From contig WFMF01000179.1 in the NCBI GenBank assembly GCA_011033025.1, positions 186,001 through 250,000 on the forward strand: 64,000 bases of DNA, in the 5' to 3' direction. The notes below the pieces were generated by a model. It was given only the letters and a program-made list of their open reading frames with translations. It had not been told where the DNA came from and searched no databases. Numbering within the stretch: the stretch's first letter is position 1; each line of letters starts with the position of its first letter. Origin of the DNA: Beroe forskalii. Lineage: Eukaryota > Ctenophora > Nuda > Beroida > Beroidae. The translations under genes and the position numbers were made by a program. Positions 1 to 64,000 of this stretch are shown here, one piece after another.

Positions 1-165
1 CTGCTATCCAATTAAACCGTTGTGCTAGCACCTCGCTAAGAGGGGTGATGGTTTTTGGGCTGTTATCCAACTTCTTGTGCTGCCATGAATTTAATTGGTA
101 ATAGGAATATGATTGATCATTGAACACTATCTGTCTCTCACCATGTAACTATCTCTCCCCACCAG

Positions 166-483
166 CTATAAACGTCGCTGATAAGAACATAGTAACGGGG
201 ACTGATCAAGACATAGATTGTCCTATCACCGGTTTGGCCGGTACAAACGCCACCGTTACCTGGCAAGATCCCGATGGTAGTGCCATCTCTAACGGTGCCA
301 ACTACTCGATGGACCCGGGGTCGATTAGTGGTGGAAGCCAAACAGCCACCCTCACCATCAAGGAACCAGTTCTCTTGGAGATGACGAGCCCCAAGACCTA
401 CACCTGTACTGTCAAGTCCACCCATTACACCAGCAGTTCGAGTTCTGCCTCAGCTAATATAACGCTGACTCCCCTAGTTTTAG
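166..483 (+). CDS. Ig exon P1 (PQ array)
   Basis: Phase 1-1 exon after a pyrimidine-rich acceptor ending CCACCAG and before donor GTAGGT. It encodes one Ig-like domain with B-strand DQDIDCPITGL, C-strand TVTWQDPDGS and F-strand KTYTCTV, closing with the type-P tail ITLTPLVL-G. The first 165 bases of the window are the end of the preceding intron. P domains alternate with Q domains through 10447. Confidence 0.85.
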
Positions 484-3400
484 GTAGGTGTTTTGTTTAG
501 ATTCCGTGGCAATTTTTTGTTTCAATTCATCTTATTGCTTTGAAAAGGTTGGTATGTATCATTCTTTGACGTCTATCGAGATAACAACTCGAAATATAAT
601 AGATGGTATTATCATTTGAAAACACAGTAAGATACATCCCTTTTCAAGGTGTGACCGCTGTTGAGAAGGAGGTTGAGAACAACACGCTAGCCACCATCTC
701 CTGTGTGATTACCGGCATCAGCCAGCAGCTGGACAAGGTGACCTGGAAGTTGGGTGGAAGTGACGTGCTGGGCATCTCCAACACCTACTACACCGTGGAT
801 AACGGCACTTACAACGCCACCGACAACTCCCAGACGACAGTGCTGACAGTGGCGGCAGCCGACAACCTGGCCGACACCACTTACCAGTGTGTGTTCTCCG
901 CCAACGAGTGGAAGGAGTACGATAGGATCACTCAATGCGTCCTCCAAGTCTTCTGTAAGTACCCAATGCGTCCTCCAAGTCTTCTGTAAGTACTCAATGC
1001 GTCCTCAAAGTCTTCTGTAAGTACTCAATACGTCCTCCAATTCTTCTGTAAGTACTTAATGCGTCCTCAAAGTCTTCTGTTAGTACTCGATGCGTCCTCC
1101 AAGTCTTCTGTTAGTATTCAATGCGTCCTCAAAGTCTTCTGTAAGTACCCAATACGTCCTCCAAGTCTTCTGTAAGAACTCAATGCGTACGCCAAGTCTT
1201 CTGTAGGTACTCAATGCGTCCTCCAAGTCTTCTGTAAGAACTCAATGCGTACGCCAAGTCTTCTGTAGGTACTCAATGCGTCCTCCAAGTCTTCTGTAAG
1301 TACTCGATGCGTCCTCAAAGTCTTCTGTAAGTACCCAATGCGTCCTCCAAGTCTTCTGTAAGTAATCAATGCGTCCTCCAAGTCCTCTGTAAGTACCCAA
1401 TGCGTCCTCCAAGTCTTCTGTAAGTACTCAATTCTTCTGTATAGTAAGTATCCAAGTCTTGCATAAGTCTTCTGTAAATACTCAAGCCGTCCTGCAAGTC
1501 TTTTGTAAATACTGAAGTATTAGTGATCCAATCATTCAGTAAAGAACATTTTTTTTGAAGTAATTGAGTCATTTGAAAGTTCTCAAGTCTTCTTTTGCTA
1601 CGCTTGGATAGGTATTTGATAGAGTTTTTTTTTCAAGATGCTGATTGCTGAATCAAATCCCAAAATCGGTTTTCCGTTATGCCGTTATTCTAGCAGGTGT
1701 ACCATGCATTCACTTTTTTTTAGATTTGTGAGCCACTATTACCTTAAAGTAAACATATTCGTCTGAACCATTATGTCTTGAAGAAATCCGTAGAACTATT
1801 CAGTGGTCAAATTTTAAATCTAACTTATTTCAGTAAATCAATAGAAATGCCACATTGTGACCACTGACCAGTTGTTAGGATTTCTTTTTGATGAAACGGC
1901 ATAATATAAGCTGGAATAGAAGATAAGTGGACTCAGTTCTGCGGCAGGGCAATTCAAGTTGGTGTCATGGATTTCTGAGGGGGGGGGGGGCAAATTCTCA
2001 CAAACTTTACTACCCTTTGAAATAAGTTAAACAATTTTGATCGAAATGAAAAGCACATTCTTATACACTTGTAAATACAACGAAAAAAGAAAAAAATGAA
2101 CGAGCGGAAATTGAAAATTCAGATTGTTCAGATCTTTTGTGACACACAAAATTCAGAGGGAAAATAGCAAACTATAATTGTTGCGATTTGATGCATAACG
2201 AAATGAGGGCTAACGTTTCCTCCATATATTTGATGATACCAGCAATTTAGTATTCTCAAAGCTCATCGAGGGCTTATCGAAACTTGGGAGTCCTCAGAGT
2301 TCTAACACAAGTGTTCTCACTCCGTGCGCGGAACCAGGACCCTGTCTTTTGTGAGACATAGGTTCATGTCTCTACATAAAAGCACCCCACCGAGAAAGCC
2401 TTTCGGTCAATCAAACCGAGATATAATCCCTAAAAATCTATGACTTTAAATAAAGCAGTACATGTAACAACAATTCATTGAAACCTGCTCATAAACCCTC
2501 TCCAGTGCCTCCAAGCTGCATCTCTGACCCGCTTATACAGATCACTGTAAAACACCGGGTTCAGCAGGCTGTTCACAGGTATAACCACCAGCGCAAATAT
2601 CTCAAACACCAAGGGAGAAGCTTGCCGGCTGGTGATAAATTCAAAGGAAATGATCGTTACAATGTAGGAGATCCAACAAACCAGCTGTGACCCTATCATA
2701 AGAGCTATTTTCAGGATGATTGACTTAGACTGGATGTTTTCATTTCCTTCGTGTTGAGCTAAGGCTTTCCTCGACTTCCTTTGCTGGTGAAGGATTTTGA
2801 TGTATGTGACAAATATGAAACTTAGGATAGCGACGATAAATTTACAGTAGATCATTTTGTAAATGGTGTATGATTCCTTGTACTTGAAGATGTTGTGGAT
2901 GCACAGACCGGTGTTCCCGTAGAAACTTATCTCCTGAATTTCAAAGATTTCTTGATTGGAAGTGACATTTCTCAGTTTTTCCGCTATCTCAAACACGTCA
3001 GTGGTAAGGTCATGTGTACTATTAGTTACCCCTCTGTAGAAACTAAGTAACCGGGACACATTGACTGTATTCTCGGTAAAGAAGGGGTTGTTATCGAGGT
3101 TTTTAAAGAATATCTCGGAGCTAAAGAGCTGTCTTACAGCTGAGAAAGGAAGCAATGGAAGGCAGGAATGGAACCAATTGAGCAGGTTTGCTGCGATGAG
3201 ACTTGTAAGAACCGCCTTTTTCCTGATGATCACACCTATATCAGAACAAACCCTAAACCTGGTGTAACTTACCAAGGCTATGGTAAGGAGAGACCCATGG
3301 GCAGCCGAAGAGAAGACCACCCCGAACCCTGCGCAAACCCAACTAGACCTCCAGGAACTTTCTAGCAAGCAGTATCTCCCTTTTATCCGGATTACTATCC

Positions 3401-6400
3401 CTGCAATCACTATGCCAAGGAGGTAGAGACCCATGAGCAGATCATGGCAAAACAAGTTAATCAGGTAGATCCTCTCAACCTGTTTTATGTTTGATGGGCA
3501 CTTCATTCGGCAGCAGCTATTTATTTGAGCAATGTTCAGCTTAATGATAAGCAGAGCCAAGATTCCAGTGACTCCTGCCACGAGTTTCGATTGTATAAGG
3601 AAGTCAGGGGAGGAAAGGCCTTCTACTTGGCAAGTTCCACACTCGTCTGCACCGTTATTACAGTCCTTGACATGATCACAGGTCTTATCCGGGTCTATCC
3701 AGTCTGTTGTCTCATTGGGACTGCAATAAAACCTTCCCGGACAGCCCTTTTCATCTGCACCTGACTTACAGTCAATGTTCCCATCACACAGCCTGTGAAT
3801 TGGTTGCGCGTAGTCCTGACTTACAGCCTGATTTTCATCGCACCTAAAGTCATACCTGTGTGGATTTCCCTTAGAAATGCTATCGCAGAATGTCACCCAC
3901 CCTTCCTCTTCGAATCTGTCATACTGAGAACAGTTAGACTTGCAATACTGTCGAATAACGTCATCAGAAATGCGGAATTCGGTATATATGTCTGATAGTG
4001 GGAAGCGTCCCAAAGGCACTGGTGAAGCGGATTCCTTGTTTCCTCTTCACCGAGCGACACTCCGTTACAGGCCTCATCCACCCTCCTGCCAATATCTGGA
4101 ACAGAAGGAAGGAGGTAATCATTGATACTCTCTGAATTATCACACAGTTTTTCTCTTGACATACATACTTTGGGGTGGACATCTGAGAAGATGATGTGAT
4201 CTGGACAGTAGCACTCATCGGACCCATCCAAACAGTCCTGAACATTGTCGCAAAGGTGATCAAACACAAGACATCCCGAGCCGTCAAAGCAGTAGAAGAT
4301 ATCCTTGGGATAACCATCCCGGGTCACACATCCGCACTCGTCAGTCAAGCACTGGGATAAACCATCGCACTGCGACTCCAGGTCTAGGTTCCGACACAGC
4401 CATTCATTTTCCTCGTCAAAGCCAGCCGTATCGATCCAGCTGTGTGTGGTTATTGCTGAGTAAAGGAAGTCAAAGTTAAAACTGCAAGTAAAGGACCCAG
4501 CTTCAGGTGTGCCTCTGATAGGTGGTAGACCGAAGTGGTATTTCCACATGATGCTTCGAGCGAAACACGAGCTCCCTTGAAGGTCCCACAAACAATGATC
4601 CGCAACTAGTCTGTCAGCCACTTCGTAATCAAGTGCGAATTCTCTTGACGATACCAAGGCAAGAAGTATGGAAGATGTCACCGCTGCGTTTAGTATTGAT
4701 ATCATGTCTTGAAATTTCTGAAAATTCCGGGGTTAATTTTTAATTTTTAATTGAAACACAGAAAATGTCAAATATTATAATATTAGCTTATTACTTTATT
4801 AGGTTGAATACGTGAAACTGCAATGAAGATATTATGCATTGCAGGGTCAATTAAGTGTCTTCGTACAGTCATTTGACAACTATGAGTTACTCATGAGCTA
4901 TTTTAAAACTTCTAAAATCTAAATGAAAGAAAATGGGATGTTAAGTTGAGATGTGACTGAACCCTTAGAAAAACAAAGCCGTAAATCGAAAAGAAAAACT
5001 GGGCAAAATTGATATTTTGTAAAGCCATTATAAAATGGCAAAAATTGCTGCAGCAGACAAAATGTTGCAAGTTTTAGATTTTTCATTGAATTTTCCATTG
5101 AATTTTCTTCTGTTAACAGAGGGGGCATGTCCCCCAGGAAATACGGGCCTGATTATGCGTCACTCAGTATATAAAAGTATATATAACATGAAACACGGCT
5201 CTGCAACTGTTGGTAATTACTGCTGAAGTTATCACTTTATCAACACTAAACTTTATTAGCTTATATTGATTATCTAATTTGAAAACAGATGTATTTTGAA
5301 AGATCTAAACGTTTGAGGCCCCTTGGAACACACTACGCGGATTAGGTACTTTATAAAAAGCTAAAAAGCTAAAAAAGCTAAAACGCTAAAAAACATACCC
5401 ACTTAATTTCAAGTGACGCACCGTCGAGCATTGCCTTATCGGATATAATTATCACGGTCCTTTGCATGACAATGTCCATGATTCTTCATTCTTATGGCCG
5501 AAAAGGCTATAATGCTTGACGTACTCGACTGTGGTGCATTTAAGTCACTGAGCACGTCCGACCTCCACGTGAATATTCATGTCCAGCACTTCATCTAAGG
5601 AGTTGGGTACTGGCGCAAATTTTTTTGCTGGATCTTTTTAAAAGCACAGCAAATAAAGTTCTTCAGAAAAGTTTCTTTTTCAAGCTCAAAAACTGCTATA
5701 TACAGTAAAAGATTGAAAAATACTCATTACTCAATCAAAGTATATGAATCGAACTACCGAAAAACTTTCTCGTTGTAAGCACACTTTATTACAGCCAGAC
5801 CCTTATTACTAATTCAGGAAGAATCATTTCATAGTTTTATCAATTCATTTTGGTTTGAGTATACCCCATTTTGTTGTAGACCCCCATTTTGTCACACAAC
5901 TTCACAAATCACCCCTCTTTTGCAGCTGTGACGGTAACTGACGAGTACATAGCAACGGGAAGCGACAAAACTATCACTTGTCTGATTGAGGATCTCTCTG
6001 CGTATGGTGACATCGTGTGGCTGGATCCTAACGACGCCGTCATACCCACGGTGGGGGATTTTATTGTAATATCTTTTTATATTTGGTAAGTGGGAGATTT
6101 TGTGTAAGGGTTGAATTGTTTGGGTTTTTACTTGGTTCAGTAACTTTGTGTGTCATTCTGACAGGTATGGGTGACAGCAACTACATTTTGTGTAAGGGTT
6201 GAATTGTTTGGGTATATTTGTTTGGCCCAATAACTTAATGTCTCTCTCCAACAGGTTGGTAACAGCAACTACACAGTCACGGTGGGTTCTGCGAGCTACT
6301 CCAGTGGAGTGCAGACCTCCACCCTCAACATCTCCCAGACAGTCCTGGGGACCTTCACTCCCCCCAGCGTCTACAACTACACCTGCAAGATTACCTCCCG

Positions 6401-9400
6401 AACTGAGCCCCTCTCACCAACCTCCAGCAACATCATCACTCTAACACCTCTCACGCTAGGTTAACTCCTATTTAACAAGTAGAGTCAATATCTAAAGTGC
6501 ATAAGTGTGCTTTTGGAGTCGTTCATGGTACATTTAGGGTGCAATCAGGGATGTTATTAAATGTGCTTGGTATATAGGGTGTACACTGATGTGGATGGGT
6601 GCGTTTAGGGTACATCGGTCGACTGCTCATTTACGTGGGTTGTTTGCAGGGGTTTATTGACCTATTGTTTGCAGGGATTTATTGACCTAGCGTTTGCAGG
6701 GATTTATTGACCTAGCGTTTGCAGGGATTTATTGACCTTTTGTTTGCAGGGGTTTATTGACCTATTGTTTGCAGGGGTTTATTGACCTATTGTTTGCAGG
6801 GATTTATTGACCATTTGTTTGCAGGGGTTTATCGACCTATTATTTGCAGGGATATATTGACCTATTGTTTGCAGGGGTTTATTGACCTATTGTTTGCAGG
6901 GATTTATTGACCTATTGTTTGCAGGGATCGAGCCAATACACACGGAGGTGGAGGTGGGTTCCACTGCCACAGTTTACTGCAACATCTCGGGACTAACGCG
7001 GACTCTGGAGGAAGTGGGGTGGAAGCAGGGAGGGACCGAACTGCACAACTCAATGCCGGGAATCACCATATCCAACGGCACGTACGATAGCAGCACCTTC
7101 TCCCAGCAAACCACGCTGACACTCCAGGGTTCTGAAACCACGTCGGATACCACCTATAAGTGTGTGTTTACCTCCAACGAGTGGGGAATCACGGATAACG
7201 CAACAGATGTCTATGTGAATACCTATTGTAAGTGTGTTGTGTGATTTGTGTCGGGTAAATTGCAGGAGTAAACAAGGATATCATGCATTTATTATGACCA
7301 AATTTTAGAATCTTGGAGAAAGTTTCTGTGGTGACTGCTACTGAAATATTAACTGCTACATTCTCCCGTAGCCGTATCTCCCGACGTCTGACCCCATTTT
7401 CTCACTATACAAACTCCTCACATCATTACGTTTTCAACTCCCTAATTCAACTGTGTTATTTCTGCAGCGATAGAAGTTGAAGACAGATACATAGTGACGG
7501 GCACCGAGCAAACCTTGACCTGTAAGATAGTTGACCTGACCACGAACGTTACCGTTTCCTGGGAAGACCCCGCCGGTAGCAGTATAACAGGCGGCGCGAA
7601 CTACACGCTGGACGCAGGGGCTGTGAGTAGCGGCAACCAGAGTGCAGTGCTGACTGTGAAGCTGCCAGTGCTGGGAAGCATGACCAGTCCTGGGAACTAC
7701 ACGTGCAAAGTGGACTCCGGGGAGTATCCTAGCAACTCCCCTCAGTCTACCGCTAGCTTCCTCGTCACACCCCTCATCCTAGGTAACTGCAACTGAGAAT
7801 TAGTTATTACTTTACAACACTACTCTCTACAATCAAATTTGAGGATGGAATTCTAAGGATGTTTTACACAAAGATATCAAATTCCAGTCAATAACTGTTT
7901 GTTTCATTTTCTGTCCAACCAAAATAAAATTATTACTGCTTATTAGTTATCTTATATCCATTATATGCGTAAAAATGCTGTATTTTTGACAGGTATCCTA
8001 TGAAAGTATGAAAGTAAAGTGCGCGCACTGCAGAAAATGCGCGTGTTCATCAAATTATCAGATATCTAAGCTAAGGCATTCTTTAAATCAATGTTCCCCA
8101 GGAATTCAGCCAGTCAGTACAGAAGTTGAAGTGGGTACCAATGCTACGATAACGTGTATCGTGAGTGGTATCAGCCAAGCTATTGACTCTATGGTTTGGA
8201 CTGACTCAGGAACACCAGTGACTGGCAGTAACTACACTGCCGTCACGGAGAGTTACAATTCAACTGATTACACCCAAACCGTCACACTGACCATTGACGG
8301 AGCGGTGAACACTGTGGATACGACCTACACCTGTGTCCTGAACTCCACCGAGTGGAATGAATTCATGAATGAAACGACCGCTGATGTTAATGTTCTCAGT
8401 GAGTTGTCATTTGTTATCATAGGATACTGCCTGTTGTTATTGGTATTTTCACTAACTTGTTTCCGGTTGTTATTGATTTCATCCGAAAGATGTAACTTGT
8501 TGTTAATAAATGTTGATTCATCAATTGATCAATACGTTGTTCCATTGTAAGACCCAATTCTGAATGGAAATGCAACTATTTCTCGTGCAAACATCTAACT
8601 AGCCATTTTTTCGATGGACTTCAGCTTAAAATAATTACACCTGCCATCATCCTTGCCAACGTGTTCTGCCGTACATAAACATTTTGCTTTTCAGCTGTTA
8701 CGCCGGAGCCTGGAAAGAGCATTCCAACTGCAACAGCACAAACCATCTCCTGCAACATCAGTGACGTATCGAGTACCAATGTCTCGGTGCAGTGGGTGGA
8801 CCCGGGTGGGAGTGTGATTTCCACGTCTGATACCACTAACTACGTCATTGTACCGGGCTCAGCCTCTGGCGGCATTCAAATCACCACTTTAGAGATCAAA
8901 CCTGCAGTATTGAGCACGTACTCCTCGCAGCAAATCTTTACTTGTAGGGTGACGTCGCAGCAGTACCCAACTAACTCTCCTGACATCGACAAAACGATTG
9001 CACTGGACCCGCTTACTTTAGGTTGGTTTGAACTGTGAAGACTAGAATTCTTAACTGTATTCAAGTCACATTTCATTCACATGGAACACATTTCAATTTC
9101 CTTAATACCTACTTACATATGATTGTTTTTGAATATCTTTGCAGACATCACGACGACTGACAAGGAGATAGAAGCTGGAACGGCTACCAACATCTCCTGT
9201 ACGATCAGTGGCATCACCCAGCAGCTGGACGACGTTGATTGGCTCAACTCCACCGGCACCTCCATGCGTGGCGAGTCAGGCTTCGTTATTGATAACGGCA
9301 CGCACGACGGAGCGGGCTACAACCAGACGACGACCCTGAGCATCCCCGGGTCCGCCACGTCCGCGGACGAGGTGTATACCTGCTCCATCACCTCCACCGA

Positions 9401-12400
9401 GTGGGCGCAGACCAACAACCAGACGGACGCGACCGTTAATGTCTTCTGTGAGTCCCAGATTACGTTTCATGGGTTTGATCTTGACGAGTTTTGAAAGCTT
9501 ATTGCATAAGTTTTCCAAAAAACCCTTCATCCGCGGTTGATTTTCACTTCTAATAAAACTCATTTCAGCGGTCCAGCTAGACGATAGGAACATAGTGACA
9601 GCCACTGCTCAGTCCATCACGTGTCATTTGACGGGATTATCAGCAGCTGCCACCGTGTCTTGGTACGATGACGCATCCCTCTCCAGCCCTCTCTCTACCT
9701 CGGGTGCCAACCACTCGATCAGCTCAGTGGCGTACTCCAGTGGCAACCAGTCCTCCATCCTGGTGTTGCAACCTGCTGTTCTGGGGGCTATCAACGACAA
9801 CGCGACCTACTGGTGCAAGGCAACGTCAACCCACTTCCCAACTCACTCTCCTGACGTTGTGAACGATGTGGTGCTAACCACCCTGACTCTGTGTAAGTGT
9901 GGACAGTGCAAGGCTTTTAAGGTAGACTGTGGTTTAGGGAGGCTTATACACGTATCATGGGACCAACTCTCTCCTTTCCTACACAACCACTCTGTTCTTG
10001 CACTTCTGTACACGTTTCATGGAATGCTTAGAAACGTCCTTGTGAAGTTTTAGTTAGACTCCAATCAAGATCTTAACCTAACGTTGTATTTCTCACATCT
10101 TAATCTCCCATGAATCTCTCACCTCGTCTGATGCCTCTCTCTCTCAGCGATCACTACTGTTGTTGTGGAGGAGGAAAGGAGCCAGGCCATGAACCTGACC
10201 TGCACCATAGCGGGCATCTCCCAGCAGCTTGACAACGTCAATTGGTTACGGGACGGCACCAACCTCTCCGACATTTCCAACACCAGCTTTACTGTTGACG
10301 CTGGGACGTACTCCAACAACTCCCAGATCACGGTCCTAACGGTGGATGGGGATGTGAACACTGCTGATCACAACTACACCTGCTCCATTACCGCTGACGA
10401 GTGGGTGGTAACGGATAACGAGACTGTTATCGAGCAGAAAGTCTTCGGTGAGTTTTGCCTTATATCATCATACGGTAATCATCGATTGATCTTTGATTCC
10501 ATGTTGTATTCAATTACTGTTATCGATGAAAATCGAGTTAAATTTTCGCCATGATGGGATATGGCCACAATTATGATGTTATTTTTTATCCCCCCATTGA
10601 GCACTTCACTTCCCCCTTCCCCTCCCCCCATTGAGCACTTCACTTCCCCGGCAGGTATCCTAGTCGATCCCTCCGACTATGAAGGGGACCCAAACACCAC
10701 GGCGACCATTTCCTGTGAGATCTACGGATACGTTTCACTGGCAGTGGATTGGAGATACGAGAACTCGACGAGTTACTTGTCGTACAACACTTCCAAATAC
10801 ACTAGAAACGACACTTTCACTGGCTCCTCGACTATCTCAATACTGGAGATAGCAAATCTCGATGCAGGTTCACATTCTCTTTACTTCTTCGTGTATCGAT
10901 ATGAAATTATTCTATTTCCTAAGTTAGGAATTTAATTTCTGTACTGTTTTGTTTCTATTTAATGATTTAATTTTCAGATGATATCGGCAACTATCGATGT
11001 GAGATTTCCAGGACTGGATTCAATGTGATTTCAAATGACTCTCTGGTCACGGTCAATGGTGAGTCTTTTGAGTTCGAAAATAAATGGGTCTTAAATCATT
11101 TTCAATATTACATAATATGGTGTCATAGTGATATTTTACGAGATGCGAATGTGAGGGATTATTTTTTTAAATTTCGATCCTCATAAAATCTGGTATTGCT
11201 GTCATTCAGATGTTCGGATGTTGACAACACACTGCTGCACATTTTAACAACCTCCTCCCCACACAGCCCTGGCTCTGCCGGACACACTCGTTAAATCGGG
11301 GGTCAGCACGACCCTCCAGTGCAGTTACTATGGAAACGAGACTGTTACGAGCATGTTCGTGGAGCGGCAAGACAGCACGACCCTGCAGTGGAGTGCACCC
11401 ACTACCAGCGACCAGTACATCAACAAGATCAATGCGTGAGTTACCGTCATACTGTGAACTTTACAACACTACTTTATTTTAAACTTTACAACACTACTTT
11501 ATACTACCAAATTTGACGTTTTGGTGATTTATAGTATGAAACATGTCAATTCTTTCTAAGTGGTCTCTAAATACTGTGCGGAACATTGCCAGTCTTCTCT
11601 GGGTTTTAAAAAGTTTTATATTATCATCAATATCTAGACTAAAAGTACACATGTTCCAGCTTAACGCTTTGTTTTTGTTGCGATTGTTGGCTGCATTCCA
11701 ATATATCAATTCCCACTTCTATCTCCATATTATTCCAGGTTACACAACGACACGGACGGGCATTACGCCTCTGTGGAAATGACGTCTGATCTCACCCTCG
11801 GTGGCGCCTGGAGGTGCAATGCTACTTACGGCGGCAATGACTACACTAAAACTGCTACCCTCTATGTCACAGAGGGTAAGTCTTGGGGTGGACGTCAACT
11901 ACTGGGATTTCTTCAAACTCACTAAAGTGTCATCGAGAAAATTTCACTTTAATTCTTTTTCGATTTCGCTGAATCAAAAAAGAAATTAAAGACATATCTT
12001 ATTTAAAATAATGAATATGTGATTCCTATTCAATCACGCCATCCGTTAATCACGAAACTTGTAGGCAACTCATGTAATTAAATAGCGGAATTACCTTTCC
12101 ATTAGATTTTAATCAGGTGCATGGGTTTCGTTATATTAACGGGACGTTTCCCTCAGAGAAATCCTCGACCGTGAGTTCGGAAGGCTTCTTCAAGGTAGCG
12201 AGCGGTTCAGTGAGCAGTGTGATCAGTGTTGAGGCTAACGCACCGCTCTCACCAACGCTCAGCTTGCAGGACACCAGCGGGGCAATCAGCGACGGCCAAT
12301 GTAAGTTGGGAATGGGACACCACTAAAGATAAAATTTCTAAGTTGCCTTGATTACTTGAATAGCGACAGTTGACTGTCTAATTGATTCTTGGACAATGCT

Positions 12401-15400
12401 GATAAAATCTATCGATGATCTTATGATTTTTTGATGATTCGCTTAAGATAAGTATGCCGTATTAATATTATTGAGCAAGAACCTTCCATTTTGTGATGTA
12501 TTATATTCGTTCAAATTAACACCTCTTACCCCTTATTGTCCCCGTTACTAATAAAAAACTGGGTTCCACTACTCATTTACACATTCCATTTCAGCCGGGT
12601 TCCACTACTCGTTGACATATTCCATTTCAGCCGGGTTCCACTACTCGTTGACATATTCCATTTCAGCTGGGTTCCACTACTCATTTACACATTCCATTTC
12701 AGCCGGGTTCCACTACTCGTTGACATATTCCATTTCAGCCGGGTTCCACTACTCGTTGACATATTCCATTTCAGCTGGGTTCCACTACTCATTGACACAT
12801 TCCATTTCAGCCGGGTTCCACTACTCGTTGACACATTCCATTTCAGCCGGGTTCCACTACTCATTGACACATTCCATTTCAGCCGGGTTCCACTACTCAT
12901 TGACACATTCCATTTCAGCTGGGTTCCACTACTCATTGACACATTCCATTTCAGCCGGGTTCCATTACTCATTGACACATTCCATTTCAGCCGGGTTCCA
13001 CTACTCATTTACACATTCCATTTCAGCTGGGTTCCACTACTCGTTGACATATTCCATTTCAGCCGGGTTCCACTACTCGTTGACACATTCCATTTCAGCT
13101 GGGTTCCACTACTCATTGACACATTCCATTTCAGCCGGGTTCCACTACTCATTGACACATTCCATTTCAGCTGGGTTCCACTACTCATTGACACATTCCA
13201 TTTCAGCCGGGTTCCATTACTCATTGACACATTCCATTTCAGCCGGGTTCCACTACTCATTTACACATTCCATTTCAGCCGGGTTCTACTACTCATTTAC
13301 ACATTCCATTTCAGCTGGGTTCCACTACTCATTGACACATTCCATTTCAGCCGGGTTCCACTACTCATTGACACATTCCATTTCAGCCGGGTTCCATTGC
13401 ATTGACACATTCCATTTCAGGTTCCACTACTCATTGACATTCCATTTCAGCCGGGTTCCACTACTCATTGACACATTCCATTTCAGCCGGGGTCCACTAC
13501 TCATTGACACATTCCATTTCAGCTGGGTTCCACTACTCATTGACACATTCCATTTCAGCCGGGTTCCACTACTCATTGACACACATTTACACATTCCATT
13601 TCAGCCGGGTTCCACTACTCATTGACACATTCCATTTCAGCTGGGTTCCACTACTCATTGACACATTCCATTTCAGCCGGGTTCCACTACTCATTGACAC
13701 ATTCCATTTCAGCTGGGTTCCACTACTCATTGACACATTCCATTTCAGCCGGGTTCCATTACTCATTGACACATTCCATTTCAGCCGGGTTCCACTACTC
13801 ATTGACACATTCCATTTCAGCTGGGTTCCACTACTCATTGACACATTCCATTTCAGCCAGGTTCACTACTCACCATTCCATTCCATTTCAGCTGGGTTCC
13901 ACTACTCATTGACACATTCCATTTCAGCCGGGTTCCCACTACTCGGTGACATTCCATTTCAGCCGGGTTCCACTACCCATTGACACATTCCATTTCAGCC
14001 GGGTTCCACTACTCATTGACACATTCCATTTCAGCCGGGTTCCACTACTCATTGACACATTCCATTTCAGCCGGGTTCCACTACTCATTGACACATTCCA
14101 TTTCAGCCGGGTTCCACTACTCATTGACACATTCCATTTCAGCCGGGTTCCACTACTCATTGACACATTCCATTTCAGCCGGGTTCCACTACTCGGTGAC
14201 ACATTCCATTTCAGCTGGGTTCCACTACTCATTGACACATTCCATTTCAGCTGGGTTCCACTACTCATTTACACATTCCATTTCAGCTGGGTTCCACTAC
14301 TCGGTGACACATTCCATTTCAGCTGGGTTCCACTACTCATTTACACATTCCATTTCAGCCGGGTTCCATTACTCATTGACACATTCCATTTCAGCTGGGT
14401 TCCACTACTCATTGACACATTCCATTTCAGCCGGGTTCCACTACTCGGTGACACATTCCATTTCAGCTGGGTTCCACTACTCATTGACACATTCCATTTC
14501 AGCCGGGTTCCACTACTCATTGACACATTCCATTTCAGCCGGGTTCCACTACTCGTTGACACATTCCATTTCAGCCGGGTTCCACTACTCATTGACACAT
14601 TCCATTTCAGCCGGGTTCCACTTGACATTCCATTTCAGCCGGGTTCCACTACTCGTTGACACATTCCATTTCAGCCGGGTTCCATTACTCGGTGACACAC
14701 TCCATTTCAGCTGGGTTCCACTACTCATTGACACATTCCATTTCAGCCGGGTTCCACTACTCATTGACACATTCCATTTCAGCCGGGTTCCACTACTCAT
14801 TGACACATTCCATTTCAGCTGGGTTCCACTACTCATTGACACATTCCATTTCAGCTGGGTTCCACTACTCATTGACACATTCCATTTCAGCCTGGTTCCA
14901 CTACTCATTGACACATTCCATTTCAGCCGGGTTCCACTACTCGGTGACACATTCCATTTCAGCCGGGTTCCACTACTCATTGACACATTCCATTTCAGCT
15001 GGGTTCCACTACTCATTGACACATTCCATTTCAGCCGGGTTCCACTACTCATTGACACCATTTCAGCCGGGTTCCACTACTCGTTGACACATTCCATTTC
15101 AGCCGGGTTCCACTACTCATTGACACATTCCATTTCAGCCGGGTTCCACTACCCATTGACACATTCCATTTCAGCCGGGTTCCACTACTCGTTGACACAT
15201 TCCATTTCAGCCGGGTTCCATTACTCGGTGACACACTCCATTTCAGCTGGGTTCCACTACTCATTGACACATTCCATTTCAGCCGGGTTCCACTACTCAT
15301 TGACACATTCCATTTCAGCCGGGTTCCACTACTCATTGACACATTCCATTTCAGCTGGGTTCCACTACTCATTGACACATTCCATTTCAGTTCCACTACT

Positions 15401-18400
15401 CATTGACACATTCCATTTCAGCCTGGTTCCACTACTCATTGACACATTCCATTTCAGCCGGGTTCCACTACTCGGTGACACATTCCATTTCAGCCGGGTT
15501 CCACTACTCATTGACACATTCCATTTCAGCTGGGTTCCACTACTCATTGACACATTCCATTTCAGCCGGGTTCCACTACTCATTGACATTCCATTTCAGC
15601 TGGGTTCTCATTGACATTCCATTTCAGCCGGGTTCCACTACTCATTGACACATTCCATTTCAGCCGGGTTCCACTACTCATTGACACATTCCATTTCAGC
15701 TGGGTTCCACTACTCATTGACACATTCCATTTCAGCCGGGTTCCACTACTCATTGACACATTCCATTTCAGCCGGGTTCCACTACTCATTGACACATTCC
15801 ATTTCAGCTGGGTTCCACTACCCATTGACACATTCCATTTCAGCCGGGATCCACTACCCATTGACACATTCCATTTCAGCCGGGTTCCACTACTCATTGA
15901 CACATTCCATTTCAGCCGGGTTCCATTACTCATTGACACATTCCATTTCAGCCGGGTTCCACTACTCATTGACACATTCCATTTCAGCCGGGTTCCACTA
16001 CTCATTGACACATTCCATTTCAGCCGGGTTCCACTACTCATTGACACATTCCATTTCAGCCGGGTTCCACTACTCATTGACACATTCCATTTCAGCCGGG
16101 TTCCATTACTCGGTGACACACTCCATTTCAGCTGGGTTCCACTACTCGTTGACACATTCCATTTCAGCCGGGTTCCACTACTCATTGACACATTCCATTT
16201 CAGCTGGGTTCCACTACTCATTGACACATTCCATTTCAGCCGGGTTCCACTACTCATTGGGTTCCACTACTCATTGACACATTCCATTTCAGCCACATTC
16301 CACTATCAGTGACACATTCCATTTCAGCCGGGTTCCACTACTCATTGACACATTCCATTTCAGCCGGGTTCCACTACTCATTGACACATTCCATTTCAGC
16401 CGGGTTCCACTACTCATTGACACATTCCATTTCAGCCGGGTTCCACTACTCGGTGACACATTCCATTTCAGCCGGGTTCCACGACTCATTGACACATTCC
16501 ATTTCAGCCGGGTTCCACTACTCGTTGACGGATTACAACTCCACGACGGGGATTGCTAACATCAGCTTCATGTACAACGGAACAGTGGACCAGTTTGACC
16601 TTATCTTCAAAGTGGTGTACACTGTGGGGTTGAACTCTGTGGTCTTCAACTACTCTATCAACATCGACGTGTACAGTACGTACAAGGCATCATATAACCC
16701 TGTTGGTAGTCCTGAGTGTTTTGTTTTCATCACTCGGCTCCCCAGTGATGAAATTAAAAAAAATCAGATGGCAAACAGGGACAAAATATCATGTTGGCTT
16801 TGCAGATTATGTATGTTTTATAGCGTTAGATTTATTAGCGAGATTATAGAATTAAATTATGATGTAGTTATGCAATTATAGGCATAACCTATCTGGACTC
16901 TTATTACCCCCCCAGGTATCTCACTGCTGACGCCTGCCTCTGCCATCTACTTCCCCATCACTACACCCATCACACTGACTTGTAGCTTGACGGGTCTGGA
17001 TAAGGGTATCAGCGAGATATTCGAGTACGAGTGGCCCTCCAACTGTACCTCCGCCTGCGCTGCCTCGAATACTTCCTCCTTCGTTGTGCAGGTAATTAGG
17101 TCGCACCATTCATTTTAAGATTTTACTCTGTTTGGCTTCCTGATTATGGAACGTCGCTTCCTGTGATCCCAAGCCTCTACGATCTTCCTAGCCCAAGTTA
17201 CAGGATTCTGAGCATGCGCTAATAAGCGTGGTCGCCTATTCGCCACATGGTAAAAGTTTCTACCTCCCCCTTCAAAGTTATGTAAAACACCGAAATTTAC
17301 TATTTGAAGAGTTTGAAGTCTTAGTCATTGACTGCGAGCTGCCATCTCACTTTTTGCCCCCATCCGGTTTCTTTTTGCCCCTCACTATGCGCACTTTGCA
17401 CCCTACGTCTAAGAATTACCCCCGCTGATTTTCAAACCAGAGTGCTCCTTTCCCTCAACGCTCAACCACTGCACTTAAATCACCTTACCCAATACCTTAA
17501 TACCACACTTCTTATTTTCAAAAACAATAACACTACTGTATAATATACTGACAAAACATTAAATTTACTACATTTTACCGAAAAAATAAGAGCGAAAATA
17601 CGGATAAGAATTGTCCATCCTCAGGGCTTTCCCTCCTATAGTCCTTAGAAGTGCCACTGGGTGCAGTGTTGCCGGAAATTGATGATTCCATGCCCTCCCT
17701 CCTCTCTGACTTCCAATCCCGAGACCACAAAGCCATCTGGACAGCGGAAAGCCATGTTCAAACTGCCGCGTTTGTTGCCACTAGAATCCATCCATTGAGA
17801 GCTCTTATGGCATTGCATGTCCACGTCTATTATCCCGTAGCCGCCTTGTTCACGGCCTTGTAAGACATTGAATCCGTAGTGGTCGTTGCTCCTGCATGTC
17901 CTTTTTGAGTTCCTGGCCCCGTTTTCATTCCGGGTAAAAGGTATCTCGTCACCATAGCCACAGTCCATGTACAACTCGATCAGCCCCCGTTGGCTCTGTT
18001 CACGCCATTGTAGACCTTCAACTACGTGGTTTGCTGGGCAGAGTTTCTTGATGGTGTGGCCCCTGGTATTGCCATTTGACCACGATGTCCAAGTTGATGT
18101 CCTATCTTTTACTGGGGGTGATATTGGAATTTTCGATGGGATTAATCGGTTACAACGGGCCCTGAAGTTGATTATTCCGTAGCCACCTTGCTCACGCACC
18201 TCCAAACCAGTCACTACTGCGTTGCCATTGCACGTGCTTGGATAGTTCCAGTTCCCATTGTAGTTCCCGTTGGATATCTTCTGAGCCCCGGAGTCGTAGC
18301 AGTACATCAGGGTGTTGATGATGCCTCGTCTGCTCTGCTCCCGTCCCCTGATCCCATAGAAGGCGTTCAGCTTGCCCGTGTCCTCGCAGTCTATCTTCTC

Positions 18401-21400
18401 ATTGTCTGCTCCGTTAGAATTTCCGGTGAAGTCAACATGGAAATCGCCACAGTCCATCTTGACCTCCACCAAGCCACGCCCGCCTTGTTCTCTCCACTGT
18501 AGCGCTGTGGCGTGTTGGTTTTTCGGACACACTCGTCTGATGGTGTGGCCCCTATGGTTCCCATTAGACCACGGTGTCCAATGCTCGTACCCACTAGGTG
18601 TGAGCTTCCTGCACTCCCTGTAAAAGGTATCTTTGTTGGTGACCAGTCTCTTCTTGAGCTGTGCTTTGTCTGCCTCGTGCATCCCTTCTCCCCTGATCTC
18701 CATGGCGCTGAATGTTAGGGTGGAGCCCTGGACAATGAGGGAGGAGATCAGGTCGTAGAGCTGGAGGGAGCAGAGTCCCTGGTCGTAGGCCACTGCGTAG
18801 ACAGAAGGGGGTCTGTCTGCCGGTGACGCTGGTAGCTCCTGTCACCATCTCATCCAGCACGTCCAGTGCTCCCCTGCAGTTGTAGTCCCCATCTCCCAGC
18901 ACGTCGGTGGCCCAGTCCCTGGCCCATTGGGTGTCCTTGATGAGACCTGGGTGGTCAGGGTGGCTGGACTTCTGGATCACGTCTATGTCATACCGGCTGG
19001 CTGCTGACCTGATCTTGTTGATGTACTCGTTGTACCTGGCCTCAAAGAATCCCACCTGCACCTCCTCGTACACCTCGTTGACACCCTTTTCAATGTCCTC
19101 CAAGAATTCTACGATCTCGTCTAGCTTTGCCATTATATCCGCATTGCTTGGGTCTGGACTCCCTGAGGAACAGTCGATGCTGCCAGCTATTGAGTCGCAG
19201 GCGGCTCCCACTGCACTTCCTGCTATTGCCACTACGCACCCAACTCCAACGGTGACTGCGCAGGTCACGCCGCCGATCCCCCCTGCTATGGCGCCACCGG
19301 CTGCACAGGTGGCTGAGATTGTGGATGTGGCTATTTCGCAGCTAGCATCGACTGGTTTAGCCACCACGAAGCTCAAAACCACGAGCCATATCAAACACTC
19401 TGATTTCTCCATCCTAGCTTTCTGAGAATACAAAGAGTTATTGTGATGATAATTGTTACAGCATCGTGTCAATAATGCTAAATTAAAAAGTAAAAACATA
19501 ACAACACATTATCTTGATAATAAAATTTAAAGTTTGTGCCTTCCAGAGACCAGAGAACCGGTTGAGAAACCATGTATATTCAAACAAGATTTTAAAGCCA
19601 TGAATCTGGGGTTGTGTTGAGAAACACACTTTGTAGGTATACCAACATTTGACTTAATAGCTGCTCGGACTGAACGGTACCTCTCAGCTTCAGTTCCTTG
19701 TTTACCAGAGATTTGAAATTGAATACTTGAACAATGGAATTTGTGTTCTGACACGTTGCTCCCGGTAGCGTGATTACAGTCTGCATTAACCTACCAAATA
19801 TTCAATTTGGCTTAGGAAGGTCATAGGACGGATAGACGTCGTTTTGGGCACCAACAAAGCTCAAACTCTCAAAGGCAATGTTTGTATGCAACTTGTCCAA
19901 AAAATATGCTTTAAAATGCTACTGATTTTGCCATTGTTTTCAACTTAACAGCTCTATCGGTGCTGGCATAGTGGCATACAACAAACTCTTTGGTTGAAAA
20001 ATTGAGAAGTCTGCCTCTAAAAACTTAACACCAGATACGAGGGCAAACTTTGAAAGTGAGAAGGCTCAGCATACCACGGGGAAAATTGAGAGCAGTTGGC
20101 TGCCGGGAAAATTGAGAACAGTAAAAACGCTTGTCTGTTGAGAGGGTAATATGATAAAATAGTGCAAGAGTTTCCAGTTTACACTACCCTGAACTCAAAC
20201 TCAATACTGGATTGGACCACGGGCAGCCTACAGCTGCAGGTGGTTCATTGGAAGCGGACAAGGGGTGCAAGAGGTAGGTGTTTTGCATCGAATGAGCCCA
20301 AAAATCAGTTTTTCGTCCATAATTCCCTTCCTGACTATTTAAGGGCATAATATGTTTATTTACAAGTTGTACATACAATAATATACATGCCCATTGCACT
20401 TCGTTTGCGCCCGGAGCTAAGTCTCTACGACCTTCTAATTGAGCCAAGTTATGAAATATCGAGTGTGTGCATTACCTTTAAAAACGGCGTGGTTAATAAC
20501 AACTTGTCGCCAGTGATATCAGATGTTGTGATGTAGCTAATACAGCATATGCCATCATACCATGCATTGACAGGACACCTCCAGTAAAGTAAGTGGTAAA
20601 CTTTATTGTTTTACCAAGTCTCCACTCTCCATATATGGAATTGTTAGACAGATTTTCTGATCACCTTTGTATGGAGACAATAGTATTGCTGCTGAGCAGT
20701 TCCTTTTTGAGACACTTCCAAAACCAAGAGGTGTGCCTACATTTCATGAAGATATAAGGTATGAGCAATACTACCTTATCGGACATAATTATCACGGACA
20801 TTATACATTCACGCTGAGCACCTCAGCGTGAATATTAATATCCGTGGTACTAATGTCCGTGATTTTCAGGTCCGTGAAAATTAAGTCGGGTATTTCCTCC
20901 TAAAATTTATAGGGTACAGACGCAAAATTTCTGACTTCATGTCTTTAAATGCACGAGTAACAAAATTTTTAAGAGAAATTATACTTCTTTTTCATGCTAA
21001 GTACCTGCAATATAGAAATTTATCATTTAAATTAACAAAAAATATTGGAAAAAAATCTTCAATTCAAGTATTCAAATCGTGGAAGAAAATGGGAAAATCG
21101 AGCCGATAATTTCGAAGTTTTCTTGAAATTTGAGCGTGAATATTAATGTTCGTGAAGTTTTTGGTCCGTGAAGTTAAAGTCCGTGATAATTATGTCTGAT
21201 AAGGTAGTAAGGGTCGTATGTGCCAAGAACTTTGAAAGTGAAAAGGCTCAGCTTAGCACGGGGAAAATTGAGAGCAGTTTGCTGCCGGGAAAATTGAGAA
21301 CAGTAAAAACGCTTCAATGTTGAGAGGGTAATATGATACAATAGTGCAAGAGTTTCCAGTTTACACAAGAATGAAATGCTGATATACTGATTTGAACGCT

Positions 21401-24400
21401 CATCAAAATGAGGCAGAAATCTTTCGTTTTACACACCATTAGTGCCTTCAATGAGAATAAGCTAGGTTAGGACAACAGCAAATCAAATGTATTGAAAACC
21501 ACCTTTAAAAATGAGATTAAAGATATCCCAAAGGGGTCATTAGAATTAATTCCAAAAGGTTAAAGTTTGCTTCTGGAGCTCAAAAACGAATCTGAACTTC
21601 ACTGAGATGTTGCTTTTATCAAGCTCTTAATATCCTGAAAGTTTCATCAAGTTTGCTAAAAAAAACTCAAAATTGGGTACCGGTTCTCGACCGCCTAATG
21701 AGATAATTGGAAAATTGACGCAATTATCGAGGATAACTCAAAAAGTAAAAATGAAAGCGACTTTATTCAAATGGCATCATTTACTGGAGCCAAAATTAAG
21801 TCTTATCAAAAAGAATACTGAATCAAGGCATCACCGGTCTTTCTCTAGAATTTTACTCAAATCACTAAATGGGAACTAAAACTTCTACTACGGAGCTTAC
21901 AATATTGCCTAAGATTTCATCGCCTTTCAGAGTCCAGCTGTATTTGACGAGGGAGTATTCAAGTGCGATGCTAACTTCACCTCAATCTACCAATCCGTCG
22001 TAATCGGGACTCCGACAGTCCAAAATGAAATCTTCATTTACGGTAATTAAGCAGTAAATTATTTCTAACTTTTATGTTAACGTTCGATGTTGTGTTTTAA
22101 GATCATGATTAAAGGATATGCTACTGCGTTTTACAGCTGATATAATAAGATTAGTCTATAATGCTCGAGGACCTTCTAACCTCCACTTCTCCAGACATGG
22201 ATATTGGTGCTGCTATAATCTACAGTCTGAACGGAGACAACGTAACGCTGACCTGCTCCTACAAGAGTACCCTGGACATAACCAACGCCACCATTTCATC
22301 CTCCACTCAGACTCTGCCGACCTCACTGACAAGTACAGTTTCTAATTTCAGATTAATAATCGCTGCTTTTGTGGTGGCTTGAATTATCATTGTGTCTGAA
22401 TTTCTTCAAAAAATGAAGAAAATATTATTTATTCTCTTCTGCACTTGTAGCTGAAAACTTAAGTGTTTACGAGTGCGGTACCAGACTCCCAGGAATTTAT
22501 ATAATGAACTGGACTTACTTATGAGAACATCCTTATAAGGACCTTCCTCATGATAAGAAAGTTCTCATGGCTAAGCGCAGTCTGTTATAGAATCCCCGAA
22601 TTCCAAAATGATTATGATCCATTCGCAATTTTTTATTGCCTCAGAAATTGGTAAAATAGCTGTGGCCTTGACAAGACCACCGCTATTAGCCTAATGCCCA
22701 TTTTACCAAAAATCTCGGTTGTTCTCTCATTAGCAACTTAATTTCAAGCACCGTAAAATAACTAAAGATAGTTCTAAGTTGAAGTTTGTATTGGACATTA
22801 TCTAGCAGTTTGGTTACAGATGAAGTGAATATAACCGGTACCAACGTAAGCACGTCGACCTACCAAGCCACGGTGGTGGCAGCAGATGTGACAGACACTG
22901 GGGACTTCACCTGCGACGTCACCATATCGGATAACACCGTCTTCTCACTGACTCAGCAGCTCATCGTCCTAGGTTTGATATTTGGGATTGCCAACAGTGC
23001 ATCCAACGCCCCTGAAGTCATGTAGTTGCAACGTTCTAAACCTGTCGTGAGACTGCTATTTATCAATAATGATTGTGTATTCATCTTAACATACCGTTGA
23101 TAATTTGACCCTTGGAAGCTTTAACGGCTACCCGTATCACTGAGAATGTTCCCACAGACGCGTCCATCACGCCGAGTGTGAGTGATGCCTTCATCTCCGC
23201 GTCCTCCAGCATCACGCTAACCTGCGTGATAACCCCCACGGCCCTCTCCCCCACCTTCGTGTGGCTGTTCAACTCCTCGCCCCTGGCCGGGGAGACCCAG
23301 TCCACCCTGGCCCTGGACTCCGCTAACGGAACCAACTCCGGGAGCTACAAGTGCCAGGTGAACTGGACCAGTGTGGGGGTGTACACTACTGCCCAACATA
23401 TCCTCTACGTGAGGGAGGTAGTCACCCCTACCACCACCTTCTTCATGGGGGCTAACACCACCACTGTAACCCTCTCCTGCACTGCGTACGGGGACGCCAT
23501 TGCTAGCACAGGGGTAGTGTGGAGCTCTCAAGCAGGGACAAGTCTTACTGGGATGAACGATACTGTGGTGTCTGGGCCTTATTCCTACGATGCCATCTTG
23601 GAGTATGATTACACTATCCTGGAGGACAACCTCACTTGCAACTACTCCTACACATCTGATAATGCTATGATTTCTGGGGATAATATACGAGTGTATTACA
23701 TCGCAGGTTTGATATGAAATATTGATACAGAAACAATTTTAGGTACCTATAATTTCTGACAGATTTAATTGATATGTTATCGTTGCAGCAGATTCATAAG
23801 AGCTATCTATGATTCTCTCATAACTCATATCAAATTTTATGATTGTGATGAGCAATAGAAACTTACTACGAGAACCTTTTCAGATCAAGTCAACTTAACA
23901 ACTGGAAGTGGCAATTGGTACACGGCTGTCAATTCGAACGAAACATTCACATGTTCCTATGAGAATGTAGTGGGAACTGGCATGGTAGCTGAGTTCTACA
24001 TAGGAAGCAGTGCTGTCACGACACTCTATCCTAGTGCTAATATCGGTACATTTATTCTTTATGAACCTCGCTTTTGACCTTGTCCAGCTTTTTCCTGTGA
24101 CATGATGAGAGATGCTGCAAGTGCCAATAATACCATTAGGTTACATTCAAGATTTCTTTCTGCTCCCGAAAAATATTAATTGGTAAATTATTAATTTTGC
24201 TAATCAGGAAATATCAAAATATAATTTTTCAGATAACAGCACCACCGGGCAATTGGTTTGGTCTACCGTTCCTTTGAATCATAGTTTCACGAGTAACGAT
24301 CCGCTTGAATGCAAGGTTACTTATAGTTATCCCAGTCAAAACAGCTTCACACAAGAGTATGTTCATCAGCACTCAACGAAGTTCTATGTCCGTGAGTTGA

Positions 24401-27400
24401 CTTCAAGTCCATCATCTCAATACTCTCTTGTGGGATCCAGCAGCGAAATTTTCAATTGTACTGCCAAAGGAGATGTCCAATCATTAGTTTGGACTGTAGA
24501 AGGTAGAACAGATCCAAATGAAAATGGTATAAGTGTGAGCTTGCTAACGAATACTGCGACTGAGGTTGTGTCTCAGCTGTCAATCACTAATACAGTAAAA
24601 GATGAAGTGTTCACCTGCAATGTGACCTACACTTTGGGTGGATCGGAAGTGCAGACTGTTACACTGAATGCTTTAAGTAAGTATTGAGTTGAGCCCTGAT
24701 CAAACTTGCTTCAACAACAACTGATGATTTTGACAATGAGTCACCAACCAATCCAAGGTCTTATCAATTTTCCATTCTTTATAATTATTGCTAAATGTGA
24801 AATAATATCCTTTTATCTCTTGCAGGTGTGGCCATTACAGCAGATAACACCACATTCAACTCTCCTGCAAATGTTACACTGACTTGTAACTACACCATCT
24901 CCTCTCTCACTCCAACCTTCTCCTGGTCCTATGAAGGAAATACAATTTCATCTGAGACCCAGTCAACATACACAATATCGTCATCTGTCGGGACAGATTC
25001 TGGATTGTACAATTGTACTGTCAATTGGCCAACCGTGGGAACCCTAGTTGCATCCGACTTTGAGCTGTTCATCAGGGAAGTAATCACTCCCACGACAACT
25101 TACTTCATGGGTGCAGATACTGCCAATACCACCCTGTCCTGCACAGGTTATGGAGATGCTCTTACTGGAGTGGTTTGGACTTCTTTACTTGGCACCAATC
25201 TCACTGTCATGACTGCAAGATTGCAAACAACCAACTACACCCATGAGGCAGAACTAGATTTCCAGCATAATTCAACATCTGACATTATCACCTGTAAATT
25301 CATCTATTCAGCTGATGGTGCAGAAATAACAGGAGAAAACATAACTATGCAGTACATCACTGGTAAATTATAATATCTTTTCACTAGTATAAAAATTTCC
25401 TTGCTAATACAGACAAATCTGCCCCAAAAGGGGTAAAAAGTGGACAAATTAGTAACCAAGCGACTTTGCATGGTTTCCAAAGGTTTTTTGCATGAAAATT
25501 AATGATTTAAAACTTTCCACACCTCTCCCGGTGTGAAAATGCCGAAAATCGACTTTTTTCATCGAACCGTAGCTGAATGATTTATAAAAATTCTATCTCA
25601 GCTCAGGAAGTTCCTAGAGACTTCGTTTTGACGTTAAGAAGAGCTCGCCAGTACCAAAATTATAGTTTTTCGCCCATATCTCTGTTCCTGACCATTTTAG
25701 GGCATTTGTTTAGGGCAATTTGTTTGATAAAAGTTGTATATAAACATTGCTATTGTGAACATTTTCCGCCCAACATGAAGTCCCTACGACATTTTTGAGC
25801 CGAAATAGGAAAATTGCATAAATCAGGTCTAGTACTTGCCAAGTTTTTGGCCCATAACTTTGTTTTGGAGCATTTTAGGGCACATTTTCATCAACAAGTC
25901 GTATATAGCCATGGCCATGGCCATTGCGCATAATTTCTGACCCAGATAGAGTCTCTACGACCTTCGTGAGCCGAAATAGGATGTTCATATATATCATACA
26001 TTTTTCATTGAGCTCCGGCTCAATTAAAAATTTAATTTTTCTGCACTTTTGGAGAGGTGTGGAAAATTGTTATATCGATTTTTCATGCGAAAAAATATGG
26101 AAACCATGCAAAATCCCTATGTGCAGAATCTGTCCACTTTTGACTATATTCTGCAGCCTTTTTAAATCAATCCCAACATTCCATTCCATAGTCTTCATCT
26201 TGCTGGGTGAATAATCTTATCATGGTAATTTTGAATATTCACATCGCCATCTTCTCAGATGCTACTGGATTGAACACTTCAACTGGACTGTGGTATGGTC
26301 AAATGGGTGATGCAGAAACATTCATTTGTAGCTTCTCTTACTATGCTGGAATCAATATATCTGCTGGCTTTTTCTTCGATGGAGTCCCCATAGCTAACCG
26401 CTATGCATCTGCTGTCATTAGTAAGTTTCTGTTTGCCGAAATTTTAATTTTTTTTCATCAAATTGTCTGATGTTACTCACTCAACTTATCTTCAAAGCAA
26501 GTAACAACTTCTCTCCTATACAATGTCTTTTTCACTACATTATTTAATTTACCATGCAATTTCAGATGGAAGTGTACAAGGCCAAATAACATGGACCATT
26601 GCTGCTCTGACAGATACGATAACAGATATCAGCACACTCTTACCATTACTATGTCAGGTGAACTACAGTATGCCCAGTCAAAGCAATTTTTTCCAGACCC
26701 ATTCTTCAATCTCAAAAGCATTCTATTCCCGAGAGTTCACAGTGTCACCGGCAATTGTCCACACTTTATATGAATCAAATGATGAAGTCTTCCTTTGTTC
26801 TGGCAAAGGAGATGTGGTATCAGTGACATGGAATGTAGATGGTCGGACAGATGTCAATGAGAATGGTGTTAGTGTTACCATGGATAAGATCGACCCTAAT
26901 GAGAAGATTGCTAGACTTTCAATTACCAATGCTATCAAGGATGAGACGTTTACATGTAATATATCCTACAGTCTGAGCAGTGGGCAATCAAACACAACCC
27001 AACTTTATCCTCTTGGTAGGTTTTTGTAATGCTTTACAGGAAAGCTGAGTTAAATTTCAGAAAATTTCAAAGTTAGCCTAATTTAGTAAATTTACCTTGC
27101 AATATTTAAGATTTAGATGAAGTGTCCTTGAATGTATTGCTTATGCATGGTTTTAGTTTTACTGCCACAAAAAATGTATTCAGCAATCATGTTGAAGATC
27201 TTTAAGATGAGATCTTATTTTATCCTAACACCTGTTATCCTATCAGATGCACATATCGATCCAAGTGTTAATGGAACCTACATTCTTACATCCTCCAACA
27301 TAACCCTTTCTTGCAACGTGACTGCATCAACGTTAACCCCAACATATAAGTGGAAATTGAATAGCACTTACATTAGCAATGAGATCAGTTCAACTCTTAC

Positions 27401-30400
27401 TTTGCTCAATGCACAGCCGTCGGATACAGGAGATTATATTTGTGAGGTAACTTGGCCGACTGTGGGAACCATGGATACAGATGTGTATGTGTTGAATGTG
27501 AGGAATATAGGTGTTCCCACAACTACATACTTTATGGGAGCAGACACTACAACTGTGACATTGTCCTGTACAGCATACGGGGATGCTGTTTCAGAAGTTG
27601 TTTGGAGCTCACAATCTGGGGCAAATCTCACAGGAATGAATGCAACTTTGTTACCCTACTCTAATTTTGGCTCACAGAGTTTACTGGAATATACATACTC
27701 TATTCCAGAGGACAACGTTACTTGCTCTTTCAAATACACCTATGATAATGTTTCATTGTCTGGAGACACAATAACACTCAAATACATAGCAGGTAATTTA
27801 GAGTCACAATTTTTTGTAGCTGTTAATATTTTATTTTCAAGAAGCCGTAGAGCTTTTAATCGGAACATTTCTGCGCTAATAGGTTAAGTTTTTGAAGATA
27901 TGGCCTCACAAAATTTATTTCTCTCATTCATCATATCATTCAGCGATAAATCCAACTCTTGTCTTTCAGATCAAGTCAATTTGACCACTACGAGCACAAA
28001 CTGGTATGGAAATATTGGTGCAAGTGAACAGTTCACTTGTTCATATCAATATATTGTTGGCCCTGTTATATCTGTTGAACTCATTTTTGGTACCAGCACA
28101 ACCCTTCTCAGTGTCTATCCTAGTGCTGACATAGCTATTTTCTTTCAATCTATTCCAAAAGATTAAATCGACACAAATGTACTCAGTGGACTGTGGAGCT
28201 TCAATTTCTAAACTATCAAGATGAATAACAGTTTTTGGTACCTTCATCGAATTCACATATTCTTGAACAACCTTTTTAATACGTTATTTCTTTTTGAAGC
28301 TTAAGAGTTTAAGTCTCAAACTCATGCTATATTTTCAGCTACAAGCAACGGACAATTAGTTTGGAATGTGAGCTCTTTGACTCATAGCTACACCAGTAAT
28401 GATCCTCTTAAGTGCAAGGTTACCTATAACGTTTCCAGTCAAAACAGCTTTATACAAGAGTATGTACATCAGCACTCCACGAAGTTTTATGTTCGTGAGT
28501 TGACTTCAAGTCCATCATCTCAATACTCTCTCGTGGGATCTAGTAGCGAAATGTTCAATTGTACTGCCAAAGGAGATGTTCAATCATTAGTTTGGACTGT
28601 AGAAGGTAGAACAGATCCGAATGAGAATGGTATAGGTGTGAGCTTGTCAACAAATACTTCAACTGAAGTAGTTTCTGACCTTTCCATCACTAATACAGTT
28701 AAGGATGAAGTGTTCATATGTACTGTCACCTACACTTTGGGGGGATCTGAATCAGAAAACGTTACACTGAAGGCCTTAAGTAAGTTCCTTAATTACACTC
28801 AATAAAAGTTTGCATCTCTTATAATAAATTTAATTCCTGTACAATACACCTCCTCAGAATTCATTCCTGTAATGTGTTGAAGCATTATTAATAATGCCAT
28901 ACTAATATACCTTTTTCATCCTATGTTAGGAAAATGGACTTGGAAATATTGTATTGTATTGTACCAATTGTTATTTGACATTATCTAACTATATCTTTCC
29001 ATCAGGTGCAACTGTCACAGCAGATAACACCACATTCAACTCTCCTGCAAATGTTACACTGACTTGTGACTACACTAGCTCCTCTCTAACTCCAACCTTC
29101 TCCTGGTCCTATGAAGGAAATGTGATTCCATCTGAGACCCAGTCAACATACACAATATTGTCATCAGTTGGGACAGATTCTGGGAAATATTCCTGTGATG
29201 TGACCTGGCCGACTGTTGGAACTTTCACAGCAGCTGACTTTGTGCTATACATCAGGGAAGTAGTAACTCCCACAACTACTTATTACATGGGAAGAGATAT
29301 TGCCACGACCACCCTGACCTGTACAGGTTATGGGGATGCTCTTACTGGAGTGGTATGGACTTCTTTACTTGGCACCAATCTCACTGCTATGACTGCAAGA
29401 TTGCAAACAACCAACTACACCCATGAGGCAGAACTAGATTTCCAGCATAATTCAATATCTGACATTGTCACCTGTAAATTCATCTATTCAGCTGATGGTG
29501 CAGAAATAACAGGAGAAAATAAAACTCTGCAGTATATTGATGGTAAGCCTTTACTTTCCCATGTTATCAGTTGTTCCTTATTATTAAATAATATCAATAA
29601 AAGAATAAAGTATACAATATAGACTCTTTTCCGAAATGTGAATGCCTAACTCTTACTCTTTAGTATTCTACAGATAACACACATCTGTTCACTGCAAGTG
29701 GTAATTGGTATGGATATGTCAACAATCAAGAAACTTTCACTTGCAACTATACAACTGTAGCTGGTGTGAATATCACTGCTGGATTGTACTTTGTAAACCA
29801 GTCAATAAGCACTGACTATCCATCTGCTGTTATCAGTAAGTGTTTTCTTTCCAGTCGTGAACTGATTTATAATTATGAATAGAAAAATAATCAGACATGA
29901 TAAGAAATTTTGGGAAGAATTTTTATGCAATTGAACTTTCTATCTATAAAACCACCAGATGATGATAAGTATTTTTCAGATAACAGTATACCTGGAGAGA
30001 TTTCGTGGACCATCAGTTCTCTGACTGATAAAATAACTAACGTCTCAACTAGCTCTCCATTGATCTGTAAAGTTACATACAGTGTCCCAAGCCAAAACAG
30101 CTTCCTTCAGCTGTATACCTCAAGCTCTGAGATGTTTTATACCAGAGAATTCACTGTGTCTCCTCCAATTACCTACACACTGGCTGCATCAAGTGATAAA
30201 GCATTCATCTGTTCTGCTAAAGGAGATGTGGTATCAGTTGCATGGAATGTTGAGGGTAGAACAGATGTTAATGAGAATGGTGTAAGTGTTACCATGGATT
30301 TGGATGACCCCAATGAAAAGGTCTCCAGATTGAATATCACCAATGCTCTCAAAGATGAGACATTTACATGCAATGTTAACTACAGTTTGAGCAGTGGGGA

Positions 30401-33400
30401 TTCCAACACAACTCAGCTCTACACACTAGGTATGTATGAATCTGATTTCAATTCTAAATTTAATTCATCTCGTATCAACATAATTTGCTTCTTATTTAGT
30501 TTCAACTTTAGGTACAAACTTAAAATTCCATGTACAGTGAGAGCAAATGTCAAAGTGAACTTTATCTCAGGCTTTGCAAGCCTCTTGCTCAATCATATTA
30601 TCTAATTTAAGATCAATTTTAATCCTTATCAGATGCAAATATAGACCCAAGTGTCAATGGAACCTACATTCTTGTATCTTCTGATATAACCCTGACTTGC
30701 AACATCACCCCTTCAATATTCACTCCAACATACAAGTGGAAAATGGACAATGTTTACATAAGCAATGAAAACAGCTCCACACTTGTCCTACTCAATGCCC
30801 AGCCAAATGACACAGGAGATTATATTTGTGAGGTTACATGGCCAACTGTGGGAACCCTAGATACAGATGTGTATGTGTTGAATGTGAGGGAGATAGGTGT
30901 TCCTACAACTACATTCTTTATGGGAGCAGACACTACAACTGTGACATTGTCCTGTACTGCATACGGGGATGCTGTTTCAGAAGTTGTTTGGATTTCACAA
31001 TCCGGGGCAAATCTCACAGCAATGAATGCAACTTTGTTACCCTACTCTAATTATAGCTCACAGAGTTTACTGGAATATACATACTCTATTCCAGAGGACA
31101 ACGTTACTTGCTCCTTCAAATATACCTATGATAATGTTTCATTGTCTGGAGACACAATAACACTCAAATACATAGCAGGTAATTTAGCGTTATAATTTTG
31201 GGTCATTTCTAAATATTTTCATGGAGCTGTATGGGACTAATATTCTTATACATTCAAATTATTTCACAATTTTCTTCCAGGTATGTATAAGACAATTGAT
31301 AAAATTTTTCTTCTCCAGATGAAGTTAACCTGACTACTACGAGCACAAATTGGTATGGAGATTTTGGATCAAGTGAACAGTTTACCTGTTCATACCAGTA
31401 TTTTGATGGTCCTTCAATCTCCGTTGATCTAATTTTTGGTGCCTCTACAAGTCTTTCCAGTGTCTATCCAAATGCTTCCATTGGTAATGTGTTTCAATTA
31501 TTCTTTACTAACAGTTTTGATATATCATATATCAACATAATTTAAAAGTGCATAATTTATTTCATAGGTAATAAATCATCATGATTCACGCACAAATCAC
31601 ACTAAAAATCATAATATTACATTGACTAAGTCTCCTCCTTATCACATTAATCATAAGGACTATGTAGCACTCCTTAGAACACTACACACTTTACCATTCT
31701 GATATAGTGTCTCTTGTCCTTTTCCTCCTCCGACCGGCGCTTTTACCTCCTTCACCAGCTCCCTCCTCTGCTCCCTCTCCTCCGGGACTGTCTGGATTGA
31801 CGTAGACTTTCTTGTACTTCTCAAGAAAACAGAGCTTGCGTGACTTGACAAGGAGCTGCTCAGCAACGGTTGATGATGCCGTGGTCACTTTAACAGGTCT
31901 CGTGACTCCACCCGTCTTCTTCTGTCCAACACGGCAGACTTCAACGCGAGGCTTCTCTCCCATTGACTGGAATATCTCATCGACTTTGGCATTCAACTCC
32001 TCTTCGTTCTCCTCCTCGAGGCCAAAAAATCATGACGTTTTGGCACGATCCTCTCTTGCACCACGTCCTGTACCACTTTCTTCAAGACTGTCTGGCTGAC
32101 TGGTTTCCTTCACGTTACCTTGTACAGCTGCGCTATAGGACTTGAACTCCTCTTTCACAGTGCTCGCCACTGACGTCTGAACGGTGGTCTTGATACCTTC
32201 CAGCTGGTCCTTCTTCACTGATATCAGTTCTGCCTGGAAAAATATTATATGGTGTCTACATGAGCATTATATAAAATCGATCTTTGCTAATTCACATGTC
32301 AAGATAGCATGTGTCTTCTTTATATCTTCATGTAATAGATAGCTCCAAGGCCCAAGCGCTATAAGTATCATAACATTCGTGTTATAGGTTATGCAAAACA
32401 TGTTGGACTATTATATTACTTTACTGAAAGCCATTCATAGTGTATTTAAATTGATCACACTCCACCGTTTGGATGTCATGTGATAAAAGTGATTTAAATG
32501 TTTTATAGTAAGCTACCCATTATCTATTTCCTATAACACACTCTTCTCATTTGTATGAAGTAGATACATTAATCCCTAGTCTTTTGCTATAAAGTAAATT
32601 TAAATCCTGCTGGAATCGAAATATTCAAGTGTAGTTTTGTAATCATACTTTTTCAGCTTCTAACAATGGAGAATATGTTTGGAATGTGAGCTCTCTAACA
32701 CATGACTATACCGGTAATGACCCTCTGAAATGCAAGGTTACTTATAGTTATCCCAGTCAAGACAACTTTACACAGGAGTATGTACATCAGCACTCCACAA
32801 AGTTTTATGTTCGTGAGTTGACTTCAAGTCCACCATCTCAATACTCTCTTGTGGGATCTAGCAGCGAAATGTTCAATTGTACTGCCAAAGGAGATGTCCA
32901 ATCATTAGTTTGGACTGTTGAAGGTAGAACAGATCCAAATGAAAATGGTATAAGTGTGAGCTTGTCAACAAATACTTCAACTGAAGTAGTTTCTGACCTT
33001 TCCATCACTAATACAGTTAAGGATGAAGTGTTCATATGCACTGTCACCTACACTTTGGGTGGATCTGAAACAGAAAATGTAACATTGAATGCCTTAAGTG
33101 AGTTTTTAATTACTATTAATATCAAATGTTTCCTTTTCATTTTATAATTGATGTCATTTGTATTTGTTAGCTAATGTATAACAAATAAGACCACATAGCC
33201 CTAGTAATAAAGTAAAAATCATCCTGTAGTTCACGTGTGATTATCATACTATCCTCAAAATATTTACTGGGATGGTTGGATTTCGTTATTTATTTATTAA
33301 ATAGGCTCTAAGCAGCAACTATAATGTTAAGGTGAACCCTATGACTCCATAGCGTGAAAGATACCTAGGTATCTTTCACGCTAAGCTCAGTTGGAATGGC

Positions 33401-36400
33401 AGGGAATCAATCATGAGCCAGACTTAAGTCTCAAAACCATTATCAACTGACCACAAATGATATATTATCTTTCCATCAGGTGCAACTGTCACAGCAGATA
33501 ACAACACATTCAACTCTCCTGCAAATGTTACACTGACTTGTGACTACACTACATCCTCCCTAACTCCAACCTTCTCCTGGTCCTATGAAGGAAATGCAAT
33601 TCCATCTGAGACCCAGTCAACATACACAATATTGTCATCAGTTGGGACAGATTCTGGGAAATATTCCTGTGATGTGACCTGGCCGACTGTTGGAACTTTC
33701 ACAGCAGCTGACTTTGTGCTATATATCAGGGAAGTAGTAACTCCCACAACTACTTATTACATGGGAAGAGATATTGCCACGACTACCCTGACCTGTACAG
33801 GTTATGGGGATGCTCTTACTGGAGTGGTATGGACTTCTTTACTTGGCACCAATCTCACTGCTATGACTGCAAGATTGCAAACAACCAACTACACCCATGA
33901 GGCAGAACTAGATTTCCAGCATAATTCACTTTCTGACATTGTCACCTGTAAATTCATCTATTCAGCTGATGGTGCAGAAATAACAGGAGAAAATAAAACT
34001 CTGCAGTATATTGATGGTAAGCATTTACTTTCCCGTGTTATCAGTTGTTCCTTATTTTTTAATAATCAATGAAATAATAAAACCTAAGATATAGACTTTG
34101 TTCCGAAATGTGTTTATGCCTTATCATTACTCTTAATTATTCCACAGATAACACACATCTGTTCACTGCAAGTGGTAATTGGTATGGATATGTCAACAAT
34201 CAAGAAACTTTCACTTGCAACTATACAACTGTAGCTGGTGTGAATATCACTGCTGGATTGTACTTTGTAAACCAGTCAATAGCCACTGACTATCCATCTG
34301 CTGTTATCAGTAAGTGTTTTCTTTCCAGTCGTAAACTGATTTATAATTATGAATAGACAAATAATCAGACATGATAAGAATTTGAGGAAGTATTTCAATA
34401 CATTTGAACTTTGATTTATAGTACCATCAAGGTAATATAAATATTTTTCAGATAACAGTATAACTGGAGAGATTTCGTGGACCATCAGTTCTCTGACTGA
34501 TAAAATAACTAATGTCTCAACTAGCTCTCCATTGATCTGTAAAGTCACATACAGTGTCCCAAGCCAAAACAGCTTCCTTCAGCTGTATACCTCAAGCTCT
34601 GAGATGTTTTACACCAGAGAATTCACTGTGTCTCCTCCAATTACCTACACACTGGCTGCATCAAGTGATAAAGCATTCATCTGTTCTGCTAAAGGAGATG
34701 TGGTATCAGTTGCATGGAATGTTGAGGGTAGAACAGATGTTAATGAGAATGGTGTAAGTGTTACCATGGATTTGGATGACCCCAATGAAAAGGTCTCCAG
34801 ATTGAATATCACCAATGCTCTCAAAGATGAGACATTTACATGCAATGTTAACTACAGTTTGAGCAGTGGGGAATCCAACACAACTCAGCTCTACACACTA
34901 GGTATCTATTCAAAACATCTATCATTATTTATTTTCTCGTAAGTTAACTTTACCATCATATTGTGATACTGACTTATTTGTTATGTTCAATTAATGGAAT
35001 CATGCAGATTGTCTTTTTCAATTTTATCATCTAAGTTACTATAGCTGTTATATATAAATCTATCATAATCCTTCTCAGATGCTAATATTGACCCAAGTGT
35101 CAATGGAACCTACATTCTCGCATCTTCTGATATAACTCTGTCCTGCAATATCACACCTTCAATATTCACTCCAACATACAAGTGGAAAATGGACAATGTT
35201 TACATTAGCAATGAAAACAGCTCCACACTTGTCCTACTCAATGCCCAGCCAAATGACACAGGAGATTATATTTGTGAGGTCACATGGCCAACTGTGGGAA
35301 CCCTAGATACAGATGTGTATGTGTTGAATGTGAGGGAGATAGGTGTTCCCACAACTACATACTTTATGGGAGCAGACACTACAACTGTGACATTGTCCTG
35401 TACAGCATATGGCGATGCTGTTTCAGAAGTTGTTTGGAGCTCACAATCCGGGGCAAATCTCACAGCAATGAATGCAACTTTGTTACCCTACTCTAATTAT
35501 AGCTCACAGAGTTTACTGGAATATACATACTCTATACCTGAAGACAATGTTACATGCTCCTTCAAATACACCTATGATAATGTTTCATTGTCTGGAGACA
35601 CAATAACACTCAAATACATAGCAGGTCTCGTCATTCAGCTTTTTTCCATGATAATAATTTATACCTACAGTTATTTTCTTACCCAGATAATAAATTGTTT
35701 CCTTGATAAAGATATGACACTTTTTCCTTCCGAATATATCTACCAGATTAATAGATAAAATTTTGCTTCTCCAGATGAAGTTAACCTGACTACTACAAGC
35801 ACAAAATGGTATGGATATTTGGGATCAAGTGAACAGTTTACTTGTTCATACCAGTATTTTGATGGTCCTTCAATCTCTGTTGATCTCATCTTTGGTGCCT
35901 CAACAAATCTATTAAGTGTCTATCCAAATGCTTCCTTTGGTATGGCTTTTCTTTAAATTACTCATATATTCAAAGATGAAACATTTAATATAGATTTAAG
36001 AATAAAATTCCAATTTTAATTCCAATTTTGATTTTAATCTTTCATTCAGTTCCTAATTATGCAAGTATTATTACTTCAGTCTTATTAATCACAGTCTTTA
36101 ATCTATCCTTTGTGAAACTGAAGCAATTAGGCAATTGATTGTGATAGAATTGGAATATTTGAGTCCAGTTTTCTGACTATACTCTCTTACAGCTTCCAAC
36201 AATGGAGAATATGTTTGGAATGTGAGTTCTCTGACACATGACTATACCAGTAATGACCCTCTGAAATGCAAGGTTACTTATAGTTATCCCAGTCAAGACA
36301 ACTTCACACAGGAGTATGTACATCAGCACTCCACGAAGTTTTATGTTCGTGAGTTGACTTCAAGTCCACCATCTCAATACTCTCTTGTGGGATCTAGTAG

Positions 36401-39400
36401 CGAAATGTTCAATTGTACTGCCAAAGGAGATGTTCAATCATTAGTTTGGACTGTAGAAGGTAGAACAGATCCAAATGAAAATGGTATAAGTGTGAGCTTG
36501 TCAACAAATACTTCAACTGAAGTAGTTTCTGACCTTTCCATCACTAATACAGTTAAGGATGAAGTGTTCATATGTACTGTCACCTACACTTTGGGTGGAT
36601 CTGAAACAGAAAACGTTACACTGAAGGCGTTAAGTAAGTATTTTTTCAATTTAATCGCGAATGCCATGTAATAAAGTAATAGCTGTGAAGCAATTTCCTA
36701 ATTTCCTTGAGTCTTTATTTGGGAAATCGGACATTGACATTTTGTTTTGCCTCTAGGTGCAACTGTCACAGCAGATAACACCACATTCAACTCTCCTGCA
36801 AATGTTACACTGACTTGTGACTACACTAGCTCCTCTCTAACTCCAACATTCTCCTGGTCCTTTGAAGGAAATACAATCCCCTCTGTGACCCAATCAACAT
36901 ACACAATATCGTCTTCTGTTGGGACAGATTCTGGGGAATATGCATGTAATGTGAATTGGCCAACTGTTGGAACATTCACAACAGCTAACTTCGTGCTGTA
37001 CATCAGGGAAGTATTAATTCCCACAGCCACTTATTACATGGGGAGAGATATTGTCACAACTACTGTGACCTGTACAGGTTATGGGGATGCAGTTTCAGGA
37101 GTAGTATGGACTTCTCTAATGGGCACTAATCTAACTGTCATGACTGCAAGATTGCAAACAACCAACTACACCCATCAGGCAGAGCTAGATTTCCAGCATA
37201 CTTTGATATCTGACACTGTCACCTGTAAATTCATCTATTCAGCTGATGGTGCAGAAATAACCAAAGGAAATATAACTCTACATTATATTGATGGTGAGTT
37301 TGCATCATGGCTTCCTGTATGTTTGAATGAAAAAATTATAATGTTTACATTTGTCTTAGTATACACTATACTTATGTATTTGGTCTGACTTATGTATTTG
37401 TTCTCAGACAGCACAAATCTCTTCACTGCAAGTGGTGATTGGTATGGATATGTGAACAGCCAAGAAACTTTCACTTGCAATTACACTACTGTGGCTGGCA
37501 TAAATGTAACTGCTGGGTTGTACTTCCATAATCAATCAATAGTCACTGAATATCCATCTGCTGTTATCAGTAAGTAGTTAAGTACTGGATTTTTCTTCTC
37601 TGCCATGAAAAAAAAAGTTTAAATAGTTAAATACCAGGAATTCCATCGGAAAAGATAATATAAAATATTTATATTGCAAATATCTTTTTATTGATCATGG
37701 AATTTCCCCAGATAGCAGCACATCTGGAGAGATTTCGTGGACAATCAGTTCTTTGACTGATAAAATAACTAACGTCTCAACTAGCTCTCCATTGATCTGT
37801 AAGGTTACATACAGTGTTCCTGGCCAGAACAACTTCCTTCAGACTTATACCTCAAACTCTGAAGCATTTTACACCAGAGAATTTACTTTATCACCACCAA
37901 TTATCTACACACTATCTGAATCAAATGATGAAACCTTCTGGTGTACTGCTAAAGGAGATGTGGTTGCATTGACATGGAATGTTTTGGGTAGAACAGATGT
38001 GAATGAAAATGGTGTTAGTGTTATCCTAGATTTGGATAATCCAATCAAAAAGACAGCTAGATTGGATATCACTAATGCTATTTATGATGAGACATTTACA
38101 TGCATAGTTACCTACAGTCTTAGTGATGGAGAATCTAACACCACCCAGCTCTACACATTAGGTATTGAAGAACTAGTTCATTCGTTTCCATATCGCTTTC
38201 CATACAAAAATCTACATTCAATTCCCTAACAGTGACTGATTTAAGATCCCCTTACATCCCTTTTATCTTTAAACTGCCAATTAAACTTCTTGTAACCCTC
38301 CCCAGATGCAAATATAGCTCCAAGTGTCAGTGGAACCTACATTCTTGCTTCTTCTGATATAACCCTGACTTGCAACATCACAACTTCAATATTCACTCCA
38401 ACATACAAGTGGAAAATGGACAATGTTTACATTAGCAATGAAAACAGCTCCACGCTTGCCCTACTCAATGCCCAGCCAAATGACACAGGAGATTATATTT
38501 GTGAGGTTACATGGCCAACTGTGGGAACCATGGATACAGATGTGTATGTGTTGAATGTGAGGAATATAGGTGTTCCCACAACTACATACTTTATGGGAGC
38601 AGACACTACAACTGTGACATTGTCCTGTACTGCATACGGGGATGCTGTTTCAGAAGTTGTTTGGAGCTCACAATTTGGAACAAATCTCACTGGGATGACT
38701 GCAACTTTGTTACCCTACTCTAATTATAGCTCACAGAGTTTACTGGAATATACGTACTCTATACCTGAAGACAATGTTACATGCTCCTTCAAATATACCT
38801 ATGATGATGTGTCATTGTCTGGAGACACAATGATAATACATTATATATCAGGTAATCTTAGTGCTAGTAGGTAACTGAAAATTGTTTCTTATTCTGGTTG
38901 CAGATTCTTTGTGCTAAAACACCTTGAACACCAATGCTATCTGTCGAGAAAATGGAGTGACTGCTGGAACTCCATCTGTTCTGTTATCTGAATTGTGAAT
39001 AAGTGTTCACTATTCAAGTGTTGTTGCAGAAATTCAAATCAATTTCAGACACGATTGGGTTGAACACTTCCACTGGACTGTGGTATGGTCAAATGGGTGA
39101 TGAAGAAACTTTCATTTGTAGCTTCTCTTACTTCCCAGGAATTAACATATCTGCTGGATTTTTCTTCCAAGGAGTTCCCATTTCTACACGCTACATAAAT
39201 GCTGTTATCAGTATGTGTACACTAATACATTATCTTTCAATGTAATCAATTAAAGAACAAATGAGCATAACGTTTCATTAACCTCTAGGTCTCTAATAAG
39301 GAGTTATTTAATTGATAAATGCAATATTCTTTGATGATTAAAAGTCCTAATATAAGTTAGAAATATGAGCTTAGAGCATAGCTTTGAATGTGCTAATACT

Positions 39401-42400
39401 AATTTTTATAATTATTAATTCTACTATTGAATTTCAGATGACAGTATACCAGGCGAAATATCATGGACGATTGATTCTTTGAGTGATACCATAACTGACA
39501 TTACAACTGTCATTAAATTGCTATGTCAAGTGAACTTCACGATTCCCAGTCAGGATGGTTTCTTCCAAACCTATTCTTCTAATTCTAAGACTTTTTATAC
39601 CAGAGAATTCACATTGTCACCCATGATTGTCCACACCTTAATTGAATCAAATGATGAAACCATCCTCTGTTCTGCTAAAGGTGATGTGGTATCAGTGACA
39701 TGGAATGTCGAGGGTAGAACAGATATTTATGAGAATGGTGTTAGTGTGGCCATGGTTAAGGATGACTCTAATGAAAAAATTTCCAGACTTTCAATCACCA
39801 ACGCTATGAAAGATGAAACCTTTACTTGCAATGTAACCTATAGTCTCAGTAGTGGAGAATCAAACACCACCCAATTATATGTACTAGGTAATTATAATTT
39901 TTTAACAATTTATTACTCCTTATTTAATTTTTATTCTGCAAAATCAAATATGTCATGTACTTTTGCACTTTATATTGATCAAGTACTTTTGCACTTGATA
40001 TTGATCAAACTTGGAATGATTCTGAATTGTTAAACAATCATATCCATGATGTCTTTCTTTACTCAGATGCAGCAATAGACCCAAGTTTCATCGGAACATA
40101 TGTTCTCACAGCCTCCAACATAACCCTTACATGCAATGTAACTGCATCAACGTTAACCCCAACATATAAGTGGAAATTGAATAGCACTTACATTAGCAAT
40201 GAGATCAGTTCGACTCTCACCTTGCTCAATGCACAGCCATCAGATACAGGAGATTATCTTTGTGAGGTTACTTGGCCGACTGTGGGAACCCTAGATACAG
40301 ATGTGTATGTGTTGAATGTGAGGGAGATCGATGTTCCTACAACTACATTCTTCATGGGAGCAGATACTACTACTGTGACATTGTCCTGTACAGCATATGG
40401 CGATGCTGTTTCAGAAGTTGTTTGGAGCTCACAATCTGGAACAAATCTCACAGCAATGAATGCAACTTTGTTGCCCTACTTAAATTATGGTTCCCAGAGT
40501 TTGTTGGAATATACATACTCTATACCAGAGGACAATGTTACTTGCTCTTTCAAATACACCTATGATAATGTTTCATTGTCTGGAGACACAATAACACTCA
40601 AATATATAGCAGGTACTACCACTCTAGTTTCTTAATAGTTTTTTTTTGCTTTCAAGATTTATTCATCTAGCCAATAAGCATTTATCTCCTTTCAAGGATT
40701 ATAAATTCCGTTGAACCAAAGTCAATGTTTTCAGATCAAGTTAATCTGACTACTGCCACATCGAATTGGTATGGTGATGTTGGCTCGAGGGAGGAATTCA
40801 TCTGTTCATATCAATATTTTGATGGCATCAATATCACTGTTGAACTCATTTTTGGTACCTCAACAACTCTTTTCAGTGTCTATCCTAATGCTTCCATAGG
40901 TTAGGCATTTTATTCATCAACTTGTTACATAATAGTATTATTGACATCAAATCCTGATTGGCATTTGATTTTATGAAACCATTGTTTCCTATTCAATTAC
41001 AAAAATTTAAAGCGTTGGTATGATAAGGCTAAAAAACTGCAAAAATAATTAATTACTGTTACAGCTACCAGTGATGGAGAATATGTTTGGAATGTAAGCT
41101 CTCTAACACATGACTATACCAGTAATGACCCTCTGAAGTGCAAGGTTACTTATAGTGTTCCAAGTCAAGATAATTTCTCTCAAGTTTATATTGAGCAGCA
41201 CAATACCAAGTATTTTGTTCGTGAGTTGATTGCAAGCCCAGCAATCCAATTATCTTTGGAAAGATCTAGTAGTGAGAGCTTTATTTGCACTGCTAAAGGA
41301 GATGTTGAATCCTTGATCTGGACTGTGGAAGGTAGAACAGACGTGAATGAGAATGGTGTAAATGTGAGCTTGTTAACAAATACATCGACTGAGGTTGTGT
41401 CCCAACTATCAATCACTAATACAGTACAAGATGAAGTGTTCACATGCAATGTTACCTATTCCATGGGTGGATCAGAAGTGCAAAATGTTACATTCATATC
41501 CATAAGTAAGTATTATTCTGATGTGACCAATGACAACCAATAACCATAATACTTTGAAAAATTGACATAGCTCTATTAGTCATAAACCCCCTCTACAATT
41601 AAGATATTGGCAGACAACCATTTATTAACAGCTTTTAATCAAGCTTACTTTCATTATCAAATCGTCGACTGAGTGCAAAAAAAGCTGAGTGCAAAACAAT
41701 CCTATCTCCAACTTTTGTCTACGGCCTCTCTGGAGGCCCCTCCACCCTTTGGAATCGATTCCATACTCAAATATGTCATTTTAGGCCTAAAAATTGAAGT
41801 TAAAAAATATCGTTAATCCATTGCCAAATTTTGGTGAGTGAAAGACAATCCTATGGTACCTTAGGATCCCTGTTCACCATAATCTGCAAAATAACTTAGT
41901 TTATTCTGGAGTTAGGATACCAGAAATGATGAATTAGTATCCTATCTCCATTGACATGAATGAAATAATTGATAACGCTATTGTAATACAGTGTTACAAG
42001 TATCCTATCTCCGATAATTCTTTATACTTTTATATGAGTATATGGCACTCTTGGTACATATACCTTTCTCGTTCAATGAGATATACCTGCAGGCTGCATG
42101 TAGTGTGTAACAACACTATTATCTACATGATACCTTGGCAAATTACAAGCCAATGCTTGGTTTGTATTTGTAATTCACCTTGGCTGTAGTCATACATACA
42201 AAGTCGGTGACCTAAAAAAAGAATTAACTGATATATAATAGCGGTGCATAGCTCTGTTAGCCACATATGGCACATATATAAGCGATCGAGATATGACAGA
42301 AAGGAGGGGGAGATAGCTCAATTGATAGAGCACCTAATCGGCAATCAGGAGGTTGTGGGTTCAAGCCACGCTGGCCGCTCGCCTTGCACATTTTTCAGAT

Positions 42401-45400
42401 CACCGAGTTTGTTTGTGTGACTATAGGCACTAGGCAGGATGAATTACAAATATCGTATCTCTGATACAGTAATACTTCAAGAGTTCAAGCTTTGGGTCGG
42501 TAAATCCTCACAAGATGGTCTGAAGCTCATCCTCATAAAGTTATAAGCTCTCTTATCATACTCAAAACCATTTTCAAAGCATTAATAAAGTAATAACATC
42601 GGCGCATTATAGCAATCCACCATTTACGTCATCTTTTAGTATTTTATAGTGCATAGCAATGTTTGGTGACGTCACATGGCCGGCAGATTATACGTTGGTA
42701 CAGTTATTTGATGTAAAATGTTCACTGTGGCACTGCATACACAAATGTTCTGTGCCACATGACCACTCTTTGATTGCTATGCAATGATAGGCTTTTACCA
42801 CACAGCACAAATTCAAGCAGATACTCAGATATGTGATACAGAAAGTCACCAAAACATCATGAATAGGCTGAATGGAAAGAGATCCTACCCCTTGCTCAAA
42901 CCCACCGTGAACCGTATTTAATAAGACTGCCCTACCCTCAAAGAGTGGGCTTCTCTTCGACAAGAGGAAAGTCAAAGTGATCATTCTTGTCACATGAGTC
43001 CTAAGAGAAATACAACATAAAATGATTGCAGAAAGAAGAATTGGCTGATAACTTCAAGTGCCCCCACTCTTCAATCAGATAATACTCATCCTTCATGCTC
43101 ATCTCATAATATCTTATATAAATAAAGTTTAGTATGAATCTGATTCTTTGTAATGAGTGATTTCAAAACTATCAAAGTCAGAAGACAGATTCGATCTTGG
43201 TGCATATGTACTTTGTACATCCTTCTCAACATAAGGATGCTGAACTTATCTTCCCAGGAGCCTTCCATTCTCTCGACTTGGATCCCTTCTAAGGCTATAA
43301 TAAAGTACTTGGAGAGGCCACTTAGATCAGTCTATCGGTTTTTGATTGTTGTCAATAGACCCACAGGAGAACGTGCTTCCCGTCACAAATCTGGAACTTA
43401 ATTGACAGATTAGACACAGGACTTAAAAGTGACCTGCACTACCATTGTATTGTATTGCATTGTATTGGTCCCTTTCCCGAGGAACGGTTTCCTGATGGGA
43501 AAACGTTGACACAGGAGCCATAGGACACCATTGAAGGAACAAAAAGCGAAGGCAAGGATGCCTCTAGTACCTTCTCGTGCCTGGAGCTTGATGAGAGCAG
43601 CATTGAAGTGCACTGGCTTGGTTAACTCAATGAACAATGGTAATCCAGGTGTTAGGCTTGATAGACAGATAGGTCCTTCACTGGTGCACAATACAGGTTG
43701 AGTCAACTACCAACTTCTGTGAAATTTTTAGCAATGCCGTTGTCATTTAATGATGTTTTTGGGCAGTTGCAATCTATGCCTAATTTACTGTCAGCCGTGT
43801 ATGTATGCAGTCATCCATGATCCACAGAATTAATTGCTTTTAACTATTTACCATCTTATTTTATTACATGTCACCTTGAAAAGTAATAAAGTGGCATCCT
43901 GTATTCCTGTAGGGATTTGCTGATGCTGACCAATATCAAACACCCACCATCAGTGCTATCAAATTACCAGTTGACCAAGGCCAGTTTTTGTAATTAGAAG
44001 TGCCCACTGTGCAAAAAATTAAAAAAAGGGCTATAAGCTTATAAGGAAAGGGTGGTATTGGTGATGAAAATTCGTCTTAAGTGTAGGAAAAGTTATAACA
44101 GATAGAGGGACATACAGAAAGATTTTAAAGAATTAATGAGGACCGAGGTAAGAGAATTAGGATTGGAAAAATAAAGGATATAAGCCTCGTGCCTACCTAG
44201 ACCTTTCAATATTTCACCTTAAATTAAAAAAAAATTGAATTAATACAAAGCCTAAGCCCTCGAGCTGAGCAGTTTCTTGTCAATAATATCATATGAATTT
44301 ATCAAAGTGCCATCATGAATAGAAGTTAGAACCATGATAGGAACTGTTATGGAAGAACTACTGTATTGGAGATAGGATACATGTAATACTGTATTTTAAT
44401 AGCGTTTCTCAATTATTTCATTGATGTCAATGGAGATAGGATATTTATTTGTCATTTCTGGTATCCTAACTCCAAGTAAACAAAAACTATCTATCCTATC
44501 TCCTTTTTGGAAAAAACAAATCTCGATTTCTCTCGTGTTGGTGGCGTTAGCAGAGTAAAACCAATTTGTTCTCAACAGTGTGCACATAATTTTACAGGAT
44601 CAACAATTCACTGACCGTTTGAAACCAAGGGAAATCAAAGAAACAGTTTTTGTTGAATATCTCGAAAACTAATGACCCATGGAGATAGGATAGTTGGATA
44701 TAAGCTTTTTTTGCAATAGGCCGGCGAAATATTTACCTACATGTTCTTTACAGGCCACACAACTCTATCTGTGACTGGTGTTACCTGGAATGTCTATGAG
44801 CAGACTACAGCAACCATATCGTGTTCCTACTCAGTAGAAGACAACATTGTTCCAAGAATTTCATGGTATTGATATTTTGAAGCAATCAAATTGTGGAAAA
44901 TTATCTTATGCTGAGCTGATGCACATATTTAGTTCTAACCAGCTTCCAAGGAAATTATCAAAAAATTTGTTAATGAAATATAGTATTCAGACTAATGCTG
45001 TCAATCTATTGGCCATGCTCTAATCTTTATTCTTGTCAAGTTATCTGTATATCATGTTATCTTAGACCTTCATAGAATTACCTTAAGTAGAAAGCATCGC
45101 CATCTAATCACTATACGGTTTATCAAATTGAAACAATAATAATACTTCAGCCCGAATATCTGATTAGTGATTATCAAGGTTCAAGTTTTTTTTTCTGAGT
45201 ATCAGGTTATTCAAATGGTAACGATTTGACTTTTGAATTCCACAGGTCATTGAATGGCAACACTCTGAATGCTACAAGAAATAACTCTACTCTTGGTGAA
45301 TCCTACTATGAGATTTCAAGTGCCAGTGCCTCTGATGCTGGTGACTACAACTGCTCTGTGTCCTACAACAATTTGATCAGCTCTGAGGACACTGCTACCC

Positions 45401-48400
45401 TGTCAGTGGTATCTCTCTCAGTGAGCACTGACAATGTGCTGGTCTTCTCAGGCACACACAGTTCCACTATTGTCTGCACTGCCACAGGGGCTCCACCTAA
45501 CACTCTCCAGTGGGTTAACAGCAATGGAACAATCATTAACACCACAGCATCAGATGCTAACTCAGCTATTGTCCAGAAAGGAAGCTTTGATGGAATGAGT
45601 CAGCGCATCAATCTCACCATACAGAATGGACAAGAAGATGAAATGTACACTTGCAAGGTTGCTTGGGGCATTGATGAGTTTGAAAAGAATGCCAGTTTCA
45701 TCATAGTCGGTAAGGATTAAGAATTGACTATGCCACTAATTGATAGTACTTACATATTAGAATATTTATTAGTAACTAACTCAATACAACAGTAATTATT
45801 GTGCTTTTTGGTCCTTTCAAAGTGCTCCTATAAATGCTTGACTAACATTATTCCATATTGCAGATCATCCTATTCTGACTGCAACTGGTGGAACCTGGAA
45901 TGTTTATGATGGTACCTCAGCAACTGTTACATGCTCCTACTTCATCACAAACACAATTGTTCCTGTAATATCATGGTAATTTACTGATTATCCATGATCT
46001 GCCATTCTGATCATAATTGAAGATTTTTCATTCACGAATTTATTTGAAAAGGAGTCTCTTCCTGTGGTTCTTATATAAAATCAAACATGAGTGCTTTTGA
46101 AACATTTTATCACAATTTCTACAATTCTACACCTGAATATACTGAATAATTCTGAACAGGTATTTTGATGGTATCTCTGTGAATGCTACAAGAAATAATT
46201 CTACTCTTGGTGAATCCTACTATGAGATTACAAGTGCAAGTTCCTCTGATGCTGGTGAATACAACTGCTCTGTGTCCTACAACAATCTGATCAGCTCTGA
46301 CGACACTGCCACCCTGTCAGTGGTATCTCTCTCAGTGAGCACTGACAATGTGCTGGTCTTCTCAGGCACAGACAGTTCCACTATTGTCTGCACTGCCACA
46401 GGGGCTCCACCTAACACACTCCAGTGGGTAAACAGCAACGGAACAATCATTAACACCACAGCATCAGATGCTAACTCAGCTTTTGTCCAGAAAGGAAGCT
46501 TTGATGGAATGAGTCAGCACAACAATCTTACCATACAAGATGGACGAGAAGATGAAATGTACACCTGCAAGGTTGCCTGGGGCATGGATGAATTTGAAAA
46601 TGATACCAGCATCATCATAGTTGGTAAGGATTACAGAAACTCTTCAGACCAATTATTACAGCATTTATAATCTAATCAGCTTTTATTTTCTTTGGGTCGT
46701 ATGCAAGTATACCAATGACCCCCTGCTGACCCTCTGTTGACCCCTGCTGACCCCCTACTGAACTCCTGCTGACCCCCTACTGAACCCCTGCTGACCCCCT
46801 GGTGAACCCCTACTGACCTTCTGCTGACCCCTTACTGACCCCGCTGGTGAACCCCAACTGAACCCCTGGTGAGCCCCTACTGACCACCTTTTGATCATTT
46901 TTAAACTTTTATCGTGATTGATTTTGAACATCTAAAAGCACTTTGCCTTATCATGACGCTTCACATGTCAATGAACTACTACTAAACAGGGGATGGATCT
47001 ACCAGAAATCCAAAACAGAGTACCAGCACGGGACTTCCCGCTGGGAGGTCACTGTTGCAGTGTTGCAGGGCTACTGTGGATTTCAATGACCAGTCGACCG
47101 ATGCACCAACTCAACACGCCAAAATACCATAAATACACCCCTTACCCATGTTAGGGAAAGTGAACTCATAAGTGCTTTTAGATGTTCAAAATCACTCATA
47201 ATAAGAGTTGAAACAATGATCAGAAAGTAGTCAGTAGAGGTTCACCAGGGGGTCAATAGGGGTTCACCAGGGGGTCAGTAGGGGGTCGGCAGGGGGGACA
47301 GTAGGGGTTTGTTCACCAGGGAGTCAGCAGGGCCTCACCAGAGGGTCAGCAGGGGTTCAGTAGGGGTCAGCAGGGGAGTCAGTAGGAGGTCAGTAAGGGG
47401 TCATTGGTATACTTTCATACGACCATAGAAGGTAATGACAGGCATATTATCCATTTATCAAAATTTCGTCTGGGCACCCTCACATATTACATCACCCCTT
47501 TTTGGTCATTTTGACCCCCCTCCCGTCTGTCAGCATTGGTTATCATTGGCTGACCCCTCCCCCTGCTGACGTCAGCATTAACCCACCCCCCTCATAATAA
47601 TAAAACAAATAAAGGTCACTTCGGATCGAAACAATAGCAATGAAATATCAATCAGGTAAGAGTGGTATGTCCAATCTTGTTAGATTCGTCTGAGATAAAC
47701 ACAAAATATGGTTCTACTCCTTTCAGATAAACCACATTTAGTCATCAAATGGCCGGTTGTATGACTAGTAAATTTTCGCATATAGTTAGATAGGTATCAT
47801 ATTGCGGAAATACAATCGGTAGTTCAAAACAAAATATAATGGACAAAAAACGTCAGGAAATTTCAAAATTTTTGCTGACGTCAGCATAGTTCAAACCCCT
47901 TCCATCCCCTGTCATCATCTGTCAGCATATAGAAAATTAGAAACCGCCTCCCCCCGTTGGGTGAGACGTAATATGTGACCGCTCCCTTTCCATATGACGC
48001 TGAAATTATTTCTTGTGATGAATCTTCGATTTTCTGTTCCTTGAAATACCATCTTTAGATCTTTAATGTGGATTTTAAGAGTATTATCAATGTTGAACCC
48101 TTCTAAAACTTTCTTGTCATAACAGATCATCCTATTCTAACTGCAACTGGTGGAACCTGGAATGTTTATGATGGTACCTCAGCAACTGTTACGTGCTCCT
48201 ACTTCATCACAAACACAATTATTCCAACAGTTTCATGGTGAGCAAAAATCCTCTTTGATATATTTATTTATTCGTAATCACCAATGAAATTAACAAATAA
48301 CATTTGTATGGAATATTTTTTATGAAGGTTATTGATTTATGGCAGTTCAATTGAATGAAATAGGATTTTCATTACCAGACAATGTTGTCAATGATAACTA

Positions 48401-51400
48401 TCTTCAGGTATTTTGATGGCAATGCTTTAAATGGTACAAGAAATAACTCTACCCTTGGTGAATCCTACTATGAGATTTCAAGTGCCAGTGCCTCTGATGC
48501 TGGTGACTACAACTGCTCTGTGTCTTACAACAACCTGATCAGCTCTGAGGACACTGCCACCCTGTCAGTGGTATCTCTCTCAGTGAGCACTGACAATGTG
48601 CTGGTCTTCTCAGGCACAGACAGTTCCACTATTGTGTGCACCGCCACGGGGGCTCCACCTAACACTCTCCAGTGGGTTAACAGCAATGGAACAATTATTA
48701 ACACCACAGCATCAGATGCTAACTCAGCTTTTGCCCAGAAAGGAAGCTTTGATGGAATGAGTCAGCACAACAATCTTACCATACAAGATGGACAAGAAGA
48801 TGAAATGTACACTTGCAAGGTTGCCTGGGGCATGGATGAATTTGAAAATGATACCAGCATCATCATAGTTGGTAAGGATTAAGAATTTTCTGCTACCTAT
48901 TTATGGCATTTAATCAGCTCTGATCTAAATGTTTAAATACATTCTACTTGCAACCTCCTATTTGCTATTATACTTTTTCATTTTATGATTTTGACTTCAC
49001 ATTGCAGATCATCCTATTCTAACTGCAACTGGTGGAACCTGGAATGTTTATGATGGTACCTCAGCGACTGTCACGTGCTCCTACTTCATCACAAACACAA
49101 TTGTTCCTGCAATATCATGGTAAGTTAGTAATTATCCGAGATCTGCCATTTTGGGAAATGATTTTTTTAATGAAACGTTTGTTAATTTTTTCAAATTCAC
49201 TCTTATTATTAAGGTTATATTTTATGAGTTTATGGCTCAAATAACCCGATATGGAATTCAGAAGAAAACCATTGATTCAAATATTCCAAAATTTTTATAA
49301 TGCAAAAAATGATCAAAATAATTCTGAACAGGTCTTTCAATGGTATCGCTGTGAATGCTACAATAAATAACTATACTCTTGGTGAATCCTACTATGAGAT
49401 TTCAAGTGCCAGTGCCTCTGATGCTGGCGACTACAACTGCTCTGTGTCCTACAACAATCTGATCAGCTCTGAGGACACAGCCACCCTGTCAGTGGTATCT
49501 CTCTCAGTTAGCACTGACAATGTGCTGGTCTTCTCAGGCACACACAGTTCCACTATTGTCTGCACTGCCACAGGGGCTCCACCTAACACTCTCCAGTGGG
49601 TTAACAGCAATGGAACAATCATTAACACCACAGCATCAGATGCTAACTCAGCTTTTGTCCAGAAAGGAAGCTTTGATGGAATGAGTCAGCACAACAATCT
49701 TACCATACAAGATGGACGAGAAGATGAAATGTACACCTGCAAGGTTGCTTGGGGCATTGATGAGTTTGAAAATGATACCAGCATCATTATTGTTGGTAAG
49801 ATCTACGAATCTATTAGACAATGTGGAATACCACCACCTAGCAAAATTGAATCACCTTCTTTCTTCATTCTGAATCACTTTCAACTTTTTAAATGTGCTA
49901 TATTTTGATTTTCATTGCTCATGGTATATAGATAAATTCTTTGTCTAACATTGCAGATCATCCTATTCTGACTGCAACTGGTGGAACCTGGAATGTTTAT
50001 GATGGTACCTCAGCAACTGTTACGTGCTCCTACTTCATCACAAACACAATTATTCCAACAGTTTCATGGTAAACTGCAATTAATTGTACTTGATTTGATT
50101 CGTGGTCTAATGAACATCTGATAAGGAAATATATCATGAAAAATCGTTTGGTTCCAGTGCAATTTATATTACATAGAATCAAAAAATTGATATGAATAAT
50201 TTAAGATGCCTTTCTAACGATTAAATCTGAACAGGTATTTTGATGGTATCTCTGTGAATGCTACAAGAAATAACTCTACACTTGGTGAATCCTATTATGA
50301 GATTTCTAGTGCCAGTGCCTCTGATGCTGGCGACTACAACTGCTCTGTGTCTTACAACAACCTGATCAGCTCTGAGGACACTGCCACCCTGTCAGTGGTA
50401 TCTCTCTCAGTGAGCACTGACAATGTGCTGGTCTTCTCAGGCACAGACAGTTCCACTATTGTGTGCACTGCCACGGGGGCTCCACCTAACACTCTCCAGT
50501 GGGTTAACAGCAATGGAACAATCATTAACACCACAGCATCAGATGCTAACTCAGCTTCTGTCCAGAAAGGAAGCTTTGATGGAATGAGTCAGCAAATCAA
50601 TCTTACCATACAAGATGGACAAGAAGATGAAATGTATACTTGCAAGGTTGCTTGGGGTGCAGATGAATTCAAAAATCATACAACTATCATCATAGTTGGT
50701 AAGATTTTTTTAAGGATTTATGGTCACGCAATCATTATAGGTAGTAATATGTCAGGGCAAGTAATGAGCCCTCAAAATGAAGCTAAATTATCATAAAATT
50801 ATGATTCCATGTTTCCCACGTGCATAGTTTCTGGACATGGTAGATATTAAGTGCTTGATATTCAGATCATCCTGATTTAACCACAACTGGAGGAACTTGG
50901 AATTTGTATGATGGAAGCTCGACAACAGTGACTTGTTCCTACTTTGTCACAAGCACTGTTTTCCCTGCTGTTTTTTGGTGAGTTCTTAATCAACCCATCA
51001 ATTTTTTAATCATGGTCAATGCTTAATGATGAAATAAAACTAGTTTTGCCTGGACTTTTGAAATATATATTGTTGATATTCTACTTTTACCTTGGAATCT
51101 TGAATAATATTGTAATTAATCCAACCAGAATAATATTAAGCCAGAATTTGCTCCGACAGGTCATATGATGTCATTGCTTTGAATGCTACAAGAAGTAAAT
51201 TGACTTAAACATCAATTTGCTGCACTTTTTAAAAATACGTATTTAACCCTGAATTCAGTCATATAATCCGGTACCAAATAGTATCAATATTTTATATTCA
51301 CAGGTCCTTCAATGGCAATACTGTATTTGCTACAAGAAATAACTCTACTCTTGGCGAATCCTACTATGAGATTTCAAGTGCCAGTGCCTCTGATGCTGGT

Positions 51401-54400
51401 GACTACAACTGCTCTGTGTCTTACAACAACCTGATCAGCTCCGAGGACACTGCCACCCTGTCAGTGGTATCTCTCTCAGTTAGCACTGACAATGTGCTGG
51501 TATTCTCAGGCACAGACAGTTCCACTATTGTCTGTACTGCCACAGGGGCTCCACCTAACACTCTCCAGTGGGTTAACAGCAATGGAACAGTCATTAACAC
51601 CACAGCATCAGATGCTAACTCAGCTTCTGTCCAGAAAGGAAGCTTTGATGGAATGAGTCAGCACAACAATCTTACCATACAAGATGGACAAGAAGATGAA
51701 ATGTACACTTGCAAGGTTGCTTGGGGCATTGATGAGTTTGAAAATGATACCAGCATCATCATAGTTGGTGAGGATTGATGATTGTCAATGATACCCCTTG
51801 CTACTTTATTTTGAGACAGGCTGCTTTTTCATTGTCATGCCAAGTAGTTCTATTTAAGATAGATTGCAGGAAATCAATTTTGGAGGGTATATTTTCGAGG
51901 AGAATGGTCTGGGTGGCTGAGAAAATTTACTTTTTATTTCAGATCATCCTGATTTAACCACAACTGGAGTAACTTGGAATGTGTATGATGGAAGCTCAAC
52001 AACAGTTACTTGTTCCTACTTCGTCACAAACACTGTTGTCCCCACAATTTTATGGTCAGCCATAATTCAGTCTCTTGCTTGTTCTGTCAATGCAGTTATT
52101 GGAATGATCAATTATTTTTTCAGTGACAATTTGCAGTTATTTTGCAATTATTTAAATGAATTTAGAGTGATACTATTATGGAGGAAATCATTGGCCCATG
52201 CCAATTGAGCCATGGCTCTATATTTATAAATATTTTGTATGAATTTTACACTTATCACTTATATGGACAACTTCCTACAGGTCTTTCAATGGTAATGCTG
52301 TTTCTGCTACAAGTAATAACTCTACTCTTGGTGAATCCTACTATGAGATTACAAGTGCCAGTGCCTCTGATGCTGGCGACTACAACTGCTCTGTGTCTTA
52401 CAACAACCTGATCAGCTCTGAGGACACTGCCACCCTGTCAGTGGTATCTCTCTCAGTTAGCACTGACAATGTGCTGGTCTTCTCAGGCACAGACAGTTCC
52501 ACTATTGTGTGCACTGCCACAGGGGCTCCACCTAACACACTCCAGTGGGTTAACAGCAATGGAACAATCATTAACACCACAGCATCAGATGCTAACTCAG
52601 CTATTGTCCAGAAAGGAAGCTTTGATGGAATGAGTCAGCACATCAATCTTACCATACAAGATGGACAAGAAGATGAAATGTACACTTGCAAGGTTGCTTG
52701 GGGCATTGATGAATTCGAGAATGATACAAGTGTTGTCATTATTGGTAAGCAATTTATGCCTAAGAATGTCCAATGGGGCCAATATCAACTGGAAGTAATG
52801 AATTTAGGTTGCAGTAACTTGGAAATATTTTCCATTTACAGAATTCGTCTCACATTTATTTTTCATATTACAGTAGCTATAGTTCTCCATAGTATATGAA
52901 TATTTATTGAGTATAACCTTACCCTTTAGACCATCCTATCATCACTGCAACTGGGGGAACCTGGAATGTGTATGATGGAAGCTCGACAACTGTCACATGT
53001 TCCTATTTCACAACGAATGTCATCATTCCTACAGTTGTCTGGTAAGCAAAAATATCATACATGCCTGTCTTAATACAGGTATTTTTTCAAAAGTATATGA
53101 CAAGAAATAGCAACACCAAGACGTCTGCATTTGGGTTGTTAAATACACAGAGAAGTACACGCGATATGGGCTACTGAATAAAATTTTGATGTCAGCACCA
53201 TTTTGGGTATACACAACGTTTTTTCACACATGCCAATACAAAATCAAATTAATCATAAAAGCCAAACAATGAATTTTGACTGATTATTGCAATCCAAAAA
53301 AGTATGGCAATTTTTAAGAAAAAATACAAACATCAATTTGCTGCACTTTTTAAAAATATTTATTTAACCCTGAATTCAGTAATATAATCCGGTACCATAG
53401 CTGCCGAACTGCCCTCCTTTTGGGAGGGCGCCCTCCCATGCCCTCCTTTTGCCCTCCTTTCGGACCTTGCCCACCTTTTTGGAGGGCAAAACTGAAAATT
53501 TACCAATAACCTATGATAATATACTCACAATTCTGAAAATTTACCTAATAAGCACTATTTCGGACCAAATTTTTCAGTTGGTTCCTAAAAAAGGTCGCCA
53601 ATTTCGAAAAATTTACCTATCAAGCACTATCTCGGATCAATTTTGAAAAGTTACCTATCAAGCACAATCCCGAATCAACTTTGAAAATTTACCTACTTAA
53701 GACCCTTAAAATTTACCTATAACCCGCCGAAAATCTCAAAATTTACCTAAAATTCTGAAAATTTACCTGCTAATGTGAAAATTTACCTAATAGGCACTAT
53801 CTCGGATTGCATTTTTCAGGCAGCGTCCAAAAAAAAAGTCGTCACATAAATTCCAAGAATATACCCACGAAATTTGCTCTCCCTTCAACGGTATTTGCCC
53901 TCCAAAATGGGGTAAAAAAGTGCCCTCCCAAAGAATTTTCAAGAGTCGGCAGCTATGTCCGGTACCAAATAGTATCTATATTTTATATTCACAGGTCCTT
54001 CAATGGCAATACTGTATTTGCTACAAGAAATAACTCTACACTTGGTGAATCCTACTATGAGATTTCAAGTGCCAGTGCCTCTGATGCTGGTGACTACAAC
54101 TGCTCTGTGTCTTACAACAATCTGATCAGCTCTGAGGACACTGCCACCCTGTCAGTGGTATCTCTCTCTGTGAGCACTGACAATGTGCTGGTCTTCTCAG
54201 GCACAGACAGTTCCACTATTGTCTGTACTGCCACGGGGGCTCCACCCAACACTCTCCAGTGGGTTAACAGCAATGGAACAATCATTAACACCACAGCATC
54301 AGATGCTAACTCAGCTATTGTCCAGAAAGGAAGCTTTGATGGAATGAGTCAGCACATCAATCTTACCATACAAGATGGACAAGAAGATGAAATGTACACT

Positions 54401-57400
54401 TGTGAAGTCACCTGGGATATGGATGAATTCAAAGATTATGCAAGCATTGTCGTAGTGGGTAGGTATATTATATGATATCCTAAACAACTTATCAGCAGCA
54501 GAATAAGACAGACTTATGCTCTTCTTTAGTAGCAGAGTAGCTGGGTATTTCAATTACTTTATTCAGTACAAGCTTGGCTCAATAAACTTACCTTTCATTC
54601 AGATCATCCTATTATCACTGCAACTGGTGGAACCTGGAATGTGTATGATGGAAGGACAACAACTGTCACATGTTCCTATTTCACAACGAATGCCATCATT
54701 CCAACAGTTATCTGGTAAGTACACATAAGATTATTATCTTTTCCTACAATATAACTAGCAGGTATGGTGGGCCTGCCTGCATAATGCAGTATTCACCATT
54801 GTTACAAAAGGCATTCTCAGAACAGTTAACAGTAATCATAATTTCCACGTGCACATTTGCAGCTTCCTAGCAACGGTGCATCTGAGGCTCTGTGTCCCTT
54901 AATCTTTCTTAGCAAGGTCAAAAATTACAGACACATTTGTGAATTTCAAGCTCATGCATAAGTATTAAATAAATAGAGGAGAGACCAGGATGCTCATAGA
55001 ATTTACACCTAAAAGCTTCTCAAAATTTTGCATTATATGCATACAGAGTGTGATATAACTGAGTAGCAGCTGCTTTTATGTGTGCTCATGGATCAAAAAT
55101 TTGGAGAAAAAAGTCAGGAAAATGTCATCCGCAGTATGGAATCATAGGGTGCGTTGTGTTATTTAATCTCATTTTTCTGAAGTGATTAAAAATCACATGC
55201 GTTTTCCTGCACTCTTGGAACAATATAACTCATTTTACCACTACCAATTTTCCACTGTTCCTAATTCACAATAAGTTCAGATCTCATGTTTTTACAAATA
55301 ATGAATTATAATATTATTATGAATAGCCACACGCCTATCTGGTTTCATTTTGGGTTACTTTCCGTGGGCTTAGCCTGAGGAATACATCTGAATTCAACCC
55401 TCGCCCCTCGGGTAAGTAAGTATGTAATATAGACATCATTAAAACCTCAGAAGGTTCTATAAGGTAGCCTATTTCACAGTCCTTCGATATTTGGATTCAC
55501 ATTATTAAAACGTGTGATAGCAATTTAAATTTATTTGCATCAATGTTTTAGTAAGGTTATGATACAGTTAGAGAGTTGAACTAGAAAAAATTACACAAGC
55601 ATGAAACTTTCACTAAAAATTAGTTTTCGGTCAAAAAAACTTCTCAAACTCAGATACCATGAGAACATTTTTTATGAGCCATGTCCTTTTTGGACTGTCA
55701 CAAATTCCCAAAAATTGTCAAAAATTTAATTTCGGCCGAACTAGGTATGTGAGGTGTCTAGAATGTGGTTTAGAATGGTGTTTAGAACCTCCTGATTATA
55801 CCTGACTGAACCCTTTGTGATCCAATGATGACAAGAATGGGCCAAAGATCAGTGAACTGCGTCCTTGAAGAGTTATCCATAGAATTGATAAATTAACGTA
55901 TGTTACTTCTAAGAATCATATCTGAGTTAAGGATAAATTTCAATAATCAAAATCGTTTAATTTTCTGTAAATTGTTCACCAAGAATGATAAAGTGACCTG
56001 ATACCACTCTCACTGCACAGTGCAATCTTGCCAGTTCATTGACTTCAGCCACTTCAGTCTCATTTGTATCTTGAAAGGAGAAAGATCAGACAATTGCATC
56101 TAAACCGATAACGTTTCATAAGATAAGAAAAAAATCGGGATATTAGAGGTGGTAGTGAGGAAAAGGATGTGTGACAGAAGTAAATTATAGCCGTAATCAT
56201 TGAATAAGAAAATCCGTGAGTTCAGGTGATTTTGTATGGTTCCTGCTTTTAGAATCGACACAGCGTGGAGAGGTACCGGACTTGTTCCCATCCACAGTCC
56301 CCCGGGTTGTGTCATGGGGGTGTCTTCCCTCAGGGCGGCACCCCCTACAAATCCAGGGGACTGACTGGATATCTCACTGGTCCATCCCCTGCCCCTTTTA
56401 GTCCCGAACTATGATGTATCCAAAAATGTAACTTACCAAGTCTTGACTGTAATCTGAAGTGTGATGTGGCAGTGTCTTCCCCAAACACGAAATTTCTTGA
56501 GTTGTAGAGCCAGTGTGATGTACATGGACCAAATGCTGCGTTTTCAGTATATACCATGGTGACAAAGGTCTCTTTGCCACACTTAACTTTGAGATCTTCT
56601 GGTCTTTTGTCAAACGTCCACTCACTGCTGCTGTTGCAGTGTTGCATTGGAGGCGCCTCAGGATCAGCGAAAGTCCATGCTGATCTATAATAATCTCCAC
56701 CACCAACATCACATTCTATTTGGTATTTAGGCGGGGAGCTCATCATAACAGATATCCTTGCGTTATGGACCTGAGCTCCGCTCTGGAACCACAATCGAAT
56801 TTCACTGGTGGGGATGTGATCACTTCTTATCTGTAACCCAACAATAGGCAATGTATCACATGGCGTTGGAATCTCTACATATTTCTGACTCCAACCTGGG
56901 AAAATCAAAATAGTTTTATGTTAGATGTTTTTTGTATACATCCTTTATGAATAAGAGTTAATTTAAGATAAAAACTAAATTATGAAAATTTTAGATGTTG
57001 CAAATTCACAATTAAACTGAAATGTATCACAAAATAATTTTAAAAAAACTACTCATATATTTGATTTAGCTACTTATTCCTATTTGCATAGACCCTTTTC
57101 ACTTACCCGTTTCATAAAACCCATGAGCACATGACAATTCCGTTTGAATTTGATGCCAACTCAACGTCAAAACAACTATCGTAACCCACATATCTACAGA
57201 GATTTTTGATTAGCCAAATGTAAGCCAGTGTTATTTATGTTGGTACGGGGCTTGGATCAATTGTCTAGATTGAGTTGTGTGAATGGGGTATTAAGTTAGT
57301 CCTCTCATGGTCGTTAGGTACCTGGCTTCCCGCTGGGACTGCTGAAGAGGTGATCACAGATCAGTGCTCTAGTATCTCAACTACTGGTTAGGCAAGGAAA

Positions 57401-59225
57401 GTCTTATTGCCGTGGTGAGCATCAATTAACCCAGCTTCGTGATTCGTGCACAGACCAATCAATGGAAAAGGTGAAACTCCAAAATGAGGGGCACAAGAAA
57501 TAAGAAATATCTACGGATAATAATTCATCGCAGCAAAACATATGTCAATCAAAACACAAACAATCTTCCTTGTCTCAACATATCGTGTATGACTGCGGAC
57601 TCGGGAGCAGAGTGTGTTGGGTTCAATCCAGAAACCATTTCTCGGATAGGTTAAAGTGAAAGTGAAAGTGAGAGTGACCTCCTGTATTGGGTTGTCATGA
57701 AGTTATCGGTTCCTCATGACTTGATCAATGTATTCTTACTCCCAGGTGTTCTAACCATCCCACTACTCACGTGCAGGTTCCTCTGAGCTAGCAACTACCG
57801 TCTCTTAGATAAATCTAAATTTAATATAGAATATATATCATATAGATATTAATAACCCTCATCATAACCCTAACTGGATTAGGGTTGGGGTTTGGGCCCA
57901 GTCCTAACCCTAACCAAGCCAAACACTGAATTTTAGCTGGCTTCGGGTGGTTTCACATTTGAGTAAAGTTTGTGCTCGTTTTGGTTCGGGTTTGGACAAT
58001 TTACATATTATTTTGTCATTTTGATTAAAATAGCTATTTAAAAAAACGAAGTGACAGGAAAGGTTCGGGGCTTCGGGTGGTTTTGGGTGGGTTCAGGTGA
58101 GTTCGGAGGGTTTCAGGTGGGATTGGTGGTTTCAGGTTGGTTCCTGCTTTTAGTATTGACGAGCAATGAATTGCTCTATGGCTCCACACTGTAGTTTGTG
58201 CTTTTGAGCGTAATTTTACGTAAAACATATGACTGGGAGTATCTAAATGAAAAGAGGAGGCAGAAAATGAAAAGAGGAGATCAGTGTACATGAAATGAGC
58301 AAATCTAAGTGGGGCTCATGAACCTCTTTTCAAGAATTAGAATATTCATGCCTTCAGGATGCCTAATTGACCAGTTTATCTACAATCAGCACCCTCAAAC
58401 TGGACCAATGTTATAGTTTGGCGATGTGCATGAATTTCAAGCTCGTGAATCGCCAATCCTTTTTATAGAGGAGAGACCAGGATGCTCCATACTCATGGAC
58501 CGGGCACCTAAAAGCTGTTCAACATTTTGAATATGCATACAGCGTGGGATATAACTGAGGAGCTGCTATCATGTGTGCTCATAGGTTGAGAATTGTGTGC
58601 AAATAGAAGGTGAAAATAGCCAGGACATTCACGGCTTCATAATTAACATAATTACAGTATCTAATACCACGGGGAGTGAAAGGAGCGCCAAGGCAGGAAT
58701 AAGGGGTACGCGATCTTAATTACAGCCCTTTTATGTACTCTAATAACACTCTTACTCCTCATAACGTTACCTATTTTCCACTGCGCTAAAAGTCAGTTTA
58801 CTAGCAGACCCGTTGAACCTGCAAACACACAGCTCACTTGGTGCTGCTACACAGCACCTCGTTTGCGAATTTTAAATGCTACAATTCAAATTGATTGTTT
58901 AATTACGACCGCATCAAAAAGTTCCAATCAGATCAACATCAATGAGCAACGAAATCAAAACAGCATGAAACAGAAATGAACTTGTGTGTAATTCATCTGA
59001 ACGTGCATTTTTCCTCTGCATGCATTGCCGTGCGGGGCATAGCTTCCGAACTGCCCTCTTTTTGAGAGGGCGCCCTCTCATGCCCTCTTTTTGCCCTCCT
59101 TTTTGGGTCTTGCCCTCCGAGCCCTCCTTTTTGCCCTCTTTAAGGCCCAATTTGCCCTCCTTTTTGACCCTTCCCAAAATACACTTATGATTCACGGCCT
59201 AAAATAGGTCTTTTTGGGCGGTTTC

Positions 59226-59260
<35 letters not shown>

Positions 59261-62200
59261 TCGACCATATATTTCGGGAATACACCTTAAAAGCACTATC
59301 TCGGATTGATTTTGCAAATACACTTTTACTGAATTGACCAAAAATACACCTTTGCTTCCTGAAATTCGCCCATGATTTTGAAAATACACCTAATAAGCCC
59401 TATCTCGGATTGATTTTGCAAATACACTTTTACTGAATTGACCAAAAATACACCTTTGTTTCCTGAAATTCGCCCATGATTTTGAAAATACACCTAATAA
59501 GCCCTATCTCGGATTGATTTTGTAAAGACACTTTTACTGAATTCACCTAAAATACACCTTTAGTTCCGGAAATACACCCATGATTTTGAAAATACACCTA
59601 ATAAGCCCTATCTCGGATTGATTTTGTAAATACACCTTTACTGAATTCACCTAAAATACACCTTTGTTTCCTGAAATTCGCCCATGATTTTGAAAATACA
59701 CCTAATAAGCCCTATCTCGGATTGATTTTGTAAAGACACTTTTACTGAATTCACCTAAAATACACCTTTAGTTCCTGAAATACACCCATCATTCTGAAAA
59801 TACACCTAATAAGCACTATCTCGGATTGCATTTTTGAGGCGGTCTCCAAAAAAAAAAAAAAAAAAAAGGTCGCCACATTTTGGTAACATATTGCCCTCCT
59901 TTTTCGTTGATTTGCCCTCCTTTTTGGGCGAAAGACTGCCCTCCGAACGGATTTTCAAGGGTCGGAAGCTATGGTGCGGGGTGTGACGGACACACAAAAA
60001 GCACGAAATGAAAAATATGAAGATGCCTGCCAATGGCCATGAAAAGTGAAATGTATAATGTCATTTTTTCAGTTCACTGATGACTCGAACATGCATGATA
60101 TGAATACATGATAATATTAATTCTACCAGGTAATGTCATAAATAAATCATAACAAACCAAATGTCAACAGGTCCTTCAATGGCGATACTGTACTTGCTAC
60201 AAGAAACAACTCTACTCTTGGTGAATCCTACTATGAGATTTCAAGTGCCAGTGCCTCTGATGCTGGTGACTACAACTGCTCTGTGTCTTACAACAACCTG
60301 ATCAGCTCTGAGGACACTGCCACCCTGTCAGTGGTATCTCTCTCAGTGAGCACTGACAATGTGCTGGTCTTCTCAGGCACAGACAGTTCCACTATTGTCT
60401 GCACTGCCACAGGGGCTCCACCTAACACTCTCCAGTGGGTTAACAGCAATGGAACAATCATTAACACCACAGCATCAGATGCTAACTCAGCTATTGTCCA
60501 GAAAGGAAGCTTTGATGGAATGAGTCAGCACAACAATCTTACCATACAAGATGGACAAGAAGATGAAATGTACACCTGCAAGGTTGCTTGGGGTGCAGAT
60601 GACTTCGACAGTGATACTAGCATTGCTATAATTGGTAAGGAAGCTTGTTAATACCAAATAGGTGCCGATTTTGAATTGAAATATAGATATTAAAATGCTG
60701 GAATGTTTCCTATACTAAATAAAAGTTCATTTTGTACCCAGTTACATCAAATTAATAAAATAAAAGATTGAATAGATATTAGATAAGACAGAAAAATCAT
60801 AATTTTTGACATAACTACTCTATTTTCACCAATTTTCCACCATGATAATATGATAAGTGAGTTTTTATCATTGCTGTAGTGTAAATTTAATAATTATGTT
60901 TTATCTGTGAATGATATGCATTTTGTTATATATTGCAGACCATCCTGATTTGATTGTATCTGGTGGAAGTTTGAATGTCTATGAGGGCAATTCAGCTACT
61001 TTGACATGCTCCTACTTCATCACAAGTACAATCGTTCCTACAGTCTCGTGGTAAGCAATGTAGTATTTGGTCTGTTAGGCTTGATTAGTTATTGAATAGA
61101 AAGCCTAGGATTTTTCAGTGAGATTCCTAATTGTATAAAACTGTATTTGGAAGAATTTTGGGCTCTTTTGTTCATTTCTATAATATTTATTAGGACCCAT
61201 GGTGGGGTATGCATTAGGGATTTGAAATAAATGAATAATCAAAACCATTGCTACAAAATCTCCTCAGGTCTTTCAATGGTAATTCTGCATTTGGTACAAG
61301 AAATAACTCTACCCTTGGCGAATCCTACTATGAGATTTCTAGTGCCAGTGCCTCTGATGCTGGCAACTACAACTGCTCTGTGTCCTACAACAATCTGATC
61401 AGCTCCGACGACTCTGCAACATTGGCCGTGGTATCTCTCTCAGTGAGCAATACCAGTGTTTCTGTTTTCTTTGAAACTGCCAGTTCCACTATTGTCTGCA
61501 CTGCCACAGGGGCTCCACCCGACACTTTCCAGTGGGTTAACAGCAATGGAACAATAATTAGCACCACAGCATCAGATGCTAACTCAGCTATTGTACAAGG
61601 TGGAAGCTTTGATGGAGTGAGCCAGGATATCAGTCTTACCATACAGGATGGACAACAAGATGAGAATTATACTTGTGAGGCTGCCTGGGGTGCAGTTGAT
61701 TCTGAAGAAGATATAAGTGTCGTAATTGTAGGTAAGGACTAAGGATAATGAATTTGGAGGGGACTTGCGCTGCCTCAAATTTGCAAAATAATCTTATATT
61801 TTGCACCTCTGCCAAATTTCTGCTTCTATAGTTGGAAAGCACCTGCTAGGTTTAAATATTGCATGATTGTTCTAATAATCCTTAGAACTTGTTCATCATC
61901 AATCAATGTTTTTTATGTAAATCTTCTTCCTTTTTCTTCTATAAACTGGATCATGACCATTTCAATTAAAAACGATACTTTTCCAGGTGTATTTTGCAGT
62001 GCTGGACAGTACACAACTGCCAATGGCTGTAAGAACTGTTCAATTGGTACATACTCAGACACTGACAGTGCTGTTACATGTTCATTATGCCCTACTGGGT
62101 ACACGACCCGTTTTGAAAGCAGCGAGAGTATTTTAGACTGCTACAGTAAGTTTCAAGATATCACAATTCCCAAATCGTTCTTTTTCATTGCTCTTATTAT

Positions 62201-63799
62201 AATAGTTTAATACCTGCCGTGCGATTATCTTTATTAAGCGGGGTTATGTTCAAGAATATCAATGGAAGAGGAAAATTATAATTTTACCCGATATCAAGCT
62301 GCTTCATGCCATAGGAAACTATAGAAAATAGAATACGTTTGGGTCCAAAACACTTTTGCAACCACTCAACCATCTGTTTACTCTAATACTCTCACCAGGT
62401 GTTGAACCAGTTACCGGTCCGATGATCGTCCAGGAAGGTTCCACATTGAACATTCCCTGTACTTATGATGGAACCCCTGAAGCTTCATCAATAACTTGGA
62501 AAGATGAGTCCTCAACGGTTCTCGTATCTTCTACCTCCTCCCAGCAGCTGAACTTAACCCTGACCAATGTTGACCCGACACAGGCTGGCGATTATACCTG
62601 TTTGGTCGTGACTAGCCTGGAGACATTTGAACGAGTTGTAACTGTTAATGTGCTAGGTATGTTTATTGGATGAATATTGCATATAAGAATTGTTATCATT
62701 ATAATTTCATAATGATGGACTTATCATTGATGGCATCACAATTTTTAGGGCATTTCTGAAAAATTTTCCCTGTTTGCCTCTTCACCTCCACTAATCCTCC
62801 CTTCCCAGGTATTGCTGCAGATCCCGTGGGTACTGCCGCTGAGATCGGAGACCAGCTCGTCCTGTCCTGCACCACGACCACTGCCACCTCCGGTGTCACG
62901 CCCACCACTTACTGGCAAGCTGACGGGGGTGCTGTGGAGAGCGGCAGCTACTCTTATGTCGAGGACAACAGTGACGGCTCCTACACGAGTTACTTGGTCT
63001 TGTTCAGGGTCACGGGAACCATGGATGGGGCATATGTGTGCTTCATCGCATTTGACAGCCAAGTTCTGCAGTCAGAACCGGCCACCATATCTGTTGTGGG
63101 AATCAAATCGTTCCCGACTTCTGCTAGAGGTGTCAATGGGAATGGTGTTTTGGTTACGTGTGTGTCGAGTGGAGATGCTTATGCCACTGATATTGTCTGG
63201 TACAAGGATGGAGAGAATACCACAAGTTCGGGACTTGGAACCCTCTCTAACTCCTGGTAAGAGGAAATATGTAGACTAGAGAGAGAGGTTGCTCAATAAA
63301 ATGAAAAATCGTTGTTTCTTATTGACATTTCTTCATTGTGGTTCACAAATCAGCCCAAGAATCGATCTTGTTTACAAAGAGCTGCTGTTCTCAGGTCAAT
63401 ATTGTGTGATTTTCCTGTTTTGTGTGTACATAAGAATTTCATCATTTGAATCTTTCAGTGAACTCTCAGTCAGATGGTAAGTTCCTGACCACATCTGTGC
63501 TGACAATAACCTCTCTGACGCCTGAGGACGAGGGTCAGCTGGAGTGCTCCATGCTCATAGGAAACAAGAGGGTGACCTCTAGCTCCTGTAATCTGGTAGT
63601 GGTGGGCATTGAGCAACCCCCTGTAGCTGCTGTCGCTATGATGGGAGGAACTGCTAAGCTCTACTGCATAGCCACAGGACCTCCCCAGCCCAGCATGATC
63701 TGGATGAAGGACAATGTCGTGATGGAAGACCCTGAAGACTACATCACAGTCAGCAGTAACCGGTACACAAGTCTGCTCATGGTCAGAAACTCTGATAGG
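166..63799 (+). CDS. Giant modular Ig-superfamily gene, partial at both ends (about 75 exons)
   Basis: All + strand exons from 166 to 63799 can be joined through GT-AG introns in consistent phase, giving about 23 kb of coding sequence. The domains show the Ig pattern of C in strand B, W in strand C and a D-x-G-x-Y/F-x-C type motif in strand F, with many N-x-S/T sites, so the product is probably extracellular or cell-surface. Nearly all exons are phase 1-1, so modules can be skipped or duplicated without shifting frame. Two giant introns (17092-21930, 54715-60170) split single Ig domains and rejoin in phase 0 and phase 2, which argues for one transcript. No initiator, signal peptide, membrane helix or terminal stop is visible. 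Adhesion or self/non-self recognition is a guess from domain content. Two or more adjacent genes cannot be fully excluded at introns 955-5925 and 41506-44753. Confidence 0.75.
649..954 (+). CDS. Ig exon Q1 (PQ array)
   Basis: One Ig-like domain of type Q, phase 1-1. Visible marks are ATISCVITGISQQLD, KVTWKLGGSDV, TTYQCVF and the type-Q ending ANEWKEYD...VLQVF. The acceptor is TTTCAAG (AAG rather than CAG). The exon end, about 25 bases, together with its donor GTAAGT has been amplified into the 31-bp array that starts at the next base. Using any downstream copy of the donor would add 31 bases each time and shift frame, so the first donor is taken as the real one. Confidence 0.85.
929..1516 (+). 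repeat. 31-bp minisatellite made of a 5' splice junction
   Basis: The last 25 bases of exon Q1 plus the donor are repeated: 15 full 31-base units follow at 955-1419, then a shortened and degenerate tail to about 1516. Most units keep GTAAGTA or a close variant (GTTAGTA, GTAGGTA, GTAAGAA) after CAAGTCTTCT. Units at about 1172-1295 form a two-unit higher-order repeat (GTACGCC variant followed by GTAGGTA variant, twice). Confidence 0.93.
1517..2474. other. Intron sequence without recognised gene
   Basis: AT-rich intron of the Ig gene between the donor array and the 3' end of the - strand receptor. It contains a G homopolymer at about 1979-1990. No open reading frame or structured repeat was recognised. 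Confidence 0.6.
2475..4705 (-). CDS. LDLa-domain seven-transmembrane receptor (class A GPCR), one frame break
   Basis: Starting at ATG 4705, a signal peptide (MISILNAAV..) leads into an ectodomain with about four LDL-receptor class A-like modules (for example CDNVQDCLDGSDEC and CDGNIDCKSGADEKGC). Seven hydrophobic helices follow in the second frame; helix 7 has NPVFY (NPxxY motif) and helix 3 ends in SYTRF where most class A receptors have DRY/ERW. No leucine-rich repeats are seen, so this is an LDLa-only relative of LGR/GRL101-type receptors. The reading frame changes between about 4052 and 4017. Either an indel has broken it, or a 32-base GTGAAG...CACCAG segment (4019-4050) is removed; its removal restores frame exactly. 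The gene lies antisense inside intron 955-5925 of the Ig gene. The ligand cannot be inferred. Confidence 0.85.
4706..5432. other. Intergenic/intron sequence upstream of the receptor
   Basis: This holds the presumed promoter side of the - strand receptor, but no core element was convincing. A short A-rich tandem repeat of AGCTAAAA type lies at about 5356-5390. Nothing else was recognised. Confidence 0.5.
5433..5730. mobile_element. Diverged copy of the CTACCTTATC-ended MITE
   Basis: The sequence opens with CCTTATCGGATATAATTATC and continues with CACGTGAATATTCATGTCC and GGGTACTGGCGCAAAT. These match, with divergence, the left half of the complete TA-flanked MITE at 20771-21207. A matching right terminus was not found, so the end given here is approximate. 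Confidence 0.6.
5926..6459 (+). CDS. Ig domain P2, split over two exons (5926-6050 and 6255-6459)
   Basis: The first part encodes KTITCLIEDL and DIVWLDPNDAV and can end phase 0 at CCCACG before GTGGGG. The second part starts after CCAACAG and encodes NYTVTVGS, YNYTCKIT and the P tail ITLTPLTL-G. Other P domains have no intron here. A stronger-looking donor (GTAAGTGGG at 6094) would give the wrong frame. The intron contains an 89-bp tandem duplication that repeats the acceptor and the start of the second exon, so the exact splice choice is uncertain. Confidence 0.65.
6098..6275 (+). repeat. 89-bp tandem duplication across a 3' splice junction
   Basis: Two consecutive copies begin TTTTGTGTAAGGGTTGAATT (6098 and 6187). 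Both run through a pyrimidine stretch and an acceptor (TTCTGACAG, then CCAACAG) into the exon start, recognisable as ..ACAGCAACTACA. The upstream copy is an imperfect duplicate acceptor plus about 20 exon bases. Confidence 0.8.
6638..6924 (+). repeat. 25-bp minisatellite made of a 3' splice site
   Basis: Eleven units of 25 bases (6638-6912) each contain a core close to TTGTTTGCAGGG followed by TTTATTGACC. A twelfth partial copy supplies the true acceptor TATTGTTTGCAG immediately before exon Q2 at 6925. Units differ mainly by GGG/GGA after the AG and by TATTG/TAGCG before it. Confidence 0.93.
6925..7227 (+). CDS. Ig exon Q2
   Basis: Phase 1-1 exon with donor GTAAGT. It encodes a Q-type Ig domain: STATVYCNISGLTRTLEEV, GWKQGGTEL, TTYKCVF and the EWGITDN ending. 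Its acceptor is the last of twelve near-identical acceptors in the 25-bp array. Choosing an upstream AG would add multiples of 25 bases and change the frame. Confidence 0.87.
7468..7782 (+). CDS. Ig exon P3
   Basis: P-type Ig domain, phase 1-1, between acceptor TTTCTGCAG and donor GTAACT. Marks are EQTLTCKIVDL, VTVSWEDPAGSSITGGANYT, GNYTCKV, and the closing VTPLIL-G. Confidence 0.9.
8102..8398 (+). CDS. Ig exon Q3
   Basis: Q-type Ig domain, phase 1-1, between acceptor TTCCCCAG and donor GTGAGT. Marks are NATITCIVSGISQAIDSM, VWTDSGTPV, TTYTCVL and the EWNEFMNET ending. It follows the P/Q alternation. Confidence 0.9.
8695..9021 (+). CDS. Ig exon P4
   Basis: P-type Ig domain, phase 1-1, acceptor TTTTCAG and donor GTTGGT. 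Marks are AQTISCNISDVSSTNVSVQW, VDPGGSVIS, QIFTCRV and the IALDPLTL-G tail. Confidence 0.9.
9145..9447 (+). CDS. Ig exon Q4
   Basis: Q-type Ig domain, phase 1-1, acceptor CTTTGCAG and donor GTGAGT. Marks are TNISCTISGITQQLDDVDW, EVYTCSI and EWAQTNNQTDATVNVF. GC content is visibly higher than in the M and N arrays. Confidence 0.9.
9569..9892 (+). CDS. Ig exon P5
   Basis: P-type Ig domain, phase 1-1, acceptor CATTTCAG and donor GTAAGT. Marks are AQSITCHLTGLSAAATVSWY, ATYWCKA and the VVLTTLTL tail. Confidence 0.9.
10148..10447 (+). CDS. Ig exon Q5
   Basis: Last Q-type Ig domain of the array, phase 1-1, acceptor TCTCTCAG and donor GTGAGT. Marks are AMNLTCTIAGISQQLDNVNW, HNYTCSI and EWVVTDNET. 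After this exon the one-exon-per-domain arrangement stops. Confidence 0.9.
10585..10654 (+). repeat. Two-copy tandem repeat adjoining a 3' splice site
   Basis: The phrase CCCCCCATTGAGCACTTCAC with a following pyrimidine run occurs twice, about 34-37 bases apart. The second copy merges into the acceptor CCCCGGCAG of the exon at 10655. It repeats the pyrimidine tract of an acceptor but not the AG itself. Confidence 0.8.
10655..11058 (+). CDS. Linker Ig domain L1, two exons (10655-10867, 10978-11058)
   Basis: The first exon encodes TATISCEIYGY and AVDWRYENS and ends phase 1 before GTTCAC. The second begins after TTTTCAG with DDIGNYRCEI, completing a canonical Ig F strand, and ends phase 1 at donor GTGAGT. 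The intron falls just before the D-x-G-x-Y-x-C motif, a pattern that recurs in the linker and N modules. Confidence 0.85.
11267..11875 (+). CDS. Linker Ig domain L2, two exons (11267-11435, 11739-11875)
   Basis: Exon 1 carries STTLQCSYYGN and ends phase 2 (AATGC before GTGAGT). Exon 2 resumes with a single G after TATTCCAG and carries GGAWRCNATYGG before ending phase 1 at GTAAGT. A 24-base sequence (ACTTTACAACACTACTTTAT) occurs twice just inside the intron at about 11457-11505. Confidence 0.85.
12106..16675 (+). CDS. Linker domain L3, two exons (12106-12300, 16508-16675)
   Basis: Exon 1 (DFNQVHGFRYINGT..) ends phase 1 at GTAAGT. Exon 2 begins with GFHYSLTDYNSTTG and ends phase 1 at GTACGT. 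The combined domain is rich in beta-strand-like alternation and N-glycosylation sites but lacks the cysteine pair, so it is a degenerate Ig-like or other beta-sandwich domain. The intron is 4.2 kb and almost entirely the 36-bp acceptor minisatellite. Each 36-base unit upstream is in frame with exon 2, so an upstream acceptor would lengthen the protein by 12-residue repeats until a unit with an indel intervenes. Confidence 0.75.
12560..16530 (+). repeat. 36-bp minisatellite (about 110 copies) made of a 3' splice junction
   Basis: Each unit contains CATTCCATTTCAG (pyrimidine-rich acceptor) followed by CCGGGTTCCACTACTC and ATTGACA. The final copy is the real acceptor and start of the exon at 16508. 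Variants are CCGGG/CTGGG, ATTGAC/GTTGAC/GGTGAC and ATTTAC. A minority of units have deletions that shift frame (near 13410-13440, 13870, 13940, 14620, 15057, 15390, 15590-15620, 16257 and 16300). The encoded 12-residue motif in the exon frame is AGFHYSLTHSIS; all three + frames are largely open because the unit length is a multiple of three. Confidence 0.96.
16916..22042 (+). CDS. Linker Ig domain L4, split by a 4.8-kb intron (16916-17091, 21931-22042)
   Basis: Exon 1 follows a C-rich acceptor (CCCCCCAG) and carries PITLTCSLTGLDKG and EYEWPSNCTS, ending phase 0 at CAG before GTAATT. Exon 2 starts phase 0 after CCTTTCAG with SPAVFDEGVFKCDANF, which supplies the missing F strand, and ends phase 1 at GTAATT. 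The two halves make one complete Ig domain. The intron holds a - strand gene, a 139-bp direct repeat pair and a MITE. Confidence 0.8.
17092..17644. other. Intron with a fragment of a dispersed repeat
   Basis: At about 17160-17215 lies AAGCCTCTACGATCTTCCTA followed by GCCCAAGTTA, matching sequences at 20430-20460 and 25770-25980. The rest is unassigned, including the expected 3' flank of the - strand gene. Confidence 0.5.
17645..19412 (-). CDS. Secreted repeat protein with WSNGN / REQ-GIIN motifs, one-base frame break
   Basis: From ATG 19412 the protein has a signal peptide (MEKSECLIWLVVLSFVV), then a glycine/alanine-rich hydrophobic stretch and an acidic helical region. The C-terminal ~340 residues are six related ~55-residue repeats in two sets of three: WSNGN-RGHTI, CP...GLQWREQ..RGLIEL..DCG, and versions ending GLEVREQGG.GIINFR..C. 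A single extra base in a C5 run near 18808 separates the two frames; removing one base would give about 588 residues. The two three-repeat sets suggest tandem three-fold beta folds like VMO-I, and the spacing also recalls dermatopontin; neither is certain. It lies antisense in an Ig-gene intron. A lectin-like or defence role is only a guess. Confidence 0.75.
19413..20045. other. Intron sequence, upstream side of the - strand gene
   Basis: AT-rich, with a presumed promoter for the gene at 17645-19412. No convincing element or gene was seen. Confidence 0.5.
20046..20184 (+). repeat. 139-bp direct repeat, left copy
   Basis: It starts AACTTTGAAAGTGAGAAGG, contains GGGGAAAATTGAGAGCAGTT and ends CCAGTTTACAC. 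The right copy is at 21228-21366, at a constant 1,182-base offset with few differences. Confidence 0.9.
20255..20460 (+). repeat. Dispersed repeat family R1, copy 1
   Basis: It runs from GTTTTTCGTCCATAATTCCC through TATTTAAGGGCATAAT and ACAAGTTGTACATA to AAGTCTCTACGACCTTC and GAGCC. The same ordered blocks occur twice in tandem inside the inverted-repeat element at 25436-26145, and the last block also occurs at 17160-17215. Confidence 0.75.
20771..21207. mobile_element. 437-bp MITE with TA target duplication
   Basis: Terminal inverted repeats of about 29 bases begin CTACCTTATC and contain GACATAATTATCACGGAC. TA flanks both ends (20769-20770 and 21208-21209). TA duplication suggests Tc1/mariner-type mobilisation. 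There is no coding capacity. Internal inverted repeats include CACGCTGAG..CTCAGCGTG. Confidence 0.9.
21228..21366 (+). repeat. 139-bp direct repeat, right copy
   Basis: Matches 20046-20184. The pair brackets the R1 copy and the MITE, so the block between may be an insertion or the product of a segmental duplication. Confidence 0.9.
21367..21930. other. Intron sequence without recognised gene
   Basis: AT-rich remainder of the 4.8-kb intron up to the exon at 21931. A 68-codon open stretch (21673-21879) has no recognisable features and is not called. Confidence 0.5.
22195..22972 (+). CDS. Linker Ig domain L5, two exons (22195-22332, 22820-22972)
   Basis: Exon 1 follows ACTTCTCCAG and carries NVTLTCSYKSTLD, ending phase 1 at GTACAG. 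Exon 2 follows GGTTACAG and carries DVTDTGDFTCDVTISD, a complete Ig F strand, ending phase 1 at GTTTGA. The intron (22333-22819) shows nothing recognisable. This is the last domain before the M array. Confidence 0.82.
23158..24676 (+). CDS. M module 1 (exons a 23158-23706, b 23884-24045, c 24233-24676)
   Basis: Exon a encodes two Ig domains (SSITLTCVITPTALSPTFVW..; TVTLSCTAYGDA..). Exon b plus the start of c makes a third (NETFTCSYENVVG.. / ..PLECKVTYSYPSQ). The rest of c is a fourth, with GDVQSLVWTVEGRTDPNENG. All three exons are phase 1-1. Exon a is type D and exon c is type REL (RELTSSPSSQYSL). It is more GC-rich and more diverged than later modules and may be the founder-like copy. Confidence 0.88.
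24826..27015 (+). CDS. M module 2 (a 24826-25362, b 26259-26420, c 26566-27015)
   Basis: Exon a is type T, starting VAITADNTTFNSPANVTLTC, 537 bases. Exon b carries DATGLNTSTGLWYGQMGD. Exon c is type REF (REFTVSPAIVHTLYES, then VDGRTDVNENG), 450 bases. All are phase 1. The a-b intron is lengthened by an inverted-repeat element. The b and c exons are the closest relatives of those in module 9. Confidence 0.88.
25436..26145. mobile_element. Inverted-repeat element (about 0.7 kb) carrying two R1 units
   Basis: The left arm (AAAAGTGGACAAATT.., TTTGCATGGTTTCC.., CTTTCCACACCTCTCC) is matched in reverse complement by the right arm (GAGAGGTGTGGAAAA.., GGAAACCATGCAAAAT.., TGTCCACTTTTGAC). Each arm is about 90 bases. 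The interior holds two tandem copies of the R1 blocks. It is non-coding. Target duplication is not clear. Confidence 0.8.
27247..28779 (+). CDS. M module 3 (a 27247-27792, b 27970-28134, c 28339-28779), exon b donor lost
   Basis: Type D exon a (DAHIDPSVNGTYILTSSN..) and type REL exon c (ending SESENVTLKAL-S). Exon b (DQVNLTTTSTNWYGNIG..) aligns with modules 5, 7 and 10 up to its expected end ATAG at 28134, but the next two bases are CT instead of GT. As written the donor is destroyed. An upstream in-phase GTGTCT at 28111 is a weak alternative. Skipping b would keep frame but delete half an Ig domain. Confidence 0.82.
29006..30429 (+). CDS. M module 4 (a 29006-29542, b 29674-29835, c 29980-30429)
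   Basis: Type T exon a (ATVTADNTTFNSPANVTLTC), b (DNTHLFTASGNWYGYVNNQ) and type REF exon c (REFTVSPPITYTLAASSDK). From exon b onward both exons and introns are nearly identical to module 6 at an offset of about 4.47 kb, indicating a recent duplication. Confidence 0.9.
30633..33097 (+). CDS. M module 5 (a 30633-31178, b 31319-31483, c 32657-33097)
   Basis: Type D exon a (DANIDPSVNGTYILVSSD..), b (DEVNLTTTSTNWYGDFG..) and type REL exon c. The near-identical partner is module 7. The b-c intron is 1,173 bases against 253 in module 7; the excess corresponds to the LINE fragment at 31660-32230 and its flanks. Confidence 0.9.
31660..32230 (-). mobile_element. Decayed LINE ORF1 fragment
   Basis: Read on the - strand, three overlapping frames give pieces of one typical non-LTR ORF1. 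First comes a stretch ending AREDRAKTS, then NVMIFGLEEENEEELNAKV, then VCRVGQKKTGGVTRPVKV and KLCFLEKYKKVYVNPDSP, then REQRRELVKEVKA in another frame. The order and spacing match the RNA-binding region of LINE ORF1 proteins. At least two frame breaks are present and no reverse transcriptase is seen, so it is a dead fragment. Confidence 0.8.
33351..33382. repeat. Perfect 32-base palindrome
   Basis: Sixteen bases starting AGCGTGAAAGATACCT are followed directly by their exact reverse complement, with CCTAGG at the centre, within the module 5-6 intron. It could form a loopless hairpin. It may be the remnant of a MITE end-joining event. Confidence 0.95.
33480..34901 (+). CDS. M module 6 (a 33480-34016, b 34148-34309, c 34452-34901)
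   Basis: Type T / REF module. It is almost identical to module 4 in exons b and c and in the intron after b (shared TAAGTGTTTTCTTTCCAGTC). All boundaries are phase 1 with canonical GT-AG. Confidence 0.9.
35079..36633 (+). CDS. M module 7 (a 35079-35624, b 35775-35939, c 36193-36633)
   Basis: Type D / REL module nearly identical to module 5. The donor of exon a is GTCTCG instead of the GTAATT of its paralogues, a weak site. Exon b ends at GTATGG. Exon c ends SETENVTLKAL-S. Confidence 0.88.
36757..38161 (+). CDS. M module 8 (a 36757-37293, b 37408-37569, c 37712-38161)
   Basis: Type T exon a (starting ATVTADNTTFNSPANV), b (DSTNLFTASGDWYGYVNSQ), type REF exon c with LGRTDVNENG. It is more diverged from modules 4 and 6 than they are from each other. 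Boundaries are canonical. Confidence 0.9.
38306..39887 (+). CDS. M module 9, hybrid (a 38306-38851, b 39049-39210, c 39438-39887)
   Basis: Exon a is type D (DANIAPSVSGTYILASSD..), but b (DTIGLNTSTGLWYGQMGDEE) and c (REFTLSPMIVHTLIES) are of the kind that elsewhere follow a type T exon, and are closest to module 2. The D-T alternation is broken here, as expected from recombination between an a exon of one subtype and a b exon of the other. Confidence 0.9.
40067..41505 (+). CDS. M module 10 (a 40067-40612, b 40735-40899, c 41065-41505)
   Basis: Type D exon a (DAAIDPSFIGTYVLTASN..), closest in its first domain to module 3. Exon b (DQVNLTTATSNWYGDVG..). Type REL exon c, diverged (RELIASPAIQLSLERSS, VEGRTDVNENGVNV). 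Exon b ends before GTTAGG. It is the last four-Ig module. Confidence 0.9.
41674..44716. mobile_element. Three-kb composite element with long diverged inverted arms
   Basis: The left arm (about 41674-42030) and right arm (about 44340-44716, reverse complement) share, in order, GCAAAAAAAGCT, CTATCTCCA, GGAGTTAGGATACCAGAAAT and TATCCTATCTCCATTGACAT with AATGAAATAATTGA. TATCCTATCTCC recurs several times per arm. The interior contains a tRNA-like sequence and AT-rich DNA with short open stretches that resemble nothing known to me. It fills the intron between the M and N arrays. Confidence 0.7.
42307..42378 (+). pseudogene. tRNA-like sequence with pol III A and B boxes
   Basis: TAGCTCAATTG (42314-42324) fits an A box and GGTTCAAGCC (42358-42367) a B box. 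D, anticodon-like (loop TCGGCAA) and T arms can be drawn. The 5' GGGGAGA has no matching 3' acceptor strand and position 33 is C rather than U, so it is not a working tRNA. It is probably the head of a tRNA-derived SINE or a dead tRNA. Confidence 0.7.
44754..45709 (+). CDS. N module 1 (d 44754-44865, e 45246-45709)
   Basis: Exon d (112 bases, phase 1 to 2) carries VTWNVYEQTTATISC and RISW and is the most diverged d exon. Exon e (464 bases) starts WSLNGNTLNATRNNS, completes that Ig domain with DAGDYNCSVSYNN, then encodes a whole second Ig domain (TIVCTATGAPPNTLQW, DEMYTCKVAWG) ending phase 1. The donor of d is GTATTG. Confidence 0.88.
45864..46623 (+). CDS. N module 2 (d 45864-45975, e 46160-46623)
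   Basis: Exon d starts DHPILTATGGTWNVYDG. Exon e starts YFDGISVNATRNNSTLG and has SSDAGEYNC, DDTATL (E to D change) and GMDEFENDTSIIIV. Intron phases are 1-2-1 as in all N modules. The following intron (46624-48125) is enlarged by two fold-back elements. Confidence 0.9.
46695..47424. mobile_element. Fold-back element with GACCCC-rich arms
   Basis: The ends are GGTCGTATGCAAGTATACC and its near reverse complement (GGTATACTTTCATACGACC). The arms are irregular tandem repeats of CTGACCCC / CTGAACCCC on the left (to about 46885) and GGGGTCAG / GGGGTTCA on the right (from about 47235). Inside them is a second inverted block, TTTTGAACATCTAAAAGCAC. About 730 bases, non-coding. Confidence 0.85.
47472..47988. 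mobile_element. MITE with TCACATATTACRTC ends
   Basis: Left CTCACATATTACATCACCCC and right GGTGAGACGTAATATGTGAC are near reverse complements. Just inside each arm is the palindrome TGCTGACGTCAGCA (about 47568 and 47874) with C-rich flanks on the left and again between the palindrome and the right end. About 0.5 kb, non-coding. Confidence 0.75.
48126..48871 (+). CDS. N module 3 (d 48126-48237, e 48408-48871)
   Basis: Exon d is nearly the same as in modules 2, 4 and 5 (DHPILTATGGTWNVYDG). Exon e starts YFDGNALNGTRNNSTLG and has AQKGSF instead of VQKGSF. Donors are GTGAGC and GTAAGG. Confidence 0.9.
49008..49795 (+). CDS. N module 4 (d 49008-49119, e 49332-49795)
   Basis: Exon e starts SFNGIAVNATINNYTLG, with the usual N-A-T-R-N changed to N-A-T-I-N. 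The second Ig domain ends IDEFENDTSIIIV. Splice sites are canonical. Confidence 0.9.
49957..50698 (+). CDS. N module 5 (d 49957-50068, e 50235-50698)
   Basis: Exon e starts YFDGISVNATRNNSTLG and ends with the distinct ADEFKNHTTIIIV. It has the shortest d-e intron of the array group (166 bases). Confidence 0.9.
50866..51767 (+). CDS. N module 6 (d 50866-50977, e 51304-51767)
   Basis: Exon d shifts to DHPDLTTTGGTWNLYDGSS and ends PAVFW. Exon e starts SFNGNTVFATRNNSTLG. The d-e intron contains a relic of an exon e start (51160-51210) and the unoccupied version of the hAT insertion site found in module 8. Confidence 0.9.
51160..51210 (+). pseudogene. Relic of an N-type exon e start
   Basis: After CTCCGACAG comes GTCATATGATGTCATTGCTT, then TGAATGCTACAAGAAGTAA. 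This aligns with the exon e beginnings (..TTTGATGG..GTGAATGCTACAAGAAATAA) for about 45 bases, then hits a TAA and diverges. It is a truncated duplicate exon. Confidence 0.75.
51943..52744 (+). CDS. N module 7 (d 51943-52054, e 52281-52744)
   Basis: Exon d starts DHPDLTTTGVTWNVYDGSS and ends PTILW at an unusual donor GTCAGC. Exon e starts SFNGNAVSATSNNSTLG (R to S) and ends IDEFENDTSVVII. Confidence 0.88.
52930..54458 (+). CDS. N module 8 (d 52930-53041, e 53995-54458)
   Basis: Exon d starts DHPIITATGGTWNVYDGSS and ends PTVVW. Exon e starts SFNGNTVFATRNNSTLG and ends MDEFKDYASIVVV, with a TCEVTWD F strand. The d-e intron is a duplicate of the module 6 intron into which an hAT-like element has inserted. 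Confidence 0.9.
53396..53957. mobile_element. hAT-like non-autonomous element, copy 1 (562 bp, 8-bp TSD TCCGGTAC)
   Basis: Ends are CATAGCTGCCGA and TCGGCAGCTATG, flanked by TCCGGTAC on both sides (53388-53395, 53958-53965). An 8-bp duplication and CA..TG ends fit the hAT superfamily. The interior has GCCCTCC-rich subterminal repeats and repeated AAATTTACCTA / CACTATCTCGGAT blocks. No transposase. Confidence 0.93.
54603..54714 (+). CDS. N module 9 exon d
   Basis: Half Ig domain DHPIITATGGTWNVYDGRT..PTVIW, phase 1 to 2, donor GTAAGT. Its exon e lies 5.4 kb downstream at 60171-60634. The intron between carries a - strand gene, a direct repeat pair and an hAT-like element. Confidence 0.88.
54941..55135 (+). 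repeat. Dispersed direct repeat R2, left copy
   Basis: It contains GAATTTCAAGCTC, AGAGGAGAGACCAGGATGCT, CACCTAAAAGCT, GATATAACTGAG and TGTGTGCTCAT in this order. The same order and orientation occur at 58432-58630. Confidence 0.8.
55957..57191 (-). CDS. Small secreted protein of unknown family, three exons
   Basis: Exons 57191-57107, 56895-56437 and 56069-55957 join in phase (85, 459 and 113 bases) into about 218 residues ending at TAA. The start MWVTIVVLTLSWHQIQT looks like a signal peptide. The body has at least six cysteines (in ..PTPCDTLP, QIECDVGG, MQHCNSSS, KVKCGKE, FGPCTS, LHCAV) and a tryptophan-rich centre (RSAWTFADPE, SSEWTFDKRP), consistent with a disulphide-bonded beta domain. 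Donors are GTAAGT in both introns; the last acceptor is TTTCAAG. I do not recognise the family. It lies antisense in an Ig-gene intron. Confidence 0.7.
57192..58431. other. Intron sequence with telomere-like and GGTTTCAGG-like patches
   Basis: At 57866-57916 there are short inverted TAACCC/TTAGGG motifs (ATAACCCTAAC, GATTAGGGTT, CTAACCCTAACC). At about 58060-58140 there is an irregular GGGTGGGTTCAGGTG-type repeat. No gene was recognised. Confidence 0.55.
58432..58630 (+). repeat. Dispersed direct repeat R2, right copy
   Basis: Same ordered blocks as 54941-55135. The pair brackets the three-exon - strand gene. Confidence 0.8.
59038..59973. mobile_element. hAT-like non-autonomous element, copy 2 (936 bp, 8-bp TSD GTGCGGGG)
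   Basis: Ends are CATAGCTTCCGA and TCGGAAGCTATG, flanked by GTGCGGGG (59030-59037, 59974-59981). Same family as 53396-53957. The interior has about five tandem units of roughly 107 bases (AAATACACCTAATAAGCCC.. CTATCTCGGATTG..) and long A runs at about 59227-59258 and 59848-59867. Confidence 0.93.
60171..60634 (+). CDS. N module 9 exon e
   Basis: Starts after ATGTCAACAG with SFNGDTVLATRNNSTLG in phase 2, matching the exon d at 54603-54714, and ends ADDFDSDTSIAII at phase 1. The exon is as similar to the other e exons as they are to each other, although its intron is about 20 times longer. Confidence 0.9.
60939..61731 (+). CDS. N module 10 (d 60939-61050, e 61268-61731)
   Basis: The most diverged module at the end of the array. 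Exon d reads DHPDLIVSGGSLNVYEGNS. Exon e starts SFNGNSAFGTRNNSTLG and its second Ig has SVSNTSVSVFFETASS and DENYTCEAAWG. The 60635-60938 intron before it contains nothing recognisable. Confidence 0.9.
61987..62145 (+). CDS. Cysteine-rich EphR-like (GCC2/GCC3) exon
   Basis: Phase 1-1 exon encoding CSAGQYTTANGCKNCSIGTYSD, here only in part: C-x-A-G-Q-Y, C-K-x-C-x-x-G-T-Y-S-D and C-x-x-C-P-x-G-Y motifs, typical of ephrin-receptor-like GCC2/GCC3 modules seen in many invertebrate adhesion proteins. It breaks the pure Ig sequence and marks the start of a different C-terminal region. Confidence 0.82.
62399..62656 (+). CDS. Tail Ig exon T1
   Basis: Single Ig domain, 258 bases, phase 1-1. Marks are STLNIPCTYDGTPE, SITWKDESS and QAGDYTCLVV. 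It resembles a classical I-set domain more than the arrayed types. Confidence 0.9.
62809..63256 (+). CDS. Tail Ig exon T2 (one domain plus a partial second)
   Basis: Begins after CTTCCCAG with IAADPVGTAAEIGDQLVLSC. It contains DGAYVCFIAF, then a second domain start GVLVTCVSSGDAY and DIVWYKDGE. It is open to TGG-TAA at 63255; the natural donor is TG before GTAAGA, which would end phase 2. That does not match the phase 1 start of the next exon candidate, so the 3' boundary is uncertain. Confidence 0.75.
63459..63799 (+). CDS. Tail Ig exon T3 (half domain plus most of another)
   Basis: After CTTTCAG the frame reads NSQSDGKFLTTSVLTITSL and PEDEGQLECSM, finishing the domain begun at 63140, then AVAMMGGTAKLYCIATGPP and MIWMKDN. 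It ends phase 0 at AGG before GTAAGC with the last domain incomplete, so the gene continues past the window. Confidence 0.75.
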
Positions 63800-64000
63800 G
63801 TAAGCTCCAGTCAATGATAAACATCAAGCACTATAATTGGCAACTTTGCCCTTTGCCGACATTTACCAAAAGTTAACTACCAGTTTACCATGCGTTTACC
63901 ATCAGTTTACCATTAAATTTTCTATAGTACACTGTTACAGTGTCTACTGCTTGAAATAACCCTCATGCCCTCACTCACCTGAATCCCTTGTTACAGAACG

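Follow-up and report, generated by a model that had tools for sequence, protein, structure and literature searches.

The window, a 64,000-nucleotide stretch of DNA from the ctenophore Beroe forskalii, contains an Ig-domain gene that we modelled by hand as 18 exons, E1 to E18. Pfam returned Ig matches for two parts of the gene, E7 and E10, and an exon finder, itself partly trained on the hand-built exons, recovered 14 of the 18 exactly. The gene lodged in one of its introns was recognized as a receptor gene by a 7tm_1 match. A single occurrence of the DNA of exon E5 was found. A berovin/mnemiopsin-like photoprotein cluster is also present and identifies the genome as that of a ctenophore.

Table 1. 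Coordinates in the window of the Ig-domain gene, its repeat arrays and associated introns and exon
Feature	Positions	Strand	Size or copies	Remarks
Ig-domain gene	166..17091	+	18 exons	Limits of the modelled part
31-bp donor array	930..1432	+	x16.2 (TRF)	Donor 954/955 within
Intron with nested gene	955..5925	+	4,971 bp	Begins within the 31-bp donor array; receptor gene inside, on minus strand
E3/E4 intron	6051..6254	+		Divides a single Ig exon
88-bp repeat	6097..6273	+	x2.0 (TRF)	Acceptor 6254/6255 within
25-bp acceptor array	6640..6928	+	x11.6 (TRF)	Acceptor 6924/6925 within
Pyrimidine-tract repeat before E12	10589..10649	+	Two copies, 34-bp spacing	Without junction
36-bp acceptor array	12561..16529	+	110 TTTCAG copies	Broken into pieces by TRF; acceptor 16507/16508 within
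Exon E17	16508..16675	+		Opening nucleotides are the final copy of the 36-bp array

Four tandem arrays in this gene span splice junctions, as had been proposed from the letters alone: TRF together with the hand exon model confirmed the junction inside the array in four out of four cases, and each unit (31, 88, 25 or 36 bp) holds exon as well as intron sequence. One array lies at a donor and three at acceptors, with units that are unrelated to one another. The predicted unit sizes of 31, 36 and 25 bp stood (the last with 11.6 copies by TRF), whereas the 89-bp unit was measured at 88 bp. The 31-bp unit consists of the last 25 nt of exon E2 followed by a GTAAGT-type donor (exact in 10 of 16), and the expansion runs into the intron; its end reads GTCTTCT/gtaagt, and that of E9, in a sister domain, reads GTCTTCT/gtgagt. 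Both copies of the 88-bp repeat carry the intron end, the AG and the first exon nucleotides of E4. The 25-bp unit, TTGTTTGCAG/GGATTTATTGACCTA (intron/exon), has only about 4 exon nt in common, and its final copy forms the acceptor of E5. The 36-bp unit joins about 22 nt from the beginning of E17 to a branch-point-like site (the branch-point consensus being YTNAY), a pyrimidine tract and AG; 97 of the 110 units are exactly 36 bp long, with 19 types among them. Copies within the arrays differ from one another (TRF match 81-92%). A fifth repeat had been described as duplicating an acceptor tract; the two-copy duplication of a pyrimidine tract is indeed present, but it stops short of the acceptor at 10654/10655.

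Reading frame distinguishes the copies. Only the first, exon-proximal donor of the 16 in the 31-bp array preserves the frame without a stop, and only the last, exon-proximal acceptor of the 12 in the 25-bp array is open in frame. The 36-bp array offers 111 candidate acceptors, of which 81 are out of frame and six are both in frame and open. As far as can be judged from sequence, this pattern implies that the exon-proximal copy is the one used in splicing; strict use of a single site is not needed in the 36-bp array, since five further copies upstream of E17 likewise keep the frame and stay open, with 12 amino acids gained per step.

We searched the genome for the units themselves. At the sensitivity of the search, three of the four were found only at their own array (for the 31-bp and 25-bp units with up to three mismatches), and separate junction arrays were found in a paralogue on contig C353 (a 20-bp donor array, x4.8) and in other genes on contigs C1 and C2, in agreement with the original prediction of a repeated behaviour rather than one repeat family. 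On C224 and again on C348, an array type with a 16-bp unit lies directly downstream of exons. As a correction to the earlier account, the 36-bp unit occurs outside the gene as well: contig C168 has about 29 copies, embedded in a repeat found several times along that part of the contig, with no predicted exon within 5 kb. The C168 array was considered as a second allele of the gene and rejected, its flanks having no homology; because no predicted exon lies nearby, an array of this unit can evidently exist away from a junction as well.

We also scanned the genome for triple TTTCAG or GTAAGT words and read the flanks at loci on C1 and C2. Of the 22 acceptor-type loci listed, 18 of which were read, 7 have a coding exon that begins at the final copy (6 of 21 when L108 and L109, a pair, are taken as one), with exon-start scores of 11.8 to 25.0 at these seven vs 0 to 7.6 at the other 11 read. 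Donor-type loci yielded three candidates out of 15. On C1, the exon whose start is carried by array L112 is a PDZ exon (Pfam E 1.5e-7; 16 nt shared). Pfam searches with ten exon peptides from C1 and C2 supported two, clearly so for PDZ, PAP2_3 having an E of 2.6e-4, below the cut-off; PDB searches with three such peptides gave no match. Scaled to the genome, the survey of C1 and C2 suggests hundreds of junction arrays, and that they are common in this genome.

The view that no named mechanism covers such arrays has to be abandoned, given precedents described for lancelets and for human CBS (PMC3087553, PMC3902484, PMC2630376). The amphioxus reports on Adh3, the globins BflGb6 and BflGb9, TnC and PGBD5 describe mirages, minisatellite-like tandem copies of intron/exon boundaries that occur at donors and acceptors, vary in unit length by gene and include many copies with AG/GT (PMC3087553, PMC3902484). 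In these papers, mirages reportedly do not disturb regular splicing, are tied by their authors to intron gain, are reported one gene at a time and, in BflGb6, number 6 and 3 copies in two haplotypes (PMC3087553, PMC3902484). The ctenophore arrays resemble them in having junction-carrying, mutually unrelated tandem units on both donor and acceptor sides, and differ in their host, in the presence of four in a single gene and in reaching about 110 copies. For human CBS, the source gives a 31-bp VNTR, c.1444_1467+7(16_21), with 16-21 copies at an exon end and, from its HGVS name, 24 exon and 7 intron nucleotides per unit, as well as c.844_845ins68, a 68-bp duplication of the intron 7/exon 8 junction in which the distal copy is favoured (PMC2630376). 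Our donor array matches this VNTR in its 31-bp unit, its exon and intron parts, its approximately 16 copies and its place at an exon end; however, CBS is one human gene with population data, whereas the ctenophore arrays lie in other genes and in one assembly. Variable repeats of about 30 bp, half of them in coding sequence, are likewise described for human segmental-duplication genes, where at exon-intron boundaries they may form novel introns (PMC2812944); unlike the arrays described here, these are found in human paralogues and half are coding.

We consider it probable (roughly 0.7) that the ctenophore arrays are mirages: local tandem duplications that began by chance across a junction, expanded in the manner of minisatellites and were tolerated. 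A short duplication would take the exon edge along with the splice signal, and copy number would then increase by slippage, unequal exchange or conversion, on the intron side in the cases seen. Splicing would use the copy beside the exon body (the last acceptor or the first donor), leaving the mRNA unaltered; because that copy would be the one spliced, further copies would become intron, and the array would lengthen the intron while remaining near neutral. Occasionally a junction repeat may help a new intron to arise, the E3/E4 intron being a possible case. In favour of mirages, the exon parts of the units are genuine coding sequence (the E2/E9 ends; the PDZ start). Counting against them are the five extra open acceptors of the 36-bp array, the presence of a 36-bp array on C168 with no predicted exon nearby, and the position of acceptor loci above word-frequency expectation, an excess that would not follow if random duplications were simply tolerated.

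A mutational bias, in which an acceptor-linked feature (pyrimidine tract and AG, or transcription/splicing) seeds tandem duplication more often, is a tentative alternative that we think on balance unlikely. In the examined DNA, 10 of 173 TTTCAG words are predicted acceptors, and the acceptor loci on C1 and C2 lie about 3-5 fold over this word-frequency null (binomial P 0.0002-0.001 at 5.8%; 0.004-0.014 at 10%), although the null fraction depends on a simple exon finder. Four of six non-exonic arrays within the gene straddle a junction vs 0.94 expected under random one-unit placement (P=0.004), and 4 of 15 in the whole window vs 1.1 expected (P=0.017), both values being post hoc, as the window was picked for having these arrays. 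One stretch held 22 TTTCAG loci vs 6 for the single control word TCATTG. Donors reached 6 of 15 vs a 14% null with three weaker loci added (P 0.013), but only 3 of 15 in the strict count (P 0.37), and of the 41 arrays outside the window a single one straddles a predicted junction vs about 0.96 expected, in DNA where the exon finder misses exons. Nor do raw triple-word genome counts distinguish splice words (TTTCAG 5917, GTAAGT 7141) from controls (GACTTT 1147, TCATTG 2430, TGAATG 4933, GTTACT 5870); single-word counts in the examined DNA are 172 and 112 for the splice words and 83, 138, 137 and 81 for the controls, in the same order. An apparent five-fold TTTCAG excess over reversed words was dropped when a second control pair and the single-word counts indicated that large arrays dominate the raw counts. 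The suggested bias at junctions thus drew support from acceptors over one null, but not from the strict donor count or the arrays outside the window, and the enrichment expected elsewhere appeared for acceptors on C1 and C2 but not in the strict donor count or in other DNA outside the window.

We regard as improbable that mobile minisatellite arrays insert in introns and have their built-in AG or GT adopted as a splice site. The C168 copy, without flanking homology and within a recurring repeat, would fit such movement, as would the 16-bp type near exons on two contigs, and E17 has no match elsewhere, so there is no sign that its start is old. However, at the search sensitivity the other three units turned up at no second place, the units at conserved exons include the very coding start or end that is conserved (PDZ; E2/E9), and no exon is predicted close to the C168 copy. 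Less probable still is that selection favoured redundant splice sites or an exon of variable length. A variable exon is possible for the 36-bp array, given its six open acceptors, its 12-residue steps and its mostly exact unit length, but its other acceptors are largely out of frame. Useful redundancy is poorly supported and is argued against by the 25- and 31-bp arrays, because no site but the exon-proximal one preserves the frame there; a PDZ exon and a PAP2-like exon have arrays too, so no single gene function explains them. An assembly artefact or chance is very unlikely: long-array copy numbers are difficult to assemble and some duplicated loci of the assembly are same-contig pairs, but copies differ within arrays, including the 36-bp types, and the pattern recurs on C224, C353, C1 and C2.

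Mirage-type arrays would thus now be placed in a lineage remote from chordates, with four in one gene. Their rows of near-identical sites could discriminate between exon definition, branch-point scanning and site strength, and with many loci, intron lengthening and gain by duplication become traceable. More speculatively, and with considerable doubt, this ctenophore may have several hundred amplified junctions, with acceptors above the level of random duplication and an acceptor-linked process seeding them; if so, its introns would form a natural gradation, from 3 to 110 equivalent splice sites, and its genome would be a continuing source of intron growth and gain.

The E3/E4 intron was examined with regard to intron gain. 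Eleven paralogous type-A exon matches extend across its position, and all 11 are continuous there, so that, from this comparison, the intron was probably gained. An introner element was rejected as its source, since a genome search with 6040-6300, which passes over very common words, matched only itself. In the Rogers model, introns are reportedly gained by tandem duplication and bounded by copies of an AGGT exon segment. The E3/E4 intron is similar in being absent from paralogous exons and in containing a junction-spanning duplication, but no copies of one AGGT exon segment were found at its two ends, the clear duplication being on the acceptor side only. An alternative open, in-frame choice for this intron pairs a donor at 6086 with an acceptor at 6266.

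In the window (C224:186001-250000), the plus-strand Ig-domain gene was modelled by hand as 18 exons (E1-E18), which we read as two alternating Ig types, A (E1, E3+E4, E6, E8, E10) and B (E2, E5, E7, E9, E11). Pfam matched an Ig domain in both Ig-exon stretches scanned, E7 and E10, and a Pfam scan of the E17 stretch gave no Ig match. A simple exon finder based on codons and splice sites recovered 14 of the 18 exons exactly, these exons being part of its training set. The original prediction of four junction arrays in this gene stands, in that TRF and the exon model together place a junction inside each, with the second unit corrected to 88 bp. The supposed fifth repeat, a two-copy duplication at an acceptor (10589-10649), is a pyrimidine tract that stops short of the junction. 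The 31-bp unit consists of a GTAAGT-type donor preceded by 25 nt of exon E2; the 36-bp unit, with 110 TTTCAG copies in its array, has ~22 nt in common with the start of E17, and the 25-bp unit only ~4 nt with its exon. With one unit per array put at random positions outside exons, four of the six arrays in the gene straddle a junction versus 0.94 expected (P = 0.004), as do 4 of 15 in the whole window versus 1.1 expected (P = 0.017), both post hoc.

The Ig-domain gene and its junction arrays (window coordinates)
Feature	Position	Strand	Source	Junction held
Ig-domain gene, 18 exons	166-17091	+	hand model	
31 bp x16.2 array	930-1432	+	TRF	donor after 954
88 bp x2.0 array	6097-6273	+	TRF	acceptor before 6255
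25 bp x11.6 array	6640-6928	+	TRF	acceptor before 6925
36 bp array	12561-16529	+	TRF	acceptor before 16508

Junction arrays clearly recur at other genes. A paralogue on contig C353 carries a 20-bp x4.8 array, of a different unit, across the donor of an Ig exon of type B. A genome scan sought runs of three TTTCAG words or of three GTAAGT words at 15-45 bp spacing; the matches listed come from C1 (2.53 Mb) and a portion of C2 and were grouped by us into 22 TTTCAG and 15 GTAAGT loci. Exon-side flanks were examined for all 15 GTAAGT loci (16 flanks) and for 18 of the 22 TTTCAG loci, 12 chosen partly for an acceptor-like look and six more with only 141 bp; C1:200, C2:688414, C2:781833 and C2:930734 were left out. 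At seven loci (L106, L108, L109, L112, L113, L116 and L117) the last TTTCAG marks the start of a coding stretch, the codon scores ranging from 11.8 to 25.0 and the shuffle p from 0.003 to 0.027; the remaining 11 score 0-7.6, L123 among them having p 0.05. Pfam identifies L112 as a PDZ exon (E 1.5e-7) and finds L113 PAP2-like (E 2.6e-4, below the curated cut-off), and the other exon peptides gave no Pfam family match. The repeat contains the exact exon start over 23 nt at both L108 and L109, 16 at L112, 10 at L113 and 27 at L116; L106 and L117 are weaker cases because only 4 and 5 nt are shared, and L106 has an alternative candidate AG 16 nt downstream. Being near-identical and in opposite orientations on one contig, L108 and L109 count as one event.

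The donor loci sort less cleanly. The candidates are L093 (score 17.3, p 0.066), L095 (10.7, p 0.004) and L101 (17.5, p 0.002), where coding-like sequence precedes the first GTAAGT and recurs before a later one; L093 may instead be a last exon, its stop lying in the first unit, and L095 a 33-bp coding repeat. Three further loci, L096, L098 and L105, are possible by eye. Some low-p loci (scores 3.1-8.9) were not counted: L097 (p 0.004) and L096 (p 0.032) for want of a repeated exon end, and L092 (p 0.046) because a better exon seems to end ~200 bp upstream.

In the examined stretches, 10 of the 173 TTTCAG words are predicted splice sites, as are 16 of the 112 GTAAGT words. The acceptor count, 7/22, gives P = 0.0002 against 5.8% and 0.004 against 10%; with L108 and L109 as one (6/21) these become 0.001 and 0.014, TTTCAG loci without a flank reading being entered as misses throughout. 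The donor count, 3/15, shows no excess over 14% (P = 0.37); loosely counted as 6/15, it would (P = 0.013). Beyond the window, 1 of 41 arrays in the examined stretches straddles a predicted junction versus ~0.96 expected, with an exon finder that is weak there (for example, at one exon on C647). A mutational bias at junctions, proposed originally, thus survives as a suggested excess at acceptors; a general bias is not supported by the strict donor count or by the arrays elsewhere. Rough extrapolation from two contigs to the assembly (1134 contigs, 216 Mb) gives ~440 acceptor arrays (Poisson 176-901; 7 per 3.46 Mb) and ~220 donor arrays (46-652; 3 per 2.91 Mb).

The other proposal, useful redundancy of splice sites, fares worse, since most copies, if used, would spoil the message by being out of frame or stopped. 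The frame is kept without a stop at the first donor only of the 31-bp array (1/16) and at the last acceptor only of the 25-bp array (1/12). For the 36-bp array and its end, 30 of 111 candidate acceptors (one a CAG other than TTTCAG) are in frame and six are also open, namely E17's own and the five immediately preceding copies. These frames point to splicing at the exon-proximal copy. Many of the sites are identical (10 of the 16 donors in the 31-bp array are exactly TCT/GTAAGT), so strength alone would be insufficient, and we infer that position must count in splice-site choice.

This kind of array is already known, and the original view that it lacked a name does not hold: junction-spanning arrays are called mirages in lancelets. 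A further paper adds PGBD5 to the lancelet cases and cites TnC (PMC3902484). For human CBS, a 31-bp VNTR of 24 coding and 7 intron positions in 16-21 copies is described, together with a duplication of the intron 7/exon 8 junction in which the distal copy is spliced (PMC2630376). Among the open-licence PMC papers listed for minisatellites or tandem repeats in ctenophores, Beroe or Mnemiopsis, none dealt with junction arrays; as far as that literature goes, what is new is the ctenophore case, four arrays in one gene, one with ~110 copies, and the signs of genome-wide occurrence.

The 88-bp pair lies in an intron (6051-6254, between E3 and E4) that interrupts a type-A Ig exon. Eleven matches to other type-A exons cross that point unbroken (E1, E6, E8 and E10 of the same gene, C353, four on C522, C647 and C348), and the intron was probably gained. 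Two splice choices leave an open frame in the hand-model phase, GTGGGG 6051 to 6255 and GTAAGT 6086 to 6266. The lancelet authors predict that mirage-born introns should contain mirage-derived repeats (PMC3087553); the E3/E4 intron, a candidate with segments duplicated at one end, fits that repeat content. An introner copy was ruled out because 6040-6300 matched only itself in a genome search that skips very common words.

Some ~29 further copies of the 36-bp unit lie on the reverse strand at C168:383895-384965 (L018), >5 kb from any predicted exon and embedded in a repeat that turns up repeatedly in this part of the contig; flanking homology to the Ig-domain gene was looked for and none was found. 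Of the 13 unit types on C168, four are shared with the gene's array and account for 16 of the 29 copies. Transfer would have run from the gene to C168, given that the unit encodes the beginning of E17. A 16-bp array type, CTGCTATCCTATCACY, is common to C224 near 185,415 (L022) and C348 (L067 3012-3557); in these two genes its start lies 8 and 28 bp away from the edge of a predicted exon.

The 4,971-bp intron beginning at the 31-bp donor array hosts a nested minus-strand receptor gene (2475-4732) with a 7tm_1 match and, by eye, an LDL-receptor-like cysteine-rich part. From 23 to 64 kb the window holds similar Ig exons of two kinds in long tandem series, with a 104-bp x5.3 repeat between Ig exons (59279-59834; TRF match 93%). 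Two 11-bp arrays (46716-46889 and 47230-47401; TRF), ~340 bp apart and apparently mutual reverse complements, could pair as a hairpin. A tRNA match (42307-42379) scores barely over the Rfam gathering score.

Pairs of loci with equal or near-equal scores occur on single contigs (C198, C695, C573, C643, C401, C936, and C1:882198 with C1:908194), several in opposite orientation, and are either recent duplications or an assembly effect. Homeobox matches number 104 in the genome; 14 of 20 examined have a readable homeodomain, presumably of divergent types apart from LIM- and POU-like ones. The genome is read as that of a ctenophore on evidence from elsewhere in the assembly than C224: a jellyfish photoprotein query found a tandem berovin/mnemiopsin-like cluster at C254:149756-154035, matching berovin at E 2.4e-133 over 207 residues, mnemiopsin 1 at 1.1e-126 and obelin at ~1e-20.
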